Assembly (NCBI RefSeq): GCF_963675165.1
Contig: NC_087387.1
Coordinates: 4,304,990 to 4,368,989, forward strand
Reading direction: 5' to 3'
Length of the DNA: 64,000 nucleotides
DNA from: Halichondria panicea
Taxonomy: Eukaryota; Porifera; Demospongiae; Suberitida; Halichondriidae
Positions 1 to 64,000 of the stretch are shown here, piece after piece. Under the pieces are notes generated by a model. It made no database searches. It worked only from the letters and a program-made list of their open reading frames with translations, and was not told the origin of the DNA. How positions within the stretch are numbered: position 1 is the stretch's first letter; each line of letters starts with the position of its first letter. A program made the translations under genes and the position numbers.

Positions 1-83
1 GAGGGACGAAAACTTAACATTCCCAAAATTTCTGACAATGTAATTGTTGAACTGCAATGCACGCACTAACAAATTATACTCAC

Positions 84-182
84 TTTATTTTGACTGTTGA
101 GTTGAGATCCCTTAGAAACCAGTAGTTCCACAACACTGAGATGGCCTACTTGAGAAGCTATCATAAGAGGGTTAGTACCGTT
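84..182 (-). CDS. Ankyrin cassette exon 23 (type A), last in window
   Basis: 33 codons, phase 0-0, acceptor ttttttcag, donor GTGAGT. Opens NGTNPLMIASQVGHL. Because a good donor follows, the gene continues beyond base 1. Confidence 0.85.
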
Positions 183-3100
183 CTGAAAAAAGAGCGTACA
201 ATATAGATAATGCGTATAATATAGGAATCAACCCACTGTGTCTGGTAGGTCAACAATGGCTCTAGCAGTGATCAAATGGTGAGCGACATCTTTGTGTCCA
301 TTGAAGCTGGCTGCCCAGAGAGCAGTCTCTCCGTCCTATTAATAAGTAATATACTGTACATGCATGAGAGAGCGAACACTTCTGCTGTTTTCGAGGGTTA
401 ATTAGCAATCCTCCACGAAATACTTAGCTAACGGATAGACGGGACATCATTGCATGCATGACCAAATAGCGCAAATTTACGCTTTTAGAGACACTTACAC
501 ACAAAAACCCCGAAAAAATCGTGCTACGTATACCGTATTTACTTGATTAAACGCCATCCTTGAATAAACGCCCATCTCGTTTAAAAGCCCAGGGTAAAAG
601 CTCTGTCTTTGTCAATAAACGCCCATATATGGGGCGTGGCACTGTGGGTGGAGCTGAAATAGCACATGGAACCCCAGTTGCAAGCATGGCAGCATAGAAT
701 AATAATACTTCTTATGATGCATCGACGGCAGAGAGAGAGATACCGACACAGAGGGCACTCCTATGACACTTAAATTTAAGCTGAGAAATAGATTTAAGCT
801 GAGACAGCAGCCCAAGAAAAGAGCACAATAAATGCTGCTGTGCAAGAGTTTTGGAGTAGACATAACAATAAACGCCCTCCTCGTTTAAACGCCCCCTCTA
901 AAGACTTTGATCTGAAATAAACGCCCGGGCGTTTAATCAAGTAAATACAGTATATGCACGGTATAATTATCATCCCTACAAAATTAAGCAACACAGTCAT
1001 GCATAATTATGCAGCGTGTGACAATAGTTGTTTGCAGGCACTGCAGTATTGTCTAATGGTGAACATAATTACGACACCTATACTCAGTTCTCAACTAGAG
1101 CACTGAAGTGCTAACCCTCGGCTGTTGACATGAATAAATAAAACCAGAGGAGTGTAGAAGCAACAAACTACAATTCTACTTTTGATAGAGACCGTTAAAG
1201 GATTACTTCAGCTGCAAATTGTAGATCTCATTGCACCTCGAGTAAAGGTCGCGTCTTCAAGCTTCTTAGATTTTTAGCTTTTGCTCGCTTTTATACGACA
1301 ACGAAGTTTTAATATCGAAATTTGCCACAATTGAAACTAACATTGTGTGGAGGCTATCCATGCTGTAAACGCATGCAGTGCTATGGCAGCCAAGTGAATG
1401 AGTATAGACTAGCTCACATGTCACACACAAACAAGCAAACAAACAAATCAACGGACTACTATACCCATGGCCGCTCAAGCGCCTCGGGTAATAAAGGAAT
1501 TCAATGACCAGATTTTATGACACTGGTTTAAAGAAGCCGGTATGCACGTACCTACACTCTAAAAAGGACGTAAAAATTTTATAAGTAAATAACAAATCAA
1601 CCCACCGTGTTTGGTAGGTCAACAATGGCTCCAGCAGTCATCAAATGTTGAGCGACATCTTTGTGTCCATAGAAGCTGGCTACCAAGAGAGCAGTCATTC
1701 CATCCTAATGTTTGAGTGGGTAGGATTGTTTTACAAAAAACAAAATTGTGTATCTAACACACAGGCAGTGTTGTTGAATGAGTGTCTCATCTATTTATGT
1801 TATTGGCACATCATTATGTTGAAATAACAGCCTACCTGTGTCTGTATATTAACACCTGCTCCACTGTCAATGAGTTGCTGCACTATCTTGAGATGTCCTT
1901 TACCACTAGCCGAGTGGAGAGCAGTAGAACCTTGCTGTTAACCAGTGCAGTACAAATAAATGTTCAGTTGATAATTATACGGAAAGACAGAGTGAAAGAC
2001 ACAAAAATAAGACTAAATCGATAATAACATTATCAAGCGGAGGCATCCGTGCATGTGTATTAATCATGGTGGTCCTTTGACTTGCTAAAATCTATTTCTT
2101 TAAATTGCCCAAGGGACGAAAACTTAACATTCTCAAATTTCTGACAATGTAATCGTGAATTAACTGCAATGCACTCAAGGTTTCATCTAGGATTTCAAGT
2201 TTGGGGGGGGGAAAAGCTTGACAAATTTGAGGCTACGCCCACCACACCCCCTATATTGCTTGTCGTTGGTGCCTATTAGCGGTGCCTATATTAGCGGTGT
2301 ACTCCTAGCAATGTGCATTGACATGCAGGCAACTCAATGTAACTTGGTATGCTGGTTTGAAATTATAGAACACTAGAAAACACTAATTAATACAAAAGCA
2401 ATGGATATATTTGTAGTAAGACCAGATGATGACCAATTAATCATCCTCTAGCAAAGCTATATGTAGCAAAAGACCATGTCTACCCCTCTCTCTCTCTCTC
2501 CCTCTCCCTCTCTCCTCCTACATATAAGCTCCCCCCCCCCCATTAGATGAAACCCTATACAATCAACAAATTATACTCACTTTATTTTGACTGTTATGTT
2601 GAGCTCCCTTAGACAGCAGTAGTTCTACAACACTGAGATAGCCTTCTTGAGAAGCTATCATAAGAGGAGTGAAACCACCCTGAAAAAAGGACGTAAGATA
2701 TAGATAACTGGGTATAGCTAATGATGGGTATTATGTGTAAATTCCCAAAATTTTTTCTAGATTGTTGAGAAAGAGCTAGCGGTACATAGTGCTTTTTTCA
2801 CCTCTTTTTTCAACCGGTTTTTGATGGCTATGTACCAATAGCACCTATAATATAGCTAAGATTGTCTAGTGTCCTGGGTCACATAATTATAGCATGGAAA
2901 TGAAGTCTAGCAGGACTGTTATACTGACAGTAAGACAATCATTTGTCTCCTCAACCGTTCCCAGTCTGGATTTTCTTCCCATGTTGAAGTAAACAGCGTC
3001 GAGTAAAGCCAGGGCAACACGAATGTATGTCTCTAAGATTTTGTACAAATCATCATCCTCTATACCTCTATACGTCCACCCCTCTTGCTCATCACGAAGC

Positions 3101-6100
3101 ATAAATAAATAGTGATAGATATGGTTCTATAATTATGACACTTATAATTATGTATTAGTTATTGCCCAGCCAGAGTGCAACATGCCATATAATTATTGCA
3201 CTGGAGCAATATAATGCCCGAGGGCCGCAGGCCCCGAGGGCATTATGTCATCCAGTGCAATATATGGCATGTTGCACGAGGGCGCCTGCAATAACTAACT
3301 TGTTGCCCAATGACGTTAAACTCGTCTGACTGGTCATATAAATCGTAATTAAAGACATGTGTTTTGAAGGAATTTAGTGTATTCATTAGTTTTGCTGAAT
3401 TCCATAGCAAATTTTTTAGGTTTTCTTCCCACTAGTAGTTGTAAAGGTAGTAGCCTATATATAAAAGGGACCAACTGAGTATTGGGTGGGATGGTGGGCC
3501 ATACCATAAGTCCCAAATGGATATCTCTTAAAGAAATCTACTGCATTTACACACAGTGCAAGTGCATATAATCCAGTGCATTATGCCATATAATGCAGTG
3601 CAATATATGGTAGCCATGGCAGTGATGCAACATGCCATATACTGAGCACTGGATTGCTTTGATCTGCCCACTCACTGGGCAACAAGTATAATTATAGGCC
3701 GCCAGCACGCAGAGAAAGCTGTGTAGTAAACCATGCAGCACTGGTTAATCGATGCAGTAAACAACAAATGCATGTGCACCATGTCGCCGTGCCATAAGAA
3801 GGCAGCGTAGTGGTGTATACTGTTTGGAACTCAATCAATCTCTCATCATTAATCGATACTCGAAGAGACTATAATAATTATAGTTTGCTTAATATTATAC
3901 TTTGTAATACTATATACTTTGTTCTGTTATTTATTTTTTATCTCACTCTTAATGGATTTCACTAGGTTGAAACTACCTTGAAACTACCTTGTTGCAACCC
4001 TGTTAGTAACCAGGTTGAAACCACCTTGTTGCAACCTTAATAACCAGGTTAAAACCACTTGGTTACAACCTTGAAACAAGCTTGAAACAATTTCAAAGCC
4101 ATGGTTCTGTCAAGGTTGCTGCAACCTTGCCACGACTTGCTTGTTTCAACTTTGCCACAAGGTAGTTATTTATTTCTGTATGGGATGGCATTCCAAGTAA
4201 GCAAAACTAGGCATAACTCGAGAACGAAGCATTATTTTGCAAATCCACGAATTAAAATCCAAAAAAACGTGACTAGAAGCCTATATATAAACTCTTACTT
4301 GCACTTCATTGATCCTTGAGCAGCTGTAGCAGTCTACACAGACAGACAGACACACACACACACACACACAAACACACTACCGTATACATCGCTTGCGCAT
4401 GCGCACCGAGGCATAATATCAATGACCCGATTTTATGACGCTGGTCTTATTAGAGAAGCCAGTATGCGTGTACCTATATGTACACTCTAAATGACTTTTG
4501 TTGCCAGCAACTTAAATCGAAGTGAAGATATATGTCTCTAAAGCCGGAAGAGGAGAATCCAGACAAGAAGTAGCGGAGCCATTTATACTTGAATAACATC
4601 TAGTAGTGTCTACATAACATTTCATCGGTAAAAGAAAATAGTGGGTGTGGTCAAGTCAGAGTATCACTTAAAATGATGAATAGTTTAAGTACAACACATG
4701 AGATATCTTCCTCAGCGACCTCCACAAGAAGATTTATGAAGCATATACAGTAGACTCTCGTTAATCCAGTCACTCTATAGGGACAGTGCAGTTTGGCTAG
4801 AATAGCGAGATGGCTGTATTTCAGAAAATAGCCGCAGCTAAAAACCGACCGTATCTCGAATCTAATGACTAATTTTGCATTTCTGTCTCGAGGATAACGA
4901 ATCATTCTGCTCTCTATTTAAACGTAATCCAATTTTGTCTGCCAAACCACACTCAAAACGTCATATCTGGCTGTAATAAACATATAAATAAACGTATAAA
5001 ATTACATTGTAAACCTAGTTTGGGGCAGCCAGTACTGGCCTCAGTATATAGAATAGCGAGTGGCCGTATTATTTCAGAGAACCGGAATAGCGAGAGTCTA
5101 CTGTACAAGCATTGATCCACTAGACTATACCTAAGAACAGTCAATGCACTGAGCTAAAGCATTAATTTTTCACAGTGTAGGGCTGTGTTGTTACATAGAG
5201 TGATTCTCATCATTATCTATTCGTCACAGCCATTCAGAGCTCCCTGATGTTCGTTAATCTATAGCTAGACTCTTTTCGATCTAACTATTGCGATTGGGCA
5301 AGGATCGTATGCATTTACTAGTTAAGGTTTTGCGATTTATTGTTGCGAATTGATCAACCCTCGCAAAATTCGCATATGTTTTTTACTCGCAAAACATTCT
5401 AGTAATACGGTACACAGGCCATATGCCATCAACCTGCCACAAGATGTGGTGTCATTTGAACAATTTCTTCCTAGACTTCCAGGTCAGCAGAGTTGGGTGC
5501 GTCGCTTGCCCAATGGCGCTTGCGTCACCCTAGTAATAATTATTGTTGTTATGAATATTAAGGCAGAGCTCTTTGCTTGGTTGGTGTGACACAGGCAGTG
5601 TGTTATGGGCCTATATGATTTCCGAGGCCACCACCGTTTTCACAATCCCTTTCTATCTATATGATACAACCTAGCTGAAACAAACACAAAGTAATAACCG
5701 ATAACTTGCATAGGATAGGACCAATTAGAAAGTTCACAACCCCCTACCGGAAGTGGAGAACCTTCATTATACCAACCATGCACGCAGAGGATTTCCTTGT
5801 TGGTAACTATATCAGCCCTAAAGTGATACAGTATACACGATAAGAGCTCTATTATACATCCAATTGCTGGTTATTACTTTGTGTAAATGTCACGAAATAT
5901 GCTGACTATGCATATAATATTAATGTATACTATGTTGCGATAATAATGCATTCTCCTGTTCTCCACGTTCTCCTGTTCTCATGGTTCTCATGGTTCTCCT
6001 GTTCTCAGCGTTCTCATGTTTCTTCTGTTCTCTGCGTTCTAATGATTCTCCTGTTCTCCTGGTTCTCCTGTTCTCCTGGTTCTCCTGTTCTCAGGGTTCT

Positions 6101-9100
6101 CCTGTTCTTAGGGTTCTCATGGTTCTCACGGTTCTCCTAGTTCTCCTTGTTCTCATAGTTCTTTTGTTCTCCACGTTCTCTGTGTTCTCATGGTTCTCCT
6201 GTTCTTTGTGTTCTCATGGTTCTCCTGTTTTCCGGGTTCTCCACGTTCTCCGCGTTTTTCTTGTTCTCTGGGTTCTCCTGTTGTCCTGTTGTCTGCGTTT
6301 TCCTGTTCTTTGCGTTCTCATGGTTCTCCTCGTTCTCACGATTCTCTGTGTTCTCATGGTTCTCCTGTTCTTCGCGTTCTCATGGTTCTCCGCGTTCTCA
6401 TTTGCACGCTTGTGACAGATACAGAAAGTCACGTTACTCTCCGCATACATCTGATGTACAGTCATGGTTCTCCTCATTCTCCTGTTTTCCGGGTTCTCCA
6501 CGTTCTCTGCGTTTTCACGGTTTTATTGTTCTCTGGGTTCTCCTCATTCTCAGATAGCCATGAGAATGTGAGAACAGGAGAACAAGAGAACGCGGAGAAC
6601 GTGGAGAACCAGGAGAAAGCGGAGAATCCTAAGAACATGAGAACGCGAAGAACCATGAGAATGCGGAGAACAGGAGAACACAGAGAACCCTGAGAACAGG
6701 ATAACCGTGACAACAGGAGAACAGAAGAACCATGAGAACGCGGAGAACCATGAGAACAAGAGAACCATGAGAATGCGGAGAATGCAGAGAAGCATGAGAA
6801 CACGGAGAACCCTAAGAACAGGAAAACTGTGGGAACAGAAGAACCATAAGAACACAGAATACCCTGAGAACAGGAGAACCATGAGAACGTCGAGAACCAT
6901 GAAAACGCAGAGAACAGGAGAACCCTAAGAACAGGAGAACCATGAGAACGTGGAGAACCATGAGAACACTGAGAACAGAAGAATCATGAGAACGAGGAGA
7001 ACCTTGAGAACGTGGAGAACCCTGAGAACACGAGAACGCAGGGAACAGGAGAACCATGAGAACGCGGGGAACAGGAGAACCATGAGAACGTGGAGAACCC
7101 TGAGAACCATGAGAACGCGGAGAATTATGAGAACGTGGAGAACCATGAGAACCCTGAGAACAGGAGAACGCGGAGAACTATGAGAACGTGGAGAACCATG
7201 AGAACCATGAACAAGAGAACCATGAAAACAGGAGAACCATGAGAACGCGGAGAATTATGAGAACGTGGAGAACCATGAGAACAGGAGAACGCGGAGAACC
7301 AGCGGAGAACCATGAGAACGCGGAGAACTATGAGAACGCAGAGAACTGAACAGGAGAACCATGAGAACGCAGAGAACCATGAGAACAGGAGAACCAACAG
7401 AGAACAGGAGAACCATAAGAACACAGAGAACAGGAGAACCATGAGAACGCAGAGAACAGGAGAACCATGAGAACGCAGAGAACAGGGGAACCATGAGAAC
7501 GCGGAGAACCATGAGAATGCGGAGAACCATGAGAACCATGAGAATAGGAAAACCATGAGAACGCGGAGAATTATGAGAACGTGGAGAACCATGAGAACCA
7601 TGAGAACAGGAGAACCATGAGAACGTGGAGAACCATGAGAACGCAGAGAACAAGAGAACCATGAGAACGCAGAGAATGAGAACGCAGAGAACAGGAGAAC
7701 CATGAGAACGCGGAGAACCATGAGAATGCGTAGAACCATGAGAACCCTGAGAACGCGGAGAACAGGAAAACGTGAAGAACCCTGAGAACAGGAGAACTAT
7801 GAGAACGCGGAGAACAGGAGAACGCATTATTATCGCAACATAGTATACAGTAATATTATATGCATAGTCAGCATATTTCGTGACATTTACACAAAGTAAT
7901 AACCCAATTGCTCACATTGTCCTGACTGTTGACTTGAGCCCCTTCAGAAACCAGTAGTTCCACAATACTGAGATGGCCGTTTTGAGCAGCTGCCATGAGA
8001 GGAGTGAAACCATTCTGTAAAAACAAGGATTATCAAATGTTGTGTCACTTCTATGACATACATCAAAGAAATTGCGAGTACTACAAATGAGTGAAGGCAG
8101 ACAGAACTCACTGAGCTGTGACCACAAGGCAATGCTTAGACTAGCCACATTACATCATGCATATCTGATTGGCTGAAAGCAGTAGATTACATAGTTGGAA
8201 AGGCATGCTGATGGGGATTGCTCCATGAAATCGGGAATAGGCTTGCAGCCATGGAAGCGGTAAATAAAAATATATAATGATGTGTATTATACAGCCTTGT
8301 TTCCAACAGAAGGAAAGACAATTTTTCTCTTTCATTCTATTAATTAAAAACGAGGCTAAAATAAATATAGTAACACACCAACTGAATTTGAATAGTCACT
8401 GAATTAAAGAGGCAAACTTAAGACAACATCGTGTCAACAGTTTTATAATTATAGCTGTACATCACATTTTCTCCATGCATGCAATTATTTTAAACTACAA
8501 TGCACAAACCACATTGTTCTGACGGTTGACTTCAGCCCCCAAAGAAACCAGTAGTTCCACAGCACTGAGATGACCTTTATAAGCAGCTACCATTAGAGGA
8601 GTGACATCATTCTGAAAATGGAGTTGGCCAAGATTATCACGGGCAGTATTCGAGTGCTCATACAATTATGTATACTGTACCTTTGCAAAAATGCGCCCAC
8701 CTAAACTATATATAAAGGTTTGGGGAGGGCATGGCCAAACTATAGTTAGATCTAGCTAGAGATAATAACAAAAACTATCTATATGAAAGCACCGCAGGTG
8801 CTGATGCCTCGGTGGAGGTACCAATTAAAGCTACATAACATAAAGCTACTATGCACTACGTATTATAGTTATTGCCCAGCCAGAGTGCAATATATGGCAT
8901 GTTGCACGAGTCAATAACTAACTTGTTGCCCAATGACGTTAAACTCGTCTGACTGGTCACATAAATCGTAATAAAAGACATGTGTTTTGAAGGAATTTAG
9001 TGTATTCATTAGTTTTGCTGAAAATTCCATAGTACATTTTTAGGTTTTCTTCCCACTAGTACAGTGCAACAACCAAAGAGAGTAGATTTTTTTTTATATT

Positions 9101-12100
9101 ATTTTTTTTCACATTTTGTGGCATATCTTCTGAAGTAAAAGTGATATGATCTATTTGAGTGCAGGTACTGAAAGTTCAATTATTGGCGCTTCCATTGGAC
9201 CACCACCTGTTACATCATATGACATCATCACTATGAAATGGCTGTCTGAAGATGTGTACCTCCGAAAATATGTTAGGAATAGTTATTTGTTTGAGTTAAG
9301 ATCTGAAATTTGTTGTGCATGTACCTGAGTATATTGCTCATCTTTTGAGCTTCAACGGAAGTCTGGGCTACTAGTAAGTTCTGAGAAATACTGTATTTTG
9401 TTGTTTTTTGGTGGCAAATATGTTAGGAATACAACTTTCGATTTTATGCCAGTTAAAATCTGATTTTTGAGAAGGATGTACTACAATAGTGTAAAATTCA
9501 TTTGCACTAACTTACAGGAGCTAAACAAGTCTCTTCTTTGCTAGAGCGGCCCTTCTTGTCAAAAATGATGATTTTGCTCCGTTTTTGCTACTTTTGCTGA
9601 CGTATGCAATGATATTCATTGATTTGTGACATCACAAATCATCTTGTTGTTATTTGCTACATCCAAAGGTCATGTGATGTCTACCTGCAAATACACATGC
9701 AGTTGGTGTTGGTCATTCTGTGTCACAGGGGCGTGGTAATTGAGCTTACTACGTAGCCAAATCGCCCCAAAAGTCATAAAAAGCATTGTTTTTGACAAGA
9801 TGGGCCGCTCTAGCAAAGAGGCTAGCCTAACTCCTGTAAGTTAGTACAGATGAAAAGTACACTATTGTAGTACATGCTGCTTAAAAATCAGACCTTAACT
9901 AAAATAAAATTGAAAGTTGTATTCCTAACATATTTGCCACCAAAAAACAACAAAATGCAGTATTTCTCAGAACTTACTAGTAGCCCAGACTTCCGTTGAA
10001 GCTCAAAAGATGAGCAATATACTCAGGTACATGCACAACAAATTTCAGATCTTAACTCAAACAAATAAGCTTATACCACACTTACGTCACCACAAATTGA
10101 TCTCATTGGTCAACAGCTGTAGGATATAGAATATTAGCATACAGCCCCAGGCATGCACAGTTTTTCAAGTTGTTTTTTAGTTTTTTCATTTGTTCAAGAA
10201 AGTAAGCAAAGAGAAAAGAGCCATGCTTGACGGTACTAAGACTCAAAGCGACGGCAGAAACACGGAAGGTGCTCTCCAACAAGATGGCTAAGCTTCTATG
10301 GGTCCATGGGCGCGGTTTAGATACATTTTATCCAAGAAGAGCTTGCAACTCCAGTAAGGGACGTCGAATGGTCAACGCTTGGACCAAGGAAGCTCTTGAG
10401 CATCTGTAGGAGTCAAAATGTTGCTCAACTAGCTCTTTGACGGCTGCAAAATCGGGCATAGTCTTGTTCTTTTTTGCAGTCTGCATCGTGATTGAATTGT
10501 TGCTAGGGGGAGGTCCTTTTATAGTGCTACGGTCACGTGGTATAAGTCAGATATGCCACACCTACTCGGAGGATATGCACCCTATATATCCTCCGCTACC
10601 GTGGTTACATACCCCTCGGCTCCGCCTCGGAGTAACCACGGTAGCGGAGGATATATGGGTGCATATCCTCCTCTTAGGTGTGGTATATCCTATACTACTT
10701 CTATTCCTAACATATTTTCGGAAGTACACATCTTCAGACAGCCATTTTATACTGATGATGTCATGTGATGTAACAGGTGGTGGTCCAATGGAAGCGCCAA
10801 TAGTTGAACTTTCAGTACCTGCACTCAAATAGATCATATCACTTTTACTTTAGAAGATATGCCACAAAATGTAAAAAATGTGTACCAAAACAAAAAAATC
10901 TACTCTCTTTGGTTGTTGCACTGTAGTTATAACTAGGCATAAGTCCCAAATGGATATCGAAATCTACAGCATTTACACACAGTGCAAGTGCATATAATCC
11001 AGTGCATTATGCCATATAATGCAAAAAAACAGAGTGAAATACAACTAAATCGACAATAACATTATCAAGCGGAGGCATCCATGCATGTGTACTAATCATG
11101 GTGGTCCTTTGAACATGCATGGGTGCTGACTTGCTAAAATCCATTCTTAAATTGCCCAAGGGACGAAAACTTAACATTCTCAAAATTTCTGACAATGTAA
11201 CTGTAATGCATGCATCCATTAACAAAATAATGATACTCACTTTAGTTTGACTGTTGAGTTGAGCTCCCTTAGAAACAAGTAGTTCCACAACACTGAGATG
11301 GCCTTCTAGAGTAGCTATCATAAGAGGGTTAACACCATTCTGAAAAAAGAACGCAAAAATATAGATAACACTTCATTGATCCTTGAGCAGCTGTAGCAGT
11401 CTACACACACACACTACCGTATACCCCGCTTGCGCATGCGCACCGAGGCATAATAACAACACTATCAATGACCTGATTTTATGACGCTGGTCTTATTAGA
11501 GAAGCCAGTATGCGTGTACCTACATGTACACTCTAAATGACTTTTGTTGCCAGCAACTTAAATCGAAGTGAAGATATGTCTCTAAAGCCGGAAGAGGAGA
11601 ATCCAGACAAGAAGTAACGGAGCCATTTACACTTGAATAACATCTACATTTCATATGTAAAAGAAAATAGTGGGTGTGGTCAAGTCAGAGTATCACTTAA
11701 ATGATGAATAGTTAAGTACGACACATGAGATATCTTCCTTAGCGACCTGTACAAAAAGATTTATGAAGCATATGCAGTAGACTCTCGTTAATCCAGTCAC
11801 TCTATAGGGACAGTGCAGTTTGGCTAGAATAGCGAGGTGGCTGTATTTCAGAAAATAGCCGCGGCTAAAAACCGACCGTACCTCGAATCTATAATGACTA
11901 ATTTTGCAGTTCTGTCTCGAGGATAACGAATCATTCTGCTCTCTATTTAAACGTAATCCAATTTCATCTGCCAAACCACACTCAAAACGTCATATCTGGC
12001 TGTAATAAACGTATAAATAAACGTATAAAATTACATTGTAAACCTAGTTTGGGGCAACCAGTATACTGGCCTCAGTAGCGAGTGGCCGTATTATTTCAGA

Positions 12101-15100
12101 GAATCACAATAGCGAGAGTCTACTGTACAAGCATTGATCCGCTAGACTACCTAAGAACAGTCAATGCACTGAGCTAAAGCATTATTTTTTCACAGTGTAG
12201 GGCTGTTGTTACATAGAGTGATTCTCATCATTATCTATTCGTCACAGCCATTCAGAGCTTCATGATGTTCGTTAATCTGTAGCTAGCCTCCTTCACAAGG
12301 CCTAATTATTAGGCCTGCTACTGACTGCTTGCGCATGCGCAAAATTATTGGATAATATTCCCGTAATGTTTTCCATTCCCGAATTATATCCTGAATAACA
12401 TAATTACTATATAGACGAAGAATACTCTTCATATTAAAAGTCAGACACAGAGCTATATAGCTAGCTAGCTAGAGACAGAGCTGTATTGGTTACAGCAGCA
12501 ATTTCTTTCTGATAGAGTCGACTTTCACCAAGGTTAGTGTCAGATGGGCGTGGCCTATCCATATAGGCTATTGTCAGCCTTCCCCTCCGTTCAGAGGATT
12601 GTTATCCACACTGTTGCAGGCTGTGAGTCTTTTGTTAACCCTTTCTTCAATCCACTTCCGTTCGTTGTGACGTCATTGTTTTACTGAGCATATACAATGG
12701 TATCCGAATTACCCACTTTCCGGGTAATAGGTGGCGCATGCGCAAACAGTCGATACCAGGCCCTCTCTTCGAGCGAAGAGCGGCCTGGAATCGAGGCTAA
12801 TCTGTAGCTAGAACTACAGTAATAATTATAGCACATGCAGTAATGTAATTACAAAATAGAGCTCACAAGGGTTCAAAACAAATAAAGGACGTGTTTGGAG
12901 CACTTACTTGATTTTGTCCATTAACATCTGCTCCACTGTCAATGAGTTGCTGCACTATCTTGGTATGTCCTTTATCACTAGCCCAGAGGAGAGCAGTATC
13001 ACCTAATTCCTGTTAACCAGTGCAGTGTATTAGTTATAGTTGAACATTATACAGAGGGACAGAGTGAACGATACACAATTAACATAATTATGCAAATCGG
13101 CAAAAGAATTGGAGGTTTACGATTACATTGCAAATAAAATAAAAGTCTATGTATAACCATGGAGGTCAATTGCTCTTGGGGATAAGATAATATTTTACAT
13201 TTACTTATACCGGGTCTGTATCATAGAAATTGGGTGTGGTTTAACTACCATAAACTCTGCATTCCTCATGAACTCCCTTGCCTTGAGAGCGTACTGTACT
13301 ACATCTACCCAGCCAAAAAGAAGCTAGATATTTGTTCGCAAGGGCATGACATATGGGTGGGGCTCCCTAAACACCAGGAAGGCTGAAAAATGGGTGGGCT
13401 CACTGCTTGGACATTGACAAGTTGGTACGTAGTAGAGCTATAAGCTTAGCACTGGCGACAAGCTATACCACAAGCTTGCCGGTTCTTTTCAGTACTTTTG
13501 AGACAAGGTGAGGTAGCTTAGGTAGTGATAAATCCTATTCTTCTGTTGTCTTGGAGGCCAGGTCTATACATGGCGAGGGGTGTTAGGCATCTGTTGTTGA
13601 GAAGAGTGTGGAAGCCAGGGTGAGATACTTCAGGAAAGGCTTTACTCAGATAGCTGGTATAGCAAAGGCAGAGACCTCAGCACGAGGCAGTGAGCTAGCT
13701 GAGAGCACATGCCCATATAAGATGGGCGAGGTCTTTATGTAATGATAGTGGGCAGGGCAGCATGGGAGGTACATTGATTAACCTTGCTTAACTACCTCAC
13801 GCTATACAGTAGAATATCATCCCGACAAAATGCATGCATAATTATAATGACGGCACCGCGGTATGCCTCGATGGATGTGTCAAAGCTACGTAACATAAAT
13901 CTACTAGCGATTGCTAATAGACACAAATATCTTTGCTGCATATAACCACAGGGAAACTCAAAGAATGGGAAATGATGGACCATCCCCTCAGTTACACAGC
14001 TAAGATGCTTTATTCATTGTAAAAAGAATGTATCCAAAAAGTGTTAAAGGAGTATGGAATTCCTTCTACAGTAACAAACGAGTTTTTGGCTGACATAATT
14101 ATTTGGTAGACATGAAGGCAGCACATACTATATGAAGGCCGAGTCGACTCCATCACAATATCATGACCGTCTTGAAAAATATTAGAATTCATCTGAATCT
14201 CCTTTTGCCCCATCTTCAAGCGGACCTCGGTTTTTTCTTCGCTACAAGTCTTCTGTTGTGTGCCACAATATGCGCAAAGATGTTCGAGAATCTGTTGGAT
14301 TACGGTTCACCTCAGAAATGTTCACTACTGAAAGCATTAATGCGATGATCTCAATTACAAGGAGTCAGAGTGGCCCAAGTTTAATGAACAAATTAAGCGA
14401 CTGGGTCAAGCAACAATGTGACGAAATTATTCGATAACAGTTTGACAATACCAACTTAAATGAAGATCAAGACAATAGTGCATGAAAGAGAGGAACATAC
14501 GAACATGCAACCAGAAAACATGTGAAAATAAAGAAATTCATAATCTAATTCAGAGGGCACAATCTCCTACTGGAAGATGAACGCCTTTGTTACCAACAAA
14601 AATATTTCCCACCCACACAACATAACCAAAGAACCGTCAACTCTCTATAGCCTAAGAAAGAGGTACATACACCCCCATGCATGGCGGAACAAAACAAAGA
14701 TAGGAGGAAAAGCCAGAACACATGCACAACTGCCACACATGAAAATCAATACTATATACACATGGCCCAAGTCGATCATATATACTGCCCATGCCCGAAA
14801 CATACTGAGGCGTTTATTATAGCCCCAGCTAATTTCACTAAAGTGCTAACCCTCGGCTGTATGACATAAATAGATGTATACAAACCATGCAGAGGAGTGT
14901 TCAGTTACACACAATAAAGATTTAATAGAGACCGGTAAAGGATCACCTTAGCTGCAAATGTGTAGCTCTACCTCGAATAAAGGTCGCGTGTAGAGCTAGC
15001 CAGTTCAAGCTTCTTAACTTTTCTACGACCACCTGCCACTATTAGAGTAATAACTTATTTATTATTATTATCGTGTGGAGGCTATCCATGCTGTAAACGC

Positions 15101-18100
15101 AGTGCTATATGGAAGCCAGGTGAGCAGGCTCATGAGTCACCAACAAACAAACCGACGGACTGCTAATATACACATGGCCGGGTAGTTTGTCATCAAAAGC
15201 TCTGCACAAACTCAAACTATGCCATGAGAAAGTCACTTCTACCTAGCTAGCTGCTACCGTAGATACCATGGCAGTGTATCATTATGTGTGGGAGTGATAT
15301 ACCATCATGTGGGAATGTAGTACATAAACTCTATACGTACATGTCAATGGGATATGAACTCACATTGTTCTGCTTGTTGACTTGAGCCCCCATAGAAACT
15401 AGTAGTTCCACAACACTGAGATGGCCTTCTTGAGCAGCTACCATGAGAGGAGTGGTACCATTCTGTGAGAAGGGGTATACCAAGGTTATCTAAACTCTAT
15501 ACGTATATTATCAGACAGTGTTCACTCTATACGTACATACATACAGAGTAGGATATGAACCCACCGTCATTGGTAGGTCAACAATGGCTCCAGCAGTGAT
15601 CAAATGGCGAGCGACATCTTTGTGTCCATTGAAGCTGGCTGTCCAGAGAGCAGTCTGTCCACCCTATAAGATCAAGACAATAGTACATGAGAGAATATAC
15701 GAACATGCAACCAGAAAACATTTGAAGAAAAAAAATTCGTAATCTAATTCAGAGGGCACACTCTCCTACTGGAAGAGGGACGCCTTTGTTACAAAAAAAA
15801 AAGATGTCCCACCCACACAACATAACCGAAGAACTGCCAACTCTCTATAGCCTAAGAAAGAGGTACATATACCCCCATGCATGGCGGAACAAAACGAGGA
15901 GAGGAGGAAAAGCCAGAACACATGCACAACTGCCACACATGAAAATCAATACTATATACACATGGCCCAAGTCAATCATAATTAATTTTTATACTGCCCA
16001 TGCCCGAAACATAACGAGGCGTTTATTATAGCCCTAGCTAATTTAACTAGAGCACTAAAGTGCTAACCCTCGGCTGCATGACATAAATAGATGTATACAA
16101 ACCATGCAGAGGAGTGTTCAGTTACACACAATAAAAAAGCAACAAACTACAATTCTACTTTTAATAGAGACCTGTAAAAAGGATCACCTCAGCTGCAAAT
16201 GTGTAGCTCTACCTAGAATAAAGGTTGCGTGTAGAGCTAATTACACGGTAATTACACAGAAAGACAGAGTGAAAGACACACTAAATCGACAATAATATAT
16301 TATCAAGCGGAGGCATGTATCCGTGCATGCGTAGTGGTCCTTTGAACATGCATGCATGAGTGCTGACATGCTAAAATCCATCTTTTAAATTGTCCGAGGG
16401 ACGAAAACTTAACATTTCCAAAATTTCTGACAATGAACTGCAATGCATGCACTAACAAATTATACTCACTTTATTTTGACTGTTGAGTTGAGCTCCCTTA
16501 GAAACCAGTAGTTCCACAACACTGAGATGGCCTTTTTGAGAAGCTATCATAAGAGGGTTAGTACCATTCTGAAAAAAAGACGTAAATATAGATAACTGCG
16601 TATATAGGAAATCAACCCACTTTGTCTGGTAGGTCAACAATGGCTCCAGCAGTGATCAAATGGTGAGCGACATCTTTGAGTCCAATGGAGCTGGCTATCC
16701 AGAGAGCTGTCTTTCCATCCTATTAGTAGTAAACATAAAATTAATAATTATAGTAACAATCACACATGTATACAGGATAGAATTTTTGAGGCGTGCCATT
16801 TGATCAAATGGTGTGAAATTTATTCAATGAAACGCTTTTAGAGGCACTTTCACGAAAACTTCAAAAATTTCGTGCTATACCATATAGCAGTCTGTCCATA
16901 CTGCGTATAATTATATACAATGTATCCCCTGAAGCAAAGACAAACTTAAGAGAGTCATTGACAGATGGTTTTAAAACCATCTGTCTATAGTTTGAAAAGG
17001 AGGCTATAACTAGAGCACTGAAGTGCTAACCCTCGGCTGTTCACATGAATAATAAAGATCTTTGTTGCCCAGTGAGTGGGCAGATCAAAGCAATCCAGTG
17101 CTCAGTATATGGCATGTTGCATCACTGCCATGGCTACCATATATTGCACTGCATTATATGCACTTGCACTGTGTGTAAATTTCTTTCAGAGATATCCGTT
17201 TGGGACTTATGCCCCACCATCCCACCCAATACTCAGTTGGTCCCTTTTATAGGCTACTACCTTTACAACTACTAGTGGGAAGAAAACCTAAAAAATTTAC
17301 TATGGAATTCAGCAAAACTAATGAATACACATGTCTTTTATTACGATTTATATGACCAGTCAGACGAGTTTAACGTCATTGGGCAACAAGTTAGTTATTG
17401 CCGGCGCCCTCGTGCAACATGCCATATATTGCACTCTGGCTGGGCAATAACTAATTACATGTTAGCTAGCTTTCTGGATGTATGGGACATGTACATATAT
17501 ATTACGTAAAATGTGTAAGCTACATGAGAGAAGTCAGTGACACCATCCTGAAAAAGGGGTACCAGGATGATCAGACAGTGTTCCAGTGACACTTTCTATA
17601 ATTATGTCATACAGCTGATATGAACCCACCGTGTTTGGTAGGTCAACAATGGCTCCAGCAGTGATCAAATGGTGAGCAACATCTGTCCGTCCTTTGAAGC
17701 TGGCTGCCCAGAAAGCTGTCTCTCCGGCCTATTTATAGAACGTATATACGTATATGATCATTACAGCATCATTTCACACAATTAATTATAACTGCATGGA
17801 ACAAAGTGTATTTCCCAGCTCATAATGCAGTGAAGTAGTGGCAGCACGATGGAATGTTTGTCTAAAGTCCAGTACATCTCTTGCTCTTACTGTATATAAT
17901 TATATGGTAATGTAGTTTGAGGTGCTCTAAGACACAGATTATAGGCCGGTATTAGAAAGTGGAACACAGGTATTTTTCTCTGTCTTGTGTGATGGAAGAT
18001 ATGGCACTTAAAGGACTTGGGACCAGACCTGTTATGGCTTGTAGAAAGCACTGACATCCCTTTTTGATATACTACCTCTCAACAAATACCACCACTCTAT

Positions 18101-21100
18101 ACGTAATAATTATTAATAATACAATGCAGTGTTTATCAGTCTCTTAATGTTCATGTTTTCTGATGCTTTGATGTTCTGTATCACTTTTTCGCTCTTTTGC
18201 ATTAAGGCCGAGGGTCAGGAAGTTGTCAATGTTCATTTAGCAGTCATATTATTTTAATGGCATTAGTGTTGGGAGTGCGTGCTTTGAGCAAAGTATAGCA
18301 AATGTATAGTATAATACACTGCACGGTGCCATAACCATTTTAAGCCTGAAGACTCTCGTAAGTCATTTTGACCTCAAAACGATTGTCACACTTTTCTTCT
18401 GCTACAGCGGTGCAGACTGTCTGATACTCTTCTGATACACTAGGCAGGAGGCAGGCCTTCATACAGAACAAATTGACAGGGGAGGGCAAAATCAACATTT
18501 CAGAAAAATGGGGGAGCGAGGCTATTATCCATGTACGGCCATCTAGGGGGGGGTCTGGGGGCATGCCCTCCTAGGAAATGTTTGTGCTTAGACTGTTGTA
18601 TACCGTATCTAAGTAGCTTCGTAAAGAACTCATTATTATTGGGGCGAGCGAAGCGAGTCCCTTAGTTAGTCATGCATGTGGTCCGGGTGGTGCATGTATG
18701 TATGTCGTGGACTGGCAGACCAGCATGGACCGTCATACGATATTTGCTTTTGGGACTGGTGATCCTTACCAATTTCTACGTGAGTCGATAGAAGAGAATA
18801 GTCTAGCGACAACGAAACAAGAAAGATTAGCAAGAAGGAGGGAGCGAGAGTGACACGCAAGATCCCAAGAACAGCTGAAAAAAGGGAAAGTAGACTTGCT
18901 AGACGCAGAGAAAGAAGAAGTGAAGGTAACCAAGTCAGAGGGTTCTGCTACCATAAGTATTTGCTTGTTGTAGAAACTCGACAGGCAGAAATAGATGCCA
19001 TTAGAGTCACCCAAACATTATTAAATGAAGCCAGCATTATTGTTCATTACAGAGACTCCAGAGGCCAGACAAGCACGTCACTTCTACCTAGCTAGCTGCT
19101 ACCGTAGATACCATGGCAGTGTATCATTATGTGTGGGAGTGATATACCATCATGTGGGAATGTAGTACATAAACTCTATACGTACATGTCAATGGGATAT
19201 GAACTCACATTGTTCTGCTTGTTGACTTGAGCCCCCATAGAAACTAGTAGTTCCACAACACTGAGATGGCCTTCTTGAGCAGCTACCATGAGAGGAGTGG
19301 TACCATTCTGTGAGAAGGGGTATACCAAGGTTATCTAAACTCTATACGTATATTATCAGACAGTGTTCACTCTATACGTACATACATACAGAGTAGGATA
19401 TGAACCCACCGTCATTGGTAGGTCAACAATGGCTCCAGCAGTGATCAAATGGCGAGCGACATCTTTGTGTCCATTAAAGCTGGCTTCTAAGAGAGCAGCC
19501 CGTCCATCCTATTAATAGTACGTAAAGTCACGTTTTAACATCACATATCGACAAAATTAATAACTGACAGACATTCAGTGTGTAACCAACAATTTGTAGG
19601 TACTGAAATGAAACAAATCGTGCCTAGTATGAAAAAGAATAGCTATATTATAATTATAATGAAAGCACCGATGTATCAAAGCTATACATAACATAAAGCT
19701 ACTAGCTATCGCTAACACACACAGGTATATTTTACTGCTGTTAATCACAGGGAAATTCTTCAAAGAGTGAGAAATAATTGACCTATGGTTGATGCTAAAA
19801 AGGATGCCAACAGTACAAAGTCTAAAATTAATAGTTGCTGCATCAGTACAAAAGTGTCTAGAGCACTTACTTGTTCTTGTACATGAACATCTGCTCCACT
19901 GTCAATGAGTTGCTGCACTATCTTGAGATGTCCTTCATGACTAGCCAAGTGGAGAGCAGTAGCACCTTTCTGTTAATCAGTGCAGTGTACTAGTTATAGT
20001 TGGCAATTATATGGAGAGACAAACTAATACCCTATATAAAGAGGTGCAACATTTCGCGTTTTTTGAGGGCAGGCAGAGCAGTTAACTAAATTAAAACTGG
20101 GGATAAACTCCTACGCACTGGCATGCAAGCTATTGGTGGGTGTGGTTTCTTGGCATAGAAACACGAATATTAAAAGCCACGCTATGGGTAAATAGCGAAA
20201 ATGTGCACTCGCGAGATTTTTCGCTACACATGCAGCATGTAACAAATAGTTTGTATATTATTTAAATAGTTGTATATTATTCGTATATTATACAGTTTAT
20301 AATAATTATTATAGGCACTGAAAACATCATTAATCTCGGTACTCAAAGAAACATAATGATGCTATACCCTTGCTAGCTACACGTAAAAACAACATATATA
20401 CCCATTACCGCAACGCTCCTTGGAGGGTGAGCCAGACCATGACTGATGACTGTTATTATAGGGTTAGGCATCCCCTTTAATTAACTAGAGGAATGCAACC
20501 CCACTGGTTAAAAAAACTAGGGTGACGCAAGCGCCATGGGGCAAGCAACGCATCCAACTCTGCTGAAAGATATTGTGCAAATGACACCACATCTTGTGGC
20601 AGGTTGATGACATGGCCTGCATATTCATATTGTCCAAGTGGTAATCCATAGATTGACATTATTGGCACGACTGCAGATATAAACAGCATCTTGGATTGAA
20701 TAGTAGATTGTTCGAATAGAGGCATGTCGGGATTCACTCCGTATATGCCTATGCCTGCATGTATTGCTTCAAGCGTGCCTGTGTGGCCTCTAGAGTCTCC
20801 GTAAGCGTAATGAACATTTGGCCACTTTCTGCTGGCTTGTGCACTTTCTACACAACATTTATTTATGTTAGGCAAACACCTGCAGAACCGTTGGAGTCAG
20901 TTACCTGCTCCTGTGTGCCCTGTATCTTTCTCTGGGTCTAGCAATCCTCCTTTCCCTCTTTTTGAGGATCCTCCTTATCGCTAGTTTTGTCGCTATTCAT
21001 ATCTTTATTGAGCTAAAGTTATTGACTCACGTAGAAATTGGTAAAGGATCACGAGTCACAAAAGCAAATATCGTATGCCGGTCCATGTAGGGGCAGGGGC

Positions 21101-24100
21101 ATAGCAAGCTGGGGGCCATATTTAGACTCACTGCATGTGTCAGTTTGGAGGTGGTGTTGCTCGAAGTGGCTTGGAAGCCAAGTCTATACATGGCGAGGAG
21201 TCTTTGTGTTACGTCTAATTTTTGTTGTTGTTGAGAAGAGTGTGGAAGCCAGGGTGAGATATACTTCAGGAAAGGCTTTACTCAGATAGCTGGTATAGCA
21301 AAGGCAGAGACCTCAGCACCAGGTAGTAAGCTAGCTGAGAGCACATGCCCATATAAGATGGGTGAGGTCTTTATGTAATGATAGTAGGCAGGGCAGCATG
21401 GGAGGTACATCGATTATTAACTACCTCACGCTTTACGTAGAATTTCATCCCAACAAAAAGAGACACATGCATGCATAATTATAATGACGGCACCGCGGGT
21501 GCTGATGCCTTGATGGATGTGTCAAAGCTACATAACATAAATCTACTAGCGATTGCTAATACACACAAATATCTTTGCTGCATAAAACCACAGGGAAATT
21601 CAAAGAATGGGAAATGATGGACCATCCCCTCAGCTACACAGTTAAGATGCTTTATACGTTGTAAAAAGCATGTATCCAAAAAGTTAAGGGAGTATAGAAT
21701 TCCTTCTACAGTACAAACGAGTTTTTAGCTGACATAATTATTGGTAGACATGAAAGCAGCACATACTATATGAAGGCTGAGTCGACTCCATCTCAATATC
21801 ATGACCGTCTTGAACAATGTAAGCCAATTTGGAATTCATGTGAATCTCCTTTTACCCCGTCTTCAAGATGGACCTCGGTTTTTTCTTCGCTACAAGTCTT
21901 CTGTTGTGTGCCAGAATATGCACAAAGATGTTCGAGTATCTGTTGGATTACGGTCAACCTCAGAAATCTTCACTGGGTGTGGTTTAACTACCATAAACTC
22001 TGCATTCCTCATGAACTCCCTTGCCTTGAGGGTGCATGTACTTTATATTAGATCTACCCAGCCAAAAAGAAGCTAGACAGTTGTTGGCAAGGGCATGACA
22101 GCTAGATGGGTGGGGCTCCCTAAACACCAGGAAGGCTGAAAAATGGGTGGGGCTCACTGTTTGGACATTGACAAGTTGGTTCGTAGTAGAGCTATAAGCT
22201 TTGCACTGTCGACAAGCTATACCACAAGCTTGCCATTTCTTTTCAATGCTTTTGAGACAAGGTGAGGTAGCTTAGGTAGTGATAAATCTTATTCTTCTGT
22301 TGTCCCACGTAATTATGGTAAACATGGGACACAATGAGCAATACACATGTGATTCTAGCTGACTAAACTGGAAATCATCTGGAATAAATTTGCTCTCATG
22401 CATTGGCAGTAGCAACCCTGAATGGTGATTCCTAGAGTGGTATAATGGATCATCCAAGCAACCCAATATCACTTCCTTTCATTGGTTGGCTTGCCTTCTG
22501 GGCGGGGACGAAAATGTGGTGTTGGAAAAAGAAGTAGAAAACGATTAGATAAGAAAACACCCGAGTTGCACTTTGAAGATCAGCTTTTAGTACTGCACCT
22601 ATTAGAGGAACCATCTCGGGGTCCTCCTCACAGACACACCACAGTCTTCTACTGCAATCGGAACCCAACAAACCATATCAAATGTGTTGGGCTCACCTTA
22701 ATCCCCCAGTAGTCCACTACAAAACACGCATTATTTCGAAGAAGTTATGGTATCTATTAATATACAACTAGGGAATGGTGTGAAAAGATTGACAAAAGTT
22801 AATGACTATGATTAATTGCTGCGCATGCTCTCATAAAACAGTGCAGCCTTGCAGCTCTTTCCCCACTTTTGCAGCTAGCGTTCTTGTGCATGCAGAGCTA
22901 ACTATACAAAGCAACACTATGAACAAGTTTTGCAACGCACCAGGCATAATTATCAGTATTACTTTCTGCTACTATTATAATGTTTATGTATACATGTATG
23001 TATGTGCTAAACATGATGTATAGAATGATAAAGATAATTAGGATATGTTTACATTTTTACTGCATTTTGGGGTAACTGTCTGTATTAAGAAAATCTACGA
23101 AGTACCCGTAATAATTATGACCTAATCACCACTCACACTGTAACGTTTGACACCAAAGATCAAGACAATAGTACATGAGAGAATATACGAACATGCAACC
23201 AGAAAACATTTGAAGAAAAAAAATTCGTAATCTAATTCAGAGGGCACACTCTCCTACTGGAAGAGGGACGCCTTTGTTACAAAAAAAAAAGATGTCCCAC
23301 CCACACAACATAACCGAAGAACTGCCAACTCTCTATAGCCTAAGAAAGAGGTACATATACCCCCATGCATGGCGGAACAAAACGAGGAGAGGAGGAAAAG
23401 CCAGAACACATGCACAACTGCCACAAATGAAAATCAATACTATATACACATGGCCCAAGTCAATCATAATATTATACTGCCCATGCCCAAAACATATCGA
23501 GGCGTTTATTATAGCCCCAGTTAATTTAACTAGAGCACTAAAGTGCTAACCCTCGGCTGCATGACATAAATAGATGTATAGAAACCATGCAGAGGAGTGT
23601 TCAGTTACACACAATAAAGAAGCAACAAACTACAATTCTACTTTTAATAGAGACCGGTAAAGGATCCCCTCAGCTGCAAATGTGTAGCTCTACCTAGAAT
23701 AAAGGTCGCGTGTAGAGCTAATTACACAGTAATTACACAGAAAGACAGAGTGAAAGACACATTAAATCGACAATAATATTATCAAGCGGAGGCATGCATC
23801 CGTGCATGCGTAGTGGTCCTTTGAACATGCATGCATGAGTGCTGACATGCTAAAATCCATCTTTTAAATTGCCCGAGGGACGAAAACTTAACATTCCCAA
23901 AATTTCTGACAATGTAATTGTTGAACTGCAATGCACGCACTAACAAATTATACTCACTTTATTTTGACTGTTGAGTTGAGATCCCTTAGAAACCAGTAGT
24001 TCCACAACACTGAGATGGCCTACTTGAGAAGCTATCATAAGAGGGTTAGTACCGTTCTGAAAAAAGAGCGTACAATATAGATAATGCGTATAATATAGGA

Positions 24101-27100
24101 ATCAACCCACTGTGTCTGGTAGGTCAACAATGGCTCCAGCAGTGATCAAATGGTGAGCGACATCTTTGTGTCCATTGAAGCTGGCTGCCCAGAGAGCAGT
24201 CTCTCCGTCCTATTAATAAGTAATATACTGTACATGCATGAGAGAGCGAACACTTCTGCTGTTTTCGAGGGTTAATTAGCAATCCTCCACGAAATACTTA
24301 GCTAACGGATAGACGGGACATCATTGCATGCATGACCAAATAGCGCAAATTTACGCTTTTAGAGACACTTACACACAAAAACCCCGAAAAAATCGTGCTA
24401 CGTATACCGTATTTACTTGATTAAACGCCATCCTTGAATAAACGCCCATCTCGTTTAAAAGCCCAGGGTAAAAGCTCTGTCTTTGTCAATAAACGCCCAT
24501 ATATGGGGCGTGGCACTGTGGGTGGAGCTGAAATAGCACATGGAACCCCAGTTGCAAGCATGGCAGCATAGAATAATAATACTTCTTATGATGCATCGAC
24601 GGCAGAGAGAGAGATACCGACACAGAGGGCACTCCTATGACACTTAAATTTAAGCTGAGAAATAGATTTAAGCTGAGACAGCAGCCCAAGAAAAGAGCAC
24701 AATAAATGCTGCTGTGCAAGAGTTTTGGAGTAGACATAACAATAAACACCCTCCTCGTTTAAACGCCCCCTCTAAAGACTTTGATCTGAAATAAACGCCC
24801 GGGCGTTTAATCAAGTAAATACAGTATATGCACGGTATAATTATCATCCCTACAAAATTAAGCAACACAGTCATGCATAATTATGCAGCGTGTGACAATA
24901 GTTGTTTGCAGGCACTGCAGTATTGTCTAATGGTGAACATAATTACGACACCTATACTCAGTTCTCAACTAGAGCACTGAAGTGCTAACCCTCGGCTGTT
25001 GACATGAATAAATAAAACCAGAGGAGTGTAGAAGCAACAAACTACAATTCTACTTTTGATAGAGACCGTTAAAGGATTACTTCAGCTGCAAATTGTAGAT
25101 CTCATTGCACCTCGAGTAAAGGTCGCGTCTTCAAGCTTCTTAGATTTTTAGCTTTTGCTCGCTTTTATACGACAACGAAGTTTTAATATCGAAATTTGCC
25201 ACAATTGAAACTAACATTGTGTGGAGGCTATCCATGCTGTAAACGCATGCAGTGCTATGGCAGCCAAGTGAATGAGTATAGACTAGCTCACATGTCACAC
25301 ACAAACAAGCAAACAAACAAATCAACGGACTACTATACCCATGGCCGCTCAAGCGCCTCGGGTAATAAAGGAATTCAATGACCAGATTTTATGACACTGG
25401 TTTAAAGAAGCCGGTATGCACGTACCTACACTCTAAAAAGGACGTAAAAATTTTATAAGTAAATAACAAATCAACCCACCGTGTTTGGTAGGTCAACAAT
25501 GGCTCCAGCAGTCATCAAATGTTGAGCGACATCTTTGTGTCCATAGAAGCTGGCTACCAAGAGAGCAGTCATTCCATCCTAATGTTTGAGTGGGTAGGAT
25601 TGTTTTACAAAAAACAAAATTGTGTATCTAACACACAGGCAGTGTTGTTGAATGAGTGTCTCATCTATTTATGTTATTGGCACATCATTATGTTGAAATA
25701 ACAGCCTACCTGTGTCTGTATATTAACACCTGCTCCACTGTCAATGAGTTGCTGCACTATCTTGAGATGTCCTTTACCACTAGCCGAGTGGAGAGCAGTA
25801 GAACCTTGCTGTTAACCAGTGCAGTACAAATAAATGTTCAGTTGATAATTATACGGAAAGACAGAGTGAAAGACACAAAAATAAGACTAAATCGATAATA
25901 ACATTATCAAGCGGAGGCATCCGTGCATGTGTATTAATCATGGTGGTCCTTTGACTTGCTAAAATCTATTTCTTTAAATTGCCCAAGGGACGAAAACTTA
26001 ACATTCTCAAATTTCTGACAATGTAATCGTGAATTAACTGCAATGCACTCAAGGTTTCATCTAGGATTTCAAGTTTGGGGGGGGGAAAAGCTTGACAAAT
26101 TTGAGGCTACGCCCACCACACCCCCTATATTGCTTGTCGTTGGTGCCTATTAGCGGTGCCTATATTAGCGGTGTACTCCTAGCAATGTGCATTGACATGC
26201 AGGCAACTCAATGTAACTTGGTATGCTGGTTTGAAATTATAGAACACTAGAAAACACTAATTAATACAAAAGCAATGGATATATTTGTAGTAAGACCAGA
26301 TGATGACCAATTAATCATCCTCTAGCAAAGCTATATGTAGCAAAAGACCATGTCTACCCCTCTCTCTCTCTCTCCCTCTCCCTCTCTCCTCCTACATATA
26401 AGCTCCCCCCCCCCCATTAGATGAAACCCTATACAATCAACAAATTATACTCACTTTATTTTGACTGTTATGTTGAGCTCCCTTAGACAGCAGTAGTTCT
26501 ACAACACTGAGATAGCCTTCTTGAGAAGCTATCATAAGAGGAGTGAAACCACCCTGAAAAAAGGACGTAAGATATAGATAACTGGGTATAGCTAATGATG
26601 GGTATTATGTGTAAATTCCCAAAATTTTTTCTAGATTGTTGAGAAAGAGCTAGCGGTACATAGTGCTTTTTTCACCTCTTTTTTCAACCGGTTTTTGATG
26701 GCTATGTACCAATAGCACCTATAATATAGCTAAGATTGTCTAGTGTCCTGGGTCACATAATTATAGCATGGAAATGAAGTCTAGCAGGACTGTTATACTG
26801 ACAGTAAGACAATCATTTGTCTCCTCAACCGTTCCCAGTCTGGATTTTCTTCCCATGTTGAAGTAAACAGCGTCGAGTAAAGCCAGGGCAACACGAATGT
26901 ATGTCTCTAAGATTTTGTACAAATCATCATCCTCTATACCTCTATACGTCCACCCCTCTTGCTCATCACGAAGCATAAATAAATAGTGATAGATATGGTT
27001 CTATAATTATGACACTTATAATTATGTATTAGTTATTGCCCAGCCAGAGTGCAACATGCCATATAATTATTGCACTGGAGCAATATAATGCCCGAGGGCC

Positions 27101-30100
27101 GCAGGCCCCGAGGGCATTATGTCATCCAGTGCAATATATGGCATGTTGCACGAGGGCGCCTGCAATAACTAACTTGTTGCCCAATGACGTTAAACTCGTC
27201 TGACTGGTCATATAAATCGTAATTAAAGACATGTGTTTTGAAGGAATTTAGTGTATTCATTAGTTTTGCTGAATTCCATAGCAAATTTTTTAGGTTTTCT
27301 TCCCACTAGTAGTTGTAAAGGTAGTAGCCTATATATAAAAGGGACCAACTGAGTATTGGGTGGGATGGTGGGCCATACCATAAGTCCCAAATGGATATCT
27401 CTTAAAGAAATCTACTGCATTTACACACAGTGCAAGTGCATATAATCCAGTGCATTATGCCATATAATGCAGTGCAATATATGGTAGCCATGGCAGTGAT
27501 GCAACATGCCATATACTGAGCACTGGATTGCTTTGATCTGCCCACTCACTGGGCAACAAGTATAATTATAGGCCGCCAGCACGCAGAGAAAGCTGTGTAG
27601 TAAACCATGCAGCACTGGTTAATCGATGCAGTAAACAACAAATGCATGTGCACCATGTCGCCGTGCCATAAGAAGGCAGCGTAGTGGTGTATACTGTTTG
27701 GAACTCAATCAATCTCTCATCATTAATCGATACTCGAAGAGACTATAATAATTATAGTTTGCTTAATATTATACTTTGTAATACTATATACTTTGTTCTG
27801 TTATTTATTTTTTATCTCACTCTTAATGGATTTCACTAGGTTGAAACTACCTTGAAACTACCTTGTTGCAACCCTGTTAGTAACCAGGTTGAAACCACCT
27901 TGTTGCAACCTTAATAACCAGGTTAAAACCACTTGGTTACAACCTTGAAACAAGCTTGAAACAATTTCAAAGCCATGGTTCTGTCAAGGTTGCTGCAACC
28001 TTGCCACGACTTGCTTGTTTCAACTTTGCCACAAGGTAGTTATTTATTTCTGTATGGGATGGCATTCCAAGTAAGCAAAACTAGGCATAACTCGAGAACG
28101 AAGCATTATTTTGCAAATCCACGAATTAAAATCCAAAAAAACGTGACTAGAAGCCTATATATAAACTCTTACTTGCACTTCATTGATCCTTGAGCAGCTG
28201 TAGCAGTCTACACAGACAGACAGACACACACACACACACACACAAACACACTACCGTATACATCGCTTGCGCATGCGCACCGAGGCATAATATCAATGAC
28301 CCGATTTTATGACGCTGGTCTTATTAGAGAAGCCAGTATGCGTGTACCTATATGTACACTCTAAATGACTTTTGTTGCCAGCAACTTAAATCGAAGTGAA
28401 GATATATGTCTCTAAAGCCGGAAGAGGAGAATCCAGACAAGAAGTAGCGGAGCCATTTATACTTGAATAACATCTAGTAGTGTCTACATAACATTTCATC
28501 GGTAAAAGAAAATAGTGGGTGTGGTCAAGTCAGAGTATCACTTAAAATGATGAATAGTTTAAGTACAACACATGAGATATCTTCCTCAGCGACCTCCACA
28601 AGAAGATTTATGAAGCATATACAGTAGACTCTCGTTAATCCAGTCACTCTATAGGGACAGTGCAGTTTGGCTAGAATAGCGAGATGGCTGTATTTCAGAA
28701 AATAGCCGCAGCTAAAAACCGACCGTATCTCGAATCTAATGACTAATTTTGCATTTCTGTCTCGAGGATAACGAATCATTCTGCTCTCTATTTAAACGTA
28801 ATCCAATTTTGTCTGCCAAACCACACTCAAAACGTCATATCTGGCTGTAATAAACATATAAATAAACGTATAAAATTACATTGTAAACCTAGTTTGGGGC
28901 AGCCAGTACTGGCCTCAGTATATAGAATAGCGAGTGGCCGTATTATTTCAGAGAACCGGAATAGCGAGAGTCTACTGTACAAGCATTGATCCACTAGACT
29001 ATACCTAAGAACAGTCAATGCACTGAGCTAAAGCATTAATTTTTCACAGTGTAGGGCTGTGTTGTTACATAGAGTGATTCTCATCATTATCTATTCGTCA
29101 CAGCCATTCAGAGCTCCCTGATGTTCGTTAATCTATAGCTAGAACTACAGTAATAATTATAGCACATGCAGTAATGTAATTACGAAATAGAGCTCACAAG
29201 GGTTCAAAACAAATAAAGGACGTGTATGGAGCACTTACTTGATTATGTCCATTAACATCTGCTCCACTGTCAATGAGTTGCTGCACTATCTTGGTATGCC
29301 CTTTATAACTAGCCCAGTAGAGAGCAGTAGCACCTTCCTATAATCAGTGCAGTGTATTAGTTATAGTTGAACATTATACAGAGGGACAGAGTGAACGATA
29401 CACAATTAACATAATTATGCAAATCGGCAAAAGAATTGGAGGTTTACGATTACATTGCAAATAAAATAAAAGTCTATGTATAACCATGGAGGTCAATTGC
29501 TCTTGGGGATAATATTTTACATTTACTTATACCGGGTCTGTATCATAGCAACTGGGTGTGGTTTAATTACCATAAACTCTGCATTCCTCATGAACTCCCT
29601 TGCCTTGAGGGTGTACTTTATACTAGATCTACCCAGCCAAAAAGAAGCTAGACACTTGTTGGCAAGGGCATGACAGATGGGTGGGGCTCCCTAAACACCA
29701 GGAAGGCTGAAAATGGGTGGGGCTCACTGCTTGGGCATTGACAAGTTGGTACTGTGACGTAGTAAAGCTATAAGCTTAGCACTGGCTACAAGCTATACGC
29801 ACAAGCTTGCAGTTTCTTTGCAATACTTTTGAGACAAGGTGAGGTAGCTTAGGTAGGCCTAGAGATGTAGATAAAATACATTCCATGCAGAGGGGGACAC
29901 AAAGAGATACAGCTTGTAAAACTTCATACGGAAGACAATATAAGTATCTACAACTCAAGTGTAATCACGGAGCTTATGATTACCACCCGGCAGCATATTT
30001 GGAAGAAAACTAAAGTGTAGACAATGCAATCTGAATCACCACAGCACCAGGCAGTGATAAATCCTATTCTTCTGTTGTCCCACGTAATTATGGTAAACAT

Positions 30101-33100
30101 GGGACACAATGAGCAATACACATGTGATTCTAGCTGACTAAACTGGAAATCATCTGGAATAAATTTGCTCTCATGCATTGGCCCTGAATGGTGATTCCTA
30201 GAGTGGTATATATAATGGATCATCCAAGCAACCCAATATCACTTCCTTTTCATTGGTTGGCTTGCCTCTGGGCGGGGACAAAAAGGTGGTGTTGGAAAAA
30301 GAAAGAAAACGATTAGATAAGAAAACACCCGAGTTGCACTTTAAGATCAGCTTTTAGTACTGCACCTATTAGAGGAACCATCTCGGGGTCCTCCTCACAG
30401 ACACACCACAGTCTTCTACTGCAATCGGAACCCAACAAACCATATCAAATGTGTTGGGCTCACCTTAATCCTCCAGTAGTCTACTGTTATTGGAACCCAA
30501 AAAGCCATCTCCAATGTGTTTTTGTCACCCCCACAGTTGCCTATCTCCACGCAGTCAACTACAAAACACGCCTTATTTCAAAGAAGTTATGGTATCTATT
30601 AATATACAACATGCAGCTAGGGAATGGTGTGAAAAGTTTGACAAAAGTTAATGTCTATGATTAATTGCTGCGCATGCTCTCATGAAACAGTTGCAGCTCT
30701 TTCCCCACTTTTGCAGCTAGCGTTCTAGTGCAAAGCTAACTATATGAAGCAACACTATGAACAAGTTTTGCAACGCACCAGGGATAATTATCATAATTAT
30801 TAAACTTTCTGGCCATACATCTACTATTATAATGTTATGTATACATGACGTATGTATGTGCTAAACATGATGTATAGAATGATAAAGATAATTAGGATAT
30901 GTTTACATTTTTACTGAATTTTGGGGTAACTGTCTAAGTCTATTGTACTAAGCAAAATCTACGAAGTACCCGTAATAATTATGACCTAATCACCATTCAC
31001 ACTGTAACGTTTGACACCGAAGATCAAGACAATAGTACATGAGAGAATATACGAACATGCAACCAGAAAACATGTGAAAAAAAAATTCATAATCTAATTC
31101 AGAGGGCACAATCTCCTACTGGAAGATGAACGCCTTTGTTACCAACAAAAAATTTCCCACCCACACAACATAACCGAAGAACTGTCAACTCTTGGTGCCC
31201 AATTAGAAAAAAGAAAAATTATACTCTTCAAGCTGCGCCAAGATTAGACGTTATATACGGTACCATGGAGGTCCTGTGTTCATGGGGGATAACTATAATT
31301 ATAGCTAAAATTGCATTTACTGACAATAAAAATCTGTTTTTAAATGGTTCGTACATGTCAGCCCCAAAACGATACGATCTACACAATTTAATGGAGAAAG
31401 AGGGGGTGTGCAGAAATCTGCACGTGAATCAGGCAAGGCAGCAGATTGATATTTTTGCGAAAATAATTTGGCAGATAAACGGATAAGAGCTCTTATACGT
31501 ACATTGCACACTTACGAAAATGGCAGTTCAAGGTACATGTCAGCCTAGCCTCGATTCCAGGCCGCGAAGAGAAAGGCGGCCTGATATACCTTGTATGCGC
31601 ATGCGCGTACATTACCCCAAAAATGGGTAATCCGTGTATTTGTGGATACTGTCAGTAAAATAAACCGTATACTATTTGTATTCTGAAGTTACAGTCCGTT
31701 ACATAGAAGTATATTGTGCAAAAATGACTGAGTTCTTACGCCCTTCATTGTATCAAGCCAAGTCTCTACTTAACGACACCCTACACTGTAAGGCTACAGA
31801 TGTTATAGGAAAGGCATGATGTGTTCCTGTGGGTCCCCTGATGAGGCTGTGGTAATATGGACCAGGCAAGTCTTCTGCTACTAAATCTTGCCTTTATGTT
31901 CGACAAGAAGTCATTGCTGAAGATTAATGATTACTCCTGAAAGCTTTTAATAAGCTTTAACTCGACACTCAGGAAGTTGTTCACTCAAGATCTATTGATG
32001 TATTAAAAAGTCCACCACTCTTCCTAGCTGGCAGCTCTAGCTGTCTGGGAGGCTTTCTTGAACTGTCTCTTTGATAAACACAGCTAGAAGAAGCAACACT
32101 GTTGCAGCATAATTATTCTACTTTGATTAGTGTCTCTGAAAGCTGCCATTGTGGTCACATTATTCCCTTTTGTAACTTTGTCCGTTTTTTACAATTTGTA
32201 TGATGAAATTGTTGTCAATTATTTCGTGCATGCGCATACAAGGTATACTGCCTTTCTCTTCGCGGCCTGGAATCGAGGCTAATGTCAGCCCCAAAACGAT
32301 ACGATCTACACAATTTAATAGGGAAAGAAGGGGGTGTGCAGATATCTGCACGTGAATCGGGCAAGGCAACAGATTGACATTAGCGCATGCGCTTTTAGGG
32401 TCAATAACAGAGCTCTATACGCATACGCTTATATTCGAGAATGCGCCTATAATGCAGTCATTTTGAGCCCTACCCAGCAACCGGATGTCTCTGTGATGAG
32501 AGCTGACTAGCAAGCTGGCTAGAAAGTGAGCAAGCAAGGCGCAGGCAAGCCTAACTGGATCTATATCATACTTTATATGTTACAGTTCATTTTACATCAT
32601 TTAAATTCATAATTTATAAAAACATTCATATTGACCAGGAATTTGGAATAAAAAGACCTCATCCATGTCTCTCAGCATGATCAGACAAGGTAACAGCATG
32701 CCCAGAGAGTCCTTACAGATGGATATCACCAGCTATATAGCTATCATGCACTGTACCAATTCTAAAATTACACTAATAACCTTCGCATAATTGGAAAAGC
32801 GCTTCAATTCGAGTATAAAAAGCCTGCAAGATACGCTTATAATCGAGAAAGCGCTAATAATCCAAACCAATTGCAAATGAAATTTTTTAAAGTTACTTTT
32901 TGCACCACAAAATTACCAGCTAATTATGGCAATTAAAAAAGGGGGTGCTGCAAAGATGTCAGATGTCAGATGTCAGATGTCAGAGTTCACAAGGGCTGCT
33001 GCTTCTGGCAGTGTACATTTTGCAGCTCTTTTTGACTAGTGCCAATGCTAACGAAAGTTTGTGAAAACAAAATTAATGATGCTACAAAAGATTCTGAAGA

Positions 33101-36100
33101 TGCGAGTCAAACTAGCTATAACTCGAGAAAGAAGCACATAAAAATCCAAGAGAACGTTGCTACTGTCTCTAAGAGATTAGATTTCGCCGCATTGCTTGAG
33201 CAGTTACAGCTGGAATACACACACACAGACAACGAACAGACGCATAATCAGCTTTTAAATTCCCGTATTCCTCGTGGGGCTACACCTCTAGGCATACACA
33301 TAGCTAGTCCATCTTACCTTAGTTTGACAGTTAACATCACAGTGTCCTTGAGAGGGAGTATCACCTTGGAGGAGATTGCCAGTGAGAAGATAACTAATCA
33401 GCTCAGAATTCCCAGAGAAAACAGCACAAAAAAGCATTGTCCACCCACCAGCTGTTTGCTCATTAACATCCACGGGCTGATGCTGCTGACTCTCGTACAT
33501 TAGGTACTTTACAGTGTTTAAGTCACCACCTCGACAAGATTCATGCAGTGGTGAAAATAGATAGTTGTCCAGAACAAGTGGGTCCACTTGCTGGGTGCCA
33601 ACAAGATACGTCACAATGTTCAAGTGTCCATTCAAAGCAGCACAATGCAGTGGTGTTTCACCATTGATAGATTTAGTTGCTGCATTGACTAGCCTATCTT
33701 CAATCAAGTACTTCAAACTGATTAAATCACCAGTAGCTGCTGCAGTGTGAAGAGCCGTGTTGCCTTCTCTATTAACAGCTAGAGGACTGCAACGAAACAC
33801 TTCAACTAGAAATCGTAGTTTAGTCCTTTCTCCATTAAACGCAGCAGAATGAACTTTTAAGCTTGCTACCTTCACCGAGGGAGGTGGTTCATTAGATTGT
33901 AGTTTCAGAGCACTCAAGTCTACATTAAAATCTTGTAGCATCTCTTCCTTGCCAGCACCAAAAGTGTCTACCTGTAGAAATATTGTTATAGTACGTGTCA
34001 GTGAAATAATCATGAGTTTACAGTAACTATTTTAAAGCGGTATCAGTATGTCTCCGGGTGCTAGTACGTTTGTATGTGTGTTTGAGAGATTGAAATAAAA
34101 AAAAAATTTTGGGTGCATATCTGTCCACTGAGACCTTGCTGACTCATATAATTTCAAAAATTCAAAATTTCTCAAACAGGAAGATGACTGATTTTCAGTC
34201 CATGTTATTTGTAAATGTAGTGCAGTCCAACCAAATTGGTTTACCGTACTTATTCCATTTAAAGCAACCCTCCAAATATGCGACACCCTCAATCTTTTCT
34301 AATTTTCTGACCACTAAAAGTAACGACTGCAGCGTTCACTTATTATGTCGCGTCCTAAATAGAGGTAAAACCACAGCCTCGATTCCAGGCCGCAAGAAAC
34401 AATGTAATTTAAGCTTCCTATAATCGAGGATAGTAGAGTAACTTCCAATTAGATGCGACCCTCTAAATATGCGACACCAGGACTTCAACATAATTTTTCA
34501 ACCTACAAAAGAAACGACCTCTGGCTTCGTAAAGTGTCGCTTTAAATCGAATAAGTACGGTAAATTTTGTCTTATGCTGTGTCTTATCATAGATAGAGTA
34601 GAGAGGGATTGGAAACGGAAGTACCCTCGAAGTACCATCCGTGTATCTCCGCGGTTTTAATCGAGGCTTACTTTTTAACACGAGGGCTAAACATGAATAA
34701 TTCATGAGAATTGTTTTGCTCTCTGTAAGAAGTCCACGAGCAGTTGTGCTGCTGAACATCAACTTTCTCTAATACTTGAGGCCATTATTTTGGGACACAG
34801 GACACTATTAATTTAGTTACACAGTCTTAGCTGTATCAAAGGTACTATAGGAACACAAGCATGAAAAAGCGCTCTGTGTACCTCTAGCTACTTCCCGACA
34901 ATCGAGATTATATTTTTTTCGTTTCCAATTGATACCTACTATCAGGGGGCATGTGATTCAGTAATGGGGGTAGCTCTGAGATGTATGCTTTGGACACAAT
35001 AAGTTTCCCGGGCTTTTGCGGGAGTTATGAGGAGATACACAGATGGTCCCAGAGCCACTAAGTAGACTTCAGTGTAAAACATCACGTGAATCACTTCCGT
35101 CAAATCCCTCTCTACTCTATCTATGGTCTTATTAATGCTGAGAAGAAATATTTTTATTATAGCTAAACACCTTAGAGCAGTAGTTATAGTTAAACACATT
35201 GGAATAGCAACCGGGGGTAGCTAGATGTCCGACCTTGAGAATCGAAAACAGTGAGTTAAAGATCTTTGGAGGCGCACCAACTCTCCCCGCACATTCCCAG
35301 TTGCATATTTTAATAACAGCCACATTATTGTAACTTGTTACAATGTTGGGCTATTGTGACTTAGAAAGTAAAAGAACAAAAGAATTGAATATAATTATAT
35401 ATATATTATCTCAGTTACGCATATAGTAGCCTCGATTCCAGGCCAATTAAAATACAGCCTGGTACCTATTGCAGGGGTGATAGTGCGCATGCGCTTCAAA
35501 TTACCCAGAATATGGGTAATCGTACTACGAACGTAAAACCTTAGTAAATTAAACCGGAAATTAGTCCGTTTACTAAGAATTATTATGTTCTGTAATACTT
35601 TATCTCTATGACTGAGTTCTGTGGCTTATGCTGTCTATTGCGTTGGTCTAGAAGGCTTGAACACTAGTTTTAAGACAGAAGAGGCTCTCATCTACGTCTA
35701 GGATGGTCCTATTATATAGCCGGGTTGTCTTCACAAGTAGCAGTTTGAGGCACCATACACTTCCCATAGCCTGTACAGATCCAAGGTAAGACATCCTGAC
35801 CATACAACCGTCATAGAGGTAGATGAGAGCCTCTTCTGGCTTCAGACTAGTGTGAATACCTTCTGAAACAACCAGAGCTAAGCTGATGTACAAAGATAGA
35901 AAATAAATGAGAGAAAGAAAAAAGGGGATTCCCCAGATTCTGGAGAATAAACTAACGCATGCGCACTATCACCATGCAATAGGTACCAGGCCGTATTTTA
36001 ATCGGCCTGGAATCGGGGCTACGCATATAGCTATAGAGGTTTAGAATTGTAGGAGGAATAATTCCTAAGTATGCTGTTTAGGCTTCAATTATACACTCTA

Positions 36101-39100
36101 GAATGCTAGTGGTATGCACAATAATCGTTTGCTTACTGCATAGTTAATTTCTGCGCCATTTTGTATTTAAGTTTTCCATGTGCTTTATGGGATCACATGA
36201 TCCTTTATTTTTGTTGTGATGCTCTTTATCATGTGGATACTGTGTAAAACTGCAGGGGCTGGGGGGTTGTGTTCTTTCAACCTCGTGGTTATATTGTGTT
36301 ATATTGGTAGCTGGTTGAGAGCAGCCATAAACTATGCCCACACTTTTGGACCACTAAGTATTTTGGTTATTCGGCATTTTTAACAAACTTATATTTTTTA
36401 TAAGATGTGTGTGAATGGGTTAGTTTTCTATTGGGAAATGCAAAATATTTTGGTTCTTATCTCCAGGCATTAAATAGATACCAGTGTGTGTGTGTGTGTA
36501 GACTGCTATATATACAGCTGCTCAAGGATCAATAAAGTGCAAATAAGAGTTTCTAGTCATGTTCTCTTGGATTTTAATTCTTGGATTTGCTAATTCGTTT
36601 CGCCTATAAAAGCAAAACTTGTAATTTTAGAGTGTTGCTACTCTACTTATAATTATATTATTATAGTTAGCTCTGCACTAGAATGCTAGCTATTGGTAGC
36701 TGCAAGAGGAGTGAGAAGAGAGCTGCAAGGCTCTGCTGATGCATTTTGACTTTTGGCAGCATCAATCATGGTCAATCATTTCCTGTGCATGCAGTAAAAA
36801 TTAATTAGCAATAGCTAGAGCTTTATGTTATGTAGCTTTGACACATCCACCGAGGCGTCAGCGCTTATAGTCTTGAGTCCCCATACAATTACCTCAGTAA
36901 GATATGATTTAATAGTCCGAGCTCCTCTCTTGCTTCTCTCAATCCCAGAGTCAGAATTAGAACGCTCTCCTTTTTTGTTGACTGTCGGGCCCTCTAAGAA
37001 ACGGTGCATTTGGAACGTCTCTAAGTAATCAGTAGCAGCAGATTTGTACTCAGAATGAAGAGTACTGGCCAATCCTTCATCAGAATCTGAGTGACCAATA
37101 CAATAGTGCACTTAATATTATAAGCATTCACTGAAATTTGTCCGCTGTATTATTACAATGTTTTGCTAACCAAAAACAATTAATCTCAGTACTACGAGAA
37201 ACATATGCTAACCTTGCTAACTATATACACGTACAAACAACACACTTAGACTACATTACATCATACTGTGTTTGGCTAAAAACAATAGATGGAAGCATAA
37301 TCTACAAGAAGGTACTTATTCTACAGGAAATGGACGCATATTCTACAGGAAGTGGACGCATATTCTACAGGAAGTGACAAATAATTTGCAGGAAGTTCTC
37401 AAAAGTTGGAACGAAATTTTTAGTGAATGTGACAAGAAGATGACAAAAACATTATAAAAAACACAGAATTCAATAGTTTGTTCAGTCACTATCCATTCTT
37501 TCCATGTCCACTGTTGCTTTGTATTGCTTTTTCCAGTTGGGCACGGGCAGGGGGGCCAGGAAGCATCAAAAATACTTTAGCAATCGCTTGACACTTTCTA
37601 TTGAGTTTTTTAAGGTTCCATGCTGGTCCAGTCTGCTCTATACCCCCCTCCACTCCACCACAGAGCTTCATTCTTCTTTTTGTAATTGCAGTCAGTTCTA
37701 AGTTCTTTTTACTTGTCTGTTCTTTCCAGTATCTTCAAAAAGCGTTTCACAAGCTCTACTAAGTTTTACTGTAGTTTTTCATTGTTTTGAAGCCGTCTTC
37801 TTGTCTTTTTCTGTCAACTGGTGTCTCTCACAGCTCTCCAGCTTGTCCAGCTCGCACAAATTCAATTTTTGTTGCTACGCACCAAACATGGCCTTTTATA
37901 ACCACGCCTTGCGCATGCGCAATGAAGTACAAGTTAAATAGACCACACCAACTCGTAGAATATGCGTCTTAGTAACCACCCGAGGGAATCTAACCGCAAC
38001 CGCGGAGGTTACATAAACGCATATTCTACTCTTAGGTGTAGTCTATCCTATACATATCCATTACCGCAACACTCCTGGGAAGGTGAGCCGGACCATGACT
38101 GATGACTGTTAATTATAGGATTAGGCATCCTCTCTAATTAATTACAGGAATACAACCCCGCAAGTTAATAATTATATTGCTCTCCTAATTAAGTACTTGG
38201 GGGTAAAGACGTGGCCTAGCCACCAGTCATAGCCCATCGGACGAATGTCCTACCCCCAAAGAATTGAAGACTAAGCCATGAACACATGTACAGATCAAGT
38301 GAGCGCTATATAAGGGTGCTGGGGAGGATTAACGAATATCTGATTAACCCCCTGCATTAGCACGTTGCATAACCAAAGAGAGTAGATTTTTTTTTATATT
38401 ATTATTTTTCACATTTTGTGGCATATCTTCTGAAGTAAAGGTGATATGATCTATTTGAGTGCAGGTAATGAAAGTTCAACTATTGGCGCTTCCATTGGAC
38501 CACCACCTGTTACATCATATGACATCATCACTATGAAATGGCTGTCTAAAGATGTGTACCTCCGAAAATATGTTAGGAATAGAAGTAGCTTATTTGTTTG
38601 AGTTAAGATCTGAAATTTGTTGTGTATGTACCTGAGTATATTGCTCATCTTTTGAGCTTCAACGGAAGTCTGGGCTACTAGTAAGTTCTGAGAAATACTG
38701 CATTTTGTTGTTTTTTGGTGGCAAATATGTTAGGAATACAACTTTCGATTTTATGCTAGTTAAGGTCTGATTTTTTAGGAAGGATGTACTACAATAGTGT
38801 AAAATTCATTTGCACTAACTTACAGGAGCTAGACAAGTCTCTTCTTTGCTAGAGCGGCCCTTCTTGTCAAAAAGGGTGATTTTGCTCTGCTACTTTTGCT
38901 GACGTATGCAATGATATTCATTGATTTGTGACATCACAAATCATCTTGTTGTTATTTGCTACATCCAAAGGTCATGTGATGTCTACCTGCAAATACACAG
39001 TTGGTATTGGTCATTCTGTGTCACAGGGGCGTGGCAATTGAGCCTTATACGTAGGCAAATCGCCCCAAAAGTCATAAAAAGCACTGTTTTTGACAAGATG

Positions 39101-42100
39101 GGCCGCTCTAGCAAAGAAGAGGCTAGCCTAACTCCTGTAAGTTAGTACAGATGAAAAGTACACTATTGTAGTACATGCTGCTCAAAAATCAGACCTTAAC
39201 TAATATAAAATCGAAAGTTGTATTCCTAACATATTTGCCACCAAAAAACAACAAAATGCAGTATTTCTCAGAACTTACTAGTAGCCCAGACTTCTGTTGA
39301 AGCTCAAAAGATGAGCAATATACTCAGGTACATGCACAACAAATTTCAGATCTTAACTCAACAAAATAAGCTACTTCTATTCCTAACATATTTTCGGAAG
39401 TACACATCTTCAGACAGCCATTTTATACTGATGATGTCATGTGATGTAACAGGTGGTGGTCCAATGGAAGCGCCAATAGTTGAACTTTAAGTACCTGCAC
39501 TCAAATAGATCATATCACTTTTACTTTAAAAGATATGCCACAAAATGTAAAAAATGTGTACCAAAAAAAAAAATCTACTCTCTTTGGTTGTTGCACTGTA
39601 TATAGGGATTGAGGCAAAGTAATAATCAATATTTGTACAATAGTAAGGTCCTCGACTGTGCTGATCCTATAGCGCTATGACCAGCCTAAATGTAAGCCCC
39701 CGGAAAGCGCATTACGAAATTGGGAGGTAAACTGGGGCAAATCGAGTACAGGGCAATGTGTGCTCACCGCGTGACTCCATGTCAGAGTGGATTAGCTACA
39801 GATATGTTTCGCTGTATAGCCACTCAGAGCATAATGTGAGCCAAGTCAGCGTCGTTATATATATTTTTACGAGAATATTTGCGTCTGTGTGGGATTGGGC
39901 AGTACCAGATCCTAGTAAGAAAGGCATTGCAGAGATTTTGGTCCAAGCAAGGGATGTCCAGTGTGGAGATCACGAGATATAGGTTATAATAATCAGGGAT
40001 TAGAAACGGGTTGAGGCTGTGCTGTAATTTAATAAATAAAATTCAAACTTCCTTTTAGACAGTAAACTTTCACTCTTGAAACAAGCTGTGCATGAGATAG
40101 GTTTATATAGTGGGCAAGATTCAGAGGGGGCCTTTCCTACTAGCTAAGTGTCTATTAATAAGTAGGAAAGGACTAGTCCTGCAGTTTATGTAAGAGTTAC
40201 TGGCAAATATGCTTATTCATCGTCTGACGTTACTGGCCCTATGTTGGTCCACCAGCAACATCAAACCACGAATAATGACCACGAAACTCTATCTAGTAAC
40301 CAATAATTCGTACTGACCCCACGAAGGTGCCAGATAATTCTGCGGCAAAAATGTCCCGGTGGTTTGCCTCGAATGCACGAGGTAGTACTGTAGTAAGGGT
40401 TATCGCAGCAGCTGAGTAAGCGCTATTATGGCTAGTGAGAATATCAAGAGTTGATGACTACTGCCATAGGTCGTCCACATTCGAGATGGGCCTCGCTATA
40501 ATTATTGTGTGTGTCAGTATTGCAGATTGCTAAGCCTGTGGTCAAATTCGATGCTGTTCTTCTAGGTGTACTATGCAGGAGGGAGGTGTTTGTTGGCCGA
40601 GCAGAATGTGTGATCCAAAATAAGTGTGGCCATGGGCAATGTATAGTATTGTGCCGGTGTGCTTGTTTAATGAGATATAGCAAGTGAGAAAGAGCGAATG
40701 CCTACTCTAGCGTTTGTGAGGGTTGCGCGGTGTTGTATGTATTCTAGATACTATGCTCTGCAATACGAAAATTACGAACTCGCACGCTAATTTGTTTAGT
40801 GCCATATACCTGCGGCGGCGGCGTGGTGTGGATTATGCGCTTCCTATGTCGTACTCGACAATCGAAAAGGCGTGTCGGCAGCGTGGGGAACGAGTACGGG
40901 GTTGATGCATGTGTCGTACATGTAACTTTTGAGTACGAGTAATGTAGGTGCTAAGCTAAGCTAAGTAAAATCAGCGGAGCTACAGAAACTTGAATGGTGC
41001 ATTTCGACACCTAATAGGCTGACATTACTCATTACCCTGCAGCGAAATAACATACGTGAAAACGTGGGCCTGTTGTGCAACTCAATCGAATCTTTCACAG
41101 TGTCTATTCGGAATATTTGGCACTTGGCGTGGGCAAATTATGCAATGGACTAATAATTAGGGCATGTCAAATGGTAGTCTCATGGATCAGCCGGACCTCA
41201 AGGAACGTCTGCACTCTTGATGTAGTTTTGTTGCGGGCGTAAGGTCAGGAATTGATTACATTCCATTGGTCTGGCACATTCCATTGTGAAACGACCTCAA
41301 GACAAGAGTGCTCAGACCCCTTCTTAGGAGGGGCTGATCCATGAGACTGAATTTAAGCATAGGGGCATTCTATAGACAAAAGCATGGCATAACACATAGC
41401 ATCAGTGGCAGATCCAGGGGAAGATCCCAGGGTGCCATGGATCCCCCCTTTCAGTCTAGCTATTGTAGCTTTACTACAGTTACCAGCTAGCTATTTATCA
41501 GTGTTTGTAGCCATTGTAATTTGATTCTATGATTGTACATGTTGTTTTGATGCATCAACTGCCAAAGGAGTGTTCAGGTTAGCCTAAGCTAGCTAGTTGA
41601 CTGTTCGTGGCAGCTAGCTAGCTCTACGCAAGTCTATTATGGGACTTCCCCTCTCTAGTAACGTGTGACCGGAAGTGGGCGTAACCCCAACAAATTTCGC
41701 GCTGCGCGCTCGTAGTTTGGCACCCCTCTTTCATCTTTCCTGGATCAATCACTGAGCATAGACCGTGCAATTAAGGTACCTGTGGGCATGTGTGTGTGTC
41801 GGGGGGGGGGGGGAGGCAAGAGCGAGCAGGGCTCGCAAATTTATTATGTTAATGGAGTATAAGGGCAGGACGGGGCAGTACAGTGTAAGCAGTATAGTAT
41901 AAGCAGGGCAGGGCAGTGTAATATAAGCCTTATGGGCACCGGGCAGGGGCAGAGCAGAGCAGTATACTATAGAGCACTGAGCAGTATTATTATTATAATG
42001 CCGTATGTCAAAGAGTGGGTATTGATCGAATGATTGTTCTTAAAAACGATCGATGCCAAAGTTCAAGTCTAAAATTAATGGCTGCCATCAGCAGAGCCTT

Positions 42101-45100
42101 GCAGCTCTCTTCTCACTCTTGCAGCTACCAATAGCTAGCGTTCTAGTGCAGAGCTAACTACTAAGTAGAGTAGCAACACTCGGTAAACAAGTTTTGCTAC
42201 GGACTCTTCTGAAAAGGCTGCAATGGCATTCCAAGTAAGCAAAACTAGGCATAACTTGAGAACAAAGCTTTATTTTGCAAATCCACAAATAAGTATCCAA
42301 GAATCATGACTAGAAGCCTATAGAAACTCTTACTTGTACTTCATTGATCCTTGAGCAGCTGTAGCAGTCTACACACACCCACAGCAGGGTATATGGCAGC
42401 GATAGCAGAGCATATGCGGGTGCACAAATAATAAAAGCAAATGAAAGCACCGCAGGTGCTGATGCCGAGCTATACACACATTATGATTATCATGATGAAC
42501 ATTAATTTTTGTGCATTTGCTGTATGCAAATTTGAGGAGTGGGTAATGATCTACTAATACCGTTGTTAAAAACGATTAAATTAATGGCTACTTCGGCATG
42601 GCTCTTTTCTCTTTGCTTACTTTCTTGAACAAATGAAAAAACTAAAAAACAACTTGAAAAACTGTGCATGCCTGGGGCTGTATGCTAATATTCTATATAT
42701 CCTACAGCTGTTGACCAATGAGATCAATTTGTGGTGACGTAAGTGTGGTATAATATTCTATATATCCTACAGTCGTTGACCAATGAGATCAATAATTAGT
42801 CGTGACGTAAGTGTGGTATAACTATAGAAACTCTTATTTGCACTTCATTGATTCTTGAGCATGTTGTAGCAGTCTACACAGATTCACACACAAACACACT
42901 ACCGTATATCTTCTAATTTATCAGACAGAAAAAAATAATTATTTTGGAAATTGTCCGGGTATAATTGGAACAGATTTTTATAGAGCATGCGAAGTGTCCG
43001 GAATAATTAGAACAAGCAAGCAGCTGCATGCGAGCTAGCTAGGTTTAATAGAACAAGGTACGACTGAATAGTTGCACTAACTTCTAAAACTAGCTACTCA
43101 AAGCTATCTAACTGCAGCACTCCAAGTCTTACTTGCCGTCTATGAATGGTAACTCAACTTTTCAAGGTATTGTCCGGATATTTAGAACAAATGTAATATT
43201 AAAGTACTGGAGTGTCCGTTGTATTAGAACAACGAAAATTGCCCAAAAGAGTGTCTGGGGTAATTAGAAGTGTCCGATAAATTAGAAGATATACGGTATA
43301 CTGCATACCTTGAGGTATAAAAATAGGCCTTGGGAAGATGTATTTGGGCGTTAAGGTGATATATTTTCGCCAGTATTAATTTCAGCTATTTCTGCGAATG
43401 AGAGTTAAATTGCAAAAATGTGTACTCGCAGATAATTAGAAAATGCAATGAATCACACTTTCGAGTACATAGATACGCTATGAATAACATTAATTTCACA
43501 ACTTGAGCAGAATTTAATTTAATTACCAGCTAAACAGTGAAAGCGCAAACAAATCTACCTGTGAAAATAATTATTATGTCACCTTAAGGTATACGAATTC
43601 GCCTTTTTTGGGCGAATTCCAATGCTGCATAATTTTATAAAACGCGAGCACATGAGTATTTTGTTGCAACAATGGTAGGTGGATTGTGAACACATTGTTA
43701 AAACATCAACATTAATTATACGTACGTTACATATAGATGCTGGTTGTGCTGTAACAGTTGCTGTAGGGCCTGTATACATATATATATATATATATATGTA
43801 TACAGGCCCTACAGATTCTTGTGCGTACATGCATGCTGTATCATGCTGATGGACTAACAATTATAGCAGAATCTCATAACACAAACCATCATAATTATTT
43901 TTAAATCATGGTAATTTTACTACGTATAATATGTAATTATATCTCTTAAAATCCCATCAGCAATACCATGACGAAGGTATAAATTATCTCACCTAAACTG
44001 GACCTGGATGTGTTATCACCTTTATCCGATCGACACTATAAAAGGGAGAATGAGACATAAGTATAGATACTATAACATATTGAAAAACATCAGCAGCTAT
44101 ATAAACATAAATTAAAAAAGGGCCGTAATATAAATTTACAATAAATACATGTACCTCAGCTTGATAATGCACATCTCCACATTGTAGCTGTAAGACCCCC
44201 TGACTATGCAGAGCATGTTCTTGATCAGTTGACAGTGGGAAAATGTCACTTGTTATGAAAGAGGGCAACAGAAATGTTAGCTCGATACAACCTTTACTGA
44301 TTTTAACAAGTTTTAAGACAGACTCGTTCAAATTTAAGATGGAGCATAGATTCCGTTTGAATAGCTTTAGTCGATTCAGTTCACAATCGTCGTACGTAGA
44401 ATCAAGTTTTACAATCATAGTGACGGTATCTTCTCTGGAATCTGAACTAATATTTTCAGTCACTGGACGTACTCGTCGTTTAGCATACTCCATAAAATTG
44501 GCTTTGTAGAGTTTCATCTTCTCTTTGTCCTCGGCTGTCCCTAAAATGTCTGTAATCTGATCAACCATTTCATAGTCAAAGAAGGAGAAATAGTCGGCAA
44601 TAATTAACCAAATTCCTGCAACAGTTGAACATTTCCCAAGTTTCTCTCTTTGATTCCTGAAAACACAATCATTTGTTTTGCCAAAAACCTTCTTTATAGA
44701 GTTAAACCCCATCAAGCAAGCAACCAAAGAGTCTTTATCAATTCTTCGAACTTCAAGTGACTGGCACAGCTGTGACACAAATTTGTTGAATAGCGTTTCC
44801 ATTTCCATCGAATCTACTTCTAACTCTCCCATACTTGGAGATATAGAGACTACTTCACTGATTGCACCTGCATACATAGTAGTGTGTGTTTACATGCTAG
44901 ACTAAACAATCATGCTATACACTGTAATTATTGTTAAAACCAGCTATACAAAATCACATATCACCAAGCATACATGTAGACTGGCGGCAACAGCCCCTCG
45001 CGTGCGTAGCGCGAGGGACTGGCAAACTGCCTATCAGTCACTCGTCTCAGCTGCAACGAGCATTGCAGCCTATCAGAATGCTCAACGTCATATTAGCCCT

Positions 45101-46415
45101 GTAATTGTAACCGCACTTACACTTCAGGGGATTCAGTGCATTTCATAGTAGCTAAATCTCGTAGCAATATTTAACCACATTATCTATATGATATTCATGT
45201 TTGGTAGTGTCATATGATCTATACACTTCCGCTGAGACGAGTGACTGATAGACAGTTGGCCAGTCGCTCGCGCTACGCGCTCGGGCGGCGCCGCCAGTCT
45301 AGCATACATGCACCCTTCTTATGGCCAAATATATAATCACCATCCAATGACTCAGTGGATGACTCCGAGTCAGTTTGTGTAGTGCTGTTTTGAGCTCTCT
45401 GTATGTATGGAGTATAGGGATTAAAATTGTGTGCAGTACATACAATTCCACTAAAACTATAGCATGGTTACGTACAATGCACACTGATTGCCAGATTGTT
45501 TGACTATAATTATATAATCTGCTAACTATATACAGTGAATTAATTTACCTCAAGTCTTTCTGAGACTCTCTCCAGACCTGTATAAACATGCGATACAAAT
45601 ATAATTATATCTATATAGTATGCAGATTGACTACTGTTCATCAACTTACTTTGATAAGATCCCTCTATTGCTTCAGCTACATCATTTCTTGCCACAGTAG
45701 AGTTCCTGAGAGCAGTACACATACCTCCCCAAGTTAGAGGATCACCTGACTGCAGTCGACGAGCTAGGGCCTCACGCAAACACACATCATTGTCACCACG
45801 ATACTTATCATGAAAGTTGGTTAAGTCGGTATAGCTCAGCTTCAACGCAAGTCCCAGGTTGAACCAGTTCGGACTAGCACTCCTCACCTTCTCATACACC
45901 TCAAGTATGTCAGAGATAGTCAGAACAGTATCTGCATTACAATGATAATTCTATAGTGAAATATATAACATCAGGAAGCACATACCCAGTCCAGGTCCAG
46001 GGTTTAGCTCTATATCCCCGGCCAATAACAGGAGAAGAGAGACGAAGACAAGTAATGCTCCTATTAAGATCAGGGTGAGGCCAATACAAATACTTGAAGA
46101 ATTATTGCGGATATGGTTAGTCGTGAAAGTCACTGATTCTTTTTTCTTTTCAGAAACCACATCTTTATGACAGTTACTGGGAGGAGCTTTGTCTGTTGCA
46201 TTATTTAGTACTGATTCAACGACACACTTATCACGATGGCTGGTAGTATCGTCAGCCTGGAGGGTGCAATACTGCGTCCACAACACCTTTGTGACTATGA
46301 TAGTAACATCATACTGTAGCTTCTGGTGAGCCAGGGAAGCTTTACGTGGCCGCCCTCCTCTTCCACCATTGAACAACCCAATACGAGCTCTCCACAACTC
46401 CACACCAATACCCAT
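84..46415 (-). CDS. 2A-Death-ankyrin repeat receptor-like gene, 31 exons seen, 3' end outside window
   Basis: Gene model built by hand from splice signals and phase. Eight 5' exons (46415-45986, 45931-45650, 45577-45549, 45398-45341, 44867-44155, 44035-43993, 37086-36893, 33971-33318) join without a frame break into 801 codons; 23 single ankyrin-repeat exons then add 760 codons. Domain order: N-terminal region, membrane segment (about 109-132), 2A-like motif (134-141), Death-like domain (144-237), acidic linker, an unnamed domain (267-504), basic linker, about four ankyrin repeats (from about 640), then 23 further repeats. Ankyrin repeats bind proteins and Death domains recruit signalling partners, so a cytoplasmic sensor or adaptor role is inferred. 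The last exon (84-182) still has a GTGAGT donor, so more exons follow to the left. The array could be spread over more than one transcript; RNA evidence is needed to confirm joining of all exons. Confidence 0.72.
237..335 (-). CDS. Ankyrin cassette exon 22 (type B)
   Basis: 33 codons, phase 0-0, donor GTGGGT. Opens DGETALWAASFNGHK. The base at 263 differs from the twin at 24137 and changes Gly to Arg in T-A-(G/R)-A-I-V-D, the only coding difference noticed between the two copies. Confidence 0.85.
531..952. mobile_element. MITE with TACTTGATTAAACGCC ends
   Basis: Terminal inverted repeats of about 25 bp: taccgtatttacttgatt at the left and its complement (one mismatch) at the right. AAACGCC recurs inside. 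No coding capacity. A second copy lies at 24405-24826 as part of the large duplication. Confidence 0.85.
1606..1704 (-). CDS. Ankyrin cassette exon 21 (type B)
   Basis: 33 codons, phase 0-0, donor GTGGGT. Opens DGMTALLVASFYGHK. Identical to cassette 4. Confidence 0.85.
1836..1934 (-). CDS. Ankyrin cassette exon 20 (type C)
   Basis: 33 codons, phase 0-0, donor GTAGGC. Opens QGSTALHSASGKGHL. Identical to cassette 3. Confidence 0.85.
2581..2679 (-). CDS. Ankyrin cassette exon 19 (type A)
   Basis: 33 codons, phase 0-0, acceptor ttttttcag, donor GTGAGT. Opens GGFTPLMIASQEGYL. In the left copy of the 5.27 kb duplication (twin of cassette 2). Confidence 0.85.
3158..3686. mobile_element. MITE with TTGCCCAG ends, copy 1
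   Basis: Left end gttattgcccag, right end ctgggcaacaag. It holds internal palindromes, including one around gggccgcaggccc. Related copies: 8878-11025 (interrupted by the mariner-like element), 17062-17452 (inverted) and 27032-27560 (duplication). Confidence 0.8.
3960..4160. repeat. Degenerate short tandem repeats (AACCTTGTTGCAACC-like)
   Basis: Repeated ggttgaaaccaccttgttgc-type units with inverted echoes (caaggttgctgcaaccttg). No coding signal. The duplicate is at 27834-28034. Confidence 0.6.
4748..5103. mobile_element. pogo/Tigger-like MITE, copy 1
   Basis: TIRs cagtagactctcg... and ...cgagagtctactg, flanked by TA on both sides (TA target duplication of the Tc1/mariner/pogo type). No transposase. 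Relatives at 11775-12125, 28622-28977 and 52649-53063; a degraded copy at about 55800-56000. Confidence 0.85.
5431..5530 (+). pseudogene. Helitron helicase N-terminal fragment
   Basis: The frame reads A-I-N-L-P-Q-D-V-V-S-F-E-Q-F-L-P-R-L-P-G, matching the I-N-L-P-Q-D-V-x-S-F motif found N-terminal to Helitron_like_N (DUF6570-type region) in animal Helitrons. Only about 30 codons survive; no start or downstream helicase. Confidence 0.65.
5861..7912. mobile_element. Foldback transposon, 2.04 kb, with minisatellite arms and 8-bp target duplication
   Basis: Element 5869-7904 flanked by CAATTGCT at 5861-5868 and 7905-7912. The outer about 76 bp of each end (ggttattactttgtgtaaat inward) are inverted repeats. 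Inside them both arms are tandem arrays of an 8-9 bp unit, GAGAAC plus a 2-3 base spacer: pyrimidine-strand orientation at about 5946-6396 and 6463-6549, purine-strand orientation at about 6552-7828. A 65-bp unique patch lies at 6397-6462. Long TIRs built from tandem repeats are the hallmark of foldback elements (Drosophila FB, sea urchin TU). No transposase is encoded; the long open frames here are by-products of the repeat. Confidence 0.88.
7916..8014 (-). CDS. Ankyrin cassette exon 18 (type A')
   Basis: 33 codons, phase 0-0, acceptor tttttacag, donor GTGAGC. Opens NGFTPLMAAAQNGHL. The foldback element 5869-7904 sits three bases into the downstream intron; its target duplication supplies donor bases from +4. 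Confidence 0.82.
8513..8611 (-). CDS. Ankyrin cassette exon 17 (type A')
   Basis: 33 codons, phase 0-0, acceptor attttcag. Opens NDVTPLMVAAYKGHL. The donor reads GTGGTT rather than GTGAGT as in its relatives, so this exon may splice poorly or be skipped. Confidence 0.75.
9062..10923. mobile_element. Palindromic mariner-like element, copy 1, with a nested insertion
   Basis: Starts cagtgcaacaaccaaagag, ends with the complement ...ggttgttgcactg, flanked by TA (9060-9061, 10924-10925). Arms of about 500 bp are inverted copies of each other. It is inserted inside a TTGCCCAG MITE. A foreign stretch of about 624 bp (10071-10694) interrupts the right arm. No transposase frame. Confidence 0.85.
10071..10694. 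mobile_element. Nested element in the mariner-like arm
   Basis: Absent from the second family copy (38361-39598), where aataagc runs straight into tacttctattcc. It begins ttataccacacttacgtcac and ends ...ggtgtggtatatcctata, so it has ATACCACAC inverted ends. It contains a strong hairpin (10577-10672, tatcctccgctaccgtggtt and complement). Related ends lie at 42680-42835 and 37890-38055. A 60-codon ORF inside (10227-10409) resembles nothing I know. Confidence 0.75.
11241..11339 (-). CDS. Ankyrin cassette exon 16 (type A)
   Basis: 33 codons, phase 0-0, acceptor ttttttcag, donor GTGAGT. Opens NGVNPLMIATLEGHL and ends A-Q-L-N-S-Q-T-K. Confidence 0.86.
11775..12125. mobile_element. pogo/Tigger-like MITE, copy 2
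   Basis: Same family as 4748-5103, TIRs cagtagactctcg and cgagagtctactg, right flank TA. Confidence 0.85.
12284..12798. mobile_element. TAGCCTCGATTCCAGGCC-type element with 10-bp target duplication
   Basis: Flanked by AATCTGTAGC at 12274-12283 and 12799-12808. The right end is ...ggcctggaatcgaggct; the left end is degraded (tagcctcc). The paralogous locus near 29131 (ttaatctatagctagaac) lacks the element and shows the empty site. 9-11 bp duplications are typical of Mutator-like elements; the family assignment is inference. Confidence 0.82.
12908..13009 (-). CDS. Ankyrin cassette exon 15 (type C, 34 codons)
   Basis: 102 nt instead of 99, still phase 0-0, acceptor ggttaacag, donor GTAAGT. Opens ELGDTALLWASDKGHT, one residue longer than the other type C cassettes at the repeat start. 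A second AG six bases into the exon would break the frame, so the longer form is preferred. Confidence 0.78.
13010..15363. other. Intron of the ankyrin gene: duplicated non-coding sequence
   Basis: No exon seen. 13230-13440 recurs at 21975-22190 and 29550-29740; 13560-14330 recurs at 21170-21960; 14470-14900 recurs at 15661-16100, 23158-23600 and in part at 31020-31190. A short gcaccgc/gatgcctcg-type repeat fragment lies at about 13850-13910. Confidence 0.6.
15235..15633. repeat. 400-bp duplicated block with two cassettes, copy 1
   Basis: Matches 19079-19477 almost base for base, from cttctacctagctagctgc through cassette 14 into cassette 13. Separately, 15664-16440 matches 23158-23940, and 13560-14330 matches 21170-21960, so this stretch is a mosaic of short duplications. 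Confidence 0.85.
15364..15462 (-). CDS. Ankyrin cassette exon 14 (type A')
   Basis: 33 codons, phase 0-0, acceptor ttctcacag, donor GTGAGT. Opens NGTTPLMVAAQEGHL and ends A-Q-V-N-K-Q-N-N. Twin of cassette 9. Confidence 0.86.
15565..15663 (-). CDS. Ankyrin cassette exon 13 (type B)
   Basis: 33 codons, phase 0-0, acceptor cttatag, donor GTGGGT. Opens GGQTALWTASFNGHK and ends I-V-D-L-P-M-T. Confidence 0.85.
16470..16568 (-). CDS. Ankyrin cassette exon 12 (type A)
   Basis: 33 codons, phase 0-0, acceptor ttttttcag, donor GTGAGT. Opens NGTNPLMIASQKGHL and ends A-Q-L-N-S-Q-N-K. Only about 50 nt separate it from cassette 11, a very short intron. Confidence 0.86.
16621..16719 (-). CDS. Ankyrin cassette exon 11 (type B)
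   Basis: 33 codons, phase 0-0, acceptor ctaatag, donor GTGGGT. Opens DGKTALWIASSIGLK; the canonical G-H is G-L here. Confidence 0.82.
17062..17452. mobile_element. MITE with TTGCCCAG ends, inverted copy
   Basis: Opposite orientation to 3158-3686. It starts tgttgcccagtgagtgg and ends ctgggcaataac. It lies next to the truncated ankyrin remnant at 17516-17549. Confidence 0.8.
17516..17549 (-). pseudogene. Truncated ankyrin cassette (type A' remnant)
   Basis: Acceptor and first codons of a type A' exon survive (tttttcag then D-G-V-T-D-F-S-H-V-A), with S-H replacing the usual P-L-M region. The rest of the exon and its donor are missing; the sequence runs into DNA next to the MITE at 17062-17452. 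A dead repeat unit in the array. Confidence 0.6.
17630..17728 (-). CDS. Ankyrin cassette exon 10 (type B)
   Basis: 33 codons, phase 0-0, acceptor taaatag, donor GTGGGT. Opens AGETAFWAASFKGRT; the G-H hallmark is replaced by G-R. A truncated type A' remnant lies next to it at 17516-17549. Confidence 0.82.
18781..18940 (+). pseudogene. Helitron N-terminal (R-L-A-R-R-R-E-R) debris
   Basis: Two frames carry copies of the E-x-R-L-A-R-R-R-E-R motif (K-Q-E-R-L-A-R-R-R-E-R, then R-E-S-R-L-A-R-R-R-E-R-R) separated by a frameshift and stop. Such Arg-rich repeats occur at the N terminus of Helitron replicase proteins. A related stretch on the opposite strand is at 21020-21085. Confidence 0.5.
19079..19477. 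repeat. 400-bp duplicated block with two cassettes, copy 2
   Basis: Second copy of 15235-15633. Its left edge abuts Helitron-like coding debris (about 18781-18940), and another Helitron fragment lies at 20477-20875 on its right. Confidence 0.85.
19209..19307 (-). CDS. Ankyrin cassette exon 9 (type A')
   Basis: 33 codons, phase 0-0, acceptor ttctcacag, donor GTGAGT. Opens NGTTPLMVAAQEGHL and appears identical to cassette 14, within the block 19079-19477 = 15235-15633. Confidence 0.86.
19410..19508 (-). CDS. Ankyrin cassette exon 8 (type B)
   Basis: 33 codons, phase 0-0, acceptor ttaatag, donor GTGGGT. Opens DGRAALLEASFNGHK. Its 3' two thirds are part of a block copied from or to 15235-15633; the 5' end differs from cassette 13, so the duplication edge falls inside the exon. 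Confidence 0.84.
19871..19969 (-). CDS. Ankyrin cassette exon 7 (type C)
   Basis: 33 codons, phase 0-0, acceptor gattaacag, donor GTAAGT. Opens KGATALHLASHEGHL and ends D-V-H-V-Q-E-Q. One of the least degenerate type C repeats (T-A-L-H-L-A). Confidence 0.86.
19970..23957. other. Intron of the ankyrin gene: repeats and Helitron debris
   Basis: No ankyrin exon found. It holds the Helitron fragment 20477-20875, copies of the 13.2-14.3 kb block, 22270-22800 (recurs at 30040-30660) and 23158-23940 (copy of 15664-16440). The short frames at 22450-22712 are conserved only because the whole block is duplicated. Confidence 0.6.
20477..20875 (-). pseudogene. Helitron helicase fragment (DUF6570/Helitron_like_N region)
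   Basis: A 132-codon open frame. The strongest segment is V-V-P-I-M-S-I-Y-G-L-P-L-G-Q followed by Y-A-G-H-V-I-N-L-P-Q-D-V-V-S-F-A and S-A-E-L-D-A-L, a good match to the region before the Helitron replicase domain. No Rep or helicase motifs follow, so it is a remnant. The flanking sequence 20401-20520 recurs at 38047-38160. Confidence 0.68.
23958..24056 (-). CDS. Ankyrin cassette exon 6 (type A)
   Basis: 33 codons, phase 0-0, acceptor ttttttcag, donor GTGAGT. Opens NGTNPLMIASQVGHL and ends S-Q-L-N-S-Q-N-K. Twin of cassette 23. Confidence 0.86.
24111..24209 (-). CDS. Ankyrin cassette exon 5 (type B)
   Basis: 33 codons, phase 0-0, acceptor ttaatag, donor GTGGGT. Opens DGETALWAASFNGHK; keeps the usual Gly in T-A-G-A-I-V-D, whereas its twin (cassette 22) has Arg there. 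Confidence 0.86.
24405..24826. mobile_element. MITE with TACTTGATTAAACGCC ends, duplicate
   Basis: Copy of 531-952 carried by the segmental duplication. Confidence 0.85.
25480..25578 (-). CDS. Ankyrin cassette exon 4 (type B)
   Basis: 33 codons, phase 0-0, acceptor cattag, donor GTGGGT. Opens DGMTALLVASFYGHK and ends A-G-A-I-V-D-L-P-N-T. Twin of cassette 21. Confidence 0.85.
25710..25808 (-). CDS. Ankyrin cassette exon 3 (type C)
   Basis: 33 codons, phase 0-0, acceptor ggttaacag, donor GTAGGC. Opens QGSTALHSASGKGHL and ends D-S-G-A-G-V-N-I-Q-T-Q. Twin of cassette 20 in the left copy of the duplication. Confidence 0.85.
26455..26553 (-). CDS. Ankyrin cassette exon 2 (type A)
   Basis: 33 codons, phase 0-0, acceptor ttttttcag, donor GTGAGT. 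Opens GGFTPLMIASQEGYL. Part of the right copy of the 5.27 kb duplication; twin of cassette 19. Confidence 0.85.
28622..28977. mobile_element. pogo/Tigger-like MITE, duplicate
   Basis: Copy of 4748-5103 within the segmental duplication. Confidence 0.85.
29239..29337 (-). CDS. Ankyrin cassette exon 1 (type C)
   Basis: 33 codons, phase 0-0, acceptor ctgattatag, donor GTAAGT. Opens EGATALYWASYKGHT and ends with D-S-G-A-D-V-N-G-H-N-Q. Lies just right of the 5.27 kb duplicated block and is homologous to cassette 15 (12908-13009). Confidence 0.85.
29338..33317. other. Intron between first ankyrin block and cassettes
   Basis: Contains copies of blocks from 13.2 kb and 22.3 kb, the 31546-32281 element and a 31355/32284 direct repeat. 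A short tandem of atgtcag lies near 32956-32983. No exon with ankyrin features seen. Confidence 0.6.
31546..32281. mobile_element. TAGCCTCGATTCCAGGCC-type element, 0.74 kb
   Basis: Ends tagcctcgattccaggccg and its complement at the right; subterminal ATACCTTGTATGCGCATG is also inverted. The flanks contain a separate direct repeat (31355-31460 = 32284-32390, gtcagccccaaaacgatacg), so it sits between two copies of a short duplication. Confidence 0.8.
33318..33971 (-). CDS. Exon 8: first ankyrin block (about four repeats)
   Basis: 654 nt (218 codons), phase 0 on both sides, acceptor tttctacag and donor GTAAGA. After about 55 residues of cap (V-D-T-F-G-A-G-K-E-E and onward) come N-R-E-G-N-T-A-L-H-T-A-A-A-T-G-D, then I-N-G-E-T-P-L-H-C-A-A-L-N-G-H, then F-S-P-L-H-E-S-C-R-G-G-D, then G-G-W-T-M-L-F-C-A-V-F-S-G. 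These are ankyrin repeats with the T-P-L-H and G-H/G-D hallmarks, the later ones more diverged and with longer loops. Unlike the downstream cassettes, these repeats share one exon, so this part of the receptor cannot be varied by single-exon skipping. Confidence 0.85.
34240..34564. mobile_element. MITE with TTTACCGTACTTATTC ends
   Basis: Inverted ends tttaccgtacttattcc / ataagtacggtaaa with further GCGACAC echoes. It holds a fragment of the CTCGATTCCAGGCC family (34378-34395). Lies in the intron just upstream of the first ankyrin block. Confidence 0.75.
34588..35125. mobile_element. MITE with CATAGATAGAGTAGAGAGGGA ends, 7-bp target duplication
   Basis: Inverted ends catagatagagtagagaggg and complement; GTCTTAT duplicated at 34581-34587 and 35126-35132. 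Related element at 56979-57655. Confidence 0.8.
35427..36020. mobile_element. TAGCCTCGATTCCAGGCC-type element with perfect 10-bp target duplication
   Basis: Flanked by ACGCATATAG at 35417-35426 and 36021-36030. Inverted ends cover tagcctcgattccaggcc and continue through aattaaaatac and ctggtacctattgca for about 65 bp. No coding capacity. Confidence 0.88.
36893..37086 (-). CDS. Exon 7: charged linker
   Basis: 194 nt between acceptor ggtcactcag and donor GTAATT, entered in phase 1 and left in phase 0, so it bridges exon 6 and exon 8 in frame. It codes a polar segment opening D-S-D-E-G-L-A-S-T-L-H-S-E-Y-K and including G-E-R-S-N-S-D-S-G-I-E-R-S-K-R, ending K-S-Y-L-T-E. No family recognised; likely a disordered, possibly phosphorylated linker before the ankyrin region. 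It lies within a 10 kb stretch otherwise made of repeats. Confidence 0.62.
38361..39598. mobile_element. Palindromic mariner-like element, copy 2 (without the nested insertion)
   Basis: Same inverted arms as 9062-10923. The right end ...ggttgttgcactg is followed by TA; the left end is degraded. About 1.24 kb, equal to copy 1 minus its nested insert. Confidence 0.83.
41176..41348. mobile_element. Short palindromic MITE (173 bp)
   Basis: Ends agtctcatggatcagcc and its exact complement; echoes of GACCTCAAG and GCACTCTTG inside. No coding sequence. Confidence 0.8.
42902..43296. mobile_element. MITE with CCGTATATCTTCTAATTTATC ends, TA flanked
   Basis: About 26-bp inverted ends, then several copies of a gtccg..ataattagaac motif in both orientations. 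Flanked by TA at 42900-42901 and 43297-43298. Confidence 0.82.
43761..43814. repeat. Perfect 54-bp hairpin with an AT core
   Basis: ctgtagggcctgtataca, then an alternating TA core, then the exact complement. A cruciform-prone site 180 bp from exon 6. Confidence 0.9.
43993..44035 (-). CDS. Exon 6: short polar linker
   Basis: 43 nt between acceptor ttttatag and donor GTGAGA, entered in phase 0 and left in phase 1: C-R-S-D-K-G-D-N-T-S-R-S-S-L. The phase-1 exit does not fit the ankyrin exon at 33971, which needs phase 0, and this pointed to the intervening exon 7. If the 119-nt intron before it is retained, the reading frame stays open through a hydrophobic stretch and stops within this exon. 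Confidence 0.55.
44155..44867 (-). CDS. Exon 5: unnamed domain between Death and ankyrin regions
   Basis: 713 nt, entered in phase 1 after tatgcag and left in phase 0 at a GTACAT donor; about 237 codons. Notable stretches: L-F-N-K-F-V-S-Q-L-C-Q-S-L near the start; G-I-W-L-I-I-A-D-Y-F-S-F-F-D-Y-E-M-V-D; K-L-Y-K-A-N-F-M-E-Y-A-K-R-R-V; and near the end K-G-C-I-E-L-T-F-L-L-P-S-F followed by I-F-P-L-S and a Gln/Leu strand. From memory, similar blocks occur in sponge Death/ankyrin proteins, but I cannot give a family name. The alternation of amphipathic helices and a late beta-type segment suggests a folded module of about 200 residues. Function unknown. Confidence 0.72.
44977..45300. mobile_element. 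Intronic element with GACTGGCGGC ends and perfect 10-bp target duplication
   Basis: AGCATACATG at 44967-44976 and 45301-45310. Inverted ends about 80 bp (tagactggcggc; actgcctatcagtcactcgt) with a GC-rich gcgcgaggg segment. Lies between exons 4 and 5, 40 bp from the exon 4 donor. No ORF. Confidence 0.88.
45341..45398 (-). CDS. Exon 4: Ser/Thr-rich linker
   Basis: 58 nt from acceptor ccatacatacag to donor GTGATT, entered in phase 0 and left in phase 1. It codes R-A-Q-N-S-T-T-Q-T-D-S-E-S-S-T-E-S-L-D, a flexible, acidic, phosphorylatable linker. A transposon with a 10-bp target duplication (44977-45300) lies just downstream in the next intron. The phase fit with exons 3 and 5 is the main support. 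Confidence 0.62.
45549..45577 (-). CDS. Exon 3: 29-nt linker microexon
   Basis: Acceptor tttatacag and donor GTAAAT enclose 29 nt that continue the phase-1 codon of exon 2 and end in phase 0 (S-L-E-R-V-S-E-R-L-E). It works only together with exon 4: the two add 87 nt, exactly 29 codons, and return the frame to phase 1 for exon 5. Skipping both would also keep the frame (exon 2 joins exon 5 directly), so a paired cassette is possible. Charged, probably helical linker. Confidence 0.6.
45650..45931 (-). CDS. Exon 2: Death-like domain
   Basis: 94 codons, phase 1 at both ends, acceptor after ttgtaatgcag and donor GTAAGT. It opens DTVLTISDILEVYEKV and contains W-F-N-L-G-L-A-L-K-L-S, a spaced acidic/Leu helix, R-R-L-Q-S-G-D-P-L-T-W and a closing A-L-R-N-S-T-V-A helix. 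This is the six-helix Death-domain pattern with the conserved W and L-G-x-x-L core. Death domains form homotypic complexes that pass signals to kinases or caspases. Symmetric phase makes the exon removable without loss of frame. Placed immediately after the 2A motif, it would be the N-terminal domain of the released downstream product. Confidence 0.78.
45986..46415 (-). CDS. Exon 1: N-terminal domain, membrane segment and 2A-like peptide
   Basis: Codes 143 residues plus one base. The ATG at 46415-46413 has A at -3 and G at +4, a favourable context. The chain opens MGIGVELWRARIGLF, followed by a Gly/Arg-rich stretch (17-26). It contains Cys50, Cys64 and Cys82 and possible glycosylation sites at Asn72 and Asn105. 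Residues about 109-132 are strongly hydrophobic (membrane segment) and run directly into GDIELNPGP (133-141). The donor GTATGT follows codon 143 in phase 1. I see no classical cleaved signal peptide at the extreme N terminus. If the 2A motif works, the upstream product ends at Gly140, eight residues after the membrane segment, like a tail-anchored protein. The N-terminal region itself I do not recognise with confidence. Confidence 0.8.
45993..46016 (-). other. 2A-like ribosome-skipping motif (DIELNPGP)
   Basis: Residues 134-141 of the exon 1 frame read D-I-E-L-N-P-G-P, an exact match to the 2A consensus D-(V/I)-E-x-N-P-G-P. In known 2A sequences the Gly-Pro peptide bond is not formed, the nascent chain is released after Gly, and translation resumes at Pro. 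Here the break would lie between Gly140 and Pro141, just before exon 2 and the Death-like domain. The residues before the motif are a leucine run (about 127-131), as in several cellular 2A-like sequences that follow a hydrophobic segment. Activity is inferred from motif identity only; upstream context strongly affects efficiency. Confidence 0.85.
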
Positions 46416-46539
46416 TATGAAGATCTAATAGAATTAATAATAAAAATTTAGTTAATTGCATGTTACATACATACGTACCATGGAGGGACCGGACAATTTA
46501 TGGGAAATCAGCATTATTATGTAACAATTAAGTGACTAA

Positions 46540-46773
46540 TCAGTGAAAGACCAACAAAAATTTGGTACAAGAAAAAAATGCTGCAAGAGTCTCCACACCT
46601 AATCCTTGATTTACCCCGAGATACCCCGAGCCGCATAAGGCTAATTTTCCATATGTTGTAGAAGAATGCAATAAAACGTCAAAGGTTGCAATTAAATCTT
46701 GGATCTCTTCTCTAAGTTTGTCTGGGGCGCGATATAGCTCAACCAATTTCTGTTGTGATGGGATCAAGCCCAT
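46540..46773 (-). CDS. Unrecognised 77-residue open frame upstream of exon 1
   Basis: The frame opens MGLIPSQQKLVELYRAPDKL and continues through E-E-I-Q-D-L-I-A-T-F-D-V. Composition is protein-like and an acceptor-like cacaacag precedes K-L-V-E-L-Y, so it could be an exon of an upstream gene or an unlinked fossil. No homologue recognised. It ends 125 bp before the ATG of the 2A gene. Confidence 0.3.
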   Translation of the reverse strand: MGLIPSQQKLVELYRAPDKLREEIQDLIATFDVLLHSSTTYGKLALCGSGYLGVNQGLGVETLAAFFSCTKFLLVFH

Positions 46774-46950
46774 GCAGGGGTGAACTCAGTTTTACATGTA
46801 AAACATAAGAGGCCACGCACGTAGTCTTTTAACTAATGACATTTTGACCCTAGCATTCCTCCTCTGGCTAGCCATGCCATGCCAACATGCATCAAACTTC
46901 TTAGCTTTTATTTGACAACGGATATTTAATAGCCACTATTAAAAATTAAA

Positions 46951-47922
<972 letters not shown>

Positions 47923-48290
47923 AATATCAACTTATTGTGTGAATGCTGCATCCAGATGAGCAACAAACAGACAAACCAAACTACCATAATTATAGCTAGT
48001 GGGTATATTTCAAGAGTATAAATGATCGCGGTTTTTGCTGATAAGCCATGTACCGCAAAAATGTATACCCACGAATTTATTGGATGCATGCTGCAAGAAA
48101 GGCTGTTATTCCGGGAATATTAAATCTGCGAAACTTTTCTAACGTCATTCCGTGAAAGTTTATACGCGAAAGTTAATACCCTTGAAATAAATCTATACAG
48201 TACCAGGAGCCTCAGGTACATTAAGGACTACTGGGACCAGCAATTATTGCTGATTCAGCGGAAACGAAGCTCCGCCCACGATTTTTACTA

Positions 48291-48639
48291 TCAATTGTGC
48301 AGTAAAAATAGAGTTTTGCTGCTCTAATCTTTAGCTCAAATTCCGGAGCATCAAACCTTAGTTTAAGTGTTTACTTTTTAGTGCAGTAGTTAGTTCAAAG
48401 CTATATGCAGGCACTACCGTTGGCGCCTAACAGTGGGATCAATGAAAAGTAAGTTATTAGCCTTTACATGCAAAATATTAAGCTGAAAAAGTACTTTATT
48501 TAGAAAATCTCACCTTTAGCTGATCCCACTGTTAGGCGCTAACAGTAGTGCCTGTATATAGCTTTGAACTAACTACTGCACTAAAAAGTAACGGAATTTG
48601 TAAAGATTAGAGCAGCAAAACTCCATTTTTACTGCACAA
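48291..48639. mobile_element. Nested foldback MITE 1
   Basis: Near-perfect inverted halves (tcaattgtgcagtaaaaat... / ...atttttactgcacaa) around a 90-bp centre. TA on both sides; removing it restores atttttactagtcctattcg, exactly the sequence of the intact opposite arm near 50628-50647. Confidence 0.85.
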
Positions 48640-48885
48640 TAGTCCTATTCGTTTAAGAGCCTGGAATTTTGATTGCTATTTGAACGCCCACTAACTACTT
48701 CTTCCGCAGTAAAATTGTGCTGAGCTGGCACGCCCTTTTACATTGAAGTCATTGTAAAATCAATGCGTTTTTGCAGCCTCTGCATTCTGCAATGCATGCT
48801 CTATTATTCTAAATAAAGGAAGTTTGTGAAATATTGAAGTAAGAGCTACACAATGGTGTTTGTCCCAGAGAGTGTTTGTCAACTA

Positions 48886-49136
48886 TCAGTGAGCTAGCTG
48901 GTCTTGAAGATACCTACTATATACACAGTGAGTGCAGTATAGTGCAGTAGTAGTAGATCTAAGAGGTAAACTAATGCTCCAAGATGGTGGAACATCTCCT
49001 CTACACAATTCTGCAGATGCCTACTATGTATATAAGATGTTCCATCATCCTTGAGCATTAGACTACCTCTTAGATCTACTACTATTGCACTTACTGTGTG
49101 TATAGTGGGTATCTTCAAGACCAGCTAGCTCACTGA
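48886..49136. mobile_element. Nested foldback MITE 2
   Basis: Inverted halves tcagtgagctagctggtc... / ...gaccagctagctcactga with only a short centre (around tctcctctacacaattctgc). Confidence 0.82.
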
Positions 49137-49933
49137 CAGCAGGGGCGTACACAGGGTGGTGCTTAGGGTGCTCCAGCACCCCCATCCAGGCTCTGGTGCT
49201 CCAGCACCCTATCCAGACTCAGAGAAGCTCAAGTAGATAGTTCAACCATCACTGGCTGGCTAGAAGGAAGCTACACTTACTGCAGCTATTTACAGCTTAA
49301 TAGTGATAGTTACAATAACTTTATACCAGTTAGATCTAGCTAGCTAGCCTAAAAAACTTACTTTTCTTCGATCGTTACTGGGATATCCATGGGAACTATA
49401 AAGAGTGGGGAGGGGCTCAATAATAAGGCTAGGCAGCAGGAAGTGGTTTGCTGTATCAAACACTTGAGCTTGCCTCACAACATGCAGCACAACAAGGTTC
49501 TTGGATCCAGGTACATGAGGTACATGAATGTATAGTATAATTATATAATTAAGCCTACATGTATGTACAATAAATTATACGCAGCGTAAATTATAATAAT
49601 AATCAATGTCTGCAATGTAAACTACAAAGTCTCTTTTCCTCAACATCAAGGTACGTACTGGTGGTCATACTTTGTACGCTGCCTGTCACCTCCTGGTAAG
49701 CTGATCAATCTTTTAGTGGCCTGAAAGGAAAAGAATCAAGACTGTCGTCAGATCAAGCAAAGGAACAAACGTTTATTATCACTTAACTTCTACATTTACA
49801 CAGAGACTAGACATGATTGCATTGACATTTGACATACCTTAAGAAGAGTTGGCTAGAGTTTGCCATCCCAGGCGAATTGAGCTTCTGGCCGGTCGTAAAC
49901 ATTCTTGACTTGCTGATGGCACTGTCGTCAGTA

Positions 49934-50232
49934 CAGTAGAACCTCGATTATCCGGCCCTCCATTATCCGGAACCTCGATTATCCGGCTTGGCAGTTTTCT
50001 TGTTATCAGATCAAAAAATGGGCGTGTCCCTCAAACGCGCATGCGCGTTGCAGCTGTTACCATGGATACATGCCTGCTTATCTTCTGCGCATGCGCAGAC
50101 AACCATGTGGCACTGCTGTTTATCAATAAAGTGGGTGGATCAAGGCGTGGTTTATCTATTTGATTATCCGGCATATTCACTTATCCGGCCTGCTTCTGGA
50201 ACCAAGGTGTCCGGATAATCGAGGTTCTACTG
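49934..50232. mobile_element. pogo/Tigger-like MITE with CAGTAGAACCTCGATTATCC ends
   Basis: About 24-bp inverted ends typical of pogo/Tigger elements, flanked by TA (49932-49933, 50233-50234); the ATTATCCGG motif recurs inside. A lone similar end is at 58437-58458. Confidence 0.88.
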
Positions 50233-50672
50233 TACTGTGGCTGTGCACCATCTAGAAAACAGTGGGCGTTGCCGACAAAAGGGGCGTGACCCCGGAAGTG
50301 GGCGTGGTCTAAATTTTGCGTTGCGCTTTGCGCGCAATGAGCACCCCCATTGACTGAATCCTAGGATCGCCCCTGGACAGTTGACAAAAACTCTCTGGGA
50401 CAAAAACCATTGTGTAGCTCTTACTTCAATATTTCACAAACTTCCTTTACTTAGAATAATAGCGCATGCATTGCAGAATGCAGAGGCTGCAAAAACGCAT
50501 TGATTTTACAATGACTTCAATGTAAAAGGGCGTGCCAGCTCAGCACAATTTTACTGCGGAAGCTATACAGGAAGTAGTTAGTGGGCGTTCAAATAGCAAT
50601 CAAAATTCCAGGCTCTTAAAACGAATAGGACTAGTAAAAATCGTGGGCGGAGCTTCGTTTTGTACCTGAGGC

Positions 50673-51907
50673 ACAATCATGCGTGTATGCTGGCTGATAT
50701 CATTTTTAACTATTTAACCACTACACCTACGCACCCACTTAAGATGAGGTCTGACTAGTCTCGCGAGCAGACGTGGGAGGGAGGGAACGTCTGGTCACTA
50801 TTGCAGCAATTCCATGGCACTGAGGAATGTAGTCACGTGCAAGATATTTGTTAATTAACCAAATTCACATGTAGACAAATATTTTCATTCGCAGCTAGCT
50901 AGCTCTTGCTTGGTATGAGCTTCTTTTACCCGATTTCCTTCGCAGCCAGGTATATGGTTCAACACTAAAATTAGCCTTTGCTAGAGTCAATAATCCTTCT
51001 TTTCACAATCATTTTATGCTATAATAGGAAATATACGGGGTGTTACAGCCCCACTATGACGTGGACAAATCTGATTGGCACTGCCAACATTCGTCCACGG
51101 AATTGCTGCAATAGTGACCAGACGTTCCCTCCCTCTCACATCTGCTCGCGAGACTAAGGTCTGATAGTGACGTGGTATGACATACTTGTACCGTAACATG
51201 GTTTACACTATACAACTGCTACAGTTGGATACTCCTCTTCATACACTCCTGCATGTACGTATAACCCGTGGTCGCCCACACACCTTGGGTTAATTATCCG
51301 CTATACGATACAATACGGTAGTACCTCCGCAACATTTCTAAATAATTACAAAGCCAGATCGATCGGAGGTCGAACAATTATGTGGAGGGTGCTCTACTTA
51401 GTCTACTTGCCACGTAAAAACACGTGTTTCTAGCATTGGGCTAGAAAGTGTGGCTACCATTTAGTTTGTCAGCGCAGCTGTCGCTATTTTTAGAGGTCAG
51501 AAAATCTTGAGGGTCAACTTACTATAAGGTCTTAGGGCACGAGTAAGTGTAGATCTCTCTAATTAATTTGAAGACAAACTTATTTTTGTTTCAACCCATA
51601 GATATATTATACTGTACCTGTACTGTATGAACCTTCTCTTGTCTGTCACTCTATAGAAATAGCAGTTTAAAAGAGTGAGGGCCTGCCAACAACTCTCTCA
51701 TAATCTCATGTTCTTGCTTGCACGGTGTGCAGTAGACTAAGAGGTTGGGGGCGTGTATGTGTATACACAGTACACAAGATGATGAATAATTATTCTAAGA
51801 TCTAGATTCCTGATTGCATACTTAGTGAATAACACATGAATAACATTTTCCAAAACCAAGAACTTATTAAGTCCACAAAAACAAAATAAAAAGTTTGGGA
51901 AAGTTTG
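50673..51907. other. Intergenic sequence with a small inverted repeat
   Basis: No gene seen. gtctcgcgagcagacgtggg (from 50758) is inverted at about 51132-51155, and gcagcaattccatggc / ggaattgctgcaatag lie between, so 50755-51157 is probably another MITE of about 400 bp. Confidence 0.55.
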
Positions 51908-52098
51908 TTACTTCGACAGTCCAAGGGCTATATCCCGATGGCCATCTTGTGCCGGGTGCTCTACAGTGTAGACCAGCTTGAGCTCACACTCCGAGCCGGC
52001 ACTCAAGGTTGTGAGACTTTTTTAATTAGTTGAACGTGAACAAACGGGAGAAGACACTTGTCACCCACCTTCCTCACAGCAGGGTCAACCACACTCAC
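51908..52098 (-). CDS. DUF4139 gene C-terminal exons with a putative 41-nt intron
   Basis: 52098-52058 codes V-S-V-V-D-P-A-V-R-K-V-G-D. A 41-nt intron (52057-52017, GTGTCT...AAAAAAG with ctaat near the 3' end) then restores the frame into L-T-T-L-S-A-G-S-E-C-E-L-K-L-V-Y-T, ending G-L-S-K-stop. The alternative, reading straight on, stops without the conserved C terminus. Ending at GTGGGT (52068) instead would not join the last exon in frame. Confidence 0.6.
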
Positions 52099-54669
52099 CT
52101 GAAAAGAGAACAACAGTGTCTATGTATCAGTACACTCAAAGTGTTGCTTTTCTAGGCAACAGTGTACTCAGCATGTACAATACATGCAGTGCACGTAAAC
52201 ACAGAGGTGTGGGGAGAGCAGTGAATAACTAATATGAAATGGATAGTGCTACTGTAGAGAGGATGTCGCTCGTAGCAAATAGTTTGCACGTTAGTCTGAC
52301 AGTTGCTAGCCTTTTAAAGGCAAAACATTACTGTACAAATTGCAGTATGACACTGAATGAAAGTACTAGCAAACACCAGCTGACTAGACAGTTGCTGTAC
52401 CTTGATTCTGTCATCAGTGCTGAGAGGCACTTGCTCTGAGACCTTGATGTTGACAGAGTCACTTCTGGTGTTCTTGATCAAGGAAGTGTGAGTGTAGGTG
52501 ATGGTGTTTGTCTTTGCCCCTCCCAGCATGTTGTGTACTGTGGCCATGGTGATGCGGACTTGACTGGCTGCTCCCAGGGAGCTCACAAACTCCTCCCTTG
52601 GAGACACACCACTCATGGTCGACTGTGGAGGGGAGAAACAGACATTTACAGTATACTCTCGTTAATCCGGTCACCCTTGGGACCATGCAGCTTGGCCGGA
52701 ATAGCGAGGTGGCTGTATTTCGGGAAATAGCCGCGGCTTAAAAACGACTTTACCTCGAATCTAATGACTAATTTTGTGGTTTTTGTCTCGAGGATAATGA
52801 AGGATAATAAATCATCCTGTTCTGTAATTCAATTTTATTTGCTACACCACACCCAAAACGTCATATCCGGCCGTAATACATGTATAAAATTACATTGAAA
52901 ACCTTGTTTGGGACAGCCAGCACTGGCTGGTATGCGGAATAGTGAGTGGCCGTACCTCAGGGTGAGTTTTGTGCATTAAACATAATTATAGCTAGCATTC
53001 CGTGCCAAGCCAAATGGCCGGTATATCTGAGGTAGCCGTACTTTAGAGAGCGAGAATCTACTGTATATACTATACCATCTACTCTTGATACTAGATATAT
53101 ACAAGAGACACAATTTGTGTTATAGTTATAGCTATACAATCGTCGACTGTGGAGAGAAGAAACAAATTGCGCACTATAGATGTACGTATGGGACAAAAGA
53201 AATAAACGAGTTAAAGTAATGAAGCTTTAATATATTATACGATCCTAGCCACAAGTTATCTATTACCTGGTCACCTACTTGAAGCTGCATGTACATGAGA
53301 GTGCTAGCTTCTAATTTAAGGATTGTAAAAACAAAAATAGCTCGCTGTAAGCAGATAAAAATAACTAAATAGCTCATCTATTACCTGAAATAACTCTATA
53401 CCATTGCATGTTCACCTTAGTGATAAAGTTGTTGTCCAGGAAGACGTTGGTTGGTCCAGCCAGGATGGTGTAGGGTGAGGAGTTGGTAGCCTTAGCTTGC
53501 AGGAAGGAGTGAGGGGAGAGTCGAGGGACAGAGCTGTACGTCAGCTCAGGGACCAGTTCAACCAGAGCTATCAGCACCTGTGTACAGTATGTACCAATCC
53601 AGTCTTGTTGAGTGTATAGATATATACATTATCTGCTTTTAGTGTGGAAACAGAGTGTGCGGGGAAACTATTTTAGAAAGTTACTTCTGGACCACCAATA
53701 CGTCGTGATTTGACTGTACTTACAATGCATACAGCTACGATTACAAATGCTATACATCACACACAACCGGCCACCTTGTGCTCAGTGCTGTCAGCTGGGA
53801 TGGTGGCTCTGGGAATGGCATACGTGGTGTAGAACAATCGCAGTCACGTACCTGTTAAAGTTACAGTGAATATTTCAGGAGTATATTATGCGGATTTAGA
53901 AATTGTTCTATATATGTAGGGGGCCAGGCTTCCAGATCTTTTCTGCAGTCCTACTATTCAATTTGGCATGGGTATTAGTCTAGTTTTAACGAGTATAGAA
54001 GGGGAATAAGCTCCTCCCTTTGGATCCGACCCTGTCTAGGTGGGGTCGAGAATAATTATACCGTACATAGATAGCGGGTAATTTTCTGTGTCCAACTGTT
54101 ATTCATAATAATACAGCTCAGAATGTATATAGATCGAACCTATTGCACGGATGATGGCAACGGTATGAAAACTAACACCATAATTTATACGAAAATAACC
54201 CCCTATATGGTCGGTAGTACTGCACTATAGTCTAAGAGAATCTCCTTTTATTAGTAACATTTATCAACTACAGTACCGGGACAGCTCCTCAAAACCTCAC
54301 TAATAATCATCAGTGCATATACCTCAGTTACAGCAACCTGGTGGGGTTGAAATCGATCCATTTCCCTGATGACTCTACACATCTTACTCTAGCCAGTGAC
54401 TGAGGAGCCATAGTAGCAAACTCATCAAACTCTTCATCATCAGAGCTGTTGTAATAGGAGTCTTCCTGTATATACGTACGTTGGGAACACAAGTGAACTA
54501 CATCTATACGCAGTATGAAGTTATTCAATCAATAAGACTCACAATTGTTTGGTCATAAATTATTCCAACAGCATTAAATTCCTCCCATCACGTTTTTCTT
54601 TCGTCTTAGACATTGCTCTATATAGCTCATTGGTGATATCTTGGAATTCTCCCAGTCCTCACCAGTCAC
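51908..54669 (-). CDS. DUF4139 (F37C4.5/MuiA-like) gene, 5' part degraded or missing
   Basis: Exons read from right to left. 54669-54577 opens V-T-G-E-D-W-E-N-S-K-I-S, the family's T-G-E-D-W motif, then degenerates. 54465-54388: acidic linker, 26 codons. 53843-53775: R-A-T-I-P-A-D-S-T-E-H-K. 53577-53416: 54 codons with A-G-P-T-N-V-F-L-D-N-N-F-I-T-K. 52622-52401: 74 codons with S-P-R-E-E-F-V-S-S-L-G and V-S-E-Q-V-P-L-S-T-D-D-R-I-K. Then 52098-52058, and 52016-51908 ending in TAA with G-S-E-C-E-L-K-L-V-Y-T-V-E-H. The motifs match DUF4139 proteins such as C. elegans F37C4.5, whose molecular role is unknown. The N-terminal DUF4140 half was not found, and the exon at 53843 has a stop just upstream without an acceptor. 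It may be a decaying gene or carry sequencing errors. Confidence 0.72.
52401..52622 (-). CDS. DUF4139 gene exon with V-P-L-S-T-D-D-R-I-K
   Basis: 74 codons, phase 0-0, acceptor cctccacag, donor GTACAG. It follows the previous exon directly in the family alignment (F-I-T-K then S-P-R-E-E-F). The intron between them contains the pogo-like MITE 52649-53063. Confidence 0.85.
52649..53063. mobile_element. pogo/Tigger-like MITE, copy in the DUF4139 gene
   Basis: Left cagtatactctcgttaatcc, right gcgagaatctactg then TA; same family as 4748-5103 with about 60 extra bases near the right end. Confidence 0.8.
53416..53577 (-). CDS. DUF4139 gene exon with A-G-P-T-N-V-F-L-D-N-N-F
   Basis: 54 codons, phase 0-0, acceptor ctgtacacag, donor GTGAAC. 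Includes P-E-L-T-Y-S-S-V-P, S-F-L-Q-A-K-A-T-N and A-G-P-T-N-V-F-L-D-N-N-F-I-T-K, the best-conserved block of the family. Confidence 0.85.
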
Positions 54670-56978
54670 CTGCTGTACGAGACACGTAGTACTTGTTACG
54701 TACTGTAAATATAAGACCATCACGTACTTACTCAATACTACAAAGCCTTGTTACACCATGTAGATCTACATGTATATACTTGGAGTGTTTGAGTTAAATA
54801 GTCGAGTCTACTAGCAAGATATAGTTATGAACTGACATTGGTGAAAACCTCCTCTTGACCTCGGTACGATCTTGGTGTGGTGGGCGAATCTCTTAAGTCT
54901 CATCACCTAAACACCTGAAACGCCAGAGTTTGTTGTACCGTTGTACCGACTAGCCGACTTGTGCGTTTTTTTAATAGGTAAAGATGGCCACAGGCAAATT
55001 CATAAAAATAAGGCCCAAACACCTCTCACACGCAAAATAAATGCCCTGTTCCCTACCAGGGTTACACTAGTGTGCATTTCCACAACATACTATTGCATGA
55101 TACTGTAAGACGCATATGCAGTGTATACAGGTACATAGCAACAGCATTGCCATTGCACTAACAAGGAACTCTATCTGAGTCTTGCAATTAGCAAAAGAGT
55201 CAAGTCTGCCTGGCCTAGCTGGTGAGTCAGTTCTATTCAATGTGTTTGGCTAGATCTGTATCTTTGGTTGACTTTGATGGTCGAATTCTACTTATTGCTG
55301 TTCCACTGTTTGAGTCCTTTATCCATTACAGATAACTAGATAGGCACATGCAACTATTATCCATTTGTAAACTTAATTAACTCGCAAGTCACGTCCCTTT
55401 CGATGTACGTATGTTCAAACCATAAAACAGAAGTACTATCAAATAAGTCCGTGCTACACTGCGGTTAATTTGTACCTATAGTTCTACACACACTGTATAA
55501 TTTACTACAAACAACTGTGCTCAGACCGTGCAACTCTTTTAGCCGCACATATTTTAATACACATTAGCAATAAAAGACTCTAAAACAGCACTTGGGACTT
55601 ATACATGAACTATACTGGAATGTCTCTTTTTACTGGGTGTGACCAGATTAGCAAGTACTACACATGGCTCACTAGGCATGGCATGTCTTTCATGTCTGAA
55701 AGAGATGATAAAACACATATTTGAGGGAAGCAAAATAGCCTCATTCATAGGGCGTAGCGTGGATAGTTTTCGAGGCTCCCAATCCCTCTAACTATTCAAT
55801 CTAGTCCAACTCTCGTTAATTTTGTCTTTTCTCGAATCTATTGCGGTTCTGTCTCGAGGATAATGAATGCTCTCTATTTAAGACTAAGTGTAATCCAATT
55901 TTCATCTGCCAAACCACCATACCTAAAATGTCAATCCAGTCGTAATGATATATGCCAGTATACGGGATAGCGAGTGGCTGCACTTCAGGGCGAGTTTTGC
56001 AGTAATGATCAAGACGTGTAGTGCATATTACTCGGTTCTTTTTATTTGTTCATAGCTTCTTGTTCATAAATATGATTGACCATTGTTGTGCCGTATGGGG
56101 AAGTTCAAACCTACAAGTGTGGGACCACATGTAGACCACTGCACAGCTGTTAGTCTTGTGACACTGAGGTCACAATGCCTTGGAATTGTGTGAATGCATG
56201 TGTAGCAACTGACCTTTTATTCATACCCACTGTTATGACTGCGCATCCATGGACATCATGTTAGTGGTCAATAACTTGCGTGATTGGTATATCTGGCCAT
56301 CATAATCCAAAAGGCATTTTTACATGTATGCAATTAAAGAGTATACATGAAATTTAATGTATTCCACATGTCGTAAATACGTGTGTACTGATGCACTGAT
56401 GTTAGAAGTGAATAAACAATTTGACAACTAGATCTAGATCGATGTTAGGGTGTATGAAGAGAAGAGGGCATGCAACTCACAATGTATATATACTGTGTGC
56501 GTCATATTATTGATGAGTCAGCAGGATATGCTATATTTAGCCGACCGCCCACTAGAGGAGGTTGGTCGTGCACGATTCATGTGAGCTTATGTTTTCTATG
56601 TAAAAACTCCAAACCGCTGAGTCGGCACTTTTTATCCTTTCTTCCATTAGCTCATTTATCTCTCTTGTATAACATCTCCTGTTAGTTTAACATTAACACT
56701 ATATGATTGCTACAGGAGTCAAAGAAACAAAGGAAGTGCAGCAACAACTCAAAGTTTGTGGTTTCTGGCTCGTTGCTTCTAGTACGACTATGCTGACTCA
56801 CTTTCTAGTGTCACTGAGCATTGTTAGCATCATTTACTACTAGTATAGAGAGCTACAATCATTTGTAATGTAAATAGTAATGTAGTAATGATCAACCATG
56901 ATTGTTGTTAAAAACGATAGATGCCAAAAGTTCAAGTCTGCAGAGCCTTTCAGTTCTCTTCTCACTCTTGCAGCTACC
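54670..56978. other. Sequence with no recognised gene
   Basis: I looked here for the missing N-terminal DUF4140 exons and found none. A degraded pogo-like MITE (ctcgttaat, tctgtctcgaggataat, gatagcgagtggc) lies at about 55800-56000. 56890-56978 is the start of a GATGCCTCGGTG-type element. Confidence 0.5.
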
Positions 56979-57655
56979 AGAGATAGAGTAATAGAGGGAT
57001 TGGCAACGGGAGTAACTCACGTGATCATTTCACATTGATTTCATATTGATTTCCTCTCAACCATCCTTGATGCACATTATTTCCCGGCACAACGCCCGCG
57101 AAATGAAGTAATATTACTTTTAGTTAGCTATTAGTCTCCTGAGACCTTAGAATTTCGTATAGAAGGCTACACGTGTCCAGTGCTTTATTTAAAGTGAAGT
57201 CAAAGCGTGGAAGAATTGACTGTGGTGCTCTAGAGCTTGAAAACTAGTTATTATTGGTCTGTGCCCCCTTTTAAGAAGCACTGCCGTAGCCATATGATGT
57301 TTTGCCTACAGATCCTGCCTATTTGTGTCTATGTTGACGAACTGGGCTGCATACATTTCCTTGGTTATAATTCTTTTGTATGTTTTTTACATTTATAACC
57401 AAAAGGGAGGCTGTAAAAGACGAAAAAGTGTCTATATTAGTTTGTGCCCCTTGCTGTAAGCCTATGATGTACATATCTTGTTTTTGTTGTGTCTCTGTTG
57501 ATCGACTAGGCTGCATAAATTCTTGATTTTGATTAAGCATTAACTTTTAGCTATAAATGGAGGCTACAAAAGATAAAAAAAAGTCGATGACGTAGCGCAT
57601 CATGGATAATCACATTTTTTCAACCATTGCCAATCCCTTTCCTTCCTTTATCTCT
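56979..57655. mobile_element. MITE with AGAGATAGAG ends, 8-bp target duplication
   Basis: Inserted into a copy of the 46951 element. gcagctac is repeated at both edges (56970-56977 and 57656-57663), and the uninterrupted site is seen at 47172-47180 (gcagctaccaatagc). An 8-bp duplication is hAT-like. Related to 34588-35125. Confidence 0.8.
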
Positions 57656-57953
57656 GCAGCTACGAATAGCTAGCGTTTTAGTGCAGAGGTAATTACTAAG
57701 TAGAGTAGCAACACTCAGTAAACAAGTTTGGCTACGTGCTCTTTTGAAAAGGCTGCAATGGCATTCCAATTAAACAAAACTATAGGCATAACAATAGAAA
57801 CTCTTACTTGCGCTTGATTCATCCTTGAGCAGCAGTAGCAGTCTACACAGACAGACACACACACACACAAACACACTACCGTATACCTCGCTTGCGCATG
57901 CGCACCGTACCGAGGCATAATAAAATGTACATGCTGTTTAACACCAGTTAAAC

Positions 57954-58403
57954 CAAGAGTGCATAAGAAGAGAAGAGTGTCGAACTACTGATATACTTCT
58001 ACACAAACACTGTACACAAAGTAACATGGCTCACGCGTGATAAAGTATTGTAAATTTACTAGTTAGTAAATGTTAATTGTGACGTTTTTAGGGGTTTGGT
58101 TATCGAACAATTCTAGCTAGTTGTTCGCGTTCAACGTGCAGAACTTGTGGAGCTGCTCACTGCACACTGATAGGAGACGATCTCTTCACAAAAATCATCT
58201 AAATGAGACAATAGTCGAGTTGATCCTCTTCACTTGCACTCTTTACTCACTATTACCAACTTCTGTGCGTTGCGTAATTATGCGCAAACGTCATAAATTG
58301 CGAGTTGCTCACGTGCAATTAACAGGATGTCACGATACTTTGTGCACAGTGTTTGTGTAGAAGTATCAGTAGTTCGACACTCTTCTCTTCTTACGCACTC
58401 TTG
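57954..58403. mobile_element. MITE with about 60-bp inverted ends
   Basis: caagagtgcataagaagaga... at the left and ...tcttctcttacgcactcttg-type complement at the right, extending through agtgtcgaactactgata and acttctacacaaacactgt. No ORF of note. Confidence 0.82.
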
Positions 58404-58458
58404 CTATTCTGATGAGGTCTGGTCCGGCTCTATTCGGATTAGTGAGGTTCTACTGTAA

Positions 58459-59152
58459 TGATGATTATATTTATATTTATTACGTAGCTGTGAGTAAAGG
58501 CCCTCAAGCTCTATATAAACCAGGCCAATAACTGTTAGTTGTGGCACAAATTTCCATGTATAATAACTACTTTTGTTGCCGTGCAGACAACCAGGAGCTT
58601 TCTATATCTCAGATAGGCTGAGATTGTACACAAAGACTATATCTAGCTGATCACTCCCTTCTCGTCTTGATCTTGCTGCAGTTTTATGTATTATAATGTG
58701 TTAGTTTATAATCTCTACATGCAGGCTTGCCTTCAGCATTACTAAGTCAGTGCTACGTACATCATGTATTTTGTCCTTAATGCTGTAAAATCATAATTAT
58801 TTATGAATAGCTAGTAGGTAAACAAAACGATTAAGTATCTAAACAGTGAGCTATATTCTGGCTTAAATCTATAAACAAGCTAGTTCTCCGTAGCTAAAAT
58901 AGCTTGTATCTATATGCAATAGAAAACCAACTGGGTCGAAAAGTTAATTACGACATCATTATTAAGAGGCGTGGCTTCCGGTTCAACAGATGTTGGCACT
59001 ACGCGGCAAAAATAATAACACCTCTAAACCCCCTATATACCCAAAATCCTAGCAAGGTAAATATGCCATAATTTTTATGCCAAATATATAATTTCACTGC
59101 ATTTCTTTGATCCCAGAGGTCAAAAGGTACCCATGTTTAATACTACTGTTGT
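58459..59152. other. Upstream region of the kinase-SNARE gene
   Basis: AT-rich; no repeat element or exon recognised. Presumably contains the promoter, but I see no clear core motif. Confidence 0.4.
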
Positions 59153-62100
59153 ATGATGAGTGACAGACATCGCATTGAGATTATTGTGAATAATTTTGTC
59201 CACAGATACTCTTCGTGTATAACCATGGAAACTGAAGCTGTTGAAGAAGTTGGATTCAAGGAAATAACAATTTTTGAAGACGAAATCGGAGCGGGTGCAT
59301 ATGGATCTGTGCACATGGCCATCTGTGACAAACTGTTGTGTGCCGCAAAGAGGATCTATAGAATTTTAGTGCAACCTTCTCAAGCCACTCCTAGTAGAAA
59401 TGAGCATCGAATTCCAATTCGAAGGTTTGAAGCTGAGTTTAAATTTTTACAAGAAATACGTCACCCAAACATCATTCAGTATCTTGGGATGTACACAGAT
59501 CCATCAACACACCTCCCCATATTGCTGATGGAACTAATGGACGAAAGTCTGACACAATACCTCGAAGGGTCCACTCAACCCATTGCCTATTACATCCAAG
59601 TCAACATCTGCCTCGATATCATGAGAGCCCTCTCGTTTCTCCACGTCAATGAAATTGTTCACAGAGATCTTTCAAGTAACAACATTCTTTTGGCTGGAAA
59701 GTCTCGACATGCTAAGTTATCAGATTTTGGAATGGCAAAATTTCTGAATACCAAAATGTCACGTGTGTCAAACACAGCCGTTCCTGGTACAGAAGTGTAC
59801 ATGCCACCAGAAGCTTTTGGGGACGATTTCAAAGAGAGTGGAGATATCTTTTCATTTGCAGTTCTCCTCATACAAATTCTGACGCAAAAGTTTCCGAAAC
59901 CACAGGGAAAGCTCGAAGACAGAATAGTTGGCAATGAAAAGATCAAAGCCCTTGTGAAAGAATTGGAGCGTAGAAACAACCACATTTCTCTGATTCCACA
60001 TGATCATTCTCTCTTACCTATTGCTCTAGATTGCCTCAAAGATGAGGAGGCCGATCGGCCACTGGCTAGTAACCTCTGTGACAGGCTTGCGTCGCTCACC
60101 GAAACGAAACTGTACACTGAGAGCAAAACAACCGAAGAGAAACCACAGAGTATCACGGAAGAAAAGTGTGTGGGTACTACTGAGTGTGAAACAGAAGAGA
60201 AGGCCATTGGCACCGACAACTTCGATTTACAACTACTTGATTATGTGCATGTAAAGGACGAAGTAAAAGAAAAATTGACACGCACTGAGCAGCTTCTGGT
60301 ACAGAGTAAACAGGCTCTAGAAGAGAGTGAACAGAAAATTTTAGCAATGAAAGATCAGCTCGAAGCAAAAGAAAAAGTGTTGGGAAAAGAAATTGAACAA
60401 AACAACAATCTCATTGAAACTCAACAAAAAATTCAAGAGACGCTCCAAGGAACTGAAAATGAGCTCCAGAGCATTTCAAGTGCTAAGACTGAACTTGAAG
60501 AAAAACTGAGAAACTTGAAGCAAGAAATTGAACAGCACCAGCAAACTCTCATTGAGCAGCAAAAGCAAATCGATTTACATTATGAGAAAATCACTGAGCA
60601 GAATGAACAATTGGCTACTCACATTGGGAAAATCAATGAACAAGAGCAACATATCAAAGAACAGAATGTTCAATATACTACTCACCTTGAAAAGATGAGT
60701 GAGAAAGAAGAGCAAATTAAAGGGCTGCAAATTCAACTTGAACAGCAGTCTAGTGTTAATGACAACTTAATATCAGAGTTATCCTCTATCAAAGACTCTT
60801 TCAACAACAAAAAAAGCCGACAGCAAAACAAAGCAGCCGAAAAACAACCAATTGAGAACTCATCAAAAGCTTCAAAAACTGGTGCAGACAAAGAGTCGTT
60901 CTTTACAAAGATGAAAAAAACTTTAATTGGTGGTAACAAAGATGAAGAAGTCAAGCTCGAGGAATTCGAAGAGATAACTGCGACTAAGGTCAACGACTCC
61001 ACACAGCAGAAGCTCGATGCTAGCAAGAAACAACCAGAAACTGCAGTTCCTACTAACGAAGCCACACTGCCAAAGCTCGATATAGACCTCCCACCAAATT
61101 CTACTCAGGCCACCTTACCAAATGTTGACTTTGAAGGATTGAAGCAAACTGCCGAGATACACCATGATTCTGGAATCACTAAAGATGTAATGGAAAAGTG
61201 GAATAGAGTTGATGATAACGATCAAGAAACTGCACCTGATACGTTTACATCACGAGCCGAACAAGTTCGAACCAAAGCAGCAGTTAACAGAATTGAAACC
61301 TCCAGTGATAAGTCTGTAGCCACCTTGACTGATGCTCATCGGATTGGTATGTTAACAAATCAAGCTCTTCTGCATCAAGGTGCCTCCATTGACAAAACTG
61401 AAAGGCTACAAGAACAGATACAAACTGATCTGAAAGCAAGTGTTATTCCACTCCCACCGGTCGAAACATTGCGTGATACTGATACACAGCTCAAACTACC
61501 GCCAAAGTCTCGAGGACTTTTCAGTGGATGGTTTGGTTCAAAAAAAGAGGAAATTAAAGAATCTTCTGCATCTAAGCAATCTGTTAGCCACAGAGATAAA
61601 CTGTCTAGCAAATCAAAAGTGGAGATTCCACCAACCAGATCTCAATCAAATCCATTTGACGAAGAGACAATTAGGGAAGCAAAATCTGAAGAGATGAAAT
61701 TTCGTGAACAATCGGCGATTCAACGGATGGAGGAATCTTCAGCAAGATCGGTGAATACTCTTGTTGCAACAAATGCAATGGGTGTTTCAACTTTAGTAGA
61801 ACTCGAGCAACAATCTGAACAACTACACCATATCGAACGAGATCATGAGCAGATGCGGGATGATCTTACGAGTGGAAGAGATAATATAGAAACGATCAAA
61901 TCACCTTTTGGCTCGCGACCCAGAAAGGAACCTGGTAGGAAATCCAGTAAGGGTCAATCGTCCCAAACCCCACTGCCTAAATCGAAACCACCAAGCTCTA
62001 AGGACAGGCCACAACACACCACAACACAACTTCACCAATGCCCAAGCACAGGTAGCGCACTAGTCGATGCTAACTTGGATAAAATGAGTGAAGTGCTGTC

Positions 62101-62239
62101 ACAGATGATGAATACTGGAATTGCTCAAGGTGTTTTATTAGATGGACAATCACAGCAACTTGAGCGAATACATGTACTGGTAGACAAGAATCAGACAGGA
62201 TTTGCTGCTGCTAACAGGGAGTTGAAGAAACAGCTGTAA
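59153..62239 (+). CDS. Protein kinase fused to coiled coil and SNAP-25/29-like SNARE motifs
   Basis: Single open frame, 1028 residues, no intron needed. Start at Met1 or more likely Met25 (59225, aaccATGG context), 11 residues before the kinase. Kinase 36-315 is complete: G-A-G-A-Y-G-S-V loop (46-53), Lys66 in C-A-A-K, H-R-D-L-S-S-N-N (170-177), D-F-G (191-193) and M-P-P-E (217-220); the pattern is tyrosine-kinase-like (TKL). Residues about 365-550 form a Glu/Gln/Lys coiled coil. Three SNARE-like heptad stretches follow: 700-760 (zero-layer candidate Gln742), 850-905 (T-L-V-E-L-E-Q-Q-S-E-Q-L, Gln887, Qb-type) and 970-1028 (L-L-D-G-Q-S-Q-Q-L-E-R-I, Gln999, Qc-type). An N-P-F motif (833-835) precedes the Qb motif, as in SNAP-29. 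No membrane segment or Cys cluster. Inferred: a peripheral membrane-fusion factor with its own kinase. Confidence 0.85.
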   Translation: MMSDRHRIEIIVNNFVHRYSSCITMETEAVEEVGFKEITIFEDEIGAGAYGSVHMAICDKLLCAAKRIYRILVQPSQATPSRNEHRIPIRRFEAEFKFLQEIRHPNIIQYLGMYTDPSTHLPILLMELMDESLTQYLEGSTQPIAYYIQVNICLDIMRALSFLHVNEIVHRDLSSNNILLAGKSRHAKLSDFGMAKFLNTKMSRVSNTAVPGTEVYMPPEAFGDDFKESGDIFSFAVLLIQILTQKFPKPQGKLEDRIVGNEKIKALVKELERRNNHISLIPHDHSLLPIALDCLKDEEADRPLASNLCDRLASLTETKLYTESKTTEEKPQSITEEKCVGTTECETEEKAIGTDNFDLQLLDYVHVKDEVKEKLTRTEQLLVQSKQALEESEQKILAMKDQLEAKEKVLGKEIEQNNNLIETQQKIQETLQGTENELQSISSAKTELEEKLRNLKQEIEQHQQTLIEQQKQIDLHYEKITEQNEQLATHIGKINEQEQHIKEQNVQYTTHLEKMSEKEEQIKGLQIQLEQQSSVNDNLISELSSIKDSFNNKKSRQQNKAAEKQPIENSSKASKTGADKESFFTKMKKTLIGGNKDEEVKLEEFEEITATKVNDSTQQKLDASKKQPETAVPTNEATLPKLDIDLPPNSTQATLPNVDFEGLKQTAEIHHDSGITKDVMEKWNRVDDNDQETAPDTFTSRAEQVRTKAAVNRIETSSDKSVATLTDAHRIGMLTNQALLHQGASIDKTERLQEQIQTDLKASVIPLPPVETLRDTDTQLKLPPKSRGLFSGWFGSKKEEIKESSASKQSVSHRDKLSSKSKVEIPPTRSQSNPFDEETIREAKSEEMKFREQSAIQRMEESSARSVNTLVATNAMGVSTLVELEQQSEQLHHIERDHEQMRDDLTSGRDNIETIKSPFGSRPRKEPGRKSSKGQSSQTPLPKSKPPSSKDRPQHTTTQLHQCPSTGSALVDANLDKMSEVLSQMMNTGIAQGVLLDGQSQQLERIHVLVDKNQTGFAAANRELKKQL

Positions 62240-62550
62240 TTTGTTTCTAGCTTGCTTTTTCTTTGCAGTGGACTAGACTATAGTGAATTAATATAATATT
62301 GCTGTTTATGTGTAATCCAAGCTATTTTAATTATATGTATAATTTTTCGAATCAAATCGTTCACAAGTAACGCATGCAAGCCATTAAAAGAAAATGTATA
62401 ATAATATTATGTGTACAACCTTCAAGCTGGCAAGAAATCTCTGAATGCACTAGACCTGCATAATTTAATTTTATGAGATCTTTAAATTATATGCATGTTA
62501 TAGCTTGCATTCCCAGTAATTACTGGTGCATGTACTAGTTTAAACCAAGT
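62240..62550. other. Short intergenic gap between two plus-strand genes
   Basis: AT-rich. attaaaag at about 62382 could serve as a poly(A) signal for the kinase gene. No other feature seen. Confidence 0.4.
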
Positions 62551-62934
62551 ATGCTGGGAAAAAGATTCTTTCTGTCTCCAATAATCCTTCTGTTTCTGAC
62601 ATATCCTCTTCTCTCATGGACTTACGATGATGATGGTCGACTTGAAGTAGCCATTGAGCACTGGGTGAGACCGGACACAATGCCAGTGTGCCCTCATTCC
62701 ATACCCCAAGACCAGTGTGTGACTATATCTGACCTTGTATCAAATGCCACTGGTAATGCAAGTATCAATGGAAACAGAAATATAACATTGAATTTTCTGC
62801 CGGGTAGTCACATTCCTTGTGAAAGAGGTTGGATTATCATCGGAGAGCTGAATGGAAAGGACTCAGACGTTCATGTATATCAGCAGTTGTTGCTGGTCTA
62901 CCCGCTCAATTCAATGTGTCACAAGGAGGGGTAG
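62551..62934 (+). CDS. Secreted or membrane protein, N-terminal part
   Basis: 127 codons. Residues 1-24 form a clear signal peptide (M-L-G-K-R-F-F-L-S-P-I-I-L-L-F-L). The mature part has Cys at C-P-H-S-I-P-Q-D-Q-C and four N-x-S/T sites, including N-A-T, N-A-S and N-I-T, then I-T-L-N-F-L-P-G-S-H. From memory, C-V-T-I-S-D-L with a later F-L-P-G-x-H occurs at the start of large sponge and cnidarian extracellular receptors. The frame ends at a TAG after K-E-G. Another frame from about 62870 is open to 63161 and reads V-V-A-G-L-P-A-Q-F-N-V-S, so a frameshift, a small intron or the first exon of a longer gene are all possible. Confidence 0.6.
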   Translation: MLGKRFFLSPIILLFLTYPLLSWTYDDDGRLEVAIEHWVRPDTMPVCPHSIPQDQCVTISDLVSNATGNASINGNRNITLNFLPGSHIPCERGWIIIGELNGKDSDVHVYQQLLLVYPLNSMCHKEG

Positions 62935-64000
62935 AGCAAATTCTGATTGACCGTGCACAAGGATCTGCGAATAGTCTCTTGTTTTTTCGTGTCGTCTTGT
63001 CAGTATCATTGAAACACTTGTATACATTCTTGTTACTAACGCCTACACAATACAAAGTAGCCTCGATCCCAGGCCGAGTTTTCGCTTTTATAACGGTTAG
63101 GCGAACAACTGGGCCTGGTACTAGTTGTCTGCGCATGCGTCAGTCGTTTGTCAGATTCTGACAAATGGATATTCTCGTTCACTTTCGTGACATTTATATT
63201 CGTGTACTATCGTGTACTAGAAGTCAGTTCCCGTTTTATCATTATTGGAATCGATTGGAATGGCTCTTAGCTGAAGCTTCTCTCTTCTCTGAAGCTTATT
63301 CTGAAGACTGAACAACAAGGGAAGAGGTATAAAGCTTTGTCAAGCTTGTTAAGGTCAGATATTTTTGTGTGGGCCCTATGGCCGGCTATGCTATCAAGTC
63401 TTGTTCATGTTTGGCAAGAATGTAGGTAGACTATAGTTTCATCATTAATATGGTGGATCAAGTGAAGAGTTTGAGCTAGAGAACTTGGTGCTGCCATCAT
63501 CAGCTCGTCGACAATGACACTATAACCGAGAAATTTAATATGTATAGATCTACACGTATTTAAAATGTCTACTTCTCTGTACAGGAGCAATGGCTAATAT
63601 CCAGCTATCCCAACAGTGCTCCTCTTGGCTATACTAACGGACGAGACTGGACAGTTTGAGGTAAGGGTTTAACCGTCTTTGGTTTCTTTTAATATTGTCC
63701 TATACTCACAGACACAGGACTGGAGTATGACCTGCTCATTCGAGCGTTGCTGGGTAGCTCAGAGACATCAAGAGAATCTACGTTTTCTCAAGCAATGAGT
63801 TACGAGTTGGGGCCTAGAATCAGAGAAGTCCAGCAGCCTGCTAAATCTTTTTGAAACGTAATTTGAAGGCATTCAATCATCTTGAAGTTGCCCTGGGTCA
63901 CTGTAATTGTGCTACAGCACAACTGGCAACTCCCCAGGCCTTTGTGAAGCAGCTCCCTATGTGCATCTTTTGTGTACTCACTCTGTGCATTTTCTGTGTA
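62935..64000. other. Right end of window: repeat end and a possible exon
   Basis: One end of a TAGCCTCGATTCCAGGCC-type element at 63059-63140 (agcctcgatcccaggccg) without its partner. At 63585-63660 ctctgtacag precedes E-Q-W-L-I-S-S-Y-P-N-S and a GTAAGG follows, but the frame meets TGA just before that donor, so I do not call it coding. Nothing else recognised. Confidence 0.4.

Follow-up and report, generated by a model that had tools for sequence, protein, structure and literature searches.

The 64,000-nt window of Halichondria panicea DNA carries on its reverse strand a predicted gene whose first exon (coding part, 45986..46415) ends in AGDIELNPGP, one intron ahead of a Death exon starting at 45931. 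The motif is that of 2A, a brief peptide signal familiar mainly from viruses, at which the ribosome releases one protein and continues with a second. The start ATG occupies 46415-46413 (A at -3, G at +4), and from it the frame stays open for 140 residues up to the Gly of the 2A, followed by Pro and a further 7 nt to the intron donor. Sequence reading placed the exact core DIELNPGP, as originally predicted, at 46016-45993 on the reverse strand; the bond expected to be skipped is the one joining Gly to the final Pro. At the expected junction from 45986 to 45931, predicted intron 1 (45932..45985, 54 nt, reverse strand) is GT-AG, phase-1 and in-frame, and the donor 7 nt past the Pro codon and the phase-1 acceptor were common to 23/23 read loci (families A1, A1', A2 and B).

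The 2A motif is set in a leucine-rich hydrophobic stretch. The 19 residues of peak hydrophobicity (Kyte-Doolittle mean 3.06; 46023..46079, reverse strand), a predicted membrane segment directly ahead of the core, end two residues before the D of DIELNPGP. The hydrophobic segment of the original prediction is present, but it is not a separate neighbour: its leucine-rich end forms the upstream part on which this class of 2A relies. The hexapeptide LLLLAG (p6-p11; 46017..46034, reverse strand) ahead of DIELNPGP fits the leucine-rich class defined in PMC12846837, one member of which was active in lysate. By a criterion set in the present analysis, 37 of 42 read 2A sites have a leucine-rich hexapeptide with an (A/S/C)G ending.

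The degenerate pattern D(V/I/M)ExNPGP matched 116 times in the 131-Mb genome, while the reversed-pattern control gave 0 matches and base composition predicted about 0.11 per genome (about 5e-05 per 64 kb, where the window holds 1), indicating that the motif is not due to chance. At least 53 of the 116 lie within 1.5 kb upstream of a Death exon on the same strand. Counted from the exons, a motif precedes 54 of the 150 scored Death exons at a distance of no more than 1.5 kb, against 0 in the strand-flipped control; for the other 96 no motif is listed upstream, which counts against an active, selected 2A before these genes. Five read sites resemble CR1-like retroelements, and another gene family in the same genome has the order 2A-Death-NACHT.

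Searching the genome with the first 105 residues of exon 1, leaving out the hydrophobic/2A part, identified 29 homologues, 26 of which continue into an intact motif; the remaining three proved on reading to be decayed copies. The motif, sought upstream of Death/ankyrin genes in this genome, is thus kept across the gene family. One homologue, C13:4030740, retains it despite an in-frame stop, so that retention by itself is no proof of function. Whole exon 1 gave dN/dS of 0.43-0.65. The low value in its final nine codons is in part circular, as the motif was the basis on which most loci were chosen. On the rest of the exon selection is weak (pN/pS about 0.084/0.125, five independent pairs, p = 0.02), a point against the reading of a selected element.

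Predicted exon 2 (45650..45931, reverse strand; 3' end placed by eye) encodes, by profile and model, a Death domain, in agreement with the original prediction. Its family profile matched PIDD (4.9e-05) and FADD (1e-03) among PDB sequences, and the AlphaFold2 model reached pLDDT 93. The best Foldseek matches were FADD death domains (TM-score about 0.65), none reaching E <= 0.001. Pfam Death matched 13 of 23 aligned family members at E <= 0.1; the window's own exon had no match at this threshold. A conserved exon at 44161..44865 (reverse strand; model pLDDT 70), with the working label "UPA-like" and no family assignment, had no match in Pfam or among PDB sequences. About 12 kb downstream of the 2A-Death exons, an ORF (33288-34031) contains an ankyrin-repeat exon (33378..33968, reverse strand; Pfam Ank_4, 2.5e-26). 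Its paralogues recur downstream of other 2A-Death exons and are mostly preceded by the motif, supporting the expected association; on this basis it probably belongs to one Death-ankyrin gene.

The favoured reading, and a fairly likely one, is a host Death-ankyrin gene whose N-terminus carries a 2A (StopGo) element that is active and under selection; it draws on the canonical motif, its retention across the family and the shared spliced module before Death exons. Most ribosomes would release after NPG, yielding two proteins from one mRNA. The first, of 140 residues, has its hydrophobic segment ending 9 residues short of the C-terminus; the segment would still be inside the exit tunnel at the skipping decision, and insertion would therefore be post-translational, in the manner of a tail-anchored protein. 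The second would be a cytosolic Death protein that begins with Pro-Gly-Leu-Asp, only three residues preceding its Death domain. On ribosomes that do not skip, SRP would gain access to the segment, and the fusion would be directed to the ER. Basic residues ahead of the segment, considered under the positive-inside rule, and the sea urchin reporter result make the exocytic pathway more likely for this fusion than a cytosol-facing tethered sensor. If so, one mRNA would split a death-fold receptor between compartments.

The original prediction could name no parallel for the Death-plus-ankyrin layout, but sea urchin NLR genes, with their N-terminal 2A signal sequences, offer a near precedent, and the 2A-Death-NACHT family has their layout. 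The sea urchin sequence gave about 80% recoding, and reporters showed partition between compartments. The placement of a putative 2A before many related Death genes of this genome resembles that of sea urchin immune receptors, the layout described here appearing partly new.

Our analysis revealed that the coding part of predicted exon 1 of the putative minus-strand Death-ankyrin gene (45986..46415) opens with an ATG at 46415 and encodes a 140-residue frame ending in ...SLLLLLAGDIELNPG, with Pro as the next residue. The 2A core, of the form D(V/I)ExNPGP, is DIELNPGP at 46016-45993 (-). The most hydrophobic 19-residue window (mean hydropathy, 3.06) stops two residues short of the Asp of this core; the gene carries, in its N-terminal region, a 2A motif fused to a putative hydrophobic targeting segment, as in the sea urchin type. 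The hexapeptide before the core, LLLLAG, is leucine-rich and ends in (A/S/C)G, fitting a published upstream class, and such hexapeptides occur at 37 of the 42 sites that were read; the class is that of Li et al. 2026, while the scoring rule is our own. The intron donor lies 7 nt past the Pro codon, and a phase-1 acceptor ahead of 45931 re-establishes the reading frame. The coordinates and the exon 1-2 junction of the original prediction were correct. A long (CA)n microsatellite, open in several frames, lies ~1 kb upstream of exon 1 (~47400-47900).

The degenerate 2A pattern, which allows V, I, or M as its second residue, matched 116 sites in the 131,455,214 bases of the genome. The backwards pattern matched 0, and base composition predicts ~5e-05 chance matches per 64 kb, or 0.11 per genome; a chance motif was therefore rejected. 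Sequence was examined at 42 of the 116 sites, and the class labels of the remaining sites are inferred from tallies, site position, and the motif DNA as listed. Of the sites read, five resembled CR1-like non-LTR elements, and in both of those tested (L021 and L026) the 2A is followed by PHD, endonuclease, and RT. The presence of such elements is compatible with the motif of the window gene being a leftover of a captured 2A-bearing non-LTR retroelement, without present function. However, no RT or endonuclease frame follows the motif among the window ORFs listed, and families on several contigs have a common intron position and a Death exon after the motif, and we consider such a functionless leftover highly improbable. 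The window gene itself was rejected as a retroelement piece, because no PHD, endonuclease, or RT frame was found among the listed ORFs; this rejection concerns its identity and does not extend to a distant origin.

Family A1 consists of the window gene plus three loci on contig C11 and one each on C4, C3, and C12, and family A2 consists of 19 sites on C5, C10, C6, and C13. The N-terminal signature M..xVELWRARIGL is common to both families, in which ~98-138 residues precede the motif. Nine upstream proteins (A1, A2, C15, and C1) all carry M1, W8, R9, G13, L14, R19, I118, and three leucines, together with the 2A residues G, D, E, N, P, G, and P; these invariant columns are concentrated in the 2A. 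Family B comprises 45 sites by codon pattern, 41 of them on C14, and the eight that were read have another upstream part, followed by Death.

Several loci showed further arrangements. L034, L036, and L052 (C14) and L053 (C2) belong to two 2A families with unlike cores and have a common stretch further upstream, PVVDLSWTG.FPC.LGWRGSAL..., possibly an additional exon that has a hydrophobic segment of its own. The sequence after the 2A is helical and CARD-like by eye at L053 and L025 (C2:7744905-7837796, 11 motif sites) and at L048 (C7); Pfam gave no match for CARD in these sequences on C2 and C7. In L041, L042, and L043 (C10 and C12), the 2A is joined without an intron to a conserved LxELTNPxxFGKxLGIP stretch, which is Death-like by eye. 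L045, L046, and L047 (C16:2730885, C16:2740084, and C17:4085157) have a long, partly hydrophobic frame before the 2A and a Death-less frame after it; Pfam gave no match for two of them and a sub-threshold bZIP match for L047.

Homologues of exon 1 were searched with its first 105 residues, leaving out the hydrophobic segment and the 2A. The exact motif was found within 500 bp downstream in 26 of the 29 homologues. In the three motif-less copies, L031 reads GDVESNHGP among stops, L050 reads GDVESNLEP with frame breaks, and L049 is frameshifted through the hydrophobic segment; thus, within this set, the motif is absent only from decaying copies. The homologue at C13:4030740, which has an in-frame stop and still carries the motif, counts against the retention argument. 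These data bear on the explanation that the segment is a signal anchor only, with an inactive 2A core and a receptor that is simply membrane-bound. The strong hydrophobic window before the core fits a signal anchor, and membrane-bound NLRs have been proposed for sponges from transmembrane segments in NLR models (PMC12909245). In contrast, a plain anchor does not need D(V/I)ExNPGP, and both the retention of the octapeptide in all but decayed homologues and the concentration of invariant columns in the 2A argue against it; we regard a signal anchor alone as unlikely.

Codon analysis gives weaker support than motif retention. In five independent pairs, with the eight motif codons excluded, pS was 0.125 and pN was 0.084 (Fisher p = 0.02). 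The dN/dS of the whole exon 1 was 0.65 (A1) and 0.43 (A2), and that of the upstream part of B was 0.63; the final nine codons of A1 gave 0.14, a partly circular value in that the motif served to choose most loci. Reading-frame length was dropped as evidence, since the divisibility of exon lengths by three follows from frame extraction.

The Death exon of the window is predicted to adopt a six-helix death fold related to FADD and PIDD. The Death profile matched PIDD (4.9e-05) and FADD (1e-03) among PDB sequences, and the predicted model (pLDDT 93) was closest to the death domains of FADD, RIPK1, and ankyrin (TM-score ~0.6-0.7; every E > 0.001). Pfam Death was found in 13 of 23 members, with no match for the window member. 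Since the Death exons scored were the best 150 of 565 first-look candidates, the count that follows is a lower bound. A same-strand motif was located within 1.5 kb upstream of 54 of these 150 exons, and of none when the motif strands were flipped. Conversely, a Death exon of the list lies no more than 1.5 kb from at least 53 of the 116 motif sites, and read A2 loci have Death exons that are absent from the scored list.

Listed motifs were absent from the 1.5 kb upstream of 96 of the 150 scored Death exons, indicating that the 2A module is common, not universal. This also leaves room for exon 1 and the Death exon lying on different transcripts, or for exon 1 being usually bypassed via an alternative start, so that the motif would rarely meet Death. 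However, in all 23 read loci of four families (A1, A1', A2, and B), GT is located exactly 7 nt past the Pro codon and the downstream Death exon has a phase-1 acceptor, and the A1 intron between the two exons is short (48-54 nt). Such matching splice sites argue against both alternatives, which we judge to be very improbable, and show one 2A exon design to be common to families on several contigs. The 7-nt donor offset was not found in the C10/C12, C16/C17, C7, C1, and C2 families. At L012 (C4:6778790-6786800), a single 2A exon stands before a pair of Death exons and a pair of copies of the exon 44161..44865 (-) of the window, an apparent duplication.

That exon encodes a conserved domain without a name. 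Its 298-aa sequence had no match in Pfam or PDB sequences, its model had a pLDDT of 70, and 20 of its best 29 matches have the motif upstream within 10 kb (control, 0). The ankyrin exon of the window (33378..33968, -) lies ~12 kb downstream, with ~10 kb of mostly repeat-like sequence between the parts. Of its 178 matches, 15 of the best 20 have a same-strand motif within 25 kb upstream (control, 0); an intervening gene copy makes C5:2951806 doubtful, leaving 14. The paralogue-to-motif distances are 2.8-22.7 kb, with the intervening sequence read in part. These associations make it unlikely that the ankyrin exon is unrelated to the Death exon, and support the predicted Death-ankyrin gene despite the intervening repeat-like sequence. 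In the putative intron that precedes the ankyrin exon, ~38380-39600 appears by eye to be a large inverted repeat (foldback element).

NACHT exons have the motif upstream within 4 kb in 11 of 102 scored (of 265 candidates; control, 0). With the same 102 scored, a listed NACHT exon lies within 4 kb downstream at no fewer than eight of the 45 family B sites (seven on C14, one on C6), and three further motif sites with NACHT are on C1 and C15; L052 has a NACHT domain after the 2A (E = 9e-21). The window gene probably combines Death and ankyrin, with no NACHT nearby among the 102 scored exons. Elsewhere in the window, 59141-62239 (+) is a single-exon 1032-aa frame with an N-terminal Pkinase domain (Pfam 2.2e-38) and a long coiled-coil-like tail.

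The 2A of a sea urchin NLR skips at ~80%, and the unskipped fusion enters the exocytic pathway (Roulston et al. 2016, PMC4981915). By analogy, the window 2A would skip, and its unskipped fusion would be routed to the exocytic pathway. The released upstream protein would be long, with a conserved N-terminus and an end 9 residues past the hydrophobic segment, and for these reasons should behave as tail-anchored, following the reasoning on tail-anchor insertion and the exit tunnel. The second product would start with PGLD, for which a Pro/N-degron is possible, if speculative. We tentatively propose, as a serious possibility short of a probable conclusion, that death-fold immune-type receptors of this lineage carry StopGo as a standard module at the N-terminus (perhaps 90+ genes of several architectures). 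From it would arise two functional products: a membrane protein, tail-anchored and bearing a conserved N-terminal signature of its own, and a cytosolic Pro-start receptor. If skipping changed, for example when translation is stressed or elongation is attacked, the balance between free and ER-routed receptor would move with it, and "membrane-bound" sponge NLR models may be unrecognised cases.

The 116 exact motifs in one genome, with the frequent Death exons just downstream, argue that some animals commonly use 2A as a host device in their immune-type genes. If so, the sea urchin case would be part of a wider pattern, the predicted membrane segments of sponge NLR models would have a testable reason, and translation itself would set receptor destination in a natural system.

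2A-bearing non-LTR retrotransposons were reportedly described by Odon et al. in 2013. They share the core motif and occur in this genome; in contrast, what follows the motif in the window gene is a Death exon, with no PHD, endonuclease, or RT among the ORFs listed. Eukaryotic and viral 2A sequences were reportedly surveyed in a systematic way by Rao et al. in 2025 (Cell Rep), and that survey may already list such genes. The principle has its precedent in sea urchin. What this genome adds is scale, a Death-ankyrin architecture, a long upstream protein, and, taking the genome as that of a sponge, the phylum, with priority over that survey uncertain. Among the literature matches listed, none reported 2A elements in sponge genes, which is weak evidence of absence; a "2A-like" match in a sponge lncRNA paper was a gene name and was discarded.

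Sponge NLR models of Dysidea avara carry transmembrane segments (2026, PMC12909245). As in that species, large Death and NACHT repertoires are present here, with a hydrophobic segment in receptor models. The terms "2A-like", "NPGP", and "ribosom" are absent from the main text of that paper, and its transmembrane segments may be 2A elements. For viral StopGo/2A sequences, upstream classes have been described that are rich in leucine and terminate in (A/S/C)G, and one of them, motif 6, was active in lysate (Li et al. 2026, PMC12846837). The 2A of the window gene resembles classes 2 and 6 in its core octapeptide, leucine-rich hexapeptide ending in (A/S/C)G, and D at p12; it differs in having L at p15 and in its setting, a host gene of a repeated family instead of a viral polyprotein.

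A near precedent in gene layout is provided by sea urchin NLR genes (PMC4981915), in which the 2A also lies at or near the N-terminus, doubles as a hydrophobic targeting segment, and is followed by Death-type receptors; at least eight of the 45 family B sites show the same 2A-Death-NACHT order. In contrast, a predicted intron right after the 2A and a probable Death-ankyrin architecture set families A1 and A2 apart, and the upstream part is 26 residues in sea urchin but ~98-138 residues, with a conserved N-terminus, in A1 and A2.
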